Origin: Bifidobacterium mellis
GTDB taxonomy: Bacteria; Actinomycetota; Actinomycetes; Actinomycetales; Bifidobacteriaceae
Assembly: GCF_000967265.1 (NCBI RefSeq)
Contig: NZ_KQ033885.1
Span: forward strand, 911,538-975,537
DNA length: 64,000 nucleotides
Reading direction: 5' to 3'
Shown here: positions 1 to 64,000 of the stretch, in pieces
Numbering within the stretch: the stretch's first letter is position 1
Layout of the letters: every line of letters begins with the position of its first letter
The notes under the pieces: model-generated
The model's database searches: none
Seen by the model: only the letters and a program-made list of their open reading frames with translations
What the model was told of the DNA's origin: nothing
Position numbers and translations under genes: made by a program

Positions 1-1438
1 CGAGTTCAGCTTCATCCAGCCCGACGGCTCCTACAAGGAGGACGTCGAGGGTCTGGCTGCCGTCCTGGAGAAGGCCGAGCAGGTCACCGACCGGCCCAAG
101 TTCATCAAGGTGGACACCCTGATGGCCTGGCCCACCCCCGGCAAGACCAACGATCCTTCAGCCCACGGCTCAGCCCTGGGCGCCGAGGCCGTCGCCGGCC
201 TGAAGAAGACCCTGGGCTACGACCCTGAGCAGAGCTTCCAGATTGACGAGGAGGCCCTGGCTCACGCCCGCGAGGTCGCCCAGCGCGGTCTGGCCGCCCA
301 CAAGGACTGGGACGAGAAGTACCAGGCCTGGCGCAAGGCCAACCCCGACAAGGCCGACCTCTACGACCGCATCCATGCCGGCAAGCTGCCCGAGGGCTTC
401 GACAAGGCCCTGGACGACCTGGAGGCTGGCTTCGAGCCCGGCTCCAAGGTGGCCACCCGCAAGGCCTCCGGCGCAGTCATCAACGCCCTGGCCCCCATCA
501 TGCCCGAGCTCTGGGGAGGATCCGCCGATCTGGGCGGCTCCAACAACACCAACATCAACGGTGCTGTCTCCTTCGCCCCCGAGGCCGACAAGACCGTCCA
601 GTGGCCCAAGGCCAGCAAGTACGGCCGCCAGCTGCACTTCGGCGTGCGCGAGTTCGGCATGGGTGCCATCACCAACGGCATCCTGCTGGGTTCGGACACC
701 AGGCCCTACAACGGGACCTTCTTCCAGTTCAGCGACTATGAGCGCCCCTCGGTGCGCCTGGCCGCCCTGATGGACATCCCCAACCTGTATGTGTGGACCC
801 ACGACTCCGTGGCCCTGGGCGAGGATGGCCCCACCCACCAGCCCATCGAGCACCTGACCGCCGTGCGCGCCATCCCCCAGATGGAGGTTGTGCGCCCGGC
901 CGACCAGTACGAGACCGCTGAGGCCTACCGCGCCTTCTTCGAGAAGGACAACACCCACCCCACGGCCATGATCCTGACCAGGCAGGGCGTGCCCACCCTG
1001 GAGGGGACCAAGGCCAAGGCCCGCGAAGGCGTGCGCAAGGGCGCCTACGTGCTGGTCGACACCGAGGGCCAGCCGGATGTGCTGATCATGGCCTCCGGCT
1101 CCGAGGTGCAGCACGCTGTGGCCGCCTCCAAGACCCTGGCCGAGCAGGGCGTCAAGGCCCGCGTCATCTCCGTGCCCTCGCTGGAGTGGTTCGAGGAGCA
1201 GGACGACGAGTACAAGGAAGCCGTTCTGCCCGCCTCCGTCAAGGCCCGCGTCTCCGTTGAGGCCGGACTGGCCACACCCTGGTACAAGTACCTGGGCAGC
1301 TATGGCAAGCCCGTCTCCATCGAGCAGTTCGGCCTGCAGGGTAGCGGCGACGAGAACATGCGCGACCTGGGCATCACCGCCGATCATGTGGTCGAAGCAG
1401 CACAGGCCTCCCTGGAGGAAGTCCGTCGGGCCCGCTGA
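1..1438 (+). CDS. tkt: Transketolase, C-terminal part (5' end outside window)
   Basis: Thiamine-diphosphate enzyme moving two-carbon ketol units between sugar phosphates; in bifidobacteria it works with transaldolase to feed the phosphoketolase (bifid) shunt. The open frame runs from base 2 with no start in the window, giving the last 478 residues of a protein that is usually about 700 long. Visible family motifs are the pyrimidine-domain segment REFGMGAI with the catalytic Glu that activates the cofactor, and HDSVALGEDGPTHQPIEHL. The C-terminal transketolase domain follows (SLEWFEEQ, SIEQFGLQGSGDE). It is followed by a hairpin at 1459-1484 and then tal on the same strand, as usual in this genus. 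Confidence 0.97.
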   Translation, partial: EFSFIQPDGSYKEDVEGLAAVLEKAEQVTDRPKFIKVDTLMAWPTPGKTNDPSAHGSALGAEAVAGLKKTLGYDPEQSFQIDEEALAHAREVAQRGLAAHKDWDEKYQAWRKANPDKADLYDRIHAGKLPEGFDKALDDLEAGFEPGSKVATRKASGAVINALAPIMPELWGGSADLGGSNNTNINGAVSFAPEADKTVQWPKASKYGRQLHFGVREFGMGAITNGILLGSDTRPYNGTFFQFSDYERPSVRLAALMDIPNLYVWTHDSVALGEDGPTHQPIEHLTAVRAIPQMEVVRPADQYETAEAYRAFFEKDNTHPTAMILTRQGVPTLEGTKAKAREGVRKGAYVLVDTEGQPDVLIMASGSEVQHAVAASKTLAEQGVKARVISVPSLEWFEEQDDEYKEAVLPASVKARVSVEAGLATPWYKYLGSYGKPVSIEQFGLQGSGDENMRDLGITADHVVEAAQASLEEVRRAR

Positions 1439-1458
1439 ACCCGGCATCGTGATCAATC

Positions 1459-1484
1459 GGGGGCCGTCCGCGACGCCGGCCCCC
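1459..1484 (+). terminator. Hairpin after tkt
   Basis: An 8-bp GC-only stem (1459-1466 with 1477-1484, GGGGGCCG/CGGCCCCC) begins 21 nt after the tkt stop. Only a short mixed C/T stretch follows, not a clean T run, so termination may be partial and tal could be read through. A second small stem (GCCCG/CGGGC) lies near 1499-1515. Confidence 0.5.
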
Positions 1485-1593
1485 TCCCCTGCAGGAGCGC
1501 CCGAAACGCGGGCCTGCGGGAATACAGCAACAGACTTCCCGGTAGTGCATAGTGAATGTGATTCCATCGGGAACCCAAATAAGGAGTGACAAG

Positions 1594-2703
1594 ATGGCAG
1601 AAAATGCAAACACCCAGCGCACCAGCGATTCAGGTGTCTCGATCTGGTTGGACGATCTGAGCCGCACCCGCATCGAGTCGGGCAATCTGCAGCAACTGAT
1701 CGCCGAGCGCAATGTGGTGGGTGTGACCACCAACCCCTCGATTTTCCAGAAGGCCCTGAGCCAGGTGGGTCCCTATGACGAACAGCTCAAGCAGCTGGGC
1801 CGCATCCCCGTTGAGCAGGCCGTCCGCGAGCTGACCACCACCGATGTACGCAACGCCACCGACATCTTCCGCGAGGTCGCCGAGAAGACCGACTATGTGG
1901 ATGGACGCGTCTCCATCGAGGTCGATCCTCGTCTGGCCCACAACACCGAGGAGACCGAGAAGCAGGCCGAAGAGCTTTGGAACAAGGTCGATCGTCCCAA
2001 CGCCATGATCAAGATCCCCGCCACCCTGGAGGGCCTGCCTGCCATCACCGCAACCCTGGCCAAGGGCATCTCGGTCAACGTGACCCTGATCTTCTCCCTG
2101 GAGCGCTACAAACAGGTCATCGACGCCTTCATCGAGGGCATGGTCCAGGCCGACAAGAACGGCCATGACCTGAAGCACATGGGCTCGGTCGCCTCCTTCT
2201 TCGTCTCCCGCGTGGACACTGCGGTTGACAAACTGCTGGAGGCCAACGGCTCTGACGAGGCCAAGTCCCTGGAGGGCAAGGCCGCTGTTGCCAACGCCCG
2301 CCTGGCCTACGAGCTCTTCGAGAAGGCCTTCGACAGCGATCCCCGCTGGGCCGACCTGGAAGCCAAGGGCGCCAAGCGTCAGCGTCCGCTCTGGGCCTCC
2401 ACCGGCACCAAGAACGCCGCCTACTCCGACTGCAAGTACGTGGACGAGCTGGTGGCCCCTGACGTAGTCAACACCATGCCTGAGAAGACCCTGAACGCTC
2501 TGGCCGATCACGGCAACGGCGCTCCCTCGGTCAAGGGCACCTACGAGGAGAGCCACCAGGTGATGCAGAAGCTGGCAGACCTGGGCATCAACATCAAGGA
2601 TGTGACCGACAAGCTGGAGGCCGATGGCGTCGCCGCCTTCATCGACTCCTGGGATTCGGTCCTCTCCGACGTGCAGAAGGGCATCGACCGCGTCAACGGC
2701 TGA
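1594..2703 (+). CDS. tal: Transaldolase
   Basis: Transfers a dihydroxyacetone unit between sugar phosphates; partner of transketolase in the non-oxidative pentose phosphate reactions that supply the bifid shunt. 369 residues, the length of the actinobacterial transaldolase subfamily. GVTTNPSIFQKAL near the N terminus and the MIKIPAT segment with the Schiff-base Lys are visible, as is LIFSLERY. The ATG at 1594 is preferred over the in-frame start at 1552 because AAGGAG at 1581-1586 sits 7 nt upstream of it. It ends just before the strong convergent terminator shared with cpfC. Confidence 0.96.
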   Translation: MAENANTQRTSDSGVSIWLDDLSRTRIESGNLQQLIAERNVVGVTTNPSIFQKALSQVGPYDEQLKQLGRIPVEQAVRELTTTDVRNATDIFREVAEKTDYVDGRVSIEVDPRLAHNTEETEKQAEELWNKVDRPNAMIKIPATLEGLPAITATLAKGISVNVTLIFSLERYKQVIDAFIEGMVQADKNGHDLKHMGSVASFFVSRVDTAVDKLLEANGSDEAKSLEGKAAVANARLAYELFEKAFDSDPRWADLEAKGAKRQRPLWASTGTKNAAYSDCKYVDELVAPDVVNTMPEKTLNALADHGNGAPSVKGTYEESHQVMQKLADLGINIKDVTDKLEADGVAAFIDSWDSVLSDVQKGIDRVNG

Positions 2704-2727
2704 GCGCCTGACTGACAGTCGCTGCCA

Positions 2728-2779
2728 ATAATAATTGTGCCCCCGTCCGGCTCAAACCGCACGGGGGCACAATTATTAT
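2728..2779. terminator. Bidirectional terminator between tal and cpfC
   Basis: A perfect 19-bp inverted repeat (2728-2746 and 2761-2779) encloses a 14-nt loop. The GC core (GTGCCCCCGT) is flanked by AT-rich ends (ATAATAATT), so either strand gives a GC hairpin followed by a T-rich tail. It lies between the convergent stop codons of tal and cpfC. Confidence 0.92.
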
Positions 2780-2807
2780 CTCAACTATATTTCAAGCAGA
2801 GGTGTGA

Positions 2808-3731
2808 CTACTCTGCCTTGGCCTCCTCGACCACCTGCCGCAGGGTGGCGATCAGAGCTGGGCTGTCGTTGGGCATGTTCAGCCTGGTCAGGGTGCCGCC
2901 GGCGGACTCGATGGCCTTGGCCAGCTCCATGTCCACGTCGTAGCAGATCTCCAGGTTGTCGGCGATGAATCCGATGGAGGCGGAGACAATGGTCTTCATG
3001 CCGCTCTCGGTGATCAGATCCTTGGCCACGGTGACGAAATCAGGCCCGATCCAGGGCTCCTCGGTGCGGCCTGCCGACTGCCAGGCCAGTATGTACTGGT
3101 CCTCATTGAGACCGGCTGCCCGGGCCACGGCATTGGACAGACCGATGACCTCATCCTTGTAGGGGTCCCCTCCCTGGATGATGCGCAGGGGCAGGGAGTG
3201 GGCGCTGAAGATCACCTTGGTGTCCGGCCGGTCGGTCAGATCCTTCTTGGCTACCAGCTGGTCGCTCCAGAAGTGGATCAGCTCCTGGTGGTTCCACCAG
3301 GACCGGACCGGCAGGTACTCCATGCCCGGATGGGCCTCGATGGCCTTGCGGGCGCGGTTGTGGTAGTCCTCGCTCGAATAGGAGGAGTACTGCGGGGCCA
3401 GCGGCAGGCCGATCACCCTGGTGATGCCATCGGCGGCGATCTGGTCGACCGCATCCTGGATGAAGGGGGTGATGTACTTCAGCCCCTCGTAGACCTTGTA
3501 GGCGCCGGGATGGGCCTTGTCCAGCGCAGCCTGGAGGCCGTCGCGCTGGGCCGTGGTGATCCTGGCCAGGGGCGAGGGCAGACCGATGGCCTTGTAGCGG
3601 CCGACCAGCTGGTCCATGAGCGGCTTGGGCGGCTCCTGCCCATGGCGGATGTTGGTGTAGTACCCCCTGATGTCGGACTCCTGGTAGGGGGTGCCGTAAG
3701 CCATGAGGAGGACTGCTGTAGGTTCAGTCAT
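2808..3731 (-). CDS. cpfC: Coproporphyrin ferrochelatase (Bacillota-type)
   Basis: Inserts Fe(II) into coproporphyrin III to give coproheme, the penultimate step of the coproporphyrin-dependent heme pathway. 307 residues. The family motif FSAHSLP carries the metal-binding His (His178) and ADNLEICYD carries the conserved Glu (Glu261); AYGTP at 11-15 matches the Tyr12/13 region of the B. subtilis enzyme. There is a single Cys (263), so the four cysteines that bind a [2Fe-2S] cluster in many actinobacterial ferrochelatases are absent. Recalled comparison makes it closer to B. subtilis HemH (YGTPY..D...YYT.IR.G) than to actinobacterial forms. The ATG at 3731, behind GAAAGAAG, is preferred over an in-frame TTG at 3737; it overlaps the end of the MFS gene by 8 nt, implying translational coupling. 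Confidence 0.93.
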   Translation of the reverse strand: MTEPTAVLLMAYGTPYQESDIRGYYTNIRHGQEPPKPLMDQLVGRYKAIGLPSPLARITTAQRDGLQAALDKAHPGAYKVYEGLKYITPFIQDAVDQIAADGITRVIGLPLAPQYSSYSSEDYHNRARKAIEAHPGMEYLPVRSWWNHQELIHFWSDQLVAKKDLTDRPDTKVIFSAHSLPLRIIQGGDPYKDEVIGLSNAVARAAGLNEDQYILAWQSAGRTEEPWIGPDFVTVAKDLITESGMKTIVSASIGFIADNLEICYDVDMELAKAIESAGGTLTRLNMPNDSPALIATLRQVVEEAKAE

Positions 3732-5121
3732 CAGCAACTTCTTTCTGTGAAAATGGAATGCAGTATGTCAGGCCGATATTGACCAGGGCTATGACGATGA
3801 CCACCAGGAACATGTTCCTGTAGGAGGCCAGCCCGGCCTGTCCACCCGCCTTGCCCAGCTCAATGGCCGAGGCGAAGAGCAGGGGGGCGATGGTGGTGCC
3901 GATCTTCTTGCAGGCCGACAGCCCGCCGATGGCCTGCATGCGGTTCTCGGGCCCGGCCAGCCTTCCGGCGATGACCTGGAGCGGCGAGGACATCATGGAG
4001 CCCATGCCGACCCCCATCAGGAAGGACAGGACCATGAAGAGCTGCAGATTGTGCAGGGTCAGGGTGATCACCAGGGCCATCAGGCCTATCAGCGATGAGG
4101 AGAAGACGAGCGTGGTCCGGTAGCCGAACTTGTCGACCAGGAGACCGCCCAGCCAGGACCCGACCACGGAGCCGAGCCCGACGCCGACCATGACCATGCC
4201 GGCCGAGCGGACCGGGAGCCCGAAGACGGAGTGGACATAGGTCGGAATGTAGACGAAGAGGGAGAAGAACATGCCTCCCAGCGTTCCCAGCAGCAGGGTG
4301 AGCCCGTAGGAGGGCAGCTTCAGCAGGCGGATGGGCAGGAAGGGCATGGTTTCCTTTGAACCGCCCAGATTGCGCTCATGCACCAGGAAGACCGCGCCGG
4401 CCACCACTGTGACCAGGAAGCACCCGATGATCAGGGCCAGATAGGCGGTTCCGTACTGGAGGAAGGTGATCGCCACCATCAGCAGTGCCAGGGCGATGCT
4501 GAAGGAGCCCAGGCCCAGGTAGTCGGTCTTCCAGGCGCGGTCGGTCTGGGAGTCGCCCATCATGAACCAGGCCAGAATAAACAGGATGGCCAGGAAGGGC
4601 AGCATCATGAAGTAGTAGGCCCGCCATCCGTGGGTGATGCCCAGGAGCATGCCCGAAAGGACCGGGCTGACCATGGCGGAAAGGCCGGCGATGATGCCCA
4701 CCGTGGAGACCTTCCTGCCCTGGTTGTTCCTGCGGGCGCGCTGCAGAAGGACGTTCATGGACAGGACCATGATGCCGCTGTCTCCCAGGGACTGGATGAA
4801 CCGGCCCAGCAGCATGACCGCATAGTTGGGCGAGACCGCCGTCATCAGACATCCAAGGAACCAGAAGGCCAGCTCCCAGAGGAAGACCTTCCTGGTCCCG
4901 TGGGCGTCGGAAAGGTTGGAGGTGATGGGGGTGCCCACCACCAGTCCCAGGGTGTAGAGTCCGACCACCCAGGAGGAGCCCATGGTGGTCAGGCCGAAGG
5001 TCCGTGTGATGGACGGCAGCATGGTCGGCACCGCTCCCCCATCCAGCTGGGTGATGAAGACGATGACCATGAAGAACCATATGGGCGTGGAAAGGATCGA
5101 TCTTCTCTCTCTTGTCGACAT
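3724..5121 (-). CDS. MFS transporter, DHA2-like, inside the heme operon
   Basis: Integral membrane protein of 465 residues with about 14 hydrophobic segments, fitting the 14-helix drug:H+ antiporter group of the major facilitator superfamily. The loop LSDAHGTRKVFLWE after helix 2 is the family's motif A, and LLVDKFGYRTTLV is the matching loop in the second half. It begins 4 nt after the chdC stop and overlaps the cpfC start by 8 nt, so the three genes are surely co-expressed. The family alone would suggest multidrug export. The position between the two last heme-pathway enzymes suggests a porphyrin or heme substrate (import of coproporphyrin, or export of surplus porphyrin or heme); this is inference from context only. 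Confidence 0.85.
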   Translation of the reverse strand: MSTRERRSILSTPIWFFMVIVFITQLDGGAVPTMLPSITRTFGLTTMGSSWVVGLYTLGLVVGTPITSNLSDAHGTRKVFLWELAFWFLGCLMTAVSPNYAVMLLGRFIQSLGDSGIMVLSMNVLLQRARRNNQGRKVSTVGIIAGLSAMVSPVLSGMLLGITHGWRAYYFMMLPFLAILFILAWFMMGDSQTDRAWKTDYLGLGSFSIALALLMVAITFLQYGTAYLALIIGCFLVTVVAGAVFLVHERNLGGSKETMPFLPIRLLKLPSYGLTLLLGTLGGMFFSLFVYIPTYVHSVFGLPVRSAGMVMVGVGLGSVVGSWLGGLLVDKFGYRTTLVFSSSLIGLMALVITLTLHNLQLFMVLSFLMGVGMGSMMSSPLQVIAGRLAGPENRMQAIGGLSACKKIGTTIAPLLFASAIELGKAGGQAGLASYRNMFLVVIVIALVNIGLTYCIPFSQKEVADD

Positions 5122-5125
5122 GGTG

Positions 5126-5884
5126 TTACTGTCCCATCTGGTCCGTGAGCAGCCTGTCGATGCGCTCGGGATCGGTATGGGTGCCTACCAGGAAGTAGGG
5201 GAATTCGCCGTAGATGGAACTGGCTTCGATGTAGCGCATCTCGGTGACGATCTTCTTGAATTGGACAGGGTCGTCGGCGAAGAGCGTGACACCCCACTCG
5301 TAATCGTCCAGGCCGATGGAACCCGTCAGGATGATGGAGACCTTGCCGGCGTAGGAACGGCCGATCTTGCCATGGTCGTGCATGTAGGCCTTGCGCTGGT
5401 CGTAGGGCAGCGTGTACCAGTTGGCTCCGGGCACACGGGTCTTCGACATGGGGTAGAAGCAGATGTAGGGCTTGTCGGGCGTCTTGGGATGCAGGCTGGC
5501 ATTGACGTAGGACCAGCCACGGTCCGTGGTCGGCTTGCCCGAGTAGAGGCCCACCTCGGTGACCGACACATAGGAGATGGTCGGCTCCAGGTAATCGGAC
5601 AGGCGCAGCTTCTCCAGGGAGGTCTCGACCTCCTGCAGCTGATCCAGGGTCTCCCTGAGGACCATCAGGCCCAGGTCGGCCTTCTGCCCGTTGACCTGGC
5701 ACCAGTAATGGCTTCCCTTGCCCTGGGACTGGACCTCGTCCAGTTGTGCGGCCAGGGCCTTGAACTCATCCAGGCATTCCCGGCGTTCGTCCTGGGGCAC
5801 TCGGCGCCACTTGGCCCAATCGATTTTCCAGAAGAGGTGAAGGCAAAACCAGCCCTCCAGACTCGGTGCAGCTTGCTCAGCCAT
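5126..5884 (-). CDS. chdC: Coproheme decarboxylase (HemQ/ChdC, chlorite-dismutase family)
   Basis: Oxidatively decarboxylates two propionates of coproheme with H2O2 to give heme b, the last step of the coproporphyrin-dependent pathway. 252 residues, typical of the Bacillota form. Seen: CFYPM with the radical-forming Tyr (Tyr144), HGKIGRSYAGKV with the proximal heme His (His171), DDYEWGVTLF, and MRYIEASS with the Arg217/Ser222 pair that binds propionates. The position of the distal Gln of Listeria and Geobacillus enzymes is Ile184 here. The ATG at 5884 (MAEQ), 7 nt after AAAGGAAG, is chosen over the upstream start at 5920, which lacks a ribosome site. First gene of the chdC-MFS-cpfC operon. 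Confidence 0.94.
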   Translation of the reverse strand: MAEQAAPSLEGWFCLHLFWKIDWAKWRRVPQDERRECLDEFKALAAQLDEVQSQGKGSHYWCQVNGQKADLGLMVLRETLDQLQEVETSLEKLRLSDYLEPTISYVSVTEVGLYSGKPTTDRGWSYVNASLHPKTPDKPYICFYPMSKTRVPGANWYTLPYDQRKAYMHDHGKIGRSYAGKVSIILTGSIGLDDYEWGVTLFADDPVQFKKIVTEMRYIEASSIYGEFPYFLVGTHTDPERIDRLLTDQMGQ

Positions 5885-6064
5885 GAGCACTTCCTTTCGC
5901 TTGCTTAGCTTGCACGGCATTGTGTGATGCGCCGCTCATCCGGCACACCGTTTCCACCTTATCCGTTGAGCGACTGAATCGTTGGATTATCGGTGCATAG
6001 TGAATGACATATTGTGGTAATAGTCAAGGACTATAGGTCTTGAACCAAAGTCGTCCGGATATGG
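5885..6064 (-). promoter_or_regulatory. Leader and probable promoter region of the heme operon
   Basis: About 180 nt of non-coding sequence between chdC and the secG terminator must hold the operon's promoter. On the minus strand a TTGACT hexamer lies at 6027-6022 but no good -10 stands 16-18 nt from it. TTCAAG with TATTAC 16 nt downstream is an alternative. An imperfect inverted repeat (TGAC..TATT / AATA..GTCA, 6005-6026) overlaps this zone and could bind a regulator. None of this is decisive. Confidence 0.35.
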
Positions 6065-6088
6065 AAAAACCCCGGTCGATGCCGGGGT
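6065..6088 (-). terminator. Terminator of the pgk-tpiA-secG group
   Basis: On the minus strand, a 7-bp stem (ACCCCGG / CCGGGGT, 6069-6088 with a 6-nt loop) is followed directly by TTTTT (6069-6065). It lies 29 nt beyond the secG stop. Classic intrinsic terminator. Confidence 0.9.
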
Positions 6089-6116
6089 CGGGTATTTCAG
6101 GTATTGTCTGTCGGAA

Positions 6117-6365
6117 TCAGGCCAGCTTGTACTTGGAAATGAGATCCAAGGCGATGATGATGGCCACCCAGATCAGGGCCACGATAATGGTCAGACGATT
6201 CAGGTTCTTCTCGGCTGCGCCCGAGGTGCCGGCGTTGGAGCCGATTCCACCGCCGAACATATCGGACAGGCCGCCGCCCTTGCCCTTGTGCAACAGAATC
6301 AGCATGGTCAGCAATATGCTGGCGAGGATGACGACGATTTGAAGCACAATCTTGACAATGGCCAC
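6117..6365 (-). CDS. secG: Preprotein translocase subunit SecG
   Basis: Small subunit of the SecYEG protein-export channel in the cytoplasmic membrane. 82 residues with two hydrophobic helices (about 6-28 and 58-77), joined by the glycine-rich loop HKGKGGGLSDMFGGG that marks the family. The GTG start at 6365 is chosen because GGAGG ends 8 nt upstream; an ATG between them is out of frame. It follows tpiA on the minus strand, as in other bifidobacteria, and ends before the terminator at 6065-6088. Confidence 0.93.
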   Translation of the reverse strand: MAIVKIVLQIVVILASILLTMLILLHKGKGGGLSDMFGGGIGSNAGTSGAAEKNLNRLTIIVALIWVAIIIALDLISKYKLA

Positions 6366-6425
6366 GGCACATACCTCCACGTAAGGAACTGGAAACAAGT
6401 ATACATACACCCGTCGAAAAACGCA

Positions 6426-7208
6426 TCAGCCCTTGGCGGCCAGTCGCACAATCCGCGCGAACTCCTCCACATCCAGGGAGGCGCCGCCCACCAGAAAGCC
6501 GTCCACGTCCGGCTGGGTGATCATCTGGGAGGCGTTCTTGGAGGTGACCGAGCCGCCGTAGAGGATGCGCACGGCCTGGCCGGCAGACTCTCCGAACTTG
6601 CCTGAAATGTGATCGCGGATGGCCCGGGCGGCCTGCTGGGCGGTATCCGGAGTGGCCACCATACCGGTGCCGATGGCCCAGACCGGCTCGTAGGCCACGA
6701 TCAGGTTGTCCATGTCCTCCTTGGCCAGGTCTCGGGTGACATCGTTGACCTGACCAACGGCGAAGTCAAGCTGGATGCCTTGGCGACGCTCCTCGTAGCT
6801 CTCCCCCACGCAGAGGATGGGCTTCATGTCCGCAGCCAGGACGGCCCGGACCTGGTCGACGATGTTGGCATCGTCCTCGGGATGGTACTTGCGCCGCTCG
6901 GAATGGCCCACTATGACGTAACTGCAGCCCAGTTGGGCCAGCATGTCGGCGGACACATCCCCGGTAAAGGCCCCCTGTGCGGTGACGGAGACGGCCTGCG
7001 CCCCGTATTCGATGGGCAGGTTGTCGGCCTCCACCAGCACCTGGACGGAACGCAGGGCGGTGAAGGCGGGCATGAGAGCCACCTGGCAGCGCCTGCGGTC
7101 GAAATGGGCGTCGCGCAGGAGCCAGGCCAGCTTCTGCACGAAATAGGTGGCTTCCAGGTGGTCGAAGTTCATCTTCCAATTGCCGGCCACCAGGGGAATG
7201 CGTGCCAT
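6426..7208 (-). CDS. tpiA: Triosephosphate isomerase
   Basis: Interconverts dihydroxyacetone phosphate and glyceraldehyde 3-phosphate in the lower glycolytic part of the bifid shunt. 260 residues, a normal length for this TIM barrel. Motifs: AGNWKMN with the catalytic Lys, VIVGHSERR with the electrophilic His, and AYEPVWAIGTG with the catalytic Glu; the phosphate-binding YGGSV is near the C terminus. The ATG at 7208 (MARIPL) has GAAAGG 7 nt upstream, so the slightly longer in-frame start at 7223 is rejected. Lies between pgk and secG. Confidence 0.97.
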   Translation of the reverse strand: MARIPLVAGNWKMNFDHLEATYFVQKLAWLLRDAHFDRRRCQVALMPAFTALRSVQVLVEADNLPIEYGAQAVSVTAQGAFTGDVSADMLAQLGCSYVIVGHSERRKYHPEDDANIVDQVRAVLAADMKPILCVGESYEERRQGIQLDFAVGQVNDVTRDLAKEDMDNLIVAYEPVWAIGTGMVATPDTAQQAARAIRDHISGKFGESAGQAVRILYGGSVTSKNASQMITQPDVDGFLVGGASLDVEEFARIVRLAAKG

Positions 7209-7236
7209 ACCAGACCTTTCCATCCGCGCAACAACA

Positions 7237-7281
7237 GCAATGCCGGGCCGCCGGATGCGAAACCCGGTGACCCGGCATTGC
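7237..7281 (-). other. Inverted repeat between pgk and tpiA
   Basis: An 11-bp perfect stem (GCAATGCCGGG / CCCGGCATTGC) encloses a 23-nt loop that contains further short pairs. Neither side is followed by a T run, so this may be an mRNA-stabilising or processing hairpin between two cotranscribed glycolytic genes rather than a full terminator. Confidence 0.5.
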
Positions 7282-7298
7282 CCGTCTGTCTGCCGATT

Positions 7299-8495
7299 CT
7301 ACTCCAGTACCTTCAGACCCGGAAGCTCCTTGCCCTCAAGGAACTCCAGGGAGGCGCCGCCGCCGGTGGAGATGTGCGAGAAGCCATCCTCGGGGAAGCC
7401 CAGGTTGCGCACGGCAGAAGCGGAGTCGCCGCCGCCGACGATGGTGAAGGCTCCGGCCTTGGTCGCATCGACCAGACCCTGGGCCACAGCCCGGGTGCCA
7501 TCGGCGAATGCCGGGAACTCGAAGACGCCCATGGGGCCGTTCCAGACCACGGTCTTGGAGTCCACGATCTTGTCGTGGAAGAGCTTCTGGGAGTCGGGGC
7601 CGATGTCCAGACCCATCTTGTCCGCGGGGATGCCGTCGGCAGGAACCACCTGGTGGGGCGAATCCGCCTTGAACTCGTCAGCCACCACGATATCGGTGGG
7701 CAGGACCAGCTCCACGCCCTTCTCGCGGGCGGTGGCCATGTAGCCCTTGACGGTATCGACCTGATCCTCCTCCAGCAGGGAGGAACCGACCTCATAGCCC
7801 TCGGCCTTGAGGAAGGTGAAGACCATGCCGCCGCCGATGACCAGACGGTCGGCCTTGCTGAGCAGGTTCTCGATGACGCCCAGCTTGTCGGAGACCTTGG
7901 AGCCGCCCAGGACCACAGTGAAGGGCCGCTCGGGGTTTTCGGTCGCCTTGGACAGGGCCTTGACCTCCTTCTCGACCAGCAGGCCTGCCGCAGAGGGCAG
8001 GAACTTGGCCACGGAGTAGTTGGAGCCCTGGGCACGGTGGACCACGCCGAAGCCGTCGGAGACGAAGACATCACCCAGGTCGGCGATCTTGCGGGCATAG
8101 GCATCGCGCTCGGCCTCGTCCTTGCTGGTCTCCTCGGGGTTGTAGCGCACGTTCTGCAGCAGGACCACGTCGCCGTCGTTCATGGCGGCCACCTTGGCAT
8201 GGGCATCGGGACCGTAGGTGTCCTCGGCCAGAGGGACCTGCACGCCCAGCAGCTCGCCCAGGCGGGCGGCCACGGGGGCCAGGCTCAGCTCGGGGACGAC
8301 CTTGCCCTTGGGGCGACCCAGGTGGGCCATGAGGATGACCTTGGCGCCCTGGCCACGAAGCTGCTCGATGGTTGGCAAGGCGGCGCGGATGCGACCGTCG
8401 TCCGTAATGGTGGTGCCGTCCAGCGGCACATTGAAGTCCGCGCGGACGAGCACGCGCTTGCCCTTGAGGTCACCGAGGCTCTTCAGTGTTTTCAT
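7299..8495 (-). CDS. pgk: Phosphoglycerate kinase
   Basis: Makes ATP from 1,3-bisphosphoglycerate and ADP in lower glycolysis. 398 residues, standard length. The N-terminal substrate domain shows [11 protein letters not shown] and the [10 protein letters not shown] loop; the C-terminal nucleotide domain shows [25 protein letters not shown] and the final [11 protein letters not shown] loop. The ATG at 8495 (MKTLKS) is preceded by GAAAGGA at 6-7 nt; the longer in-frame reading from 8522 has no such site. Heads the pgk-tpiA-secG run. Confidence 0.97.
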
Positions 8496-8574
8496 GCGTA
8501 TCCTTTCTGACTGCGGGTCCATGCGCCCGCTCCCCTGCCATGGTACTCAGGCAGACCGACCTGTGTGAGCTATC

Positions 8575-9534
8575 TCACTCTTGTTTGGCCTGTTCCTCGG
8601 CCCTCTTCTTTTCGACCTTGGTGGCCAGCTGCAGCAGGCGGCGGATGCGTCCGGCGATGGCATCCTTGGTGACCGGTGGATCGGCCAGGCGGCCCAGCTC
8701 TTCAAGGGAGGCCTCGCGGTGGTCCAGACGGAGCTGGCCTGCCGCACGCAGGTTCTCGGGGATGTCATCGCCCAGAATCTCAAAGGCCTTGGTGACCTTG
8801 GCGCTGGCCTCGACGGCTGCCTTGGCCGACCGGCGCATGTTGGCATCGTCGAAGTTGGCCAGGCGGTTGGCCTTACCACGGGACTCACCGTCGCTGCGCT
8901 TGCCGGTCCACTCCCTGGAGGACTTGGGGGCGCCCATCAGGTTGAGCATGCGTTCGATGACGTCCGGATCGCGCAGGGTGACGCGCTCGGAGCTACGCAC
9001 CTGGCGGGCCTTGGCGTTGATGCCCAGACGGCGGGCGGCGCCCACCAGGGCCAGGGCGGCCTCGGATCCGGGGCAGACGATCTCCAGGTAGGAGGCCTTG
9101 CCCGGGTCGGACAGCTCGCCATGGGCCAGGAAGGCCCCTCGCCAGGCGGCCTTGACCTGGGCGATGTTGCCGGAGACGATATCGGCGGGAAGACCGCGAA
9201 CCGGGTGCTTGCGGCGGTCCAGCAGACCGGTCTGCAGGGCCAGGGCACCGCCAGCCCGCAGCACGCGGACCGAGTAGCGGGTCAGGTTGCCGGTGGGGGC
9301 CTGACGCTTGACCTGGATCAGATCGGAATCATGGCCGTAGACGTCCCTGATGGTGTTCTGCAACCACTGCGCTGCCGGCAGGGAGTCGAATTGCGCTTCC
9401 ACCACAATGTGACGCTGAATGATGTGCAGTCCGCCGCCGAAGCGGATCATGGCCGCCGATTGTGCTTTCTTGGCAGAGGGGGGTTCGTTGTCAATCGCGG
9501 CCAGCTCGCTTTTGACATCATCAAGTAGGGCCAA
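8575..9534 (-). CDS. whiA: WhiA-family DNA-binding protein (TTG start)
   Basis: Conserved Gram-positive protein combining a degenerate LAGLIDADG homing-endonuclease fold with a C-terminal helix-turn-helix. In Streptomyces it is a sporulation regulator; in non-sporulating bacteria it affects division and chromosome segregation. 319 residues. Family blocks visible are LLDDVKSEL near the N terminus, [10 protein letters not shown], and the C-terminal [23 protein letters not shown], the helix-turn-helix region. The start is TTG at 9534, fixed by AGGAGG 7 nt upstream; there is no closer in-frame ATG. It sits downstream of rapZ as in most actinobacteria. Confidence 0.93.
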
Positions 9535-9654
9535 GAGCCGTCCTCCTACGAAAAAATACTGAAAAATGAATACTTCCTGGCCGCGCGACACACCTGCCGT
9601 GCAAACCACCGGATTACTGTGATACCGAATATCTTGGACAAATTGCGCCTTTGG

Positions 9655-10548
9655 CTATCCGCGGGAACGGTGCGGCAGCTCGCGGGCCGAGACGGTCACC
9701 TCCATTCCCCGGGACCGCAGGCGGGCGGCCAGAGCGTCGGCCATGGCCACTGAGCGGTGCTGTCCGCCAGTGCAGCCAAAGGCGATGGTCACATAGTGTT
9801 TGTCCTCGCGTGCATAGCCGCTGAGCGCGGTCAGAATGGCGGTGGTGTAGGCATCCAAAAACTCCTTGGCGCCCTTGCTGGCCATCACATAGTCGCGGAC
9901 CGGGCCGTCATGGCCGTTCAGGTCCCGCAGCTCGGGGATCCAGTAGGGGTTGGGCAGGAAGCGGACGTCGGCGACGAAGTCGGCATCGATGGGCAGCCCG
10001 TACTTGAACCCGAAGCTCATGATGTGCACGCCCACGGTGGTCGGGCCGGAGCCCAGGACCATTTCGTACAGGCGGGTGGAGAGCTGATGGATGCTCAGGT
10101 TGGAGGTGTCGATGACCATGTCGGCACGCTCCTTGAGCCCGCCCAGCAGGCGGCGCTCCTCGCGGATGCCGTCGATCAGGCGGCCCGAGCCCTGCAGGGG
10201 GTGGGGTCGGCGGACGGATTCATAGCGTTTGACCAGCACCTGGTCGGAGGCATCCAGAAAGAGGATGCGGCAGCGCACGCCCAGGTCGTCCAGGTGGCTG
10301 AGCACGGCCGACAGGTCGTCGAAGTAGGAGCGGGACCGGACGTCGATGACGGCGGCCAGGCGGTGCAGGGAGCTTCCGGCCGAGGTCATCATGTCGACCA
10401 GGGGCACCAGCAGGCGCGGTGGCATGTTGTCGACCACATACCAACCCATGTCCTCCATGGAGTCGGCGGCGCGGGAGCGGCCTGCGCCGGACATGCCCGT
10501 GATCAGCAGTACCTCGAAGCCTGCGAAGGGCGGTTTTTCCGTCGTCAT
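9655..10548 (-). CDS. rapZ: RapZ-family nucleotide-binding protein (YvcJ)
   Basis: P-loop protein of the RapZ/YvcJ family. In E. coli RapZ is an RNase adaptor for the GlmZ small RNA; in Gram-positives the role is less clear. 297 residues. Walker A GMSGAGRS is near residue 20, MPPRLLVPL follows, and the C-terminal domain has the conserved FGCTGGQHRSV signature. Two starts compete: ATG 10554, which overlaps the aroE stop as ATGA but has GGAGG almost touching it, and ATG 10548, with GGAGG 7 nt upstream. The second is preferred. Part of the uvrA-uvrC-aroE-rapZ-whiA minus-strand group. Confidence 0.92.
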   Translation of the reverse strand: MTTEKPPFAGFEVLLITGMSGAGRSRAADSMEDMGWYVVDNMPPRLLVPLVDMMTSAGSSLHRLAAVIDVRSRSYFDDLSAVLSHLDDLGVRCRILFLDASDQVLVKRYESVRRPHPLQGSGRLIDGIREERRLLGGLKERADMVIDTSNLSIHQLSTRLYEMVLGSGPTTVGVHIMSFGFKYGLPIDADFVADVRFLPNPYWIPELRDLNGHDGPVRDYVMASKGAKEFLDAYTTAILTALSGYAREDKHYVTIAFGCTGGQHRSVAMADALAARLRSRGMEVTVSARELPHRSRG

Positions 10549-10550
10549 CG

Positions 10551-11510
10551 TCATTCCTCCCTCAAGGCTTGGTCCATGGCGGCCACCGGTACAGCGGCCA
10601 GGGGTCGGTCGGTCATCAGCGCCACCTGACGCACGGCTTGATAGAGCAGCATGCGTTCACCGCTGATGGCCCGGGCGCCCGGCCGACGGCAGAAGGCTCT
10701 CATGAGCGGGGTGGGCCGTGGGTCATAGACCACATCCAGAAGGACCGGGCCCATGCGGCTGCCGCCATCAGCCGTATTGAGCAAATCGGCCAGGGGATCG
10801 GCTGCACCCGAAGGCAGGGTGGAGACGACGATATCGCCCTTGGTCAGGGCCCTTTCGGCTGCCTCAGCCTGGTCCATGGCGGTGACGGTTGGCTCAGGCA
10901 GACCCAATCGGGAGGCAAGGTCCAACATGTGGTCGCAGTGCTTTGGGTTGCGGGCCAGCAGGTCCACATGTTCGGCCCCCAGCACCTTCAAGGCGCAGAA
11001 GGCGGACTCGGCGGTGTTCCCGTTGCCGATGACCAGGGCCCGCGCTCCCCCGTATGGTTGGTCGGGAAGCCGGTCCTGTCCACCCTGACCGGCTGCCTCA
11101 AGCAGGGCGGCCAACTCGTCAGGGTCCTCGTCGGCCCGGCAGCGGTCGGCAGCCTCCAGCAGGGCGGCCACAATTCCCTCCACGTCGGTGTTATACAGAG
11201 ACAGCCCATTGGCTGGGCCGCCCTGTGCAAAGACTGCTGTGTTGGCCACGCCCAGGGTGCTGGACCAGCAGTCACGAAAATCGCCCATGGGGCCAACGGC
11301 ACTCTTCAGGGGCATGGTCAGGCTGAGACCGGCCCAGGTCGGGTCAAGCCCGTGGATAAAGTCCGCCAGGCCGTCAGCGTCCATGCGCACACGGTCGTAG
11401 CGCCAACCGTCCAGGCCCAGTGCGGCGTAGGCCGAGCGATGTAGGAGGGGCGAAAGGGAATGGCTGATGGGGTCGCCCAGAACGGCACAACGACAATCAG
11501 GTCCATTCAT
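10551..11510 (-). CDS. aroE: Shikimate dehydrogenase family protein
   Basis: Predicted NADP-dependent reduction of 3-dehydroshikimate to shikimate in aromatic amino acid synthesis. 319 residues, slightly long. The shikimate-binding start VLGDPISHSLSPLLHRSAY and the LTMPLK motif with the catalytic Lys are present, as is NTDVEGI. The Rossmann nucleotide loop reads ALVIGNGNTAESAFCAL rather than the common GAGGA form. Start is uncertain: ATG 11510 is the first residue of the family alignment, but its ribosome site is weak and an in-frame GTG lies 12 nt upstream. The 3' end overlaps rapZ. A role in quinate use is possible but less likely in this core position. Confidence 0.85.
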   Translation of the reverse strand: MNGPDCRCAVLGDPISHSLSPLLHRSAYAALGLDGWRYDRVRMDADGLADFIHGLDPTWAGLSLTMPLKSAVGPMGDFRDCWSSTLGVANTAVFAQGGPANGLSLYNTDVEGIVAALLEAADRCRADEDPDELAALLEAAGQGGQDRLPDQPYGGARALVIGNGNTAESAFCALKVLGAEHVDLLARNPKHCDHMLDLASRLGLPEPTVTAMDQAEAAERALTKGDIVVSTLPSGAADPLADLLNTADGGSRMGPVLLDVVYDPRPTPLMRAFCRRPGARAISGERMLLYQAVRQVALMTDRPLAAVPVAAMDQALREE

Positions 11511-11571
11511 GTCTGCAATCACGCACCAATCAAGATCAGGGCATGGCCTTCTGCCAGCCTTCTGGGCCATT

Positions 11572-13868
11572 TTATCGCTGGCTGTCCCCGGCCTGGTCCT
11601 GGTCACTGTGCAGGGCCCGGTAGATGGCCTCGGCCTTGGCGGAGCCGATGCCCTTGACGGCCTCCAGCTCCTCCTGGGAGGCCTGACGCATGCGCTTGAC
11701 CGAACCGAAGTGATTGAGCAGCTTCTTCTGGTAGGCGGGGCCGATGCCCGGAATCTCGTCCAGGGCCGATCGCAGGGCACCCTTGCGCCGGGTCTGCCGG
11801 TGATAGGTGATGGCGAACCGGTGGGATTCGTCGCGCACCCGTTGCAGCAGGTACATGCCCTCGGACTGGCGCTTGAGGATGATGGGATAGTCGTCGTCAG
11901 GCACCCAGACCTCCTCCAGGCGCTTGGCCAGGCCGCACAGGGCCACATCGTCCACCCCGCAGTCGTGCAAAGCCCGGGCTGCGGCGGTCACCTGGGGCTT
12001 GCCGCCGTCGACCACGACCAGGTTGGGCTTGTAGGCGAAGTGACGGGCGGTGGTGTTCTGCTGGACGATGGCGCCCTCCTCCTGCTCCACCAACTCGGGT
12101 GCCTTGTCGCTGGCCTTTCGCTCAGCCTCCATGCTGTCACCGCTGTCGCCGGCGATGTTGCCGTGGCGGAAGCGTCGGGTCAGGGTCTCGTAGATGGCGC
12201 TCATGTCGTCCACAGCGCCCTTGCCGTCCTCGCCGCGGATGGCGAATCGACGGTATTCGGACTTCTTGGGTACCGCGTCCTCGAAGACCACCATGGAGGC
12301 CACCTGGAACTGGCCGCCCACAGTGTTGGAGATGTCGTAGCACTCGATGCGCAGCGGGGCGCGGTCCAGCCCAAGGGCCTTGGCCACGTCGTTCATGGCC
12401 TGGGTTCGGGTGCCCATGTCGCTCATGCGGCTGAGCTTGCTGCGCTGCAGGGCCTGGCGGGCGTTGGCATTGGCCCGGTCCATCAGGGACTTCTTCTCAC
12501 CCCGGCTGGCCACCCGGATGGTCACTGCGGAACCGCGCAGCTCACGCAGCCACTCCTGCAGGTCGCCGGTCCGATCCGGCTGGATGGGGACGATGACCTC
12601 GGGAGGCACCGGCGAGATGGGGGCCAACAGGTCGGCGCGTCCGGTCTGATCCTGATGCTGGTGTCGGCTCCTGGTGGCCTTGGCCCGGGCTTCGGCGTCC
12701 AGGGCCGTGACCTTCTGGGTGGAGCCCATGGCATCCCTGTCCTGGCTGATGGAGACCTGGGTATCTGAATCTCCGGGCAGCTTGTGCAACTCGCTGTCGT
12801 TCTCATTCATCAGGTCCGAGTAGACCTGCACCAGGAGGTCGCTGATCAACTCGCTGTCGGAGACGTCCTCCACCCGCTCCACGCTCCAGTTGCGTTCGCC
12901 CCGGATGGCTCCCGAGCGCACGAAGAAGGCGTGGACCGAGGCCTCAAGTTCGTCAGAGGCCACGCCGAAGACGTCCGCATCCACGTTGGAGGCGAAGGCG
13001 ACGGCATTCTGCTCGATGACCGTGTCCAGCATGGCGATCTGGTCGCGCAGACGGGCGGCCTTCTCGAAGTCCAGCTCCTTGCTGGCCTTCTGCATGCTTC
13101 TGGTCAGCCCGGCCCGGTAGCTCTTGCCCAGCCTTCCGGTGATGACCCCGGTCAGCTCCGTGCACAGACGTCGGTGGTCGCTGGCGCTGATCCGGCCCAC
13201 ACAGGGTGCCGAACACTTGCCGATGGAGGCCAGCAGGCAGGGGCGGCCGCTGAGCTTGGCCTTGCGGAAGACGCCGGGGGTGCAGGTGCGCACCGGATAG
13301 GTCTTGAGCAGGGCATCCAGGGTGTGCTTCATGTCCCAGACCTTGGCGTAGGGGCCGAAGTAGCGGGTGTCGTGCCGCTTGCGCACGCGGGTCATCCACA
13401 CCCGGGGGAACTCCTCGCCCACGGAGACGGCCAGGTAGGGGTAGGTCTTGTCGTCGCGCAGCTTGACGTTGAAGTGTGGATCGAACTCCTTGATCCAGGT
13501 GTATTCAAGGGTCAGGGACTCCAGGTCGGTGCCCACCACGGTCCACTCCAGGCTCCGGGCCGTCAGCACCATGGTCTGGGTGCGCGGGTGCAGGTTTTCC
13601 AAGGGCTGGAAGTAGTTGGTCAGACGGTTGCGCAGGTTCTTGGCCTTGCCCACGTAGATGACCCGGCCGTCGCCGTCCCGCCACTTGTAGACGCCCGGCT
13701 GGGTGGGGATGTCGGAGGTCTTGGGGCGGAAGAGGTCCCGGCTGTCCCCCAGCAGGGGCGCGCCGTTCTTGTTGACGCCGGTCGTGGTGCCGGTGGCGGA
13801 CTCCTCCTCCAGGGCTTGGGCGGTGCGTCGCCATACCTGCGGCGTGTGCCGCTCGAAGCAGCTGCGGG

Positions 13869-13872
<4 letters not shown>
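11572..13872 (-). CDS. uvrC: Excinuclease ABC subunit C
   Basis: Dual-incision nuclease of nucleotide excision repair, recruited by UvrB after UvrA damage recognition. 766 residues, longer than the usual 600-620. The N-terminal GIY-YIG domain ([20 protein letters not shown]), the Cys-rich [16 protein letters not shown], a UVR segment ([12 protein letters not shown]), the RNase H-like C-terminal nuclease ([19 protein letters not shown]) and the terminal helix-hairpin-helix pair ([24 protein letters not shown]) are all there. The extra length lies in low-similarity Ser/Asp/Gln-rich stretches around residues 355-410 and 600-625. The ATG overlaps the uvrA stop as ATGA, so translation is coupled. 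Confidence 0.96.
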
Positions 13873-16847
<2,975 letters not shown>

Positions 16848-16905
16848 GTGCTTCCCATCCGCTTCCCTGAAGACCCATGGCCAAGGCTGAGGCCAAAGCC
16901 TGACC

Positions 16906-16945
16906 ATAATATCGCCGGGGCCGAATAATTCGAACAGGTGTTCGA
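16906..16945 (-). promoter_or_regulatory. uvrA promoter with LexA (SOS) box
   Basis: A perfect palindromic SOS box TCGAACAGGTGTTCGA occupies 16930-16945, matching the Gram-positive/actinobacterial consensus (CGAAC-N4-GTTCG). On the minus strand a weak -35 TTCGAA (16934-16929) lies within it, followed after exactly 17 nt by -10 TATTAT (16911-16906). Bound LexA would cover the -35 element. Transcription would start near 16899, about 50 nt before the uvrA GTG. Confidence 0.88.
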
Positions 16946-16952
16946 TGACGGC

Positions 16953-17555
16953 TTAGATGGCCTGGTCCGGCGGATTCAGGGGCGGATGGCCGCAGCCGTT
17001 GAGGAAGCAGTCGTGCTGGTGGTCGTTGATCATGCCGGCCGCCTGGAGGAAGGAGTGGACCGTCACCGGTCCCAGGAAGCGCAGGCCCAGGTCGCGCATG
17101 TCCTTGCAGACGATGGCCGACAGGTGGTCGTAGCGCGGTATTGAAGGATCGTCCGTGTAGTCGTGGTTGATGGTCCGGCCGCCAGTGAAGGACCAGCAGT
17201 AGCGGTCGAATCCCTCCCCGGGAAATCGGCGGGCGATCAGGGCGGCATTGGCCACGGTGGCTTCGATCTTTCGACGATTGCGGATGATGGCCGGGTCGGC
17301 CATGAGACGGTCGATGCGGTCGGCATCGAAGGCGGCGACGGCCTGAATATCGAAGTTGTCGAAATCCTTGAAGAGGGCCTGGCGGCGATGCAGGACCAGC
17401 TGCCAGCTGAGCCCACACTGGAATATCTCCAGGGAGAGCATGGCGAAGAGCCTCTGGGAGCCGTGCAGGGGGCGGCCCCACTCATGGTCGTGGTAGCTGC
17501 GCATGAGCGGGTCGTCCACCTGTGCCCAGTCGCATCGATATAAGGGTTCGGTCAT
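16953..17555 (-). CDS. tag: DNA-3-methyladenine glycosylase I
   Basis: Removes 3-methyladenine from alkylated DNA to start base-excision repair. 200 residues. The N-terminal Cys with YHDHEWG and the C-terminal NDHQHDC segment supply the two Cys and two His expected to bind the structural zinc of the Tag family; the core FQCGLSWQLVL is also typical. The ATG at 17555 (MTEP) follows GGGGAG at 5 nt; the GTG two codons upstream overlaps that site. It lies upstream of uvrA, so two DNA-repair genes are adjacent, but uvrA has its own promoter between them. Confidence 0.94.
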   Translation of the reverse strand: MTEPLYRCDWAQVDDPLMRSYHDHEWGRPLHGSQRLFAMLSLEIFQCGLSWQLVLHRRQALFKDFDNFDIQAVAAFDADRIDRLMADPAIIRNRRKIEATVANAALIARRFPGEGFDRYCWSFTGGRTINHDYTDDPSIPRYDHLSAIVCKDMRDLGLRFLGPVTVHSFLQAAGMINDHQHDCFLNGCGHPPLNPPDQAI

Positions 17556-17737
17556 TCGCACTCCCCTATCCAGTGTTTGGGTTCAGGCTAGCACCGACGG
17601 AGGCCCGGACCGGGTGGTCAATACCACTGAGTCGGGTGGGCCGATTTAGAGTTGGAGCAGAGGCCGGTCGCCCATGCCCGGGGCAATCCCCACGGCGGCA
17701 GTACGGTTGCGGCCGGCAAGGAGAGGAAGCATGTGCC

Positions 17738-18907
17738 ATGACTGACAAGGACAATCCGCGCAGACTCTGGACCGACGACGAGGACCCGGTCGAGAGGGCC
17801 AAGCGCACCTCCCCTGCCATGCAGGGCAGCCAGTCGAATTCAGATTCGTCGTCCAAGTCTTCCACAGCGGCAGGGTCGGCAACGGCAGCTGGGAATTCGG
17901 GGAATAGCAGTTCGGCATCTTCGGCTGCAACAACTCCAAATTCATCCAACTCAAATTCATCCAGCTCAGGTTCATCGCCTTCGGGTGCCACAACCAAGCA
18001 GTCCGGTGATTCGTCGAAGAAGTCGTCGGCTGGGGATACCGGTGCCGAGGAGACCGCCAACGGAGGCGGGACTCGTTCTGATCGCAGCGGCAATGAAAAT
18101 GAAGCAGCGCAGGAGTCCTCCAAGGGACGTGGCTGGAAGATCTTCGAGGACATCCTGCTCTGGGTGGCCTGGGTGGCCATGGTGGGCTTCAACGGCTATG
18201 CGGAGGTCTACCACTTCCATGGCACGACCGTGGGCGGCCTGGCACGCAAGGTCGACCTGTGGATCATGCCTGCCGGATACGTCTTCGCCATCTGGGGCGT
18301 CATCTACATCGCCTTGGCCATCTGGCTCTTCCGCTTCTGCCTGGCCGGCCCCAGCCGCAAACGCCTTGGCTTCATGCCCTTCACGCTGAGCGGGCTGCTC
18401 TTCGTGGCCACCTGCTGTCTGAACATCGCCTGGCTGGCCCTGTGGCACATGGAGCGCAACTTCTGGGCCCTGGTCATCATCCTCATTCTGACCGTGCTGG
18501 CCTGGATGCTCTACGCCCTGGTGCGCAGGGACGCCACCAAGGCCGGGACCCCCACCGCAGCCAAGGCCCTGGACTGGATCCCCCTGTCCATCTACGCCAG
18601 CTGGCTGAGCGTGGCCACCCTGGTCAACGCAGGATACATGGTGGTCGCCGGACACAGGGTCGGCAATGCCGTCCAGGGATTCGCCACCATCATCGTGGTC
18701 GGCGCCCTCCTGGCCGTCGCCTACCTGATGAACAGGCATGGCAAGGACTGGGTCTTCGGCCTGGTGGCCATCTGGGCCTGCCTGGGCATCGGCATCAGGA
18801 TATTCTCCTTCGCGGCCGCCATGGGCGTGCTGGTCATCGCGCTGACCGCCGTGGGCGCCTTCCTGGTCTACTTCCCCTGGAGCAAGTTCAGGCTGGTCCG
18901 CCGCTGA
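17738..18907 (+). CDS. TspO/MBR-like eight-helix membrane protein with long Ser-rich N terminus
   Basis: 389 residues. The first about 130 are low-complexity, rich in Ser, Asn, Thr and Ala, and probably disordered in the cytoplasm. The rest has about eight hydrophobic helices rich in Trp. The segment MPAGYVFAIWGVIYIAL resembles the Pro-Gly-Trp/Tyr-Val-Phe block of tryptophan-rich sensory proteins of the TspO/MBR group, whose better-studied members bind porphyrins. Assignment rests on that motif and general architecture only. Start ATG 17738, after GGAGAGGAAG; an out-of-frame ATG lies at 17731. A terminator follows at 18929. Confidence 0.6.
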   Translation: MTDKDNPRRLWTDDEDPVERAKRTSPAMQGSQSNSDSSSKSSTAAGSATAAGNSGNSSSASSAATTPNSSNSNSSSSGSSPSGATTKQSGDSSKKSSAGDTGAEETANGGGTRSDRSGNENEAAQESSKGRGWKIFEDILLWVAWVAMVGFNGYAEVYHFHGTTVGGLARKVDLWIMPAGYVFAIWGVIYIALAIWLFRFCLAGPSRKRLGFMPFTLSGLLFVATCCLNIAWLALWHMERNFWALVIILILTVLAWMLYALVRRDATKAGTPTAAKALDWIPLSIYASWLSVATLVNAGYMVVAGHRVGNAVQGFATIIVVGALLAVAYLMNRHGKDWVFGLVAIWACLGIGIRIFSFAAAMGVLVIALTAVGAFLVYFPWSKFRLVRR

Positions 18908-18928
18908 CCCATCCATGATCCATCCATT

Positions 18929-18966
18929 GCCCCGTCAGCCGAGACGCACTGGCGGGGCTTGCTTCT
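18929..18966 (+). terminator. Terminator after the TspO-like gene
   Basis: A 10-bp stem with one T-G pair (GCCCCGTCAG, 18929-18938, with CTGGCGGGGC, 18949-18958) is followed by TTGCTTCTT. It lies 21 nt after the stop codon. Confidence 0.75.
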
Positions 18967-19024
18967 TGCTACCATGGTCCCTTGCAAGTTTTGAATCCAT
19001 AAGGAAAGCGGGGTCGGAGGCGGC

Positions 19025-20626
19025 ATGGCTATTGAGGCGCAGGGACTTGAGATCCGAATAGGTGCCCGACTACTCCTGCAAGCCACCGACTTCCATGTGA
19101 CCAAGGGCGACCGGATCGGCCTGGTGGGCCGCAACGGCGCCGGCAAGACCACGCTGACCAGGGTCATCACCGGCGACATGCTCCCCTCGGCCGGCAAGGT
19201 GCGGGTGACCGGACAGCTGGGGTACCTGCCCCAGTCCACCCATGCGGGCGACTCCGAGCAGAGCGCCCTGGACAGGGTCATGAGCGCCAGGGACATCGCA
19301 TCCATCGTCCAGCGGATGCGCAAGGCAGAGACCGAGATGACCAATCCTGACCCCAGGATCATGGAAAAGGCCATGAAGCGTTACGACAAGGCCCAGCAGG
19401 ACTTCGAGAACGCCGGGGGCTATGCGGCGCAGTCTCAAGCCATCGTCATGGGCGAGAGCCTGGGGCTGAGCCAGGAGACCCTGCAGCAGGCACTGGGCAC
19501 CCTCTCCGGCGGTCAGCGCCGACGGGTCGAGCTGGCCAGAATCCTCTTCTCCGATGCCGACACCCTGATTCTGGACGAGCCCACCAACCATTTGGATGCC
19601 GACTCCATCGAGTGGCTCAAGGGCTACCTGCGCCGATTCGAGGGCGGCTTCCTGATCATCTCCCACTCCACCGAGCTGCTGGACGAGACCGTCAACCGGA
19701 TCTGGCACCTGGATGCCCAGCGTTCCTGCATCGACATGTACACCATGGGATGGAAGGCCTACCTGCGCCAGCGGGTGGTGGACGAGGAGCGCCGTCGCCG
19801 CGAACGGGAGGTGGCCGAGAAGAAGGCCGACCGTCTGATGCGTCAGGGCATCCGACTGCACGCCAAGGCCACCAAGGCCGTGGCCGCCCAGAACATGATG
19901 CGCCGCGCCCAGCGCCTGCTGGCCGACACCCAGGAGGCGGAAAAGGCCGAAAAGGTGGCCGACCTGCGCTTCCCGGATCCTGCCCCCTGCGGCCGCACGC
20001 CCATCATGGCCGAGGACCTTTCCAAGGCCTACGGATCCAACATCGTCTTCGCCGGAATCAATCTGGCCATCGACAAGGGCTCCCGGGTGGTCATCCTGGG
20101 ATACAACGGCGCTGGCAAGACCACCACCCTGCGCCTGCTGGCCGGCATCGAGCAGCCCGACACGGGCAAGGTGACCCTGGGGCACGGGGCCAAGATCGGC
20201 TACTTCGCCCAGGAGCATGACACACTGGATAACGACGTCACCGTTCTGGAGAACCTGCAGCATGTGGCCCCTGATCTGGACAACACCCAGGCGCGGACCA
20301 TCCTGGGCTCCTTCCTCTTCTCGGGGGACGACGCCATGAAGCCCACCAAGGTGCTTTCGGGCGGCGAGAAGACCCGACTGGCCCTGGCCACCCTGGTGAC
20401 CAGCCGGGCCAACGTCCTGCTGCTGGACGAGCCCACCAACAACCTGGACCCCGCTTCCCGCGACGAGATACTCAAGGCCATCGCCAAGTACGAGGGGGCC
20501 ATCGTGCTGGTCACCCACGACGAGGGGGCCGTCAAGGCGCTCAACCCCGAGCGGGTGCTGCTCATGCCCGACGGTGATGAGGACCTCTGGAGCGACGACT
20601 ACCTGGATCTGGTTGCCGAAGAGTAG
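19025..20626 (+). CDS. ABC-F family ATPase
   Basis: Soluble protein of 533 residues with two ABC modules and no membrane domain. Family members bind the ribosomal E site and act in translation control or antibiotic protection. First module: VGRNGAGKTTL, LSGGQRRRVEL, LILDEPTNHLD. The charged linker around residues 255-310 (EERRRREREVAEKKADRL) is the P-site tRNA-interaction motif region. Second module: LGYNGAGKTTTL, LSGGEKTRLAL, LLLDEPTNNLD. It looks like a housekeeping Uup/EttA-like member rather than a resistance protein, but the subfamily cannot be set by eye. ATG 19025 follows GGAGG. Confidence 0.93.
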   Translation: MAIEAQGLEIRIGARLLLQATDFHVTKGDRIGLVGRNGAGKTTLTRVITGDMLPSAGKVRVTGQLGYLPQSTHAGDSEQSALDRVMSARDIASIVQRMRKAETEMTNPDPRIMEKAMKRYDKAQQDFENAGGYAAQSQAIVMGESLGLSQETLQQALGTLSGGQRRRVELARILFSDADTLILDEPTNHLDADSIEWLKGYLRRFEGGFLIISHSTELLDETVNRIWHLDAQRSCIDMYTMGWKAYLRQRVVDEERRRREREVAEKKADRLMRQGIRLHAKATKAVAAQNMMRRAQRLLADTQEAEKAEKVADLRFPDPAPCGRTPIMAEDLSKAYGSNIVFAGINLAIDKGSRVVILGYNGAGKTTTLRLLAGIEQPDTGKVTLGHGAKIGYFAQEHDTLDNDVTVLENLQHVAPDLDNTQARTILGSFLFSGDDAMKPTKVLSGGEKTRLALATLVTSRANVLLLDEPTNNLDPASRDEILKAIAKYEGAIVLVTHDEGAVKALNPERVLLMPDGDEDLWSDDYLDLVAEE

Positions 20627-20650
20627 GTAGCCACAATGGCGAAAAGCGGG

Positions 20651-21340
20651 TCAGTCGTCCTCCCCCAGGACCTCCACCCCTTTGACCCCTGGAGTCTGAC
20701 CTATGGATTCGACCAGCTCGGTCACGTCCCCCTTGCCCAGCAGGTTGACGGTGACATCGGCGCCCTTCCAGGCATCCCGGTGCAGCTCGTGGATGGTCAG
20801 CACCCGGGATTCGAAGCCCATGCGGGTGGCCAGCAGCAGGGATTCGCGCAGACAGCCGTGGCCGTCCTGATATACGATGCGCAGGACCGTGTTCTGACGA
20901 TTGCGCAGGAACCACTTGAGGATGGGCGCGATGACCAGGACAGCCAGAAAGTAGAAGACGACGGCCAGGATGGCGATGGCGAAGAGCTGGACCCCGCAGG
21001 CCATGCCCACGGCGGCGGCCACCCAGATGGCGCTGGCCGTCGTCAGACCCTTGACCGAATCATGGTTGAAGAAGATGACTCCGGCGCCGATGAAGCCGAT
21101 GCCCGAGGCCACCCCGGCCGCGATTCTCGAGGCATCCCAGGAATAGTTTCCTACAGCGGCCTGGATGCCATAGAGGGAGACCATGGTGAACAGGCAGCTG
21201 CCCAGGCCCACCAGAATGTGGGTGCGGATGCCAGCGTCGTGTTTGAGGAATTCGCGCTCGAAGCCGATCAGGCCACAGAGCACCACCGTCAGGACCACTG
21301 CCATAATCTGGCCTTGATTCGGCATCGCGAATCCCTGCAT
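20651..21340 (-). CDS. MgtC/SapB family membrane protein
   Basis: 229 residues. Four to five hydrophobic helices fill the first about 150 residues and carry the family signature GLIGFEREF, GIRTHILVGLGSCLFTM and GIGFIGAGVIF, ending with GLTTASAIWVAAAVG. The C-terminal about 80 residues form a soluble ACT-like domain (VLRIVYQDGHG..., DVTVNLLGKGD). Members affect Mg2+ starvation survival or membrane potential; the substrate, if any, is unknown. The ATG at 21340 has GGAAAGGA just upstream. Converges on the ABC-F gene and diverges from the nnr gene. Confidence 0.88.
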   Translation of the reverse strand: MQGFAMPNQGQIMAVVLTVVLCGLIGFEREFLKHDAGIRTHILVGLGSCLFTMVSLYGIQAAVGNYSWDASRIAAGVASGIGFIGAGVIFFNHDSVKGLTTASAIWVAAAVGMACGVQLFAIAILAVVFYFLAVLVIAPILKWFLRNRQNTVLRIVYQDGHGCLRESLLLATRMGFESRVLTIHELHRDAWKGADVTVNLLGKGDVTELVESIGQTPGVKGVEVLGEDD

Positions 21341-21473
21341 GATTTCCTTTCCTGCCCTCGTAAATAGGCAGACCTTATAACGCTTGCAGGACAAGGCCAT
21401 CGGATAGAGTGGAGCCAGCACGTGGCCGGTCGCGCCGCCGCACGTGGACCTTTTGAATGAGGGGTGTGATGCC

Positions 21474-23378
21474 ATGAAGCCGTCACCAGATGAACGCCGC
21501 GAAGCCCGGCGGACCCTGGCCACCAGCGCCTATTCCGCCGACATGATCCGATCCCTGGAGCAGCCGTTTTTGGACGACGGGGTGCCCCTGATGCGCATTG
21601 CCGCCGGATCCCTGGCCTCCGTGGCCGACGTCATGCTGACCCAGGCCGGGATGGAGCCGGCAGAAGCCAGAATCGTCCTGCTGGCAGGGGCCGGCAACAA
21701 CGGCGGCGACGGGCTCTATGCCTCGGCTGACCTGGCCGGGCACGGGGCCGATGTGACGGTGGTGGCGACCGGGCGGAGCCTGCACCAGGGCGGATTGGAT
21801 GCCCTTCTGCGCGCCGGCGGAGTGGTCACGGCCCTGGACCCCCAGGCGGCCATCCCCGGTTGCGAGGCGCCGACAGGACCGGACCAGGCCTCAGAGGAGC
21901 TGGACCAGGCCCTGGAGCTGTGCCGGCAGGCGGATCTGATCATCGATGCCATGACGGGTATCGGCCTTAAAGGTGCATTGCGCGGCATCCCCGCCGCTCT
22001 TGCCGCGGAACTGGGCATGGAGAGCGGTCTGCCCGACAGGCCCGCCTGGCACGACCCCGCCGGTCAGGATGGGCCCTTGGTGCTGGCCGTGGATACTCCC
22101 TCCGGTTTGGACGTGGACGAAGGCACCCTGCCCGGGGCCTACATACCGGCGGATGTGACCGTGACCATGGGGGCCATGAAGCCCTGCCTGATGCTTCCCC
22201 CGGCCGCCTACGTCTGCGGAAGAGTCGTCCTGGTGGACTTCGGCTTCGACACCTCGGCCCTGGTCCCCAGCGTCTCCTGCATGAGCGTTGAGGACTGCGC
22301 CGGACTTTTGCGGGCGCCCAGGGTGGATGACACCAAGTACACCAGGGGCGTGGTCGGTCTGGTCACCGGGTCCGCCCTCTACCATGGCGCGGGGCTGCTC
22401 TCCAGCAGAGCGGCGGCCAGTGGCAACGTGGGCATGATCCGTTACTGCGGCCCCGAGCAGGTGGGCGACCTGATCCTGCAGGAGCTGCCCGAAACGGTCC
22501 TGGGCCGTGGACGGGTCGAGTCCTGGGTGCTGGGTTCGGGCGTGCCCACCCGGCAGGCCCAGGAGGCCGCCGGTCCTGAAGGCCAGGACGGTCAGCGGGA
22601 TCTGATTGCCGACATACTCAATCGACAGGCCGCGGACCTGGACGAGGACGAGGCAGCAGCCGATCCGGCGGTGGTGGCCGATGCCGGAGCCTTGGATCTG
22701 CTGCCGGACCGGCTGGGACCGCGCACCGTACTGACCCCGCACGCCGGCGAGATGGCCGCCCTTCTCAACTCGCACGGTGAGAACGTGGACGGCGACCAGG
22801 TCATGGCCGAACCCCTGCGCTGGGCTGTCCGCGCCTGCCAGCTGACCGGAGCCACCATTTTGCTCAAGGGGGCCATCACACTGGTCGTCGGCGAGGACGG
22901 CACCGACCGCCCCCGGGTCATGACCACCGGCTTCGGCCCGGCCTGGCTGTCCACGGCCGGATCAGGGGATGTACTCTCCGGCACCATCGGAGCCATGCTG
23001 GCCCAGAACGCCGGACCAATCCAGGATGATGCCACGCTGATGGTTGATCTGACGGCTGCTGCGGCCTTCCTGCATGGACTGGCTGGCTCCTTGGCCAGTG
23101 GCGGCAGGCAGACCGGCTGGGAGCAGCCGCTGATCTTCGACCCCCGCAAGCCCCAGGACTTTGCGGATCTGGTAGCCGAGGACAACCAGCCGGAGGGCCA
23201 GGGGACTGTTGCAGGACGCATGGGGCAACCGATCCGTGCCGGGCAGGTGGCCGATGCCCTACCCAAGGCCATAGGGCTGGTCATGTCCAGAGCCGAGGGG
23301 GCTGCTGAACCGATCGAACCCATTCAAGATGGGGACGATGCCTCTCAGTTCTTCGAAAACAGCTCGCTCTGGTTCTAG
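21474..23378 (+). CDS. nnr: Bifunctional NAD(P)HX epimerase / ADP-dependent dehydratase
   Basis: Repairs hydrated NADH and NADPH: the N-terminal YjeF-type domain epimerises R- and S-NAD(P)HX, and the C-terminal ribokinase-like domain dehydrates S-NAD(P)HX using ADP. 634 residues. Seen: LLAGAGNNGGDGLYAS in the epimerase domain; TPHAGEMAALL and STAGSGDVLSGTIGAMLAQ, the nucleotide-binding signature, in the dehydratase. A Gln/Asp/Ala-rich insertion occurs around residues 365-405. The ATG at 21474 follows GAGGGG; an in-frame GTG at 21444 is less likely. gpmA follows 26 nt downstream. Confidence 0.93.
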   Translation: MKPSPDERREARRTLATSAYSADMIRSLEQPFLDDGVPLMRIAAGSLASVADVMLTQAGMEPAEARIVLLAGAGNNGGDGLYASADLAGHGADVTVVATGRSLHQGGLDALLRAGGVVTALDPQAAIPGCEAPTGPDQASEELDQALELCRQADLIIDAMTGIGLKGALRGIPAALAAELGMESGLPDRPAWHDPAGQDGPLVLAVDTPSGLDVDEGTLPGAYIPADVTVTMGAMKPCLMLPPAAYVCGRVVLVDFGFDTSALVPSVSCMSVEDCAGLLRAPRVDDTKYTRGVVGLVTGSALYHGAGLLSSRAAASGNVGMIRYCGPEQVGDLILQELPETVLGRGRVESWVLGSGVPTRQAQEAAGPEGQDGQRDLIADILNRQAADLDEDEAAADPAVVADAGALDLLPDRLGPRTVLTPHAGEMAALLNSHGENVDGDQVMAEPLRWAVRACQLTGATILLKGAITLVVGEDGTDRPRVMTTGFGPAWLSTAGSGDVLSGTIGAMLAQNAGPIQDDATLMVDLTAAAAFLHGLAGSLASGGRQTGWEQPLIFDPRKPQDFADLVAEDNQPEGQGTVAGRMGQPIRAGQVADALPKAIGLVMSRAEGAAEPIEPIQDGDDASQFFENSSLWF

Positions 23379-23404
23379 AGCGTCATCAAAAAGGAGTCGA
23401 TTCG

Positions 23405-24187
23405 ATGACCTCGCAGCTCATTGTCATGCGTCACGGGGAAAGCGTCTGGACACAGAAGTCGGTCAACCGTTTCGCCGGTTGGGTGGACGTGCCCCTGACG
23501 GAACGTGGACTGGACCAGGCCCGTCATGCCGGACAGCTGCTCAAGGAATCAGGCCTGCTGCCTGACCTGGTCTTCACCTCCCTGCTGACCCGCAGCATCG
23601 TCACCGCCAACACGGTGCTGGACCTGGTCGATCGGGCCTGGATTCCGGTGGAGCGTACCTGGAGGCTGAACGAGCGCCACTACGGTGCCTTCCAGGGACA
23701 GACGCGACCGGCCATGCTGGAGCGATACGGCCAGGAGCAATTCAATATCTACCGACGTTCCTATGATGTTCGGCCGCCTGCCATCGAAACCGATTCACCA
23801 TACTTTCAAGGACAGGATCCTCGCTATGCCCCGGCCATGGGCGACGGGCTGGACAGCCGGAATCCGGCCGAGATCCGCGCCGAATGCCTCAAGGATCTGC
23901 TGATTCGCCTGAATCCCTTCTGGCGCAGCCGGATAGCCCCCAATCTGGCCTGGGGCCGGACTGTGCTCATCGTCACCCACGGTTCCGTGGTCCGTAGCCT
24001 GATCAAGGTCCTTGAAGATATTGACGACAAGGACATCAGATCCATCAACGTGCCCAACGGCGTGCCCATGGTCTACAGCTTCGGGACCGACGAAGACGGC
24101 AACCCCCAGGTCCAGGGTCCGGGTCGTTATCTGGATCAGCAGGCCGCCAACCAGGGTATGGCTGAAACCGCGGCCCTGGGCCGATAG
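23405..24187 (+). CDS. gpmA: 2,3-bisphosphoglycerate-dependent phosphoglycerate mutase (variant active site)
   Basis: Interconverts 3- and 2-phosphoglycerate in lower glycolysis. 260 residues. RHGES with the phosphohistidine, LNERHYGAFQG with the acid Glu, and RRSYDVRPP are well kept. The second catalytic His lies in VTHGSVVRSL, where most family members have AHGNSLRAL, and FTGW at the N-terminal loop reads FAGW. ATG 23405 follows AAAGGAG. It is the only phosphoglycerate mutase here and closely follows nnr, so expression is probably joint. Confidence 0.92.
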   Translation: MTSQLIVMRHGESVWTQKSVNRFAGWVDVPLTERGLDQARHAGQLLKESGLLPDLVFTSLLTRSIVTANTVLDLVDRAWIPVERTWRLNERHYGAFQGQTRPAMLERYGQEQFNIYRRSYDVRPPAIETDSPYFQGQDPRYAPAMGDGLDSRNPAEIRAECLKDLLIRLNPFWRSRIAPNLAWGRTVLIVTHGSVVRSLIKVLEDIDDKDIRSINVPNGVPMVYSFGTDEDGNPQVQGPGRYLDQQAANQGMAETAALGR

Positions 24188-24211
24188 GGCCTTGGGTATA
24201 GATTGGCTTGT

Positions 24212-25150
24212 ATGACACTGCTCCAACTGCGCTACATCGTCAAGATTGTCGAATGCGGCTCGATGAACGAGGCCTCGCACGAGCTCTACATCTCCCAGCC
24301 GGCACTGAGCTCTTCGGTCAAGGAGCTGGAGAACGAGCTGGGCATCGAGATCTTCACCCGCCACTCCCAGGGGATCGCCCTGACCGTGGACGGGGCGGAA
24401 TTCCTGACCTACGCCCGGCAGATCCTGGACCAGACCGACCTGCTGGAGGCCCGCTACCGGCAGGTCAGACCCCGCAAACAGCTCTGCCGGGTCTCCACCC
24501 AGCACTACATGTTCGCAGTCGAAGCCTTCGTGGAGATGATCAACTCCATCGATTCGGACGAGTACGAATTCACCATACGGGAGACGCGCACCAGAGACAT
24601 CATCGACCAGGTGGCCACCCTCCAGTCCGAGATCGGCATCATCTACGAGTCCGACTTCAACAAACGGGTGCTGTCCAAGATGCTCCGGGAGAAGCACCTG
24701 GACTTCCATCCGCTCTTCAGGGCGGACCTGCATGTCTTCATCGCACGAACCAACCCCCTGGCTGATCGGGCCATGGTGACCATGAAGGACCTGGAGCCCT
24801 ACCCCTTCCTGCAGTACGAGCAGGGCGAGGAGGGTTCCTTCTACTTTGCCGAGGAGGCGGTCTGGCCCGACTACTCCCCCAAGCAGATCACCGTGAGTGA
24901 CCGGGCCACCATGCTCAACTTCATCGTGGGGCTGAACGCCTACACGGTCTGCACCGGCATCGACAACGAAGACCTGAACAACGAGAAGATCGTCAGCGTT
25001 CCCCTGGAGTCGGACGAATCCATGCTGGTGGGCTGGATTGTCAACAGCCGGACCAAGCTGTCCCATGCCGCCGAACTCTACTTGGACAAGCTGCGCCAGG
25101 TGGTCTCCAACCACGGATATTCACTGATTGAACAGGGGTCAGGCAAGTAG
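24212..25150 (+). CDS. LysR-family transcriptional regulator
   Basis: 312 residues. The winged helix-turn-helix at 1-60 is canonical (LQLRYIVKIVECGSMNEASHELYISQPALSSSVKELE), followed by the dimerisation helix and a type-2 periplasmic-binding-like effector domain. Effector and targets cannot be read from sequence; there is no divergent partner, as gpmA is upstream on the same strand. No ribosome site precedes ATG 24212; instead TATAGAT ends 8 nt before it, which would place transcription start at or near the ATG and make a leaderless mRNA. Confidence 0.92.
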   Translation: MTLLQLRYIVKIVECGSMNEASHELYISQPALSSSVKELENELGIEIFTRHSQGIALTVDGAEFLTYARQILDQTDLLEARYRQVRPRKQLCRVSTQHYMFAVEAFVEMINSIDSDEYEFTIRETRTRDIIDQVATLQSEIGIIYESDFNKRVLSKMLREKHLDFHPLFRADLHVFIARTNPLADRAMVTMKDLEPYPFLQYEQGEEGSFYFAEEAVWPDYSPKQITVSDRATMLNFIVGLNAYTVCTGIDNEDLNNEKIVSVPLESDESMLVGWIVNSRTKLSHAAELYLDKLRQVVSNHGYSLIEQGSGK

Positions 25151-25211
25151 CAGCCAGGCAAGCAGCAGCTGAATGGGTGTCATCTGAACCGGACCGCTGA
25201 TGCTCCAGCGG

Positions 25212-25244
25212 CGATTGTTGGACTTCGCTGCTGGCCGGCAATCG
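25212..25244. terminator. Possible convergent terminator
   Basis: A 10-bp stem with two G-T pairs (CGATTGTTGG / CCGGCAATCG) with a 13-nt loop lies between the convergent ends of the LysR gene and the thioredoxin-fold gene. The T run is poor on both sides. Confidence 0.4.
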
Positions 25245-25259
25245 ATTGGTAGTCGCGGT

Positions 25260-26324
25260 TTACCGTACTTTCAACGCCTTCCCTTGGGCTCCGATGGAGG
25301 GCATCTTACCCTGGTGGCCCACATCCTGTGATTTGAGTCCCAAGGCTTTGAGCAGGGCCCGATCCAGATGTTCCAGGCCTCCCTGGCTCTTTGCCGCTGC
25401 GGTCAGATCCCAGACCTTGCCATTGATCATGATGGTGGGTGTCGAAAACTCCCCCTTGGCATCCTTGGCGTCCTTGCGGGTGATGGCGTAGGCGTTGACC
25501 TTGTCCACCCATGGCCTGTAAGTACCCTGTGCGAAGCGGTCTGCCAGGGACCTGGGCACGCCTACTCCCACAGCCTGGTCGGCCAGGCGTGCGTCGGAGA
25601 CGGCCTGATAGGAGCTTTCATCGGGCTGGAAGTCAGCGGCAAAGACGGCGGCGGCGAAGGCCGGCAGATGATCCGGATCCTCCTGGGCCACCATGGCCAG
25701 GGCGTTGTCCACGCGGCTGGAGTACTGGTCGCTGGATGCTGAATCCAGGAAGTTTAAAAAGTTGTAGGTGACATTGATCTGACCGGCGCCGATCATGCGC
25801 TGCAGCTGAGGATCGATGACCCGGCCCACCTTGCCGCACCAGGGGCACATGGGGTCCATGAAGATCTCAAGGGTCGGCGCATCGGCAACCTTCTTCCTGC
25901 TGCCGATCCCATTGGCTGAAACAGTCAGCCCTCCCTGGTCGTCTGCCACCGATGGCGTGACGGTGACCTCTTGCAGGGCCTTGTAGGCCTTGGCATCCCC
26001 GCTGGGACCCTGGCTGACTTGTGCGGTCGAGCCTGTGGATGAAGGCTTTTGGGCAGACTGGTCGTCTCCTGAATGATCGGCCCACAGCATGTATATGCCT
26101 GCCGCAAGCACCAGCACAAGAGCCACCGCCACCAGTACCAACGGCAGCCTCCGTGAGCGCTGTGCAAACACGGTTCCTTCAAGCTCGCTCTCTTGAGGCT
26201 GGCCTGTCTCGGCCGGTTCCTCCTCAGTCGCAATATGGCTATCGGCAGGTTCTGCCGCACCCACCGCGTCGACCCCAGTCTGGTCCGGTTCCTCATGACC
26301 GTTCTGCTCCAGCGGTTTCGTCAT
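25260..26324 (-). CDS. Membrane-anchored DsbA-like thioredoxin-fold protein
   Basis: 354 residues. An acidic cytoplasmic N terminus (about 1-58) is followed by a basic patch and a single transmembrane helix (LPLVLVAVALVLVLAAGIYML, about 60-81), a Ser/Gln-rich spacer, then a DsbA/thioredoxin_4 domain from about 130. The redox motif is CPWC in MDPMCPWCGKV, and the cis-Pro region is STPTIMING. Expected to sit outside the membrane and oxidise or isomerise disulfides of exported proteins. ATG 26324 follows AAGGAAGG at a slightly long distance. No partner oxidase gene is seen nearby. Confidence 0.88.
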   Translation of the reverse strand: MTKPLEQNGHEEPDQTGVDAVGAAEPADSHIATEEEPAETGQPQESELEGTVFAQRSRRLPLVLVAVALVLVLAAGIYMLWADHSGDDQSAQKPSSTGSTAQVSQGPSGDAKAYKALQEVTVTPSVADDQGGLTVSANGIGSRKKVADAPTLEIFMDPMCPWCGKVGRVIDPQLQRMIGAGQINVTYNFLNFLDSASSDQYSSRVDNALAMVAQEDPDHLPAFAAAVFAADFQPDESSYQAVSDARLADQAVGVGVPRSLADRFAQGTYRPWVDKVNAYAITRKDAKDAKGEFSTPTIMINGKVWDLTAAAKSQGGLEHLDRALLKALGLKSQDVGHQGKMPSIGAQGKALKVR

Positions 26325-26450
26325 GATCCATGGCCTTCCTTGCGATGATGATCCGTCGGCCTGCCCGTCGGACCTTTACCAATCTACACGAGGGTCGGCC
26401 GACAGAATGGCCGTCCGCAGAATGTGCGCCGATATGAGCCGGTCCCTTGT

Positions 26451-27200
26451 CTAGGCCCCGTAACGCTCCAAGTAGTCCCTGGCGGCATCGGCCGTGCGCT
26501 GGTCCAGAATGGGCGACCCGTCCGGGCCCTTCATGGAGGCAGCGGCATCGAAGATCTGGCGGACATTGACGATGCTGATGACCGGGAAGTGGAATTCGTC
26601 CATGATGGACTCCACAGCCGAGCCCTGGCCCTGTCCGGTGCGCTCCATCCGGTCCACGGAGAGCACCAGGCCGACGATGGTCACCTTGGCCTGGGACATG
26701 ATCTTGGGCACCACCTGGCGGACCGCGGTCCCGGCGGTCATGACATCATCCACCAGCAGCACCCTCATGCCGTCCCTTAACTGGGTGCCGACCATGAGCC
26801 CCCCGTCGCCATGGTCCTTGACCTCCTTGCGGTCAAAGGTGTAGCCGACCGGCATGCCGTGCGCCCCGCTCAGTGCGATGGCGGTGGAGACGGCCAGGGG
26901 AATCCCCTTGTAGGCCGGACCGAAAACCGTGTCGATATCGGCGGGCAGGGTCCCCTGTTTCACGGCCTGCATGATGGTCCGGGCGTAGAACTCCCCCAAC
27001 AGGGCGATCAGCCGTCCGTCCTTGAAGGCCCCGGCGTTGATGAAGTAGGGCGAGCGCCGCCCCGACTTCAGGGTGAAGTCACCGAACTTGAGGGCTCCGC
27101 TCTGGAGGAGGAAGCTGGTGAAACCCTCCTGGATGCGGCGGGTCTGCTCCTGGGCATCCCCGTCATGTTCGGCCCTGTTTTCTGCTGCGGATGCGCTCAT
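26451..27200 (-). CDS. pyrE: Orotate phosphoribosyltransferase
   Basis: Joins orotate to PRPP to give OMP, the fifth step of UMP synthesis. 249 residues. [42 protein letters not shown] (flexible loop with catalytic Lys) and the PRPP-binding [13 protein letters not shown] are clear. ATG 27200, with GGGGAG 8 nt upstream, overlaps the pyrD stop as ATGA. Last gene of the pyrBICFKDE operon. Confidence 0.96.
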
Positions 27201-28144
27201 CGCCAGCACTCCCCTTTCTTGAGCAAATCGGCCAGCTCGGGCCGCTCGTCCAACAGCTCGTCCAGCTCCCGGGCCACCCTCATTGGTGCCACAGGATCCA
27301 CCAGTGCCGCGGCCCCCACCTCAACGGCGTTGGCCCCCGCATAGAGGAATTCCAAGGCCGTGCGTCCCGAGTCGATGCCCCCGATGCCGATGATGGGGAT
27401 GTCGGGCAGTGCCCGGCGCACCCGCCAGACGAAGGACAGAGCTATGGGCAGGATGCAGGGGCCGGAGACGCCGCCGGTGCCCTGGGCCAGGATGGGTTTG
27501 CCCGTAGTAATGTCGATGCGCATGCCTACCAGGGTGTTGATCAGGCTGAGGGCATCCGCTCCCCCATCGACCGCCGCCTTGGCCACCTCCACGATGTCGG
27601 TGACGTTGGGGGTCAGCTTGACCACCATGGGTTTGTCGGTCAGACCCCGCAGCCGGGTGACCAACCGGTTCAGGGCCTTGGCGTCGGTGCCCACGGACAT
27701 CCCCCCATGTGAGACGTTCGGGCAGGAGACGTTGATCTCCAGCATGTCGGCCGGGGAGTCGGCCAGCCGTTCCACAACGATGGCGTAGTCCTCGTCGCTG
27801 TGGCCGGCCACATTGGTGACCACGTTGGCCCCCAGGGCCTTGAGCCTGGGTAGTTCGTCCACCAGGTAATGGTCCACGCCCGGGTTCTGCAGGCCCACGG
27901 AGTTGACCATGCCGGCTGGGCTCTCGGCTGTCCTGGGCGTGGGGTTGCCTTCCCAGGGCACCGGCGAAACCCCCTTGGTGGAGATGGCGCCCATCTGTGA
28001 GACGTCGTAGTAGTCCCCGCAGGCATCCAGGTTGAAGGTGCCCGAGGCCGTGCCCACCGGGTTCTTCCAGGGCGTGCCGGCCACAACGGTGCCATGCCGC
28101 CAGGCGTGCGGCTCCAGAGGGTCCATGATTGTCAGCCCGCTCAT
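27197..28144 (-). CDS. pyrD: Dihydroorotate dehydrogenase (class 1B), catalytic subunit
   Basis: Oxidises dihydroorotate to orotate with FMN; class 1B pairs with PyrK and passes electrons to NAD+. 315 residues. [10 protein letters not shown] near the N terminus, LEINVSCPN with the catalytic Cys, [10 protein letters not shown] and the FMN-phosphate loops GIGGIDSG and AGANAVEVG are visible. ATG 28144 has AAGGAG upstream and overlaps the pyrK stop as ATGA. The adjacent pyrK confirms the class. Confidence 0.96.
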
Positions 28145-28986
28145 CGTGTCTCCTTCTTGTCCTCGCCTGCATCCCAGATCAGACGGTCGGCGGCAAAGAC
28201 CGGGCCGTCCTTGCAGACCTTGAGCCTGCCGTCCACGGTGTCGACCACGCAGGCCACGCAGGTGCCGTAGCCGCAACCCATCCGCGACTCCATGCAGCAC
28301 TGGGCAGGCAGGCCGGTCTTGCGGGCCCAGGCGGCCACGGCCCGCATCATGGGCAGGGGGCCGCAGGTCAGGATGATGGTCCGTCCCGGGTCGATATCGC
28401 CGCGAACCCGATCCAAGAGGGTTATAACATCCCCGGAGGCATTGTCGATGGACTCCAAACGGTCGGTCAACGGGCCCATGATGGCATCGGCGAACCGATG
28501 GTCCCGGTAGCCCAGCAGGGCGGTGGTGCACACACCGGACCGGCCTTGAAGGCACTGGGCTGCACGGATCAGCGGAGGGACGCCCAGGCCGCCGCCCACC
28601 AGCAGATAGTCAGCCGGCTTCTCCAGGTCGAAGCCATGGCCCAGGGGTCCCAGCAGGTCCACAGCCATGCCTGGCTGCAGGCGGGAGAACTCATAGGTCC
28701 CCTGGCCCACGACGGCGAAAATGATCTCGATCTGCTCGCCCTCCAGAACCCGACTGATGCCGAAGGGTCTGGGCATCATGGTCATGCGATCGGCCGAATA
28801 GAGGTTGATGAAGGCTCCTGCCGGAGCGTGGGCTGCCAGGTAGGGGTCGCTGATGGTCATCCGCCAAACCTGCCGGTCCAGGGGCTCCATGCCGGTGACC
28901 TGGGCCGTGCGGCGTCCGGGCATGCGGCCTGCCTGTCGGGCCTGATCCTCCACCCGGCTGGTGGATATGAAGAGGTTGGGTTTCAT
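28141..28986 (-). CDS. pyrK: Dihydroorotate dehydrogenase electron-transfer subunit
   Basis: FAD and [2Fe-2S] flavoprotein that moves electrons from PyrD to NAD+. 281 residues. RPFGIS marks the FAD-binding barrel, VGGGLGVPPLI the NAD site, and the cysteines of CGYGTCVAC with the later LKVC form the [2Fe-2S] site. ATG 28986 overlaps the pyrF stop as ATGA. Its presence next to pyrD fits an anaerobic or microaerophilic fermenter that uses NAD+ as acceptor. Confidence 0.95.
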   Translation of the reverse strand: MKPNLFISTSRVEDQARQAGRMPGRRTAQVTGMEPLDRQVWRMTISDPYLAAHAPAGAFINLYSADRMTMMPRPFGISRVLEGEQIEIIFAVVGQGTYEFSRLQPGMAVDLLGPLGHGFDLEKPADYLLVGGGLGVPPLIRAAQCLQGRSGVCTTALLGYRDHRFADAIMGPLTDRLESIDNASGDVITLLDRVRGDIDPGRTIILTCGPLPMMRAVAAWARKTGLPAQCCMESRMGCGYGTCVACVVDTVDGRLKVCKDGPVFAADRLIWDAGEDKKETR

Positions 28987-30044
28987 CGGGCCTCCTTAAT
29001 CGCCTGATTGAGATCGTCCTTCATGGCCTGTGCGGCTCGGCGGGCATCGCGGGTGACCATGCCCAGGGCCGCCTGAACGCTGCGCTGCGGGCTGTAGTCG
29101 GGATCCTTCCGCCAGGCCGCGATGATTCCCCGGGAGGAATTGACCACAGCACCGCCGCCGGACCGGTCGAACATGGGCGCCACGTCGGCCGCCGAACCGC
29201 CCTGGGCTCCATAGCCGGGGACCAGGAAGAAGGTGTGGGGCATGGCCTGACGCAGAAGGGCCCCGTCCTCGGGGTGGGTGGCACCGACCACGGCTCCAAG
29301 CCTGGAGTATCCTGATTCACCGATGGAGGGCTGCCCCCAGGTTTCGACCAGGCCGCCCAAGCGCTGATAGATGGTGCCGCCGCCTGAATCTGGGTCCAGG
29401 CCAAGTTCCTGGATCTGGCTGCCCGATGGGTTGGAGGTGCGCACCAGGGCGAAGAGGTCACCCTGGATATGCTCGGCCGCCTGCAGGAAGGGTTTCACAC
29501 CGTCGGAGCCCAGGTAGACGTTGATGGTCAGGGCATCCTCATACCAGGGGAACCTCCCGCCTGCCCGGGCCGGCTCATCCACTGCCTGCCCCGGGGCGAA
29601 GGACAGGGGAAGCCCGTCCAGGTGGGCGGCGTAGGCCTCGGCCGTGGAACCGATGTCCCCGCGCTTGACATCCCCGATGACGTAGAGTCCCCGGTCGGCT
29701 GCGGCCCGGCAGGTACCGGTGTAGGCCCTGATGCCCCAGGGTCCCAGAGCCTCGTACATGGCGATCTGGGGTTTGACTGCAGGCACCAGATCGGCCACGC
29801 CCTCCAGGATGGCCAGGTTGAAGCGCAGATAGGCCCGGGCCAGGTGGTCCGCCCAGACGGCCTGGGCCTGCTCGCCCTGGGTTTGCTGCGGGTCCTTGGG
29901 GTCCAGGCCCATCCGGGCCATGCTTCCGGCGGCGCGCTGCCTGGCCTGTTCGATCAGCTGGCCGGGCAACAGTTCCGGTCGCGGATCCAGGCCGACCACG
30001 GTCGGATTCTGTTTGTCCTGAATGAGCGCGGTCAGTCGGTCCAT
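28983..30044 (-). CDS. pyrF: Orotidine 5'-phosphate decarboxylase (type 2)
   Basis: Decarboxylates OMP to UMP, the final step of the pathway. 353 residues, long because it belongs to the actinobacterial/mycobacterial PyrF subfamily. VGLDPRPELLP at the N terminus, VKPQIAMYEALG, and the catalytic DVKRGDIGSTA with Lys and Asp residues are seen; the phosphate-loop region is VPGYGAQGG. ATG 30044 follows GGGAAAGGA and overlaps the pyrC end by 13 nt. Confidence 0.95.
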   Translation of the reverse strand: MDRLTALIQDKQNPTVVGLDPRPELLPGQLIEQARQRAAGSMARMGLDPKDPQQTQGEQAQAVWADHLARAYLRFNLAILEGVADLVPAVKPQIAMYEALGPWGIRAYTGTCRAAADRGLYVIGDVKRGDIGSTAEAYAAHLDGLPLSFAPGQAVDEPARAGGRFPWYEDALTINVYLGSDGVKPFLQAAEHIQGDLFALVRTSNPSGSQIQELGLDPDSGGGTIYQRLGGLVETWGQPSIGESGYSRLGAVVGATHPEDGALLRQAMPHTFFLVPGYGAQGGSAADVAPMFDRSGGGAVVNSSRGIIAAWRKDPDYSPQRSVQAALGMVTRDARRAAQAMKDDLNQAIKEAR

Positions 30045-31456
30045 GCACGGATCCTTTCCCTGGTGATGACACGGCTTGCGGGCAGGCGGGAGAAGACCAG
30101 ACGCCCATCCCTTATGGTGGCCATGACCCTTCCGGTCAGTTCCGCCCCGGCAAAGGGGGTGTTCCTCGCCTTGGAGTGGAAGCGGCTGGGATCAACCTTC
30201 CACCTGGCCTCAGGGTCCATGATGACCAGGTCGACGGGTGGCTGGCCGGCATCACTGTGCTGATCGGACTCCAGCCGAGGATGATCAGTGTTGTTTGCCT
30301 TGTGCGAGGGCAGGTTTTCAGGCAGGAGCCGATGCATGCCCATGAGCTCGGCTGGAGCCAGGGACATGAGCTCAATCAGACGGTCATGACTGATGAGCCC
30401 GCTTTTGACCAGGACCTGATTGCAGACCGCGTAGGCAGTCTCCAGGCCGATGATGCCGTTGGGGGCGTCCTTGAGCCCCAGGGCCTTCTCAGCGGTGGTG
30501 TGCGGGGCGTGGTCGGTGGCGATCATGTCCACAGTGCCGTCGGCCACGGCCTCAAGTGCTGCCTGCTGGTCGGCGCGGGAGCGCAGCGGAGGATTCATCT
30601 TGGCCATGCTGCCGCTGCGCAACAGGTCCTCGTCGCAGAGGGCCAGATAGTGGGGCGCGGTCTCGCAGGTGACCGACAGCCCGCGGGCCTTGGCCCGGCG
30701 GACGGCATCGAATCCCCCGGCGGTGCTGACATGCTGCAGATGCACCCTGGTGCCGGTGCGTTCCGCCAACTCGATGTCGCGGTGGATGATGGCGGTCTCG
30801 GTCGAGGCGGGAATCCCCTCCAACCCCAGTTGACGGCTGACAGCGCCAAGATTGACCTGACCGTGCTCGTGGTGTTCGCAGTGGTCCAGGATGGGCAGGT
30901 CGAATTCCCGGGCGTTGGCGGCCACGTCCTCCAGGGTTTGGTCGGTCACGGCCGAGCCGTCATCGCTGATGGCGACTACGGGATGGTCCCAGCCGTGTCC
31001 GGGCAGGTGCCCCGACCAGTCGTCTGGGTTTGAGGCCTGACGGCCGGCCCGGTCCAGAGTGGCCGCCACGCAGAGGGCGTAGTCCACCGGCAGGCGTAGC
31101 CCATGGTCCCGCTCATAGGATTCCAGATAGTCGATGACCGTGCGCCCATCGGCCATCCGCGCGCGGCCGTCCATGGAGGGCCGGGTGTTGGGCATGAGCA
31201 GTATCAGCCCGTAGCCTCCGGCCGCTGCGGCAGCTGTGCCGGTCACCATGTCTTCCTTGTCGGTCTGTCCAGGGTCGCGCAGGTGGACATGGGGGTCGAC
31301 CAGGGCCGGAGCCAGCACCAGCCCCGAGGCGTCTATCTGATCGACCTCTGCCGACATGGCGCCGGTCTCGTCAATCAGCGCGCTGTCGGCGGCCTGGGGA
31401 AGCACCAGATCGACCGGCCTGCCGCTGCGCCAATCGGTCAACCCCAGCAGCCGCAT
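30032..31456 (-). CDS. pyrC: Dihydroorotase
   Basis: Zinc amidohydrolase closing carbamoyl aspartate to dihydroorotate. 474 residues. The metal-site motif DPHVHLRDPGQTDKED, later His residues in LDHCEHHEHG and VHLQHVSTAGG, and the catalytic Asp in ATDHAPHTTAEK are present. A hydrophilic insertion (about residues 375-400) lies before the C-terminal strand domain. ATG 31456 is one base after the pyrI stop. Confidence 0.95.
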   Translation of the reverse strand: MRLLGLTDWRSGRPVDLVLPQAADSALIDETGAMSAEVDQIDASGLVLAPALVDPHVHLRDPGQTDKEDMVTGTAAAAAGGYGLILLMPNTRPSMDGRARMADGRTVIDYLESYERDHGLRLPVDYALCVAATLDRAGRQASNPDDWSGHLPGHGWDHPVVAISDDGSAVTDQTLEDVAANAREFDLPILDHCEHHEHGQVNLGAVSRQLGLEGIPASTETAIIHRDIELAERTGTRVHLQHVSTAGGFDAVRRAKARGLSVTCETAPHYLALCDEDLLRSGSMAKMNPPLRSRADQQAALEAVADGTVDMIATDHAPHTTAEKALGLKDAPNGIIGLETAYAVCNQVLVKSGLISHDRLIELMSLAPAELMGMHRLLPENLPSHKANNTDHPRLESDQHSDAGQPPVDLVIMDPEARWKVDPSRFHSKARNTPFAGAELTGRVMATIRDGRLVFSRLPASRVITRERIRAWTD

Positions 31457-31457
31457 G

Positions 31458-31871
31458 TCAGTCTTCTGCCTTCTCGTCGCAGTAGTCGCAGCGGTAGACC
31501 CCGGCAGCGTCCAGGTGGAAGCGCTGGTCCACGCCGGTCTCCACCGTGGTGACGCAACGAGGGTTGACGCAGGTGATGACGTTGACCAGATGGTTGGGTC
31601 GGTCCGGCTGATGCTTGCTGACGATCCTGCCTTGCCGGACTACGTCGACGGTGGCCTCGGGGGCGATGAACCCCAAGGCGGTCAGGTCCAAATCCCCGGT
31701 CTGCTCGATCTTGATGATGTCCTTGGACCCGTACTTGCGGCTGTCCGTATTCATGATCAGAGCCAGACGGGTCTTCGCCGGGTCCACGCGCAGGTAGTGC
31801 AAGACCTTCAGGGCTGTGCCCGCACGAACGTGGTCGATGATGATGCCGTCGACAATGCTGGTGACCTTCAT
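31458..31871 (-). CDS. pyrI: Aspartate carbamoyltransferase regulatory chain
   Basis: Allosteric partner of PyrB that binds nucleotides (CTP, ATP) and docks through a zinc domain. 137 residues. The N-terminal nucleotide domain starts VDGIIIDHVRAGTALKVL; the C-terminal zinc site is CVNPRC with CDYC. ATG 31871 overlaps the pyrB stop as ATGA. Its presence predicts enteric-like feedback control of the first committed step. Confidence 0.95.
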   Translation of the reverse strand: MKVTSIVDGIIIDHVRAGTALKVLHYLRVDPAKTRLALIMNTDSRKYGSKDIIKIEQTGDLDLTALGFIAPEATVDVVRQGRIVSKHQPDRPNHLVNVITCVNPRCVTTVETGVDQRFHLDAAGVYRCDYCDEKAED

Positions 31872-32875
31872 GCCGCCACCTCCTTCTGCTCGCGGTAACC
31901 GGGCAGCTCGTCGCCCAGCAGGGCGCTCTCCAGGGCCATTCTGACCAGCATGCCGTTGCGGACCTGCTGGAAGTATGCCGCACGCGGATCATGGTCCACC
32001 TCCACGGCGATCTCGTTAACCCTGGGCAGCGGGTGGAGGATGGCCATGTCGGGGCGCGCAGCCCGAAGCTTGTCGGCATCCAGAATGTAGGTGTCGCGCA
32101 GGCGCAGGTAGTCGTCCTCGTTGAAGAAGCGCTCCTGCTGGACACGGGTCATGTAGAGCACGTCCAGGTCGCCGATGACCCCGTTCAGGTCCCCGGTCTC
32201 CCGGTAGGTGCAGTCGGCCGAGGAACGAATCCTCTCCAGGACGTATTCGGGGGTGCGCAGCTCGTCGGGGCTGATCAGGACGAAGTCCACGTGGCCCAGG
32301 CGGCAGAGGGTGGTGATCAGGGAGTGGACGGTGCGGCCGAAGGTCAGGTCCCCGCACAGGCCGATGGTCAGGTGGTTCAGCCGACCCTTGCGGGCGCGGA
32401 TGGTGGCCAGATCGGTCAGGGTCTGGGTCGGGTGCATGTGTCCGCCGTCGCCGGCGTTGATGACCGGGACCGTGGCTGCCTGGGAGGCCACCAGGGCGGC
32501 ACCCTCCTTGGGGTGGCGGATGGCCACGATGTCGGCATAGTTGGAGACGGTCTTCAGGGTGTCGCTGATGGACTCCCCCTTGGAGACGCTGGCCAGCTGG
32601 GCGCCGGCGAATCCGATGACCTGGCCGCCCAGACGGAGCATGGCGGTCTCGAAGCTGAGCCGGGTGCGGGTGCTGGGTTCATAGAAGAGCGTGGCCAGAA
32701 CCCGGCCGTCGCAGGTGTGGGCCACCTGACGGCGATGGGTGTCGATGTAGGCCGCCCGATCCAGAAGGTCCAGGATCTGGGTCATGGGAATGTCGTCGAG
32801 GGTTACCACACTTCGCCCACGAAGAGGAACGACGTCGGAAGAGGTTTTGGATGCGTGATCAACTTGTTGGGACAA
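31868..32875 (-). CDS. pyrB: Aspartate carbamoyltransferase catalytic chain (TTG start)
   Basis: Makes carbamoyl aspartate from carbamoyl phosphate and aspartate. 335 residues. FYEPSTRTRLSFE is the carbamoyl-phosphate signature; VINAGDGGHMHPTQ and HPLPRVNEI are conserved in the second half. The TTG at 32875 is fixed by GAGGAAGG 6-7 nt upstream, and no suitable ATG lies nearby. First gene of pyrBICFKDE. Its leader holds a repeated motif that can form two alternative hairpins over the ribosome site (32881-32904). Confidence 0.95.
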   Translation of the reverse strand: MSQQVDHASKTSSDVVPLRGRSVVTLDDIPMTQILDLLDRAAYIDTHRRQVAHTCDGRVLATLFYEPSTRTRLSFETAMLRLGGQVIGFAGAQLASVSKGESISDTLKTVSNYADIVAIRHPKEGAALVASQAATVPVINAGDGGHMHPTQTLTDLATIRARKGRLNHLTIGLCGDLTFGRTVHSLITTLCRLGHVDFVLISPDELRTPEYVLERIRSSADCTYRETGDLNGVIGDLDVLYMTRVQQERFFNEDDYLRLRDTYILDADKLRAARPDMAILHPLPRVNEIAVEVDHDPRAAYFQQVRNGMLVRMALESALLGDELPGYREQKEVAA

Positions 32876-32945
32876 CGGCTCACCTTCCTCAAGGTGGCCA
32901 CCTTATGTGACCTGAACAAGCATACGACGCCGGATGGACCCGGGG
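32876..32945 (-). promoter_or_regulatory. pyr operon promoter/leader with alternating hairpins
   Basis: On the minus strand, TATGCT (32924-32919) is a possible -10 with no good -35. The leader then reads AAGGT-GGCC-ACCTT (32904-32891, a perfect 14-nt palindrome), then GAGG and a second AAGGT immediately before the TTG start. ACCTT can pair with either AAGGT copy: the first pairing leaves the ribosome site free, the second (6 bp with the flanking C-G) buries it. Confidence 0.4.
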
Positions 32946-35900
32946 TCAGCCTCCGTAGAAGAGCCGTTCCATGACCTGCCTGCAGCGGCGCATGGCCGCC
33001 AGCAGCTCGTTGACGAAGTGCTGGCCCCGGTGGGCCGGGTAGCCCAGACAGACCGCGATGCCTCCCAGAACCTGACCGTCGTCCGGCAGGATGTCCGCCT
33101 GGGAGACGCGTCCGGACCAGAGGAAGTTGGCGTTGCGGGCTGCGGTGCAGAGCACCCAGCTACGGCGCAGGGCCTCGGCATCCTTGGTCTCTATGAGTCC
33201 CGCAGCCTCCAGGGCGTCCAAGGCCGTCAGCGTGCCGGTGACCTGCAGCTTAGGCAGATCGTGGGCGTAGCGCAGCTGGAGGAGCTGAACCGTCCACTCC
33301 ACGTCAGACAGCCCTCCCCTGCCCAGCTTCAGATGCCGGTCCCGACGCACCCCGCGCGGCAGCCGCTCCGCCTCCATCCTGGCCTTGAGACGGCGGATCT
33401 GCCCCAGCTCCTCCTCATTGGGCTGCTGCTCGGGGTAGCGAAGCGGATTGGCTATGCCCTCCAGGAAGTCCTCGGCCAAGCCGGCATTCCCGGCCGCAAA
33501 TCTGGCCCGGATCAGTGCCTGATGTTCCCAGGTATCTGACCAGTCGCGGTAGTAGCGCTGGTAGGAGTCCAAGGATCGCACCAAAGGCCCCTGGCGTCCT
33601 TCGGGGCGCAGGTCGAAGTCCAGGTCGATGCCGGGCTCCAGACTGGCCCGTCCAGTCAGGACGGCCCGCAGGTCGGCGGTCACTCCACGTGCGAATTCGG
33701 CCGCCTGGTCCTGATCGGCGCCCGATGCGGGACGGTAGACCAGCATGATGTCGGCATCCGAGTTGAAGTTGACCTCCCTGCCCCCGTAGCGCCCCATGGC
33801 GATGAGGGCCATTTCAGCCGGCGCACTAGTCTGTTCCAGACGGTGATCCACGGCCCAGTCCAGGGCGGCATCGATGGCGGCATCGTAGACATCCGACATC
33901 CCGGCCAGGCAGGCCTGCTGATCGTCCACCCCGCTCATCCAGCCCAGCCCGATCCTCTCTATCTCCTGTCGGCGCATGGCCCGCACTGCGGTGGCGAACT
34001 CCTCCAGTGAGTCCGCGTGCCGGGTTCGATAGGCAGCAGCGCGCTTGTCCAGGGTGGCCCGATCACGGGGGATCATGTCCTGGTCACGGCCCAGCCAGGT
34101 CACCGACTGAACGGACCTGGCCAGGGCGCCGGACAGATACCGGGAGTTGGACAGGACGTGGCAGAGGCGGCGGGCGGCCGAGGTGGAGTCCCGCAGGAAG
34201 CCCAGGTAGGTGCTCTTGCCGCCGAAGTGCTCCTCAAGGGTTCGCCAGCCCAGAAGACCCATGTCCGGATCCTGCCCCTCCCCCAGCCATTGGAGGACGG
34301 CGGGCATGAGAATACGGTTGATCCTCGCCGACCGGGTGACCCCTGTGGTCAGTGCCGTGACGTGGCGGATGGCTGCATCGGGGTCGGCAAAGCCGATGGA
34401 GGCGAACCTGGCGCGGGCCGCCTGGGGGCGCAGGCTGACCTCATCCTCGTCCACCTGGGCGTTGATGGGCAGCATGGGACGGAAGTAGATGGCCTGGTGA
34501 AGGTTGCGAACCTCGATTCTGGTGGCCTGGTATCGGGCCAGCATCTGGTCGGCATGCAGTCCGAAGGCCCGGGCCAGCCGCCGCAGATCGCGGTTGTTCT
34601 CCAGCTCCTCCAGACTGGGCGGCCGTTTACCGGGGGTGCCTGAACGGTTGATTTTCGGGAAGAGGTGGGTGCGGCGCAGCTGCCACATCTGCAGACGATG
34701 TTCCATGACCCGTTCGAACCGATAGTCATGGTCCAGCTGGTCGCCGTGCTTGCGTGAAATGTAGCCGCCACGGGACAGGGCCTGCAGGGCATCCAGGGTG
34801 GCCGGACAACGCAGATCGTCGTCGCTGGAGCCGTGGACCAGCTGGAGCATCTGGACGGTGAATTCAACATCCCGCAGTCCGCCCTGGCCAAGCTTGATCT
34901 CCCGCTCCTTGCGGTTCTCGGGTATCAACCTCTCCACCCGCTGGCGCATCCGCTGGCAGTCGTAGACGAAGTTGGGTCGCTGGCAGGCACCCCAGACCAG
35001 GGGCTCGATCATGGCAGAGTAGTCCTGTCCCAGGGCCTTGTCGCCCGCAATCGGACGGGCCTTGAGCAGGGCCTGGAACTCCCAATTCTCGGCCCATTGG
35101 GCATAGTAGTCAGCATAGGAGGCCAGACGACGGACCAGGGGACCGTCACGTCCCTCGGGCCTAAGGGCGGTATCAACCTTCCAGAGCGGCGGCTCGGTCG
35201 AACCGGGGATGACTGACTGGCAGACCCGCTGCAGGAGGACGGCCATGGCAGTGCCCACGGCGATGGGATCGGACTGACTGGTGTCCGTCCCCGAGGCCGG
35301 CTCCACCAAGTACATGAGATCCACATCGGACACGTAGTTGAGCTCCTGGGCGCCCAGCTTGCCCATGCCGATGACCGCCAGACGACATGAATCCGCATCG
35401 GGAACCTGACGGCAGGCAATGCTCAGAGCCCCTTGGAGCGCGGCATCGGCCATGTCGGACAGGGCCCGGCTGATTGCTGGCTCCAGCTCCAGAGGATTCT
35501 TGGCTGCCAGGTCCCGGGCCATGACTGCAGCCAGCTGCAGCCGGTATTCGAACCGCAGTGCATCGGCGTAGGCCGCCAGCGAGCGCACGGAGTCCGATTT
35601 TGCTTCCACCTTATCCAAGGCGTCAAGGACCCGCTTCTGTCTGGTTTCCGCCGGACAGTCAGCCAAGTGATCCGGATCCAGGGCAGCCGCCTCTACCAAC
35701 TCCGGCCGCGAGCGCATCAGTCGGCCCATGGCCTCCGAGGCCCCCAGCACCCTGATCAGCGACTGGGCGGCCTCTTGGTTTTCCCGTGGGGACCCGGAAA
35801 GAAAGTCCGGCCTGACTCCCTGTGGATACTGTTCGAGAATTCGCGTCAGCCCCGCAAGGGCTTCGTCCGGATCGCAGGCCTGTCCCAGGGCTTGGACCAG

Positions 35901-36026
35901 GGTTTGCGCCAGAGTCTGGTCGTCCACCAGACGGGCAAGCCGATCCAGCCGAACCCGGGCCTTGTCCAGGTCGTGCAGCCCAAGGTGGATCAGGGTCGAA
36001 GTGGTCGGTCGCACCGGATCTTCCAT
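32946..36026 (-). CDS. glnE: Bifunctional glutamine synthetase adenylyltransferase / adenylyl-removing enzyme
   Basis: Switches glutamine synthetase activity by adding or removing AMP according to nitrogen status. 1026 residues, full length. Two nucleotidyltransferase domains are visible: GMGKLGAQELNYVSDVDLMYL in the N-terminal half and MGRYGGREVNFNSDADIMLVY in the C-terminal half, each with the G-S/N-D-x-D metal site. Each is followed by its GlnD/PII-uridylyltransferase-like helical segment (LGQGGLRDVEFTVQ, LGRGGLSDVEWTVQ). ATG 36026 follows AGGGGA. A perfect TATAAT lies about 65 nt upstream. Confidence 0.96.
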   Translation of the reverse strand: MEDPVRPTTSTLIHLGLHDLDKARVRLDRLARLVDDQTLAQTLVQALGQACDPDEALAGLTRILEQYPQGVRPDFLSGSPRENQEAAQSLIRVLGASEAMGRLMRSRPELVEAAALDPDHLADCPAETRQKRVLDALDKVEAKSDSVRSLAAYADALRFEYRLQLAAVMARDLAAKNPLELEPAISRALSDMADAALQGALSIACRQVPDADSCRLAVIGMGKLGAQELNYVSDVDLMYLVEPASGTDTSQSDPIAVGTAMAVLLQRVCQSVIPGSTEPPLWKVDTALRPEGRDGPLVRRLASYADYYAQWAENWEFQALLKARPIAGDKALGQDYSAMIEPLVWGACQRPNFVYDCQRMRQRVERLIPENRKEREIKLGQGGLRDVEFTVQMLQLVHGSSDDDLRCPATLDALQALSRGGYISRKHGDQLDHDYRFERVMEHRLQMWQLRRTHLFPKINRSGTPGKRPPSLEELENNRDLRRLARAFGLHADQMLARYQATRIEVRNLHQAIYFRPMLPINAQVDEDEVSLRPQAARARFASIGFADPDAAIRHVTALTTGVTRSARINRILMPAVLQWLGEGQDPDMGLLGWRTLEEHFGGKSTYLGFLRDSTSAARRLCHVLSNSRYLSGALARSVQSVTWLGRDQDMIPRDRATLDKRAAAYRTRHADSLEEFATAVRAMRRQEIERIGLGWMSGVDDQQACLAGMSDVYDAAIDAALDWAVDHRLEQTSAPAEMALIAMGRYGGREVNFNSDADIMLVYRPASGADQDQAAEFARGVTADLRAVLTGRASLEPGIDLDFDLRPEGRQGPLVRSLDSYQRYYRDWSDTWEHQALIRARFAAGNAGLAEDFLEGIANPLRYPEQQPNEEELGQIRRLKARMEAERLPRGVRRDRHLKLGRGGLSDVEWTVQLLQLRYAHDLPKLQVTGTLTALDALEAAGLIETKDAEALRRSWVLCTAARNANFLWSGRVSQADILPDDGQVLGGIAVCLGYPAHRGQHFVNELLAAMRRCRQVMERLFYGG

Positions 36027-36089
36027 GACTTATCCCCTGCCTTTCCTCAGGCCCGCAACGGCTCTGATGTCTGCGGAACCGATACAGGC

Positions 36090-36116
36090 ATTATAGGGGT
36101 GACGGTCGTCAGCCCC
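36090..36116 (-). promoter_or_regulatory. Candidate glnE promoter with spacer palindrome
   Basis: A consensus TATAAT stands on the minus strand at 36095-36090, giving a leader of about 57 nt to glnE. The -35 region is weak. The spacer holds an inverted repeat TGACG-GT-CGTCA (36100-36111), extended by GGGG/CCCC, which could be an operator or a hairpin. Confidence 0.4.
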
Positions 36117-36159
36117 AGTTGGACCAGCATGGCAATTCCGCGTTTGTATGAATAATGGC

Positions 36160-37329
36160 TTATTCGTCAGCTGGCGATTTTGTCGATTCTTTAACAACAA
36201 CGATGCGCTGGTTTCCCGCAAAATCGATAAAATCCTGTGCGTAAGGAGAATCAGCCGAAGGTGTTCCATAAGCACCCGTGCCCTCCGCTTCCAAGGAATT
36301 ACGCCATGGAAGGCACCATAGCATTCGAGTAGTGAACTGATTCGCTTCCAAGGCGGAAAGCAGATAGCCTGTCCAAGGACGGGAATCATATAGATCTTCC
36401 CCATCTCTTCCATTGTTAAGTCTTGAGGCAAAAGCTCCTGGAGAACCGATTTCCGTAGCAGCCGCAAGCTTTCCCCGCTCTTCGGCGAGACGTCCGACCA
36501 GGGTGAGCATAGTAATAAGCTCCTCATGCTGCTTTGTTGGACTTTTGCTTGAAGGATGCTGATCCATGTCCCAATAATCGTCGATTCCGAGCACATCGAC
36601 ATAGTCGTCTCCCGGATACCCGTACAGATATTCCTCTGTCATAGCAGCTTTATTGGTTAGGTCTATTCTACTGCGATCCGGGGAATAGGCATACAGCACA
36701 TGGTGAATACCACAGCTATTCCTCAAATAATCAATACTCATTCGCCATAATTGCCTGAACTCCTCTTCTGAGGTGTCAGTTGCTTGCATGGGGGAACCGA
36801 GGGACCACCAGAACCAGGTGCCATTGTGCTCATGAAAAGGCCTAAACACCACAGGAATCGGTAAGTTGTCGTCATCGGTCAAAGAGTTGAGCATCGTAGC
36901 CACACGGTCAAGCCAGTCAAGAAAGCGCCCATGGCAATTGCCTCCCGGCAGCACTGCACGAACAGAGCCTGGAGCTATATTGCTACCGTATCCACCGCCG
37001 GTGACCGGGTTTACCGAGTGCCATGTGAGGGTGGGAATTGCACCGATATTGTTTGCATGCAAAACCTCTTGATGAATATGGGCAAAAGAAACATCATCGA
37101 TATTCTTTTCCCAACCCAATTCAATACGCCCCAGATCAAACCCCCAAATGGCGGGGTATGCTCCCGTAAGAGTCGCAACATCACTGTCGCATTCGTGCAT
37201 GCGTCGGCATAGTGTAGTGTCCTGGTGGCCGAGCATTGTTTTCTTCCCGGTCAATCGCCTTAAACGCGAGTACAGACTTAGTAATTGATCGGTTGGATGG
37301 CTATCGATGGGCGACCCTATATGATGCAT
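36160..37329 (-). CDS. GH26 beta-mannanase-family glycosidase, cytoplasmic
   Basis: Predicted to cleave beta-1,4-mannan or manno-oligosaccharides. 389 residues forming a single GH26 domain. VFRPFHEHNGTWFWW carries the acid/base Glu167 and ATEIGSPGAF the nucleophile Glu293. Other family marks are GHQDTT, WHSVNP and VLYAYSPDRS. There is no signal peptide, sorting motif or carbohydrate-binding module, so it should act inside the cell on imported oligosaccharides, or as an exo-acting mannobiohydrolase. ATG 37329 follows AGAGGAG. GC content is visibly lower than in glnE next door. Operator-like sequence lies upstream at 37436-37447. Confidence 0.9.
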   Translation of the reverse strand: MHHIGSPIDSHPTDQLLSLYSRLRRLTGKKTMLGHQDTTLCRRMHECDSDVATLTGAYPAIWGFDLGRIELGWEKNIDDVSFAHIHQEVLHANNIGAIPTLTWHSVNPVTGGGYGSNIAPGSVRAVLPGGNCHGRFLDWLDRVATMLNSLTDDDNLPIPVVFRPFHEHNGTWFWWSLGSPMQATDTSEEEFRQLWRMSIDYLRNSCGIHHVLYAYSPDRSRIDLTNKAAMTEEYLYGYPGDDYVDVLGIDDYWDMDQHPSSKSPTKQHEELITMLTLVGRLAEERGKLAAATEIGSPGAFASRLNNGRDGEDLYDSRPWTGYLLSALEANQFTTRMLWCLPWRNSLEAEGTGAYGTPSADSPYAQDFIDFAGNQRIVVVKESTKSPADE

Positions 37330-37548
37330 ATCTCCTCTTTCCAGGCAGTTGCTTTATCGATTAGAGCCTCTGAACCGACGCCATGACTAAGGTCATAACA
37401 AGAACAGACATCCAACTATGGCAAAGTCGCACAGATGAATCGGTTCAGTTATACTGAAATATAGCATCGTAATCAGTGATTTACCTATTTGACTTCTTAT
37501 TGCTGAGTCTGACGTGACTCCTGAGAAGCTACAGAAAGGAGGATTGCA
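37330..37548. promoter_or_regulatory. Divergent regulatory region of GH26 and the 37549 gene
   Basis: Holds a LacI-type operator TGAATCGGTTCA at 37436-37447 and an isolated half-site TGAACCGA at 37371-37378, closer to GH26. TATACT (37450-37455) on the plus strand is a possible -10 without a good -35. AAAGGAGG at 37536-37543 is the ribosome site of the plus-strand gene. Confidence 0.6.
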
Positions 37549-38319
37549 TTGACTGCGCCGAAAGAGCACCGTTCCAAAGCTGTGGATGCCTTGGCATCGT
37601 CTCGAGTGAGGACTGGAGGCCGGATCGCCGTTTTGCAATCGCTTTCAGGGAAAAAACGCTGGTCTTACTTTGTCGATCATTTTTTGATTCTAATTATCGC
37701 GATTATCACCATATGCTGCTTGTTGATCTGGCTGATCATGCACATTCTGAACCCGGCTCCCGGCCCCAAGCTATACGTAGCTCTTGTTGATCATCCCATA
37801 GAGAGTGCAGAAGCAGATGAAATGAGCTCGCAAGCAGCAATGACCCTGCATATGAAAGCAGATGATAATTCCGGTTTGGTTGTCGATGACGGGTTTGATT
37901 GTTCGCGTGATGGTCTTCCTAAACTTCAGACCATGCTCAGTGCCGGTACTGTCGATGTGATCATTGCACCAAAGAGCACCTTCGCTCGGTTGGCCAGTTA
38001 TGGATATATGAGTGACTTGAGCCAAATTTTCCCGGATAAGCAGTTTGGCAAACAAGCGCTTTTGCCCGGTCCAACAGATGACGGCCAGGACGACGACGCA
38101 GAAGCCTCAATGAACAAAGGCCCGGTAAAGCCTTATGGTTTAATGTGCGATTCCATTCAAAATCAGCGCTGGCAACCACACCAGAAAAAGAAAGCGAAAA
38201 GCACGGATTTGCAAAGGCCAAACAGCGCATCGTCTGATCAAGCAGTCATTGGACTGGCAGTGAATAGTCCTCACATGCATGATGCTGCACGGTTCGCGAA
38301 GTTTGCGTGTGGAAGGTGA
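37549..38319 (+). CDS. Membrane-anchored protein of unknown function, partner of DUF624 protein
   Basis: 256 residues with a TTG start set by AAAGGAGG 6 nt upstream. The basic N terminus (1-43) would lie in the cytoplasm. One transmembrane helix spans about 46-68 (ILIIAIITICCLLIWLIMHI) and about 185 residues lie outside. The outer part starts LYVALVDHPIES and contains LSAGTVDVIIAPKSTFARLASYGYM and NSPHMHDAARFAKF, faintly like lobes of solute-binding proteins, though too short for one. I do not recognise a named family. The next gene begins 4 nt downstream, so the two proteins probably act together. Confidence 0.75.
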   Translation: MTAPKEHRSKAVDALASSRVRTGGRIAVLQSLSGKKRWSYFVDHFLILIIAIITICCLLIWLIMHILNPAPGPKLYVALVDHPIESAEADEMSSQAAMTLHMKADDNSGLVVDDGFDCSRDGLPKLQTMLSAGTVDVIIAPKSTFARLASYGYMSDLSQIFPDKQFGKQALLPGPTDDGQDDDAEASMNKGPVKPYGLMCDSIQNQRWQPHQKKKAKSTDLQRPNSASSDQAVIGLAVNSPHMHDAARFAKFACGR

Positions 38320-38323
38320 ACCG

Positions 38324-38953
38324 ATGGCATCTATGTTTCGACAGGACAGCCCGTATAATACCGTAATGTCAGCCCTCGGAGACTTAGCTATACTCAATAT
38401 TTGCTGGATCATATCCTGTATACCCCTGGTTACCATAGGTGCAGCCGACACAGCCTTGTACACCCAGATCGACCAACTTCAAACTGGCCGCGGAAGCCAT
38501 ATGATCAGACACTTCTTCCGTGGCCTGATTAAAAATAAGTTACGGTCATTCAAATTGACAATCGTGATGGCATCCCTAGTCTTTTTGACCGGCTTTGACC
38601 TATGGTATTTTTCCAACGGGATGATTGGCTCTGATTTGTCTTCACTGGCTTACGGCATCGTTGCGACAACTTCTTTTGTGTTAATGGCGGCTGGTTCATT
38701 CGTGTTTCCGCTAGCCGCTCGGAGCGACGCAAAGGCTATGCAACTGATAACAGCATCAGCGCGGCTGGCCTTGCTGCATCCCTTATATGCATGCGCAATA
38801 ACCGCTTTGAAGCTATTGCCCCTGATACTCGTGATCGTTGCACCTGACGCGCTTCCTGTCATTGGGATTGTATGGAGCATTGCGGGAACAAGTGTCACAG
38901 CGTATATTACGAATGCAATTTTACTCCGGGTTGCTCCTCGACCTGCACCATAA
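38324..38953 (+). CDS. DUF624 (YesL-like) membrane protein
   Basis: 209 residues with about five hydrophobic helices. The N-terminal layout (SPYNTVMSALGDLAILNICW, then IPLVTIGAADTALY) is typical of the YesL/DUF624 family, which is found next to sugar ABC transporters of oligosaccharide loci but has no proven biochemical role. ATG 38324 is used because GGAAGGTG precedes it and it starts 4 nt after the upstream stop. Convergent with the LacI gene. Confidence 0.85.
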   Translation: MASMFRQDSPYNTVMSALGDLAILNICWIISCIPLVTIGAADTALYTQIDQLQTGRGSHMIRHFFRGLIKNKLRSFKLTIVMASLVFLTGFDLWYFSNGMIGSDLSSLAYGIVATTSFVLMAAGSFVFPLAARSDAKAMQLITASARLALLHPLYACAITALKLLPLILVIVAPDALPVIGIVWSIAGTSVTAYITNAILLRVAPRPAP

Positions 38954-38996
38954 TCGTAGAACATGTGATTGAATGACCAGTCTTGTGTCTAAAGAG

Positions 38997-40028
38997 TCAG
39001 TGGATTCTCAGGGGGCCACTCGACTGGCGGAAAATGAGACTGCTATCATCCTCTCTTTGAGAACGGACTGTGTCTCCGGCAATCAAAGCCAGCATCATTT
39101 GAGCTGCTTTCCGACCTCGTGCCACAACGTCGCGGTCCAGTGCTGTGATACTAGGCAGGCCGACCTCGCACATAAAGGAATTGTTCCATGAAATCACCGA
39201 AAGGTCGTCAGGGATGCGCAGCCCCATGTCCGCAATGGTCTTGAGCGAAGAAAGCGCCATTACATCGCTGTCATAAACGATGGCAGTCGGCCTTTCAGGT
39301 AATTGCAAGAATCGTTTCGTGCTTGCTCGTGCTTCATCAGGCGAATAATCAGTGTGAAAACAACTATACTGCAAACCTAATTCCGCTACTTCCTCGACAA
39401 AGGCATTATCTCTGATGAAAGTATGCTCCAAAGTCTCGGGTCCAGCTATTCTTGCAATCTTGCGATGACCTATTTCATGCAAATAATCAACAATAAGATG
39501 AGCCGCACTCTGAGCATCGTCAGACAAAGACGGCAACCCATCGGCAATTGAGACATCGCACAAAGCCAGCACAGGCATATCAGGGTGACGCTTGAATAAA
39601 GCCATCCGTGGGTCGCCCAGCTCCAGGTTCATGATCAACGTGGCGTCAACTGCACCGGCACTGATCCATTCTTTGAGAATAGCCACCTCCTGTTGCCGAC
39701 TTTGCGAGGATCGCAATAATAAGGAATAACCCTTCTTCTCCAGCTCTGTCGTCAACCCGGCGATAAGTTCCATTGTGTAGGACTCGACTGAAAGGATACC
39801 GGTATCGTACGTAAGCACGAGTCCCACATTGTGGGTCTTGGCATCGGAAAGCGCCTTGGCCGCGCTGTTAGGCCGCCATCCGAGATGTTCGGCTACGTCC
39901 AATACCTTTCGCCGTGTTTTGCTTGAAACACCAGGTTTGCCGTTGAGAGCATAGGAGACAGCACTGTTGGAGACGCCAGCCTCGTGGGCCACATCAGAAA
40001 TAGTCACTTTCGACTTCGGCAATACCAT
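38997..40028 (-). CDS. LacI-family transcriptional regulator of the mannan locus
   Basis: 343 residues. N-terminal helix-turn-helix with hinge (VTISDVAHEAGVSNSAVSYALNGKPGVSSKT, about 7-60) and a periplasmic-binding-like sugar-sensing core (VGLVLTYDTGIL to the end). Likely effector is mannobiose or a short manno-oligosaccharide, by context only. ATG 40028 with GGAG 8 nt upstream is preferred to the TTG at 40046. Last gene of the SBP-permease-permease-GH2-LacI run. Operators resembling LacI sites occur at 37436, 46558 and 46734. Confidence 0.93.
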   Translation of the reverse strand: MVLPKSKVTISDVAHEAGVSNSAVSYALNGKPGVSSKTRRKVLDVAEHLGWRPNSAAKALSDAKTHNVGLVLTYDTGILSVESYTMELIAGLTTELEKKGYSLLLRSSQSRQQEVAILKEWISAGAVDATLIMNLELGDPRMALFKRHPDMPVLALCDVSIADGLPSLSDDAQSAAHLIVDYLHEIGHRKIARIAGPETLEHTFIRDNAFVEEVAELGLQYSCFHTDYSPDEARASTKRFLQLPERPTAIVYDSDVMALSSLKTIADMGLRIPDDLSVISWNNSFMCEVGLPSITALDRDVVARGRKAAQMMLALIAGDTVRSQREDDSSLIFRQSSGPLRIH

Positions 40029-40126
40029 GCTCTGTTCTCCCGTCAATGCATAGTTTGGAAAGGAGGGCGAATGCAGACCCGTGCACTTAATGCAGCACGT
40101 ACGAAGCTATTCTAGTAGCCCAAGAT

Positions 40127-42838
40127 TCACCGATGGCATTCTCGCAAATCATTGGCGCAACACAGCACACGTTTTTGGACGAAAACCCGGGGATCCACTT
40201 TCTTTCGCGAAGCTATATGCCAGTTCAGACTTTCTCCCGGGAGCAAAGACACCATTCCACCATCGATGGAAGCTGAAGAATCAATTTTGTCAACCATGCA
40301 GAAGATATCGCGAGCGTACGCATTGGCCGTAATCTTCAAAAGATATCCATCTGTGCACGTTTTTGCCTCTACTGATAGAGGATTGGGATTCAAACGCTGA
40401 TCGATCACTTCAGCAAAGTCGTAAACGGTTCTGGCAAATGTCGTATCACAGCACTCCTGACCATTCGGCGCAGCCACAAGCAGCTCATTATATGGATCGG
40501 AGCAGGTTGCCACTTCGTCGTTCAGCAAGAGGGTCCTTTTACTCAACCGTTCTGAATCGACGTGAAAAACCTGCTGCGCTAATACAGTTCCCCCTAAGGT
40601 ACGTCGTTCAACCTTCCAAGTCATATGGCGGTCACAGATGCTGTCGTTGATCAGCACGAGAGCGAGGCTGTCTGGATCCACCTGGGAACCCTCCCAGCTC
40701 CGATCCTGTAGCCTCTGATCGGAAGTCCAGGGCTGAATTGTCGCAAGGCAGGGCGCGAAGCATGAGCGCGCCACAAACCAAAGTGGCTTTTTATGGCCGT
40801 CGTAGTCTATCGCCGACCAGGAAATAACCGGCCAATCATCGTTGAGCTGCCAAATCAAGGTTCCAGCATTAAGCGGTTCCAATGACCTCATATGTTCCAG
40901 CCCGTAACGAATTGCCTGCCCTTGTTGCAACTGGCAGGCCCAGTGCCAATCCTCCAGATCACTCCAACGGTCACTGGGGATTAACCAATTTCGTGAGCCA
41001 TCCGAATCGTAAGCGATGTCATCAAATTGTCCTGGAGTCAAATGGGACCGCATGCCCTTTGCCAGTTTTTCATTACCGGACGAGGCTTTTTGGTGGGCCA
41101 ACATCTGAGGAGAGGACGGCCCAGGCTGAGGATCGTGGATTACTCTCATCAAAGTGCTCCAGGCAGGAGGGGCTTGGTATCCAAATTCATCAGCGAAACG
41201 AGGACGATAAGCGCGGTATCGATGGTAATCAGCATTGTTCCATACATCCCAGATATGCATAGTGCCATCCGTATCGGCATTGGCGTCCACAAACGGAGTG
41301 AAACTCATGGGAGAACTTGGTAGATAAACCCGAGTATTATCCAGTCTCTTCAGCAGTTTGGGCAGTAGCGTAGAATAGTAATAATTTCCCCACCCCTTTT
41401 CGCCATAGCCGTATGCGTTCTTCGGTTCTTGATCGTCGTTCAAGGCCTGTTTGAAACCACCCCATTGCGCATATGCGACATAGTTTTCATTAGAACCATT
41501 CCATACAACCAGACTCGGATGCGGGCATAATCTGCTTATCTGCTGTATTGCCTCAGTTTCGACTTCTTGCCGCATTTCGGCTGTTTCTGGATATGCAGCG
41601 CATGCAAAAGCGAAATCCTGCCAGACCAGGATTCCATACTCATCTGCTAAATCGTAAAATTCATCTGTTTCGTAAATGCCGCCTCCCCATGCTCTGACCA
41701 TGTTGGCGTTTGATTCGACAAGATCTTGGAATCGTGCTCGATATGCCGGTGAATCCGCCCGGGAAATAAATGCATCCAGAGGTACCCAATTGAATCCTCT
41801 TGCGTGAATTGGAAGCCCGTTGATATATAAGCGGAAAGGACGTCCATTCTTATCTGCCCTGGTATCCACCGTAACCGTACGAAAGCCGATTCTTCCCTTC
41901 CATTCGGCCGTTCCGACACGCACACACAGATCGTATAGAGGCTGTTCCCCGTACCCGCGTGGCCACCACAGCATGGCTTCAGGAACCTTCAAAGTCGAAA
42001 CCAGTTCAGAAACTCCATAGGCAATGGTTCCCCCCACAGCCTTTCTCGTCCCATGACCTTCAACCGTCAGTTGATATTCCATCGGAACATTCTCCGAAGG
42101 CGGTTGCTTGTCTGACAGAGACGTAGAAAGTCCAGCCCAGTCGAGATCCACATGAACCTCAGCAACGCCGGTGCCATCATCCTGCACCTGAATGGACGGA
42201 CGCACGGCTCGGATTCTTGTCTGTGACCAAGAATCAATGCCGATTGGCCTCCATATACCAACTCCGGCCACATCAATGCCCCAATCCCATCCAAATTGGA
42301 AAGCCGGCTTGCGCAGTTGATTGAATGCGTGATGCTCCGTATGCGGATAATACCCGATAAGCCTTTCGCGCTTTTCAGACTCTCGAACAGGCGAATTCAG
42401 AGTAACGACCAACGTATTTATACCTTGTTGCAGAAAACCGTCAACATTCCATCGGTAGACGCAATGGAAATTCCTGCCGGTCCCCAGCAAACGGCCATTG
42501 AGTTGCACCAAAGCCACGGTGTCTAACCCGTAAGCCACCAAGTCATGACATTGCTGACCATCTTCATGCCATACGAATTGACATGTGTATTGCCAATCAA
42601 TATCGCCAATCCACTGTTGCATCCGCTCATTGTCGCCATCAAATGGATCGGGTATCAGCCCCGCCCTCAGAAGGTCCAGGGTAACCTCCCCCGGTACTTC
42701 TGCAGGAAGACCCTCACGGAGTCTTTCTCGAAGATTGGTCGGAGCCTTTTCGGGATTGAGTGCCCGCACGATCCAATCTTTGTCGAGTGATAGGAAACGC
42801 GCAGAATCACCTGATGAGTGCAACTGTCCAGACGTCAT
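40127..42838 (-). CDS. GH2 beta-mannosidase
   Basis: Removes mannose from non-reducing ends of beta-manno-oligosaccharides in the cytoplasm. 903 residues. The N-terminal jelly-roll domain has the sequence FGWDWGIDVAGVGIW characteristic of mannosidases within GH2. The barrel carries NMVRAWGGGIYE, the acid/base Glu451 in VVWNGSNEN, and the nucleophile Glu551 in FADEFGYQAPP. C-terminal beta domains follow. No signal peptide. It lies downstream of the two permease genes and would finish what GH26 starts. Confidence 0.94.
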   Translation of the reverse strand: MTSGQLHSSGDSARFLSLDKDWIVRALNPEKAPTNLRERLREGLPAEVPGEVTLDLLRAGLIPDPFDGDNERMQQWIGDIDWQYTCQFVWHEDGQQCHDLVAYGLDTVALVQLNGRLLGTGRNFHCVYRWNVDGFLQQGINTLVVTLNSPVRESEKRERLIGYYPHTEHHAFNQLRKPAFQFGWDWGIDVAGVGIWRPIGIDSWSQTRIRAVRPSIQVQDDGTGVAEVHVDLDWAGLSTSLSDKQPPSENVPMEYQLTVEGHGTRKAVGGTIAYGVSELVSTLKVPEAMLWWPRGYGEQPLYDLCVRVGTAEWKGRIGFRTVTVDTRADKNGRPFRLYINGLPIHARGFNWVPLDAFISRADSPAYRARFQDLVESNANMVRAWGGGIYETDEFYDLADEYGILVWQDFAFACAAYPETAEMRQEVETEAIQQISRLCPHPSLVVWNGSNENYVAYAQWGGFKQALNDDQEPKNAYGYGEKGWGNYYYSTLLPKLLKRLDNTRVYLPSSPMSFTPFVDANADTDGTMHIWDVWNNADYHRYRAYRPRFADEFGYQAPPAWSTLMRVIHDPQPGPSSPQMLAHQKASSGNEKLAKGMRSHLTPGQFDDIAYDSDGSRNWLIPSDRWSDLEDWHWACQLQQGQAIRYGLEHMRSLEPLNAGTLIWQLNDDWPVISWSAIDYDGHKKPLWFVARSCFAPCLATIQPWTSDQRLQDRSWEGSQVDPDSLALVLINDSICDRHMTWKVERRTLGGTVLAQQVFHVDSERLSKRTLLLNDEVATCSDPYNELLVAAPNGQECCDTTFARTVYDFAEVIDQRLNPNPLSVEAKTCTDGYLLKITANAYARDIFCMVDKIDSSASIDGGMVSLLPGESLNWHIASRKKVDPRVFVQKRVLCCANDLRECHR

Positions 42839-42960
42839 TATTTTCCTTTTCCACGGCTAGCCGGTTTATACCCGGCCACTGAAATATTCATAACCGAGGC
42901 ACAAGTAAATTGATCTCGTCGCCTCTGCATCAACATCTATGTTTTGTCAGGGAGAGTGAT

Positions 42961-43854
42961 TTACTCCTTGACTGCTCCAGCTGCTATACCGGTGTATATC
43001 TGCTTTTGGAAAAGCAGGAACAACACAAGCATCGGAAGCAGAGTCAGAATCACTCCTGCGCAGATAAGATTGTATTTGCTCCCCTGCGGACCAGTGAAAG
43101 TATACAGCGCTATGGCAACGGTCTTCAAATGCGCACTTTGCAGATACAAGTTTGCAGCATAATACTCGTTATAGACCCCAACACCTTTCAGAATGACGCA
43201 GGTAACGATTGCAGGCTTAAGCAACGGCAACAGGATCTTTGAGTAGACGGTGAAATATGAAGCACCATCCACTATCGCGGATTCATCCAAAGAAATTGGA
43301 ATATTCTCAAAATACTGTATAAAAACGTATATGGAGATCACATCAGTGCCCATCGACATGATGATGTATCCCCACAGCGAATTGACTGCGTGCATGCCAA
43401 CCATCATTTTATACAAGGCCACCTGCATTGCAATGCCGGGCAAGAGAGCAGCCACAGTAAACAGCCCTCTGATAAGAGTATTGCCTGGAAAAGTGAATCT
43501 GCTTAGAACGTAGGCAAGCTGCGTGCCAATCAAGGTAGTACAGACTAAAACGACCACAAGAATAATAAACGAGTTCTTAAAGGCGTTACCCATATTGGAG
43601 AGATTAAAAGCATTGATATAGCTTTGTATATTGAACCAGTTCTTTGGCAACTGCGTAACTGTGGTTGTGGCGTATTCCTTATCTGTCTTGGCCGCGGTGA
43701 TCACACAGCTTATCAAAGGCAGCATAAACCAGAAAGCCAGGAATATCAGTATTGCATATTTGAGCACATTGAAGACGGCATCCTTGAGGACCGGTGGATT
43801 CGCTCGGGATCGGCCTAGTTTGCCGATGGTCGCGGTCATCTTTTTCGTCTGCAT
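42961..43854 (-). CDS. Sugar ABC transporter permease (MalG-like)
   Basis: 297 residues with six transmembrane helices. The cytoplasmic EAA loop reads ESAIVDGASYFTVYSKILLPLLKP, which docks the ATPase. ATG 43854 overlaps the upstream permease stop as TGATG, so translation is coupled. No ATP-binding gene is in the locus; as in other Gram-positive sugar importers, a shared MsmK-type ATPase encoded elsewhere is expected. Confidence 0.93.
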   Translation of the reverse strand: MQTKKMTATIGKLGRSRANPPVLKDAVFNVLKYAILIFLAFWFMLPLISCVITAAKTDKEYATTTVTQLPKNWFNIQSYINAFNLSNMGNAFKNSFIILVVVLVCTTLIGTQLAYVLSRFTFPGNTLIRGLFTVAALLPGIAMQVALYKMMVGMHAVNSLWGYIIMSMGTDVISIYVFIQYFENIPISLDESAIVDGASYFTVYSKILLPLLKPAIVTCVILKGVGVYNEYYAANLYLQSAHLKTVAIALYTFTGPQGSKYNLICAGVILTLLPMLVLFLLFQKQIYTGIAAGAVKE

Positions 43855-44912
43855 CACTGCCCCCGTTCCAGGCTGTAAGCCCTCTGTCTTCTACCATTTG
43901 CAAGCAGTGGTGCCTTGCCCGCAGCGATGCGATTCCTTTGACGCTTGGCACGCCGGGCACGCCTTTTCGCTGCTTTAACGCCATCATCCTGATTGCGGAA
44001 AAGGAATTTGAATAGGATCTGCTGTAAAAGTGCGAATATCAAAATGACAATCAACAAGACGACAGCCATAGCCGAAGCCAAACCTACTTTTTGATTTGTA
44101 TGTGCTATGCGGTCCATAAGAACGAAATAACTTCCTGTGCCGTTGGCCCCAGTGGTTATAACGAATGGAATCTCAAAAACACTTAGGGCTCCAGTAACCG
44201 ACAGCACAACATTCAGAACCAGGATCGTTTTGATGCTCGGAAGAATTATATGTAGAAATTGCTGAAACTTATTGGCCCCATCTATTTCGGCAGCCTCATA
44301 GAGCGACTGGTCAATCGACATGATGGCTCCTATGAACAGAATCATGGTTTGGCCCATATATCGCCACACGGAGGCGCCCACCAATGACCAGTTGTTGATG
44401 GACTGATCCTTAAGCCAATAAGGCAGGCTGTTCAGGCTGAAACCGCACCATTGAAGCACGCTGTCGAATATGAAACCCCTCGTATAGAAGAATTTAAATA
44501 TAAAACCGACAGCTATTCCATTGATCAGGTAAGGAAAGAAGAACAAACCCTTAAAAAGATTGCCGCATCGTACCCGAAAACTCAGTATGGTTGCAAGATA
44601 CAATGCCAGTGAAATATGAAGTACTGACCCCGCCATGTAATATAAGCTCAGTTTCAGAGAGGGCAGTATGTCCGGCCTTGTCACAATCTGGCGATAATTC
44701 TGCAATCCGACCCAATGGGGGACACCAATATATTTCATGCGATAGAAACTGAATCCAACCATTTGCCCGAAAGGCAGATAAGTGAAAACAACAAGAAGCG
44801 TCAATGGAATGGCGCAAAAGGCCACGATAATGATGCCTTTTCGCCAATCAAAGGGCCGCTTGTTGTCCGGAACTTCAGGAGACAGCGAAGATCCAACCAT
44901 TGTTGCTGTCAT
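43854..44912 (-). CDS. Sugar ABC transporter permease (MalF-like)
   Basis: 352 residues. Six transmembrane helices, an EAA loop (YEAAEIDGANKFQQFLHIILPSIK), and a basic C-terminal tail (KAAKRRARRAKRQRNR) on the cytoplasmic side. ATG 44912 has AAGGAG 6 nt upstream; the longer reading from 44981 lacks one. It forms the membrane channel with the next permease for the lipoprotein encoded upstream. Confidence 0.92.
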   Translation of the reverse strand: MTATMVGSSLSPEVPDNKRPFDWRKGIIIVAFCAIPLTLLVVFTYLPFGQMVGFSFYRMKYIGVPHWVGLQNYRQIVTRPDILPSLKLSLYYMAGSVLHISLALYLATILSFRVRCGNLFKGLFFFPYLINGIAVGFIFKFFYTRGFIFDSVLQWCGFSLNSLPYWLKDQSINNWSLVGASVWRYMGQTMILFIGAIMSIDQSLYEAAEIDGANKFQQFLHIILPSIKTILVLNVVLSVTGALSVFEIPFVITTGANGTGSYFVLMDRIAHTNQKVGLASAMAVVLLIVILIFALLQQILFKFLFRNQDDGVKAAKRRARRAKRQRNRIAAGKAPLLANGRRQRAYSLERGQ

Positions 44913-44939
44913 AACTCCTTCTTCCTCGATCTGTCCGGA

Positions 44940-44966
44940 CTGCCGACGGTAAAGTGCCGTCGGCAG
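44940..44966 (-). other. Intercistronic hairpin after the binding-protein gene
   Basis: A perfect 10-bp stem (CTGCCGACGG / CCGTCGGCAG) with a 7-nt loop starts 21 nt beyond the binding-protein stop. No T run follows, so it more likely protects the upstream mRNA or partly terminates. Either would give more lipoprotein than permease, as is common in sugar ABC operons. Confidence 0.6.
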
Positions 44967-44987
44967 CCTCTTGATCAGCATGGATAC

Positions 44988-46391
44988 TTACTTGCCTGCT
45001 GTGTCATACTGCGCTTCGATACCTTCTGTCTCCAGAGCATCATTCCACTTGGAATTCCAATCCTTGACCAGGTCATTGTATGGTTTGTCATGCTTGGAAG
45101 CATGCTCAACAATGGCTTGAATTCGCGCATTGCCGCCCGCATTAACAGCGAGCTCCGAGTCAGAATTCAAAGTATTGAACAGGTCCTCTTCGCCTTTGAC
45201 AGCTGGCTGGTCCTCGACAAAACGAACATCAGCGAATTCCTTGTAGGCATCAGGCATGCTCTTGTCAGATTGCGCTGTAGGTATGCCTCCCTCGTTCTTG
45301 GCAAAGCCGGAAAGCTCGGTCATCCATTTGATGAAGATCATGGATGCCTCTTGGCGAGTCTTGGACACATGGCTATTGATGCCGTATGCATAATCCCCGG
45401 CAGAAACGGTGTATTGCTTGTTTTTGACGCTGATCGGGAATGGCATATAACCGATATCGTCCGGATGGTCTGCAGCATTCTTGCATTGTGAAACCGCCCA
45501 GGCACCTAGAACCATTGTGGCTATCTCGCCTCTGTTGATTTTGGCTTTGCTTGACTCCCAGTCGGTCGTAGAATAATCATCTTCGGTCAAGCCGTCTGAA
45601 ACAGCATCATAAAGAATCTTATAAACATTGTAAGCGTGAGTGTCATCTCCCGGATCAGAGAACGGATTTTTGGTGTGCAACAGCTTCTGGTTCATATAAC
45701 GCCCATCTCCAGTGGCATTGACGCCAATGTATCCGTCCCAAGCTGCCATGGTCCAACCCGCGGCATAATTAGTATAAAGTGGTATAGCCTTTGTCTTCTC
45801 TTTGATAGCTTTCAGGGCCTGAATAAATTCCTGAGGCGTTTTTGGATTCTCACTAACCCCAGCTTCTTTGAAGATTCGTTTGTTGTAGACGATCCCCAGA
45901 CCGTTTCCATTGCTCGGTACGCCATATACTTTCCCGCCATATTCAGATGCACTGGACCAACGAATCAACTTTGACATCTCCTCTTGGGTGCCAAAGGGTA
46001 GGAAATATGTACTCAGATCAGAACGATCCACTGCAGGTATCATCATCATGTCGCCCCAATCCTTGCCCTGCAGCCTCGTTAAGGCATCGCCGGCATAATT
46101 GGTATCGGTTTCAACTTCAACGGAGATGTTTGGATACAGCTTGTTGAAATCAGCGACGTACTGCTTCCAGTTTTTCCCAGGATAAGTATCAACAGACATG
46201 TCTGTTTTGTGATTGAAAAGCTTGATTTTGGTGTGAATATCCTTTCCGGTAGTACCGAGTTTGATGGATGAGTAATTCAGTTTTGTCGCTTGGGCATTTG
46301 AATCATCAGCTCCGTTTCCTCCGCATCCGGACAAGGGCCAAAAACATAAGCCGGCCATGGCTACTGCAATCAACTTGCGTGCATTCTTCAT
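44988..46391 (-). CDS. Extracellular solute-binding lipoprotein, sugar ABC transporter
   Basis: 467 residues, family 1 sugar-binding protein. The N terminus is a lipoprotein signal (KNARKLIAVAMAGLCF) with lipobox LSGC, cleaved before the Cys near residue 25. The mature part has the usual LQGKDWGDMMMIP and YGVPSNGNGLGIVYNK features of oligosaccharide binders. ATG 46391 follows GAGGAG. First gene of the minus-strand operon and, from context, the manno-oligosaccharide receptor. A promoter with an overlapping operator lies 140-180 nt upstream. Confidence 0.92.
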   Translation of the reverse strand: MKNARKLIAVAMAGLCFWPLSGCGGNGADDSNAQATKLNYSSIKLGTTGKDIHTKIKLFNHKTDMSVDTYPGKNWKQYVADFNKLYPNISVEVETDTNYAGDALTRLQGKDWGDMMMIPAVDRSDLSTYFLPFGTQEEMSKLIRWSSASEYGGKVYGVPSNGNGLGIVYNKRIFKEAGVSENPKTPQEFIQALKAIKEKTKAIPLYTNYAAGWTMAAWDGYIGVNATGDGRYMNQKLLHTKNPFSDPGDDTHAYNVYKILYDAVSDGLTEDDYSTTDWESSKAKINRGEIATMVLGAWAVSQCKNAADHPDDIGYMPFPISVKNKQYTVSAGDYAYGINSHVSKTRQEASMIFIKWMTELSGFAKNEGGIPTAQSDKSMPDAYKEFADVRFVEDQPAVKGEEDLFNTLNSDSELAVNAGGNARIQAIVEHASKHDKPYNDLVKDWNSKWNDALETEGIEAQYDTAGK

Positions 46392-46532
46392 TGAAATCTC
46401 CTCGTTGAAATCCACTGATATTCACTTATGCGACATTTTGAGCGGTTCCGATAAAGGCCACCTATTGGCCTTATTGGAAATAGTTCAGCATCGATTCATT
46501 CCTGAATCACATGAATGGAGTCGATACTTGAC

Positions 46533-46569
46533 AAAATAGCAACCCATGGTCTTTTTGTCAACCGGTTAA
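46533..46569 (-). promoter_or_regulatory. Promoter and LacI-type operator of the transporter operon
   Basis: On the minus strand a consensus -35 TTGACA (46561-46556) is followed after exactly 17 nt by -10 TATTTT (46538-46533). The operator-like palindrome TTAACCGGTTGA (46569-46558) overlaps the -35 box, so a bound repressor would block RNA polymerase. Confidence 0.8.
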
Positions 46570-46724
46570 GTTCATTTCTGCAAACCTGCTTTTTGCTCGG
46601 TTATTACGCACTCTAAAATCATCCCCAGCAAAATCGCTGCAATATGGGGTAAACAGTGATAACATCCAGCCGTTCATTTCCTGGCATTCAGTTATAAATA
46701 CCGGCGATCCTACCTTATTGCATT

Positions 46725-46753
46725 TTGCTACAATGAATCGGTTCAGTTATTAT
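46725..46753 (+). promoter_or_regulatory. Promoter and LacI-type operator of the esterase genes
   Basis: -35 TTGCTA (46725-46730) and -10 TATTAT (46748-46753) are 17 nt apart, and the operator TGAATCGGTTCA (46734-46745) fills the spacer. The 18-nt string around it recurs exactly at 37435-37452, upstream of the GH26 and DUF624 genes. Confidence 0.82.
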
Positions 46754-46861
46754 TTAATTGATAAACACAAACAGTGAGGTTGCATGCCGTTCGACCTCGA
46801 GACGAACACGACGGTTGCTGTCTGTCATCGTCGAATGGCGTTGGGATGAGAGGCGTTGTCA

Positions 46862-48016
46862 TTGAGTGATAGCTATGCGAAGCCAAACGAGGCGAACACA
46901 CTTCGACTTATAAAGCCAGCAAACAAGTCTTTAACATACATGGGCAGGGTTGACTGGAAGGCTGATCAGTGCCCATTATGGGTCTTTCCCTATACGCAGG
47001 TCAGATTCAGATTCACCGGAAAGTACCTTGGTGTCCGGCTGATAAACGCACGCCAATATGGAACCAGCTGTCTAGGTGCATTTATAGACGGATTTGAATA
47101 TCGAATAGACCTCGTGCATTGTCGTTCACAAAGGAACGTGCCTGTCGCAGATCAAGATTTTGTCTGGTCTGATTCAGCTGTATCGCCATATTCGGTAGAA
47201 GTAACCATAGCTGACAACCTGCCTGACATCGAGCATGAAGCAGTAATATTCAAGCGTCAGGATGGACAGCATTATCTTAAGTTAACCGGAATCATGCTTG
47301 AACAATCAGCAAAACTGTATCCTGATAAAGAACAGCCGTCAAAACGACGAATGGAGGTCTTCGGAGATTCAATCGCTTGCGGAGAGCGCAATGAAGCCAG
47401 CCTGTATGCAGGCCGCGAGGATCCATCAGCAGATCTTAGTTCATATAGCAATGCTTGGTATTCCTTCGCCGCTATTGCAGCAAGATCGCTGGGGGCACAG
47501 CTCCATGACGTTTCACAGGGCGGGGCCGCTCTGCTTGATGGCATTGGCTGGTTCCAGGCACCACAATCCATTGGCATGGAGAGTATCTGGAATAAAATTG
47601 AATACAATTCGTTTATCGGTCCTTGCAGACCCTGGGATTTTTCACAATACCAACCGCAGGTGGTAATCGTCGCCCTCGGCCAGAATGATGCTCATCCAAG
47701 AGATTTCATGGCTCAAGACTACTCAGGATCGCAGGCTGAACATTGGCGGCGGAGCTATGCAAAGTTTCTTCGGACTCTTATGGAGATTTATCCTCGAGCA
47801 CAAATCATAACCGCTACATCCGTCCTGGCCCACAATGAGCATTGGGACCGGGCCATTGAGGAGACGTGCCGCGAGTTAGGCCGATCTTGTATTCATCATC
47901 TTGTATATCGTCGCAATGGCATTGCCACAAGCGGTCATCCGCGTATAAGCGAACAGCAGGAAATGGCTGATGAGCTTGCGGCTTTTATTCAGGATTTGGG
48001 CAGCAGAATTTGGTGA
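46862..48016 (+). CDS. SGNH/GDSL acetylesterase, carbohydrate esterase family 2-like
   Basis: About 384 residues. An N-terminal beta-sandwich (about 1-150) precedes an SGNH hydrolase domain: VFGDSIACGE with the catalytic Ser, GGAALLDG, ALGQNDAH with the oxyanion Asn, and GHPRISEQQ with the catalytic His. This two-domain layout fits CE2 deacetylases, some of which act on acetylated mannan. No signal peptide, so substrates should be imported oligosaccharides. The start is ambiguous: TTG 46862 lies 8 nt after GAGAGG, TTG 46856 only 2 nt. The SASA-type esterase follows 14 nt downstream. Confidence 0.85.
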   Translation: MSDSYAKPNEANTLRLIKPANKSLTYMGRVDWKADQCPLWVFPYTQVRFRFTGKYLGVRLINARQYGTSCLGAFIDGFEYRIDLVHCRSQRNVPVADQDFVWSDSAVSPYSVEVTIADNLPDIEHEAVIFKRQDGQHYLKLTGIMLEQSAKLYPDKEQPSKRRMEVFGDSIACGERNEASLYAGREDPSADLSSYSNAWYSFAAIAARSLGAQLHDVSQGGAALLDGIGWFQAPQSIGMESIWNKIEYNSFIGPCRPWDFSQYQPQVVIVALGQNDAHPRDFMAQDYSGSQAEHWRRSYAKFLRTLMEIYPRAQIITATSVLAHNEHWDRAIEETCRELGRSCIHHLVYRRNGIATSGHPRISEQQEMADELAAFIQDLGSRIW

Positions 48017-48030
48017 CAGAAAAGGCTCTG

Positions 48031-49824
48031 ATGACAAACGAGCATTACAAAAATACAAGTGATCCGAAGGGATGGAAAGTGTCTGCAACCGACTTCAACC
48101 ATCATAAATTACAGCTTGCTGCCATCTTCACTGATGGTGCAGTCCTCCAAAGTTCCAAACCAATCCCGATTTTCGGAAGGGCTTGCCCGGAAGACACAGT
48201 CCACATTGAATTAACTCCGACCAATTCGGATCGATTGAGCGGATCAATCAGCGCAACCTGTCGGGTCGAAACCGGCGGAAAATGGCTGGGCGTTCTTCCA
48301 CCATGCCACTCTGGTGGGCCGTACAGCCTCTCCGTTCGCACTGAAAAAGAATGCGTTAATCTGAAGAATCTGATGATTGGTGAAGTATGGCTGGCTTCGG
48401 GTCAGAGCAATATGGCATTCAACCTGGCGGATAGCGCCGACGGAGCAACTGTTGTCGCTGAAAGCCAAGACCCATTGATGAGGTTTTATCAGGTTCCTCA
48501 GACTGGTCGTATTGACAGGCAGGCAGAAGCCCAGGCATGTTGGAACTGCTGCGATCCGAAAACAAGCGGACAAATGTCTGCAGTGGCCTACTACTTTGCC
48601 CACAAGCTTCGCAAGAGTCTCTCTTCAAAGACCGCAGTGGGAATCATCGATTGCTATATAGGCGGTACTTCAATAGCCGTCTGGCTTGATCAAGAAACCT
48701 TGCGATTCTGTCCGGAAGGCCAGGACTATCTGGATCGTTTCAGTAGGACTGTATCGGGTCGCACTGACGAAGAGCTGGAAGCTCAAGCCGAATCGTGGCA
48801 ATCAAGCTTTGATTCGTGGAACAAACGGGTATCGGGAATACGGCAGGCATATCCCGGGATATCAGACGAAGAGATCACCTCGGCATGCGGCCAATGCCCG
48901 TGGCCGCCCCCAATGACCCGGCATTCTAAATATCGTCCAACAGGGGCTTTCTCCTCTATGCTTGAACGGATAGCCCCCTATGCTCTGGCAGGTATCCTTT
49001 GGTACCAGGGAGAAGAAGATGGGCCATTTAGCTCGACTTACCAAACTTTGCTTGGATTGCTTATAGACCGATGGAGGTTGTTATGGCAGCTACCGGATCA
49101 TACGATAAGCACATCTGATAGTGCTGCGCAGAAAAAGCTGCCGTTCTTTATCGTCCAATTGCCCCAGTGGTCGCCCTCACAAAGTGAAGATCAAACAGTA
49201 ACAGACTCCGATTGGCCTTGTATCAGAAAAGCGCAATTGTCAATGAGTCAGGCCAGGAGTGCTGTGCATACAATTTGTTTGATTGATTGCGGAGAGGAAC
49301 ATAACCTGCATCCGAAGGACAAGCGCACTCCAGGTGAGCGTTTGGCAGTTCATGCCCTTCATTGGGTGTACGGTCAACAGGCACTACCGATAAATGGGCC
49401 GAGTCCACTCACGCCGAGAAAAATTGATCCAGTCCATCTGTCTCTGACCATGGTTCACGCTGCTGGTATGCGCTTTAGTGCGACCATTCCAGGGTTGCGG
49501 CATGCTGAGATTGCTCATCCCTCTGATTGGAGAGAGGCAGGAGAATCTGGTTTTGAAGTGGCAGGACCTGATGGCCGATTTTATCCGGTTGCGGCGAAGA
49601 TTCTACCGTTTTCAGGAAAGCAATCCTGCCTGCCATTAGGGCAATCCCGTCGACCAATCTGCAGACAAGACGACCGCAGAATCATCATATTGCCATTGAA
49701 CAAGGTCAGAAATCCACGATGGCTTCGTTACGCCTGGCATGGATGGGGGCCGGCACCATTGATGAATGATGCCGACCTTCCTGCTCCGCCCTTTTTTAAG
49801 GCAATATCTGTAGCTGATGAATAG
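48031..49824 (+). CDS. SASA/sialate O-acetylesterase-like carbohydrate esterase
   Basis: 597 residues. WLASGQSNM holds the nucleophile Ser, ILWYQGEEDG is the second conserved block, and DCGEEHNLHPKDKRTPGERLA carries the catalytic Asp/His pair, as in the SIAE/SASA esterases. No signal peptide. Next to mannan-degrading genes it is more likely to remove acetyl groups from manno-oligosaccharides than from sialic acid; no sialidase or sialic-acid gene is nearby. ATG 48031 has AAAAGG upstream; the longer TTG reading at 48010 overlaps the CE2-like gene. Last gene of the lower-GC locus. Confidence 0.85.
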   Translation: MTNEHYKNTSDPKGWKVSATDFNHHKLQLAAIFTDGAVLQSSKPIPIFGRACPEDTVHIELTPTNSDRLSGSISATCRVETGGKWLGVLPPCHSGGPYSLSVRTEKECVNLKNLMIGEVWLASGQSNMAFNLADSADGATVVAESQDPLMRFYQVPQTGRIDRQAEAQACWNCCDPKTSGQMSAVAYYFAHKLRKSLSSKTAVGIIDCYIGGTSIAVWLDQETLRFCPEGQDYLDRFSRTVSGRTDEELEAQAESWQSSFDSWNKRVSGIRQAYPGISDEEITSACGQCPWPPPMTRHSKYRPTGAFSSMLERIAPYALAGILWYQGEEDGPFSSTYQTLLGLLIDRWRLLWQLPDHTISTSDSAAQKKLPFFIVQLPQWSPSQSEDQTVTDSDWPCIRKAQLSMSQARSAVHTICLIDCGEEHNLHPKDKRTPGERLAVHALHWVYGQQALPINGPSPLTPRKIDPVHLSLTMVHAAGMRFSATIPGLRHAEIAHPSDWREAGESGFEVAGPDGRFYPVAAKILPFSGKQSCLPLGQSRRPICRQDDRRIIILPLNKVRNPRWLRYAWHGWGPAPLMNDADLPAPPFFKAISVADE

Positions 49825-49853
49825 ACCAAGGCGACTTCAATAGAAGGAATTCA

Positions 49854-50735
49854 TCACAGCTTAGGGTCTGCCGCCTCCTCCTTGGCCCCCGCCTGATGGA
49901 AGAGGTGGCGGACGTTGTGCCAGATGCGCCTGGTGACGCCGGAGTGGTTCATGGAGTAGAGGTGGATGCCGTCCACCCCATGGGCCACCAGGTCGGCGAT
50001 CTGCTGTGAGGCGTAGATGATGCCCGCCTCGCGCAGGCTGGCCCGGTCGTCGCCCCAGCGCTCCAGGATGGATTCAACCGCCGCCGGGATCCGCGCCTTG
50101 CAGACCTCGCTCATGTGCCGGACCTGGCCCTCGTTGGTGATGGGCATGATGCCGGCCTCGATGGGCACCTGGATGCCGGCTGCCCGGGCCCGGTCCAGAA
50201 AGTCCAGAAAATCGGCGTTGTCGTAGAAGAGCTGCGAAACCAGATGGTCCACGCCGGAATCGACCTTGATTTTCAGATTCTCAATATCCTCCTCGGGCGA
50301 GGCGGCCTCCGGATGGGTCTCCGGATAACAGGCTCCGTATATCGACAGGTTGGGCCGACGGGACCGGATGTAGGCAGCCAGGTCGCTGGCGTGGTCGAAG
50401 ACTCCGGCAGGCTCACGGCCTTCCACGCTGTCGCCGCGCAGGGCCAGCACCGCTGCCACCCCTGCGTCATCGAACATGTCCAGGGCCTGGTCGATCACCT
50501 CGCGGTCCGCATACTGGGCCGTCAAGTGAGCCACGGCAGGGATGCCGTACTCGGTATGGATGGTCTTGGCTATGCGGGCCGTGGCTGTGCGGTCCGAGCG
50601 CCGACCTGTCCCATAGGTCACCGAGATGAAGTCGGGCATCAGCCCTTCCAGCCCATCCAGGGTGTCGTAGATGGTGCCCACCGGGGCATCACGCTTGGGG
50701 GGAAAGACCTCCAGGGAAAAGATAGGCTCATGCAT
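49854..50735 (-). CDS. metF: Methylenetetrahydrofolate reductase
   Basis: FAD enzyme making 5-methyl-tetrahydrofolate, the methyl donor for methionine synthesis. 293 residues, standard for bacterial Met[12 protein letters not shown] at the N terminus has the catalytic Glu; [12 protein letters not shown] and [17 protein letters not shown] are conserved FAD-site blocks; the end is [19 protein letters not shown] 50735 (MHEP) follows CAGGAGTC and overlaps the metE end by 8 nt, so the two are coupled. Convergent with the mannan locus, 30 nt away. Confidence 0.95.
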
Positions 50736-53064
50736 GATCCGACTCCTGACTGGACGATAGTTCCGCACGCACCTGATGGGCGGCGGCCACCATGTGCTCC
50801 AGGCTGGGCCAGGTCTCCTTGTCGCCTCGGGTCTTCAATCCGCAGTCGGGGTTGATCCAGACCTTGGCCGCGTCCAGCTTCTTGAGGATGGCGTGGATCC
50901 GGTCCACGATCTCCTCTGTGGAGGGGATGCGCGGCGAGTGGATGTCGTAGACTCCGGGGCCCGCCTCGGTCTCGAACCTGGCCTCCTGGATGGCATCCAG
51001 GACGGTCAGGTCGGAGCGGGAGGCTTCGAAGGAGATCACATCGGCGTCCATGGCATCAATGTCCTTGATGATGTCGTTGAACTCCGAGTAGCACATGTGG
51101 GTGTGAATTTGGGTAGTGGGTTTGACGCCGGAATGCACCAGCCGGAAGGCGGGGATGGCCCAGTCCAGGTATCGGCTGTGCCAGTCGGAGCGCCGCAGCG
51201 GCAGCTTCTCGCGCAGGGCGGCCTCGTCAATCTGGATGATCCGGATGCCCGCGGCCTCCAGGTCCAGGACCTCGTCTCGGATGGCCAGGGCCAGCTGGCG
51301 GGTCTGCTGCTTGTGATCGATGTCCTCGCGGGGCCAGGACCAGTTGAGAATGGTCACCGGACCGGTCAGCATCCCCTTGACCACATGCTTGGTGCGGGAC
51401 TGTGCATAAGAGGACCAGCGCACGGTGATGGGCCGGGCGCGGGAGATGTCCCCCCAGACGATGGGAGGCTTGACGCAGCGGGTGCCATAGGACTGGACCC
51501 AGGCATTCCGGGTGAAGAGGTAGCCCTTGAGGTTCTGGCCGAAGTACTCGACCATGTCGTTGCGCTCGAACTCGCCGTGGACCAGCACATCCAGGCCGAT
51601 CTGCTCCTGGTGGTCGATGACCTGGTCGATCTTGCGGGCGATGAAGTCGTCGTAGTCCTCCTGGCTGATCTCCTTCTTGCGCAGGCGGGCACGCTCGGCG
51701 CGGACCTCGGCGGTCTGGGGGAAGGAGCCGATGGTGGTGGTGGGCAGCAGGGGCAGACCCAGCTCCTGGGCCTGGATTCTCTGGCGTTCGGGCCGGGCCG
51801 GGGTGCGTACAAAGTCCTCGTCCTTAAGGCCGGCCAGGCGCTGTTGCACCTGCGGGTCGGGCTGGACGCGGCTGCCGTCGAAGAGCTTCTGGTTGTCGGC
51901 AAGGGCCTTGCTGGAGCGGCGCTGGTCCTCGTCGGCATCGGCCAACTGGGCCAGGTCGTGCAGCTCGCCCAGCTTCTCCAGGGCAAAGGCGAAGTGAGGG
52001 CGCACGGTGTCGGCATCCAACCCGTCCTCGTCGGCCACGGTATAGGGCACGTGCAGCAGTGAACATGCGGTGGACACCACCACGTTCGGGGTCACCTGGT
52101 GCAGGGCATCCAGCAGGCCCAGGCTGACTGCGTAGTCGTTACGCCAGATATTGCGGCCGTTGACCAGGCCGGCGAAGATGGTGGTTCCCTCCGGCACGCC
52201 GTGCTCCTTGAGGGCGGCCAGGTTCTCATCCCTGCCCTCGACCAGATCCAGGCCGATGCCGTCGAAGCCCAGGTCAGCCAGCCGGGCATAGCAGTCGCCA
52301 ATATGGCCGAAGTAGGTGTTGAGCAGGATACGGACCTTACTCTGACCGCTCTGGCGGGCCTTGAGAATGGGCCCATAGAGGGTATCGAAGAGGTCCTGGT
52401 CGCTCGGTTCCTTGTCCAGGACCAGATAGGGCTCGTCCAGCTGTATCCAGTCGGCGCCAAGGCCGATGAACCGCTCCAGTATGGTCGCATAGGCCTTGGC
52501 CAGGTCCTGGACCAGTGCCGGGTCAGGATCCAGCAGCTCGCCCTGGGGGCCGCGTGCCAGCTTGAGGAAGGTGTAGGGGCCGATCAGCACCGGCTTGGCG
52601 GCGATGCCCTGCTCGCGTGCCTCCTGGAACTCCTTGAACGGCTTGTCGCCTTCCAGGGCGATTTTGGTATCCTGGTCGATCTCGGGCACCAGATAGTGGT
52701 AGTTGGTGGTGAACCACTTCTTCATGGGCAGGGCGGTCACATCACCCTGCTCCCCCTGGTAGCCGCGGCCCATGGCGAAGAGGGTGTCCTCGGGGCCCAG
52801 TCCCAGCTTCCGATAGCGCCCGGGTACGACGCCCAGGAGGATGGACGTGTCCAGGACCTGGTCGTAGTAGCTGAAATCGTTGACGGGAATAAGGTCGACG
52901 CCGGCCTGCTGCTGAAGCTGCCAGTGCCTGGCCCGCAGATCGGCGGCCGTGCGCCGGACCTCGTCCAGATTCCGTTCGCCCTTCCAATAGCCCTCGATGG
53001 CCCTCTTGAGTTCGCGGTGTGCGCCAATGCGCGGGAATCCGGACACGGATGTAATCGCTGCCAT
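50728..53064 (-). CDS. metE: Cobalamin-independent methionine synthase
   Basis: Transfers the methyl group of 5-methyl-tetrahydrofolate (polyglutamate) to homocysteine without B12. 778 residues, full length with N- and C-terminal barrels. The zinc ligands are in [10 protein letters not shown] (His and Cys) and [11 protein letters not shown] (Cys). [11 protein letters not shown] is the typical start and [10 protein letters not shown] opens the second barrel. ATG 53064 follows GGGAGG. With metF it forms a two-gene methionine operon. I see no recognisable cobalamin or SAM riboswitch in the 178 nt upstream. Confidence 0.96.
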
Positions 53065-53242
53065 GAAACCTCCCAGTTTCGTCCTGATGTCTTTGGTCAG
53101 CCTATCAGCGGCGGGGGGAGGCGGGTAATTGGTGCAAATAAGGTGTCGCCATAACCTGAATCGATAACGACATGACAACAGCCACGGGATTACTGGTCGC
53201 TAAGACTGCCTAAGGAGGATTGTCAACGGCTTGTTCTGCCGG

Positions 53243-53803
53243 TCAGTCTTCAAGATCCTGGGGGCCCAGAATGCCAAGCAAACGGGCCTGGTGGGTCCCC
53301 CAGTCGGTCAAGGGCCGCTCGGAGCCCAGCAGAACCATGGTGGCCGGGGGCAGTCCAAGATTGAGCAGGTCCAGAAGGTCGGGATCGGAGTTGTCCTCGG
53401 CCAGCCATTGTGAGCAGATAGACATGGTGGGCTCATGACCCAGGATGAGGACCCGGCGGTCACGGTCCTCGGTCTGCGCCAGCTCGTCGAAGACCGCCTG
53501 CATCCCGGATTCATAGAGGGATTCCCGGTAATCCACACGCGGTCCGTCCCCCAAGGGCTTGAGCATGGCGTCCAGGGTCTGACGGGCCCGGGGTGCGCCC
53601 GAGCAGATGATGCGGTCAGGCACCAGGCCCAAAGCGGTCAATCCACGGCCCATGATCCGGGCCTGTTTCTGGCCCCGATCGGTCAGCTGGCGGCTACGAT
53701 CGCCCTGTGACCCCTGGCGTTCGGTCTTGGCGTGACGCATGAGCATGAGGGTTCGGCTGCACCGCCGCAGGTCCTCGGCCTTCAGACCCTTTCGCAAACC
53801 CAT
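53243..53803 (-). CDS. SixA-like phosphohistidine phosphatase, histidine phosphatase superfamily
   Basis: 186 residues. LMLMRHAKTE carries the catalytic His of the RHG/RHA superfamily, SGAPRARQTLD the phosphate-binding Arg, and LILGHEPTMS the second His. Length and the RHAKTE motif fit the SixA group, which removes phosphate from histidines (for example on HPt domains), but the substrate here is unknown. ATG 53803 follows GGAAAGG. The gap of about 180 nt to metE shows no gene. Confidence 0.88.
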   Translation of the reverse strand: MGLRKGLKAEDLRRCSRTLMLMRHAKTERQGSQGDRSRQLTDRGQKQARIMGRGLTALGLVPDRIICSGAPRARQTLDAMLKPLGDGPRVDYRESLYESGMQAVFDELAQTEDRDRRVLILGHEPTMSICSQWLAEDNSDPDLLDLLNLGLPPATMVLLGSERPLTDWGTHQARLLGILGPQDLED

Positions 53804-53883
53804 TCATACTTCCTTTCCCGACGATCTCATCAGTCGCCCTTCCCATTATGACAGAGCCCAGTGGATACGCCGGTCATGGGTGA

Positions 53884-55017
53884 TCAGTCTTCCTGATCCT
53901 GTCCGCCCTGCAGAGTGCGCACCTGATGGTCCAGGTCACGCAAGACCTTGCGCAGCTTGCGATCGGAGACACGGCGCAGCTCCAAATCCTCGAGATCCTC
54001 CAGGTCCACCATCTCCCGCTCATGACCCAAGCCGCTGCTCTTGGCTGATGACCGGCCCTGATCCACGTCGGTCTGGTAATCCTTGGTCGCCCGGACGTGC
54101 TTGCGCAGAGCCTGCTGGCCGGGAGCCATGGCCCTGCTGGTCAAGAGGAAGCCGGTGTGCCCGATCATCTCATGCTCGGGTCGGACCGCCAGGCCGTCGG
54201 CCTTCCAGGAGCGCTCCAGGCTCTCCATGATCTCAGGCTCGGTCCACCGCCCGTCGGCGCGCAGGGCCTCGGCCAATCGGCTCAACTGGGTGGTGGTGGT
54301 CACGTAGGCGGTCAGCACGCCGCCGGGGGCCATGACCCGGTAGGCCTGCTCCAGACGGTTCCAAGGGTCCAGCATGTCCAGAACAATACGGTCGAATCCG
54401 TCCTTGGGCAGGTCGGCGGCAACGGTATCGAAGTCGCCGGTACGCAGGTCCCACTGGGCAGGGCGCTGTCCAAAGAAGACCGTGGCGTTGCCCATGGCCA
54501 CCCGTGCGAACTCTTCCCGTCGCTCGATGCTGGTCAGCTTCCCCTCCGTGCCGATGGCATCCAGCAGGCCCAGACTCATGGCCCCTGAGCCGGCTCCCGA
54601 CTCCAGCACCCTCATGCCGGGACGGATGTCGCCCAGGAGGATGACCCTGGCTACGTCCTTGGGGTACATGATCTGGGCGCCGCGTGGCATGGAGAGTATG
54701 TAGTCCTCCAGACGGGGGCGCATGACGGTGAAGGCCCATCCCCCTATGCTTCGCGAGGACTTCCAGGGTTTGGCCCTGTCAGGTGCCTCCGTGTCTGTGC
54801 CGGCATCCTGCTTGTGGCGCATCCGCCGCCATTTGTCAGCAGAAATCGTGACGACCACGGACCCCTCGGGCAGACCGATCATGGCCTCGTGCGGCAGGAG
54901 GCCATGGTCGGTCTGGGTCAGGCCGCCTGGTTCCAGCATGACCGTCAGCTTGCGGCCACGCCTGTCGGTCAGCTGGACCCGCTCCCCTACGCTCAGCGGA
55001 CCGCGTCTAAGGCTCAT
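53884..55017 (-). CDS. trmI: tRNA (adenine-58-N1)-methyltransferase
   Basis: Class I SAM-dependent enzyme methylating A58 in the T-loop of tRNA. 377 residues. The N-terminal strand domain begins RRGPLSVGERVQLTDRRGR; the SAM site is RVLESGAGSGAMSLGLL, with LDMLDPWN as the later active-site block. The C-terminal about 60 residues are charged and rich in Arg, Asp and Glu, an extension beyond the core. ATG 55017 lies 6 nt after the end of the ABC exporter gene, so the three genes form one run. Confidence 0.93.
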   Translation of the reverse strand: MSLRRGPLSVGERVQLTDRRGRKLTVMLEPGGLTQTDHGLLPHEAMIGLPEGSVVVTISADKWRRMRHKQDAGTDTEAPDRAKPWKSSRSIGGWAFTVMRPRLEDYILSMPRGAQIMYPKDVARVILLGDIRPGMRVLESGAGSGAMSLGLLDAIGTEGKLTSIERREEFARVAMGNATVFFGQRPAQWDLRTGDFDTVAADLPKDGFDRIVLDMLDPWNRLEQAYRVMAPGGVLTAYVTTTTQLSRLAEALRADGRWTEPEIMESLERSWKADGLAVRPEHEMIGHTGFLLTSRAMAPGQQALRKHVRATKDYQTDVDQGRSSAKSSGLGHEREMVDLEDLEDLELRRVSDRKLRKVLRDLDHQVRTLQGGQDQED

Positions 55018-55023
55018 GCCCCC

Positions 55024-56970
55024 TCAGTCCTCCTCGCCCTTGGTGAACTGGGAGTTGTAGAGGGAGGCATAGGCGCCGCCGCGCTCCAGCAGCTGGTCGT
55101 GGGTGCCCTGCTCGACCACCGAGCCGTGGTTGACCACCAGGATCAGGTCGGCGTCGCGGATGGTTGACAGCCTATGCGCGATGACGAAGGAGGTCCTGCC
55201 CTTGCGCAGGGTGTTCATGGCCTGCTGGACCAGCAGCTCGGTCCTGGTGTCCACCGAGGATGTGGCCTCGTCCAGGATCAGGATGTCGGGGTCGGACAGG
55301 AAGGCCCGGCAGATGGTCATCAGCTGCCGTTCGCCCTGGCTGAGCTCGCTGCTGTCTTCGTTGAGGACGGTGTCGTAGCCCTGGGGCAGCTTGCGGATGA
55401 ACTCGTCCACGTGGGTGGCCTTGGCGCCATCGATCATGGTCTGTTCGGGGATGGTCTGCCCCTCGTCCAGCCCGTAGAGCAGGTTGTCGCGGACGGTCCC
55501 GTCAAAGAGCCAGGTGTCCTGCAGGACCATGCCGAAGTGGCTGCGCAGGTCGTGACGGGTCACCCTGGAGGTGTCCACGCCGTCTATGGTGATGCGCCCG
55601 CCCTGGATCTCATAGAAACGCATGAGCAGGTTGACCAGGGTGGTCTTGCCCGCCCCCGTGGGTCCGACGATGGCGATGGTCTGTCCTGGCTTGGCCTCGA
55701 TGGAAAGGTCCTTGATCAGCGGCTCGGCCGGATCGTAGGAGAAGCGGACGTGGTCGAAGCGGACATGGCCCTCGACCTTGCCTCCGGTCTCCTGGCCCAG
55801 ATGGTCGGGATGCTCGATGTCCGGCACCTCCTCGGCCTCGTCCAGGAAGTCGAAGACCCTGCGGCAGGAAGCCAGGGAAGACTGGAGCATGGTGCCCATG
55901 GAGGCCAGCTGGCCGATGGGCTGGGAGGCCTGACGGGTGTACTGGGTGAAAGCCTGCAGACCGCCCAGGCTCATGCTGCCGTTGAGCACGTGCACACCGC
56001 CGATGATGACCACGATCACGAAGCTCAGGTTGCCGAAGAAGGTAGACATGGGCGTGACCAGGGCCGAGAAGAAGGAGGCCTTGAAGCTGGCCTGGTAGAG
56101 CTCCTGGTTGCGCTCCTCGAACTCCTCCTCCGCCTTGCCCTGGTGGCCGAAGGCCCGGACCACCATATGGCCGGAGAACATCTCCTCCACGTGGCTGTTG
56201 ACCTGGCCGGTGCGGATCCACTGCCTGGTGAACTGGGGCTGGGTCTTCTTGAGGATGACGCCCGCGCACAGGGCCATGACCGGGATGATGATGAAGGCGA
56301 TCAGGGTCAGCAGGGGCGAGATGGTCAGCATCATGATGAAGGCGCCGATGATGGAGAAGACGGAGAATAGCAGCTCGCCCAGGATCTGCTGCAGGGTGCC
56401 CGAGATGTTGTCGATGTCGTTGGTGGTCCGGCTCATGACCTCGCCGCGCGGGGTCCGGTCGAAGTACTGCAGGGGCAGCCGGTCAAGCTTGTCCTCTATC
56501 TGCCTGCGCATGGTGTAGACCGCGTCGGAGACCAGCCGGGTCATCAGGAAGTTCTGCACCAGCCTGACCAGGATGGAGATCAGGTAGATTCCGATGACGA
56601 ACATGAGGATGGTGCCGAAGCGCCCCCAGTCGATGCCCACGCCCACCTGGACGTTCATGGAGTCGATCATCCGGGCGAACTTGTCCTGCCCACGGGACTG
56701 CAGGTAGGTGACCACAGCCTGCTTGGAGGTGCCGGGCTTGGCGCCCATCTTGACCAGCATGGACCCCAGCAGACCCTCGAAGAGGACGTTGGTGGCCTCG
56801 CCCATGACCTTGGGACCGATGACGATCATGGCCACGGCGGTCATGCCGGCAAGGACCATGACGATGACCCTCCAGGGACTGGCCAGCAGGTAATGGACCA
56901 GCCGGCCCACGGTGTGACGGCGGCCGCCCACGGCCTGCGAGCCTGTGTTCGTGCTCAAGTTCCTTGCCAT
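55024..56970 (-). CDS. ABC exporter half-transporter with canonical ATPase site
   Basis: 648 residues: six-helix ABC type-1 membrane domain (about 30-345) then ATPase. Walker A is VGPTGAGKTTL, signature LSQGERQL, Walker B ILILDEATSSVD with the catalytic Glu, and H-loop FVIAHRLST. It starts immediately after the TAG of the upstream half-transporter (TAGATG), so the pair should form a heterodimer. Substrate unknown; drugs, lipids or peptides are typical for this group. Confidence 0.92.
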   Translation of the reverse strand: MARNLSTNTGSQAVGGRRHTVGRLVHYLLASPWRVIVMVLAGMTAVAMIVIGPKVMGEATNVLFEGLLGSMLVKMGAKPGTSKQAVVTYLQSRGQDKFARMIDSMNVQVGVGIDWGRFGTILMFVIGIYLISILVRLVQNFLMTRLVSDAVYTMRRQIEDKLDRLPLQYFDRTPRGEVMSRTTNDIDNISGTLQQILGELLFSVFSIIGAFIMMLTISPLLTLIAFIIIPVMALCAGVILKKTQPQFTRQWIRTGQVNSHVEEMFSGHMVVRAFGHQGKAEEEFEERNQELYQASFKASFFSALVTPMSTFFGNLSFVIVVIIGGVHVLNGSMSLGGLQAFTQYTRQASQPIGQLASMGTMLQSSLASCRRVFDFLDEAEEVPDIEHPDHLGQETGGKVEGHVRFDHVRFSYDPAEPLIKDLSIEAKPGQTIAIVGPTGAGKTTLVNLLMRFYEIQGGRITIDGVDTSRVTRHDLRSHFGMVLQDTWLFDGTVRDNLLYGLDEGQTIPEQTMIDGAKATHVDEFIRKLPQGYDTVLNEDSSELSQGERQLMTICRAFLSDPDILILDEATSSVDTRTELLVQQAMNTLRKGRTSFVIAHRLSTIRDADLILVVNHGSVVEQGTHDQLLERGGAYASLYNSQFTKGEED

Positions 56971-58734
56971 CTACTCGGCCCTCCCCTCGTCAATGCTGAG
57001 CTCTTCCACGTCGGGACCCTGCCCGCCCTGGGACTGGACGATCTCCTGGTAGGTGGGGCAGTCCTCCATGAGCTCGTCGTGGGTGCCCCGGCCGACGATG
57101 CGGCCGCGGTCCAGGACCAGAATCTGGTCGGCCTGGCGGATGGATGCCGCCCTCTGGGCCACGACGATCTGGGTGGCCTCGCGGGTGACCGGGACCAGGG
57201 CCTTGTGCAGGGCCCGGTCGGTGGTCATGTCCAGCGCGGAGAAGGAGTCGTCGAAGGTGTAGATGCGGGGGTTGCGCAGGATGGCCCTGGCCATGCAGAG
57301 CCGCTGCTTCTGCCCGCCGGAGAAGTTGGTGCCGCCCTCGGCCACGCGGGCATCCAGGCCCTCGGGGATCTCCCGCACGAAGTCCTCGGCCTGGGCGATG
57401 CGTAGGGCCTGCCAGATGCGGTCGTCGTCGGCTTCGGGGTCCCCGTAGTGCATGTTGTCGCGGATGGTGCCGGTGAAGAGGATGGCCTTCTGCGGGACGG
57501 GCCCGAAGATCAGGGCCAGCTGGTCGGGGTCGTACTCGCGCACGTCGTGGCCATCCACCAGGACCTGGCCGTCGGTGACGTCGAACATGCGGTTGGCCAG
57601 TCGGATGATGGTGGACTTGCCGGATCCCGTGGCCCCGATGATGGCCGTCGTGGTGCCCGGCCGGGCGGTGAAGGAGATATCCGAAAGGACCGGATCCTGG
57701 GCACCCGGGTAGCTGAAGTCCACGTGCTTGAACTCCAGCAATCCCTGGGGGTGCTCGTTGCGGTAGGGGTGCTCGGGAGCGGCGATCTCGCTGGTGGCCT
57801 CCAGGACCTCGTTGATCCTTCGGGCGGCCACAGCGGCCCTGGGCAGCATGACCGACATCATGGCGGCCATCATCAGGCCTGACAGGATGATCATCAGGTA
57901 CTGGATGAAGGCCTGCAGGGCGCCGATCTGCATGGCACCGGAGTCGATGCGGCGGCCGCCGAACCACATGATGGCCACGTTGGACATGTTCAGCAGGAAC
58001 CACATGAGCGGCACCATCATGCTCATCAGCCTACCGGTGGAGATCAGGACGCCGTAGACGTCGCGGTTGGCCTTGTCGAAGCGGGCTGCCTCGGTCTTCT
58101 CTCGGACGAAGGCACGGATGACCCGCACGCCGGAAATCTGTTCGCGGACCAGACGGTTGACCGAGTCCAGCATGTTCTGCAGGCGGGTGAACAGGGGTCC
58201 CATCCTGCCCATGAGCACCAGGGCCACCAGGAGGATCAGGGGGACAATGACCGCCAGGGACCAGGTCAGGGGGCCGTCCTGGCGCAGGGCCAGAACCAGC
58301 CCGCCGATCAGCATGACCGGGGCCTGCAGGATGATCATGAGGGTCTGCATGGTGGTCATCTGCATCTGCTGGACGTCGTTGGTGGTGCGGGTGATCAGGG
58401 AACCGGCCGAGAAGCGCTCGATCTCGTTGAGGCTGAAGCCCTCCACTGAAGCGAACAGGTCCCTGCGCAGCTCGTAGCCCATCCTCATGGCCAGCCGGGT
58501 GGCGCAGTAGACGGCGACCACGTTGGCCACGATCTGGAGGGCGGTGATTCCCATCATCTGCCAGCCGATCCTGTAGATGGCATCCTGGTCGCCTACGGCC
58601 ACGCCCTTGTCGATGATGTCCGCCTGCAGGTTGGGCAGGTAGAGGTTCAAGGCCGTCTGCGCCACCTGAAAGAGCACCAGAACGGCCACCTGGAGCCAGT
58701 AAGGCCGCAGGTAGCGGGTCCATATCTTGATCAC
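56971..58734 (-). CDS. ABC exporter half-transporter with degenerate ATPase site
   Basis: About 587 residues, ABC type-1 membrane domain plus ATPase. Walker A is IGATGSGKSTI and the signature FSGGQKQRL. Walker B reads IYTFDDSFSALD, with Asp where the catalytic Glu normally stands, and the H-loop has Gln (VVAQRAAS). This is the usual pattern of the non-hydrolysing partner in heterodimeric exporters such as LmrCD. GTG 58734 is preferred for its GAAGGA site 7 nt upstream; GTG 58749 is an alternative. Confidence 0.9.
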   Translation of the reverse strand: MIKIWTRYLRPYWLQVAVLVLFQVAQTALNLYLPNLQADIIDKGVAVGDQDAIYRIGWQMMGITALQIVANVVAVYCATRLAMRMGYELRRDLFASVEGFSLNEIERFSAGSLITRTTNDVQQMQMTTMQTLMIILQAPVMLIGGLVLALRQDGPLTWSLAVIVPLILLVALVLMGRMGPLFTRLQNMLDSVNRLVREQISGVRVIRAFVREKTEAARFDKANRDVYGVLISTGRLMSMMVPLMWFLLNMSNVAIMWFGGRRIDSGAMQIGALQAFIQYLMIILSGLMMAAMMSVMLPRAAVAARRINEVLEATSEIAAPEHPYRNEHPQGLLEFKHVDFSYPGAQDPVLSDISFTARPGTTTAIIGATGSGKSTIIRLANRMFDVTDGQVLVDGHDVREYDPDQLALIFGPVPQKAILFTGTIRDNMHYGDPEADDDRIWQALRIAQAEDFVREIPEGLDARVAEGGTNFSGGQKQRLCMARAILRNPRIYTFDDSFSALDMTTDRALHKALVPVTREATQIVVAQRAASIRQADQILVLDRGRIVGRGTHDELMEDCPTYQEIVQSQGGQGPDVEELSIDEGRAE

Positions 58735-58876
58735 GTCAACATCCTTCACGCATACAGGTCCGCCGCGGTCCCCGGGCAGACAAACCACCATAGTTTATAC
58801 CTGCGTCTGGGCTGATGAATTTGCTATTCCTTGAGCTGATACGGGCGTGTCAGAACAGGTCCGCAGGCATTGGCGT

Positions 58877-59716
58877 TCAGACGGCGAAGGCACCCCAGCG
58901 TCCCTCGCGGTGGACCACGGTCAGGTCCAGGCCGAAGAGCTCGCTCAGGCGCGGACCGGTCAGTCCACCCTCCAAGGGTCCCTGGTAGACGATGGTGCCC
59001 GGATCCGGGTCACCGGTGTCCGCAGTGTCGGCAGGACGCCGGCCCATCATGGCTATCCGATCGAAGCCCAGAGGAATCTCCTCAAGCCGGTGGGTGACCA
59101 GGATGACCGTGCGGTCCCTGTCCTCCCGGCCGATGTCGCTCAGGGCCCTGAGCACCAGCTCCCGGCCGCCCAGGTCCAGCCCGGTGGTCGGTTCGTCCAG
59201 GATGAGCAGGTCGGGATTGGCCATCAGCGCCCGGCATATCAGCACCCGGCCGCGCTCCCCCTCGGAGAGCCGGTACATGCGCTTGCCCTTGAGGTAGGCG
59301 ATGCCGAACCGGTCCATCAGGGCCAGGGTGGCCTCTTCCTGCTTGGCTGTGAAGGTCTCCCTCCAGCGTCCGGTGGTATCGCTGAAGGCGGTCAGCACCA
59401 CGTCGTAGGGATCCTCCTGGGGGCTGATGGTCTTGGCCAGGCCGGCCGAGGCCAGACCAATCCGATGCCGGTAGGAGAAGACGTTCACCTTGCCCAGCCG
59501 GTTACCCAGGATCTCTACGCTGCCGGTGCTGGGGAAGCCTCGGGTGCTCATCATGGCCACCAGGGTGGATTTGCCCACGCCGTTGGGTCCGAAGAGGACC
59601 CACTTCTGCCCACGGCCCACCTCAAGGTTGACATCGTTCAGTATGACCCGGCCCTGACGGCGGAATCCCACGTGCTGCATGAGCACGGCCTGCTGTTCTG
59701 CCACGCTTTCGCTCAT
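58877..59716 (-). CDS. ABC transporter ATP-binding protein (ModF/YlmA-like)
   Basis: 279 residues, one ABC domain. Walker A FGPNGVGKSTL, signature LSEGERGRVL, Walker [17 protein letters not shown]-loop LVTHRLEEIP. The SEGERGR signature and the HRLEEIP block resemble stand-alone ATPases of the ModF/YlmA kind. No permease gene is adjacent; the only membrane partner in sight is the small protein encoded just upstream, whose stop lies 2 nt before this ATG. Role unknown. Confidence 0.88.
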   Translation of the reverse strand: MSESVAEQQAVLMQHVGFRRQGRVILNDVNLEVGRGQKWVLFGPNGVGKSTLVAMMSTRGFPSTGSVEILGNRLGKVNVFSYRHRIGLASAGLAKTISPQEDPYDVVLTAFSDTTGRWRETFTAKQEEATLALMDRFGIAYLKGKRMYRLSEGERGRVLICRALMANPDLLILDEPTTGLDLGGRELVLRALSDIGREDRDRTVILVTHRLEEIPLGFDRIAMMGRRPADTADTGDPDPGTIVYQGPLEGGLTGPRLSELFGLDLTVVHREGRWGAFAV

Positions 59717-59718
59717 GG

Positions 59719-60171
59719 TCACAGGGCCGTTCCGTAGGAGTCCAGACGGGGATTGTCCCGGTTCCCGCCGACCAGGAAGAGTCCCAGCACGCCCAGGCAG
59801 AAGACCGCAGCGATGGCGATGGTGGCCCAGATGGGAACGTGGGGCAGCCACATGCAGACCAGGAAGGCCAGGCCGGAGCAGATGATCAGGGCCCAGACCA
59901 GGATTCGCAGCCACTGACGCACGCCGCTGGGAGCCTTCAGCAGACGGGGGTTGCGATCGTTGGGGTCCACGGAGTCCTTCTGCACCAGGTCATCGGTGTG
60001 CCCGGTGGGCTTCCACTCGGCGCCCTGGCCAGCCTCCAGCCGGCGGGAGCGCTCCTGCAAGGCCCGTTCGTCCATCACTCCGGCCCTGCCCTTGGCCGTC
60101 ATCCTCCGGTCATCGCTGCCGCCACGGCGGCTCCGCTTGGCCTGCGCCCTACGTTCAGCGCGGTTGGTCAT
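59719..60171 (-). CDS. Small two-helix membrane protein, unknown function
   Basis: 150 residues. A very basic first third (RAERRAQAKRSRRGG), an acidic stretch (KDSVDPNDRN), then two transmembrane helices (about 88-108 and 113-134) and a short tail. I do not recognise a family. Tight linkage to the ABC ATPase suggests a joint function, but two helices are too few for an ordinary ABC permease. Confidence 0.75.
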   Translation of the reverse strand: MTNRAERRAQAKRSRRGGSDDRRMTAKGRAGVMDERALQERSRRLEAGQGAEWKPTGHTDDLVQKDSVDPNDRNPRLLKAPSGVRQWLRILVWALIICSGLAFLVCMWLPHVPIWATIAIAAVFCLGVLGLFLVGGNRDNPRLDSYGTAL

Positions 60172-60216
60172 ATCCCACTGCCTCCATCCCTTCGATCGGC
60201 ACCATACCTTTTCATA

Positions 60217-61764
60217 TTAGCGTGGGCGCCGGCCGGCCACTGGCAGGGTCATGGCGCGCTCATCGGCTCGAATGGGGGCAGGCAGTTCGGTGGCGCCGGT
60301 CAGATACCGGTCCACGGCCGCAGCGCAGGAACGACCCTCGGCCAGAGCCCAGACCACCAGGGACTGGCCACGTCCGGCATCGCCGCACACGAAGATCCCA
60401 TCACGGTCGGTGGCATAGTCGGCATCCCGGGCCACGTTGCCGCGAGGGTCCAGGCCTATGCCGGTCTGCCCGGTCAGGGTGGCCGTCTCCGGATGGGCGA
60501 AGCCAATGCTGATCAATACCAGGTCGGCGGGCAGGACCCGCTCGGTTTCGGGATGGGGGACGATTCGGTCCTGATCGTCCCGGCTGACGTCCACCACGCG
60601 AACGCCGCGCACCCGTCCCTCATGGTCCCGGTCGAAGCCGGTGGGAGCACTGCTCTGGTCCAGGCTGATCCGGTCATCGGAACCGTCGCCCAGGTACTCC
60701 AGGCTGTCCACAGCGTACTCGTAGTGGCCGCCCTCCTCCATGGAGGAGGTGGGATTGTAGAGCCTGGCATAGGTAGGCCAGGGCCGGTCATCGGGTCTGG
60801 AGGAGGGTTCTTTGGGCCGGATCTGGAGGACGGTGACCGACTTGGCGCCCTCTCGAAGGGCCGTGCCCAGGCAGTCCGAACCAGTGTCGCCGCCGCCGAT
60901 GATGATGACATCCTTGCCGGCGGCATCGATGTTGTTGATGGGCTCGCGGCCCATGAGTTTACGGGTTGGGTCGGGCAGGAAGTCCATGGCGTAGTGGATG
61001 CCCTTGAGCTCCCGTCCGGGCAGATCCACCCGTCGGGGTTCGGTGGAACCGATGGCCACCACCAGGGCGTCATAGCGGGCCCGTAGCTGGTCCCAGCCCA
61101 AGTCCCGGCCCACCTCGACGCCGGTGCGGAATCGGGTCCCCTCGGCCTCCATCTGCTCCAGCCGACGGTCCAGCAGGGACTTCTCCAGCTTGAAGGCGGG
61201 AATGCCGTAGCGCAGGAGTCCGCCTATGGCATCGGCGCGCTCGTAGACCACCACCGTGTGCCCGGCCCGGGTCAGCTGCTGGGCGCATGCCAATCCTGCA
61301 GGACCCGACCCGACGACGGCCACGGTCATGTCGGTCAGCCGCTGCGGAGGCCGGGGCTTGACCAGGCCCAGGGACCAGGCCTGATCGATGATGGTCTGCT
61401 CGTCCAGCTTGATGGTGGTGGCCGGCTGGTGGATGGAGAGCACGCAGGAGGACTCGCAGGGAGCCGGGCAGATCCGTCCGGTGAACTCCGGGAAGTTGTT
61501 GGTCAGGCTCAGCCTTTCGTAGGCCTCCTCCCAGCGGCCTCGGGACAGCAGGTCGTTGAACTCGGGAATGAGGTTGCCCAGGGGGCAGCCGGTCATGCAG
61601 AAGGGGGTGCCGCAGTCCATGCAGCGGGCGGCCTGCTCGGCGGTCCAGGGACCAGGACCGGTTGACTGGTGCACGTCCCGCCAGTCCTTCAGGCGTTCGG
61701 CTACCGGGCGCTCGGCCAGCTCGTGCCGGGTGCGTACCTTGAGGAATCCCTTGGGGTCGACCAT
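60217..61764 (-). CDS. gltD: Glutamate synthase small subunit
   Basis: FAD protein passing electrons from NADPH to the large subunit for making glutamate from glutamine and 2-oxoglutarate. 515 residues. N-terminal cysteines in RCMDCGTPFCMTGCPLG and CPAPCESSC bind two [4Fe-4S] clusters; VVGSGPAGLACAQQL is the FAD site and IIGGGDTGSDC the NADPH site; VCGDAGRGQSLVVWA is near the end. ATG 61764 lies one base after the gltB stop. Forms the GltBD complex. Confidence 0.95.
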   Translation of the reverse strand: MVDPKGFLKVRTRHELAERPVAERLKDWRDVHQSTGPGPWTAEQAARCMDCGTPFCMTGCPLGNLIPEFNDLLSRGRWEEAYERLSLTNNFPEFTGRICPAPCESSCVLSIHQPATTIKLDEQTIIDQAWSLGLVKPRPPQRLTDMTVAVVGSGPAGLACAQQLTRAGHTVVVYERADAIGGLLRYGIPAFKLEKSLLDRRLEQMEAEGTRFRTGVEVGRDLGWDQLRARYDALVVAIGSTEPRRVDLPGRELKGIHYAMDFLPDPTRKLMGREPINNIDAAGKDVIIIGGGDTGSDCLGTALREGAKSVTVLQIRPKEPSSRPDDRPWPTYARLYNPTSSMEEGGHYEYAVDSLEYLGDGSDDRISLDQSSAPTGFDRDHEGRVRGVRVVDVSRDDQDRIVPHPETERVLPADLVLISIGFAHPETATLTGQTGIGLDPRGNVARDADYATDRDGIFVCGDAGRGQSLVVWALAEGRSCAAAVDRYLTGATELPAPIRADERAMTLPVAGRRPR

Positions 61765-61765
61765 A

Positions 61766-64000
61766 TCAGTGCGCTCCTTCCATGACCTGGGCGTAGGTGG
61801 CGTCCCAGACGCCGGGCGCGTTGAAGTCCACCTGCTCGCGCTCGGCCTCTTCCATGGCCTTCTTCATGGCCAGATAACGGCGGGGAACCAGATGGGTGAA
61901 CCGGGCCAGCGCGCTCGGCCAGTCCTCCAGCAGGGCGGCCGCAGCCTTTGACCCGGTCAGCCGGACATGCTCGGCTATCAGTTCCTTGAGCATGACCGCC
62001 TGGTCCTGGTCGGGCTCCAGGGCCAGCAGGGAGCCGTCATTCCAGGCTTCTGGATTGAGCCGGGAGGCATCCATATCCAGCAGGTAGACATCCCCTCCCG
62101 AGAAGCCGGCGCCGAAGTTGCGTCCGGTGGAACCCAGAACAACCACCAGGCCGCCGGTCATGTACTCACAACCGTGGTCGCCCAGGCCCTCGACCACGAA
62201 GCGGCCGCCCCCGTTACGGACGGCAAAGCGCTCCCCGGCCCGGCCGGCCACGAACATGTCGCCCGAGGTGGCGCCGAATCCAGCCACGTTGCCGCAGATG
62301 ACGGTCCGGTGCGGATCGAAGCGGACGCCCTGGGAGGCGTGGAGGACCAGACGACCGCCGGACAGACCCTTGCCTGCATAGTCGTTGGCCTCGCCGGTCA
62401 CCCGGATGGTCTCGCCCCTGGGGATGAATGCACCCAGGGACTGACCGGCAGAACCTGTCAACGTGATGTCCACGGTGTTCGCAGGCAGGCCGGCGGCGCC
62501 GTATTTACGGGTGATCCTGTAGCCCAGCATGGTGCCCACGCTCCGGTTGACGTTGCGCACGGTTGTCTTGATGGCCACCGGCCGGCCCTCGTCCAGGGCA
62601 TCGACGGCCTGATTGATCAGGTCCACATCCAGGGACTTGTCCAGTTCGTGATCCTGGGCCTGGGTGTGGTGCAGCACCGTGCCCGGGGTGGGGCCCGGCT
62701 TGCGCAGGATGGCATCCAGGTCGATGCCCTGGCTCTTCCAGGTGCGCACGGAGGGGTCCCGGCGCAGGCACTCCACGTGGCCGACCGCCTCCTCCAGGCT
62801 GGCGAATCCCAGGGAGGCCAGAATCTCCCGCACCTGACGGGCCATGAACATGAAGAAGTTGACCAGGTCCTCGGGCCGACCGGTGAAGCGCGAGCGCAGC
62901 TCCGGGTCCTGGGTGGCTATGCCCTGGGGGCAGGTGTTCTTATGGCAGGCCCGCATCATGACGCAGCCCTCCACCTGCAGCGCCGTGGTGGCGAAGCCGA
63001 ACTCCTCGGCCCCCAGCAGAGCGGCTACGACCACGTCGCGGCCGGTCTTGAGCTCCCCGTCGCACTGGACCACAATCCGCGAGCGCAGGTCGTTCATGAC
63101 CAGGGTCTGCTGGGTCTCGGCCAGGCCCAGCTCCCAGGGGGTGCCCGCGTGCTTGATGGCGTTGAGCGGGGCCGCCCCCGTGCCGCCGTCCTGACCGGAG
63201 ATGAGGACCACGTCGGCATGACACTTGGCCACTCCTGCGGCCACCGTTCCCACCCCGTGCTCGGAGACCAGCTTGACGTGGATGCGGGCCCGGGGGTTGG
63301 CCATCTTCAGGTCATGGATGAGCTGTTTCAAGTCCTCGATGGAATAGATGTCGTGGTGGGGCGGAGGAGAGATGAGCTCGACCCCGGGTGTGGAACGCCT
63401 GACCTGGGCTATCCAGGGCGGGACCTTGGCGCCGGGAAGGTGGCCGCCCTCCCCCGGCTTGGCCCCCTGGGCCAGCTTGATCTGCAGGTCGGTGGCCGAG
63501 ACCAGGTAGTCGCTGGTCACCCCGAACCGGGCCGAGGCCACCTGCTTGATGCGGCTGGTCCGGGCCGGGTCTGCAATCCGGTCCGGGGACTCGCCGCCCT
63601 CGCCCGAGTTGGACCGGGCCCCGAGCCGATTCATGGCCAGCGCCATGGTCTCATGGGCCTCCTGGGAGATGGACCCGTAGCTCATGGCTCCAGTGGAGAA
63701 GCGGGTGACGATGGACTCGGCGGGCTCCACCTGGTCCAGGGGTATGGGCGCCCTGTCGGAGTGCAGCTCCATGAGGCCGCGCAGGGTCATACCGCGCTTG
63801 GCCGCCGCGTTCACATGGTCGGTGTAGGTCTTGAAGAGTCCGTAGTCCCCGCGCTTGGTGGACTGCTGGAGCAGGAAGATGGACTCCGGGTCGTTCAGGT
63901 GGTCCTCGCCAGTGCGCCGCCAGTGGTAGTTGCCGCCTGTCTCCAGATCATGCCCGGAGCCTGCGGTCCACTCAATGGGATAGGCCACCCTATGGCGCTG
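61766..64000 (-). CDS. gltB: Glutamate synthase large subunit, C-terminal half (5' end outside window)
   Basis: The reading frame is open to the window end, so this is the last about 744 residues of a protein that is normally about 1,500. It covers the FMN-binding synthase barrel ([35 protein letters not shown]), the [3Fe-4S] cysteines ([12 protein letters not shown]) and the C-terminal beta-helix domain ([30 protein letters not shown]). The N-terminal glutaminase domain lies beyond 64000. gltD follows after one base. With glnE upstream in the window, this rounds out ammonia assimilation and its control. Confidence 0.96.

What the first reader, a model, noticed from the sequence alone, without database searches (positions are those of the whole stretch)
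2808..5884. Three-gene terminal heme operon: chdC - MFS - cpfC without upstream porphyrin genes
The operon encodes coproheme decarboxylase and coproporphyrin ferrochelatase, the last two steps of the coproporphyrin-dependent pathway. An MFS transporter lies between them with a 4-nt gap and an 8-nt overlap. Catalytic residues are kept (CpfC His178/Glu261; ChdC Tyr144/His171/Arg217/Ser222). No hemA, L, B, C, D, E or Y gene is in the window, and bifidobacteria are generally thought unable to make heme. Because CpfC accepts the oxidised porphyrin, imported coproporphyrin III (which some bacteria excrete) would suffice to make heme b. This could be a porphyrin-salvage module, perhaps serving a catalase or cytochrome bd.
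Basis: partly seen in the sequence, partly recalled or inferred. Interest (0 to 1): 0.88.

Follow-up and report, generated by a model that had tools for sequence, protein, structure and literature searches.

The report
Mobile operon finishing heme from coproporphyrin
A bee-gut bifidobacterium that seems unable to build porphyrins itself carries a three-gene set, shared with lactic acid bacteria and found there on plasmids, that most likely takes up coproporphyrin shed by other microbes and finishes it into heme for its oxygen-using enzymes.

Summary
On the minus strand lie chdC (5126-5884), an MFS gene (3724-5121) and cpfC (2808-3731), spaced and with residues as stated. The host genome (99.99% complete) has no HemB, no URO-D protein and no CgoX/HemY over cut-off, but has cydA and catalase, so salvage fits. 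Strain PRL2011 (2012) was already reported to hold the final three steps.

New here are reach and mobility. The ordered triplet is in 22 of 189 Bifidobacteriaceae genomes (21 intact, one damaged), with wrecks in two more; in 5 of 397 sampled Lactobacillaceae (one damaged); and on 13 Lactococcus/Enterococcus plasmids. No Bifidobacteriaceae carrier has HemB; all 23 with ChdC have cytochrome bd. ChdC is of Firmicutes type; the three genes travel together.

Best explanation: a mobile coproporphyrin-salvage cassette with the MFS as porphyrin transporter. Direction of transport is inferred: its relatives are mostly exporters. Against it: 11 lactobacillus plasmids keep MFS+cpfC, but chdC is full-length in only one of them and has a stop codon there; four genomes have three tandem cpfC copies; 27 genomes have cytochrome bd without ChdC. 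New variant of a known kind.

The parts
5126..5884 (-). chdC (hemQ), coproheme decarboxylase, Firmicutes type, 252 aa
   Evidence: NF008913 306 bits over cut-off 253; HemQ_actino only 72 of 235; solved HemQ 1t0t 256 bits and Listeria lmo2113 239 bits; Y144, K148, H171, R217, S222 kept; I184 and S130 replace Gln and Arg
3724..5121 (-). MFS transporter, 465 aa, 14 helices, proposed coproporphyrin transporter
   Evidence: MFS_1 162 bits; best NCBIfam efflux_EmrB 112 bits, below cut-off 230; AlphaFold2 model pLDDT 77.5 with 14 long helices; lies between chdC and cpfC wherever these two lay together in the loci read
2808..3731 (-). cpfC (hemH), coproporphyrin III ferrochelatase, 307 aa
   Evidence: TIGR00109 212 bits over 124.6; chains named coproporphyrin III ferrochelatase 234 bits, mitochondrial ferrochelatase 112; H178 and E261 kept in 35 of 35 rows
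5885..6033 (-). own leader/promoter region of the operon (conserved block)
   Evidence: block from about 6033 to the ATG conserved in 10 of 10 asteroides-group rows, sequence beyond it differs in 3 (L004, L006, L009); no promoter of the tool's consensus found here
2722..2790 (-). hairpin after cpfC, probable terminator shared with tal on the other strand
   Evidence: -42.4 kcal/mol, z -8.9; not listed by the consensus scan
6060..6110 (-). probable terminator of secG, separates the operon from secG-tpiA-pgk
   Evidence: -15.7 kcal/mol hairpin followed by T run, z -3.0 (sequence); not listed by the consensus scan

Best explanation
The three genes form a horizontally mobile coproporphyrin-salvage cassette. 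The MFS protein carries coproporphyrin III (or a metal form of it) shed by other microbes into the cell, CpfC inserts ferrous iron to give coproheme, and ChdC decarboxylates coproheme with hydrogen peroxide to heme b for cytochrome bd and catalase. Shown: gene order, families, kept catalytic residues, no HemB, URO-D or over-cut-off CgoX in the genome, presence of cytochrome bd genes and catalase, the same triplet in other families and on plasmids. Inferred: the enzymes' activities, the substrate, and inward transport by the MFS. The last step is the weakest.
For: Families and residues. Own genome lacks HemB (control rings in 11 of 14), URO-D (control 7 of 14) and CgoX over cut-off (controls over cut-off 4 of 14). 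HemB in 7 of 189 Bifidobacteriaceae, all in genus g6, which has no ChdC. Triplet in 13 of 27 genomes of the own genus g1, all intact, plus two wrecks, and 9 of 112 of g5, 8 intact. All 23 ChdC carriers lie among the 50 of 189 with CydA (hypergeometric 5e-16, not corrected for kinship); in g5 9 of 9 carriers among 25 of 112 with CydA (4e-7). In g1 all 14 ChdC genomes are among the 18 of 27 with catalase (1.5e-4). 5 of 397 sampled Lactobacillaceae have ChdC, all five with MFS and cpfC next to it, one MFS broken. chdC-MFS-cpfC in this order on 13 of 13 Lactococcus/Enterococcus plasmids by coordinates (one read with annotation). HemB in 1 of 5 lactobacilli with the triplet, there beside cobalamin genes.
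Against: The nearest MFS families are drug exporters; direction cannot be read from the fold. On 11 of 11 lactobacillus plasmids MFS and cpfC are adjacent, but chdC covers 80% or more in only 1, and that one (L191) has an internal stop; in L189 and L190 it is truncated. G126 keeps cpfC without chdC. So cpfC, perhaps with the MFS, may be useful without ChdC. Four genomes have three tandem cpfC copies. 27 of the 50 CydA genomes lack ChdC, so these get heme otherwise and the carriers might too; within g1 the CydA link is not significant (0.10). One lactobacillus carrier (G190) has HemA, C, B and L over cut-off. The bifidobacterial ChdC lacks the distal Gln. CgoN, another coproporphyrinogen oxidase (PMC10965808, abstract start only), and HemA, L, C, D were not searched in the own genome.
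Confidence: 0.58

Rival explanations
1. Same two enzymes make heme from coproporphyrin that enters by another route, and the MFS protein is an exporter that removes surplus heme, coproheme or coproporphyrin as a safety valve.
For: Closest sequence families are EmrB, SdrM, Tet(K/L) and FexA exporters; structures of 14-helix exporters EfpA and MHAS2168 align over the most residues (428-440).
Against: Without own porphyrin synthesis the cell needs an entry route for the substrate, and the MFS is the one transporter found with both enzymes in Bifidobacteriaceae, Lactobacillaceae and Lactococcus/Enterococcus. All profile matches shown are below cut-off.
Confidence: 0.2
2. Iron scavenging or porphyrin chelation: CpfC runs in reverse and strips iron from imported heme or coproheme, or loads another metal; the MFS handles the porphyrin; ChdC is secondary.
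For: Reverse action proposed for enterococcal HemH (PMC11282960, passage). MFS+cpfC kept on 11 lactobacillus plasmids with chdC partial or absent in 10 and stop-bearing in the eleventh; cpfC alone in G126; tandem cpfC copies in four genomes.
Against: ChdC is intact and in front in 21 Bifidobacteriaceae genomes and without internal stop on the Lactococcus plasmid read; all Bifidobacteriaceae with ChdC have CydA. A decarboxylase making heme is pointless in heme breakdown. The lactobacillus plasmid copies compared are 99.3-99.7% alike, so they are not independent cases, though the two truncations begin at different residues.
Confidence: 0.15
3. Remnant of an ancestral complete pathway whose upstream genes were lost.
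For: Only the last steps remain; upstream genes tested are missing.
Against: ChdC is Firmicutes type and groups with lactobacilli and Lactococcus; in 12 of 13 genomes of the genus without chdC, secG lies within 1.5 kb of tal without the triplet between; the transporter travels with the enzymes on plasmids.
Confidence: 0.04

Closest known systems
Coproporphyrin-dependent heme pathway of Bacillus/Listeria/Staphylococcus (CgoX-CpfC-ChdC)
   Same: Same last two enzymes and main catalytic residues; ChdC 45-52% identical to Bacillales, CpfC 41% to a Listeria protein
   Different: No HemB, URO-D or over-cut-off CgoX in the genome; an MFS gene is wedged between the two; distal Gln and Arg of ChdC replaced
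B. asteroides PRL2011 respiratory gene set (Bottacini 2012, PMC3447821)
   Same: Same lineage; [quoted passage not shown]
   Different: The word ferrochelatase does not occur in its main text; the passages I saw do not speak of porphyrin import, the MFS gene, lateral transfer of these genes or plasmids; it tested hemin and protoporphyrin IX
Leucobacter ASN212/GP dependence on heme or coproporphyrins of neighbours (cited in PMC6868719)
   Same: Actinobacteria; GP lacks hemABCE and has downstream genes; coproporphyrins named as growth factors for ASN212 (passages and reference titles)
   Different: Transport of heme precursors is called uncharacterised; strain GP was not rescued by coproporphyrin; no mobile cassette in the passages
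DHA2-type 14-helix MFS exporters (EmrB, EfpA, NorC)
   Same: 14 helices, fold, best profile match
   Different: Score below the curated cut-off; gene neighbours are porphyrin enzymes

Membership tests
Coproheme decarboxylase ChdC | Scores over NCBIfam equivalog cut-off | tested here: met
   NF008913 306 vs 253 bits
Coproheme decarboxylase ChdC | Catalytic Tyr, proximal His, Lys, Arg (residue roles recalled) | tested here: met
   Y144, H171, K148, R217 in 27 of 27 triplet rows and 67 of 67 Bacillales rows
Coproheme decarboxylase, Firmicutes subtype | Distal Gln (role recalled) | tested here: not met
   I184 in 11 of 11 g1 rows; P in 8 and I in 1 of 9 g5 rows; Q in 7 of 7 lactobacilli and 67 of 67 Bacillales. 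Recalled as Ala in actinobacterial ChdC, so not a mark of the whole family
Coproporphyrin ferrochelatase CpfC | Ferrochelatase family over cut-off, catalytic His and Glu (roles recalled) | tested here: met
   TIGR00109 212 bits; H178, E261 in 35 of 35 rows
Coproporphyrin ferrochelatase CpfC | Uses coproporphyrin rather than protoporphyrin | not testable with these tools
   Only similarity: 234 bits to chains named coproporphyrin III ferrochelatase vs 112 to mitochondrial ferrochelatase
Complete coproporphyrin-dependent pathway | HemB present | tested here: not met
   0 matches in own genome
Complete coproporphyrin-dependent pathway | CgoX (HemY) present | tested here: not met
   0 of 189 over cut-off, own best 32 bits vs 97.85; CgoN not tested
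Complete coproporphyrin-dependent pathway | HemA, HemL, HemC, HemD present | not tested
DHA2 MFS transporter (EmrB subfamily TIGR00711) | Over curated cut-off | tested here: not met
   112 vs 230 bits
DHA2-like 14-helix MFS architecture | Two extra helices between the six-helix halves | tested here: met
   helices 201-221 and 224-252 in the best model, pLDDT 77.5; the five models had 77.5, 74.1, 55.2, 53.0 and 52.4
Porphyrin importer | Inward transport of coproporphyrin | not testable with these tools
   needs an uptake assay

The most novel reading that the evidence does not exclude
The MFS protein is a dedicated bacterial coproporphyrin III (or Zn-coproporphyrin) importer, and the cassette is a plasmid-spread device that lets fermenting gut and food bacteria of two phyla turn a porphyrin discarded by neighbours into heme, switching on respiration and catalase without porphyrin synthesis of their own.
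Probability: 0.47. Interest if true: 0.78.

Novelty: new variant of a known kind. Interest (0 to 1): 0.62.

Why it matters
Many lactic acid bacteria and some bifidobacteria have heme enzymes but no heme pathway, and are usually thought to need ready-made heme (my general knowledge). A transferable cassette that starts from coproporphyrin would make shed coproporphyrin a shared resource in bee guts, dairy and plant ferments; Zn-coproporphyrin III is secreted by a cheese actinobacterium (PMC6104308, passages). It also names a testable candidate for a bacterial coproporphyrin transporter, which my ten literature searches did not turn up.

Tried and rejected

Literature: searches in the held open library; I saw no paper describing the triplet or its plasmid spread in these lists and passages; subscription papers and preprints are not held. 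Passages only were seen of PMC3447821, PMC9004370, PMC11282960, PMC6868719, PMC6104308, PMC11139205, PMC10991733 and PMC6098607 (a Lactococcus plasmidome; no heme or ferrochelatase word).

Full report
Observation. The operon is present as described. On the minus strand chdC (5126-5884), an MFS gene (3724-5121) and cpfC (2808-3731) follow each other with a 4-nt gap and an 8-nt overlap. Profiles place ChdC and CpfC over curated cut-offs. A strong hairpin follows cpfC and a terminator-like hairpin follows secG upstream (neither is in the consensus scan), and a block of about 150 bases in front of chdC is conserved in 10 of 10 aligned asteroides-group rows, so the three genes look like one self-contained unit. 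The residue roles and Listeria numbering used here (Tyr147, His174, Gln187, Arg133, Ser225) are recalled; the alignments are.

Host. The window lies in a 2.13-Mb genome of 6 contigs, 99.99% complete. The best matches for ChdC in the named collection are eight Bifidobacterium records (B. apousia, two B. asteroides strains, B. mizhiense, B. polysaccharolyticum, B. choladohabitans, sp. 7101, sp. B4142), with the whole triplet at 90-99%. I call this the asteroides group.

Pathway in the genome. HemB: no match in the own genome; 7 of 189 Bifidobacteriaceae genomes have it, all in genus g6, which has no ChdC. URO-D proteins: none in the own genome; 43 of 189 have one, the best at 82 bits, which I read as methyltransferase-like relatives. 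CgoX/HemY: 0 of 189 over the cut-off; own best 32 bits against 97.85, a short N-terminal match in a 550-aa frame (only 4 of 14 controls pass the cut-off). HemA, HemL, HemC, HemD and the alternative oxidase CgoN were not searched. Without HemB no known route to porphyrins remains (established knowledge). Heme users: cydA at C2:215777 with cydB, two ABC subunits and a pyridine-nucleotide oxidoreductase beside it; catalase at C2:175397 with an Nramp gene and an iron-dependent-repressor-type regulator beside it.

Distribution in Bifidobacteriaceae. ChdC in 23 of 189 genomes: 14 of 27 in the own genus g1 and 9 of 112 in g5 (genus sizes). In g1, 13 have the ordered triplet without internal stops; cpfC is next to tal in all 13, and secG was seen on the other side in 12 (in G133 the stretch ends first). 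G143 has fragments of chdC and cpfC with stops and no MFS at that same site. In the 13 g1 genomes without chdC, secG was seen within 1.5 kb of tal and without the triplet in 12; in five the gap is 320 bp or less. What fills the longer gaps was not checked. G126, one of these 13, keeps a C-terminal half of the MFS and a full cpfC about 100 kb from tal, and its CpfC groups with G015 rather than with g1, so it has a separate history. In g5 all nine loci keep the order, at places where tal and secG were not found; eight are free of internal stops, in G095 cpfC is cut to residues 6-58 and chdC holds one stop. Four g5 genomes have three tandem cpfC genes; the extra copies keep His and Glu but have F or L for Tyr12, as have 3 of 7 lactobacillus CpfCs with F.

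Link to heme enzymes. All 23 ChdC carriers are among the 50 of 189 with CydA. The chance probability is 5e-16 for the family and 4e-7 within g5, but 0.10 within g1, where 24 of 27 have CydA; these figures ignore kinship. All 14 carriers in g1 are among the 18 of 27 with catalase. The reverse does not hold: 27 CydA genomes have no ChdC, so other heme sources must exist.

Beyond bifidobacteria. Five lactobacillus records carry the triplet in the same order. In 397 sampled Lactobacillaceae genomes 5 carry ChdC, each beside the MFS and cpfC. Of the seven lactobacillus loci in all, five are free of internal stops; L012 has a broken MFS and L014 a stop in chdC. None of the 67 Bacillales ChdC loci fetched has a CpfC match at E 1e-8 in the stretch held, and two have a weak MFS match above 80 bits, some kilobases off. 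HemB is present in 1 of 5 triplet-bearing lactobacilli tested, there with HemA, HemC and HemL over cut-off and cobalamin genes beside them.

Plasmids. 13 plasmid records (11 Lactococcus, 2 Enterococcus faecalis) carry ChdC, MFS and CpfC in this order on one strand, by the coordinates; one was read with its annotation, with IS6 elements on both sides. The window MFS matches that MFS at 32% over 442 aa and 191 bits, an unrelated neighbour MFS at 45 bits. 11 lactobacillus plasmid records carry MFS and cpfC next to each other. Of these, chdC reaches 80% coverage in one (L. reuteri), and there it holds one stop; in two others read it is cut to residues 157-249 and 201-249. The region is 99.3-99.7% identical in DNA between Companilactobacillus, Lentilactobacillus, Lactiplantibacillus, Loigolactobacillus and Limosilactobacillus, which means recent transfer. 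So in this plasmid lineage chdC is often lost while MFS and cpfC stay. That is the strongest point against the plain salvage reading there.

Origin. Triplet ChdCs of g1, g5 and lactobacilli form one branch against 17 Bacillales (100/100), with the Lactococcus plasmid enzyme next to them (long-branch warning). ChdC scores 306 bits with the Firmicutes-type model and 72 with the actinobacterial one. The residue matching Listeria Arg133 is R in 67 of 67 Bacillales but S, A or H in 27 of 27 triplet rows and H in Lactococcus, a mark of the cassette enzymes. The CpfC tree rooted on the single Lactococcus row nests bifidobacteria among lactobacilli. I take transfer from lactic acid bacteria into bifidobacteria as likely, not shown. 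Base composition of the operon (62.7% GC against 61.4% for the window) suggests that the arrival was not recent.

The transporter. The best model has 14 long helices (ten rows, two of five models above pLDDT 70). Its best profiles are exporters, all shown below cut-off; UriT, named a uridine transporter, also matches weakly. Structural matches are general MFS. Sequence and fold do not say which way it works. The import reading rests on logic: no synthesis found, and one transporter that travels with the two enzymes.

Prior knowledge. PRL2011's genome paper states enzymes for the final three steps from coproporphyrinogen III (passage) and tested hemin and protoporphyrin IX (passages). PMC9004370 suggests that lack of the peroxide-dependent heme synthase may explain why relatives do not take up oxygen, and that bifidobacterial HemN may be HemW (passages). 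Coproporphyrins as growth factors are known for Leucobacter ASN212 (cited in PMC6868719, passages); strain GP was not rescued. Enterococcal HemH has been guessed to run backwards (PMC11282960, passage). I found no account of the triplet as a mobile unit.

Verdict. Interest 0.62; higher if import is shown.

Noticed in passing
window 36030-49850: Low-GC island (48.8% against 61.4% for the window) with sugar ABC transporter-like, LacI-like and large hydrolase-like frames; these names are guesses from sequence starts.
   Followed up: partly
L109, L110, L111, L114 (G098, G103, G105, G096): Three tandem cpfC copies behind chdC-MFS; copies 2 and 3 keep His and Glu but have F or L for Tyr12, so their metal or porphyrin may differ.
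   Followed up: partly
L191 6205-6945, L014 6386-7126, L189 8667-8945, L190 5581-5727: chdC broken in different ways (stop, or truncated) while MFS and cpfC next to it are intact.
   Followed up: partly
L187/L188 (G144): tal, next to the triplet, is split into two frames in G144 (residues 1-246 and 245-369).
   Followed up: no
L118 9381-9671 (G136): secG beside the triplet shows one internal stop in G136.
   Followed up: no
L189 13255-13743, L190 10037-10525, L191 9868-10356: A PAS-domain protein lies downstream of MFS-hemH in all three lactobacillus plasmids read (annotation; Pfam PAS for L189); possibly a sensor or regulator.
   Followed up: partly
L128 (G186): One genome of genus g15 has a single ferrochelatase of another type (TIGR00109 299 bits) and no ChdC.
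   Followed up: no
L192 1836-4778: A multicopper oxidase and a second, unrelated MFS gene precede hemQ-MFS-hemH on the Lactococcus plasmid.
   Followed up: no
G143 contig C25: G143 has an intact cydA and fragments of a second cydA about 5 kb further on.
   Followed up: no
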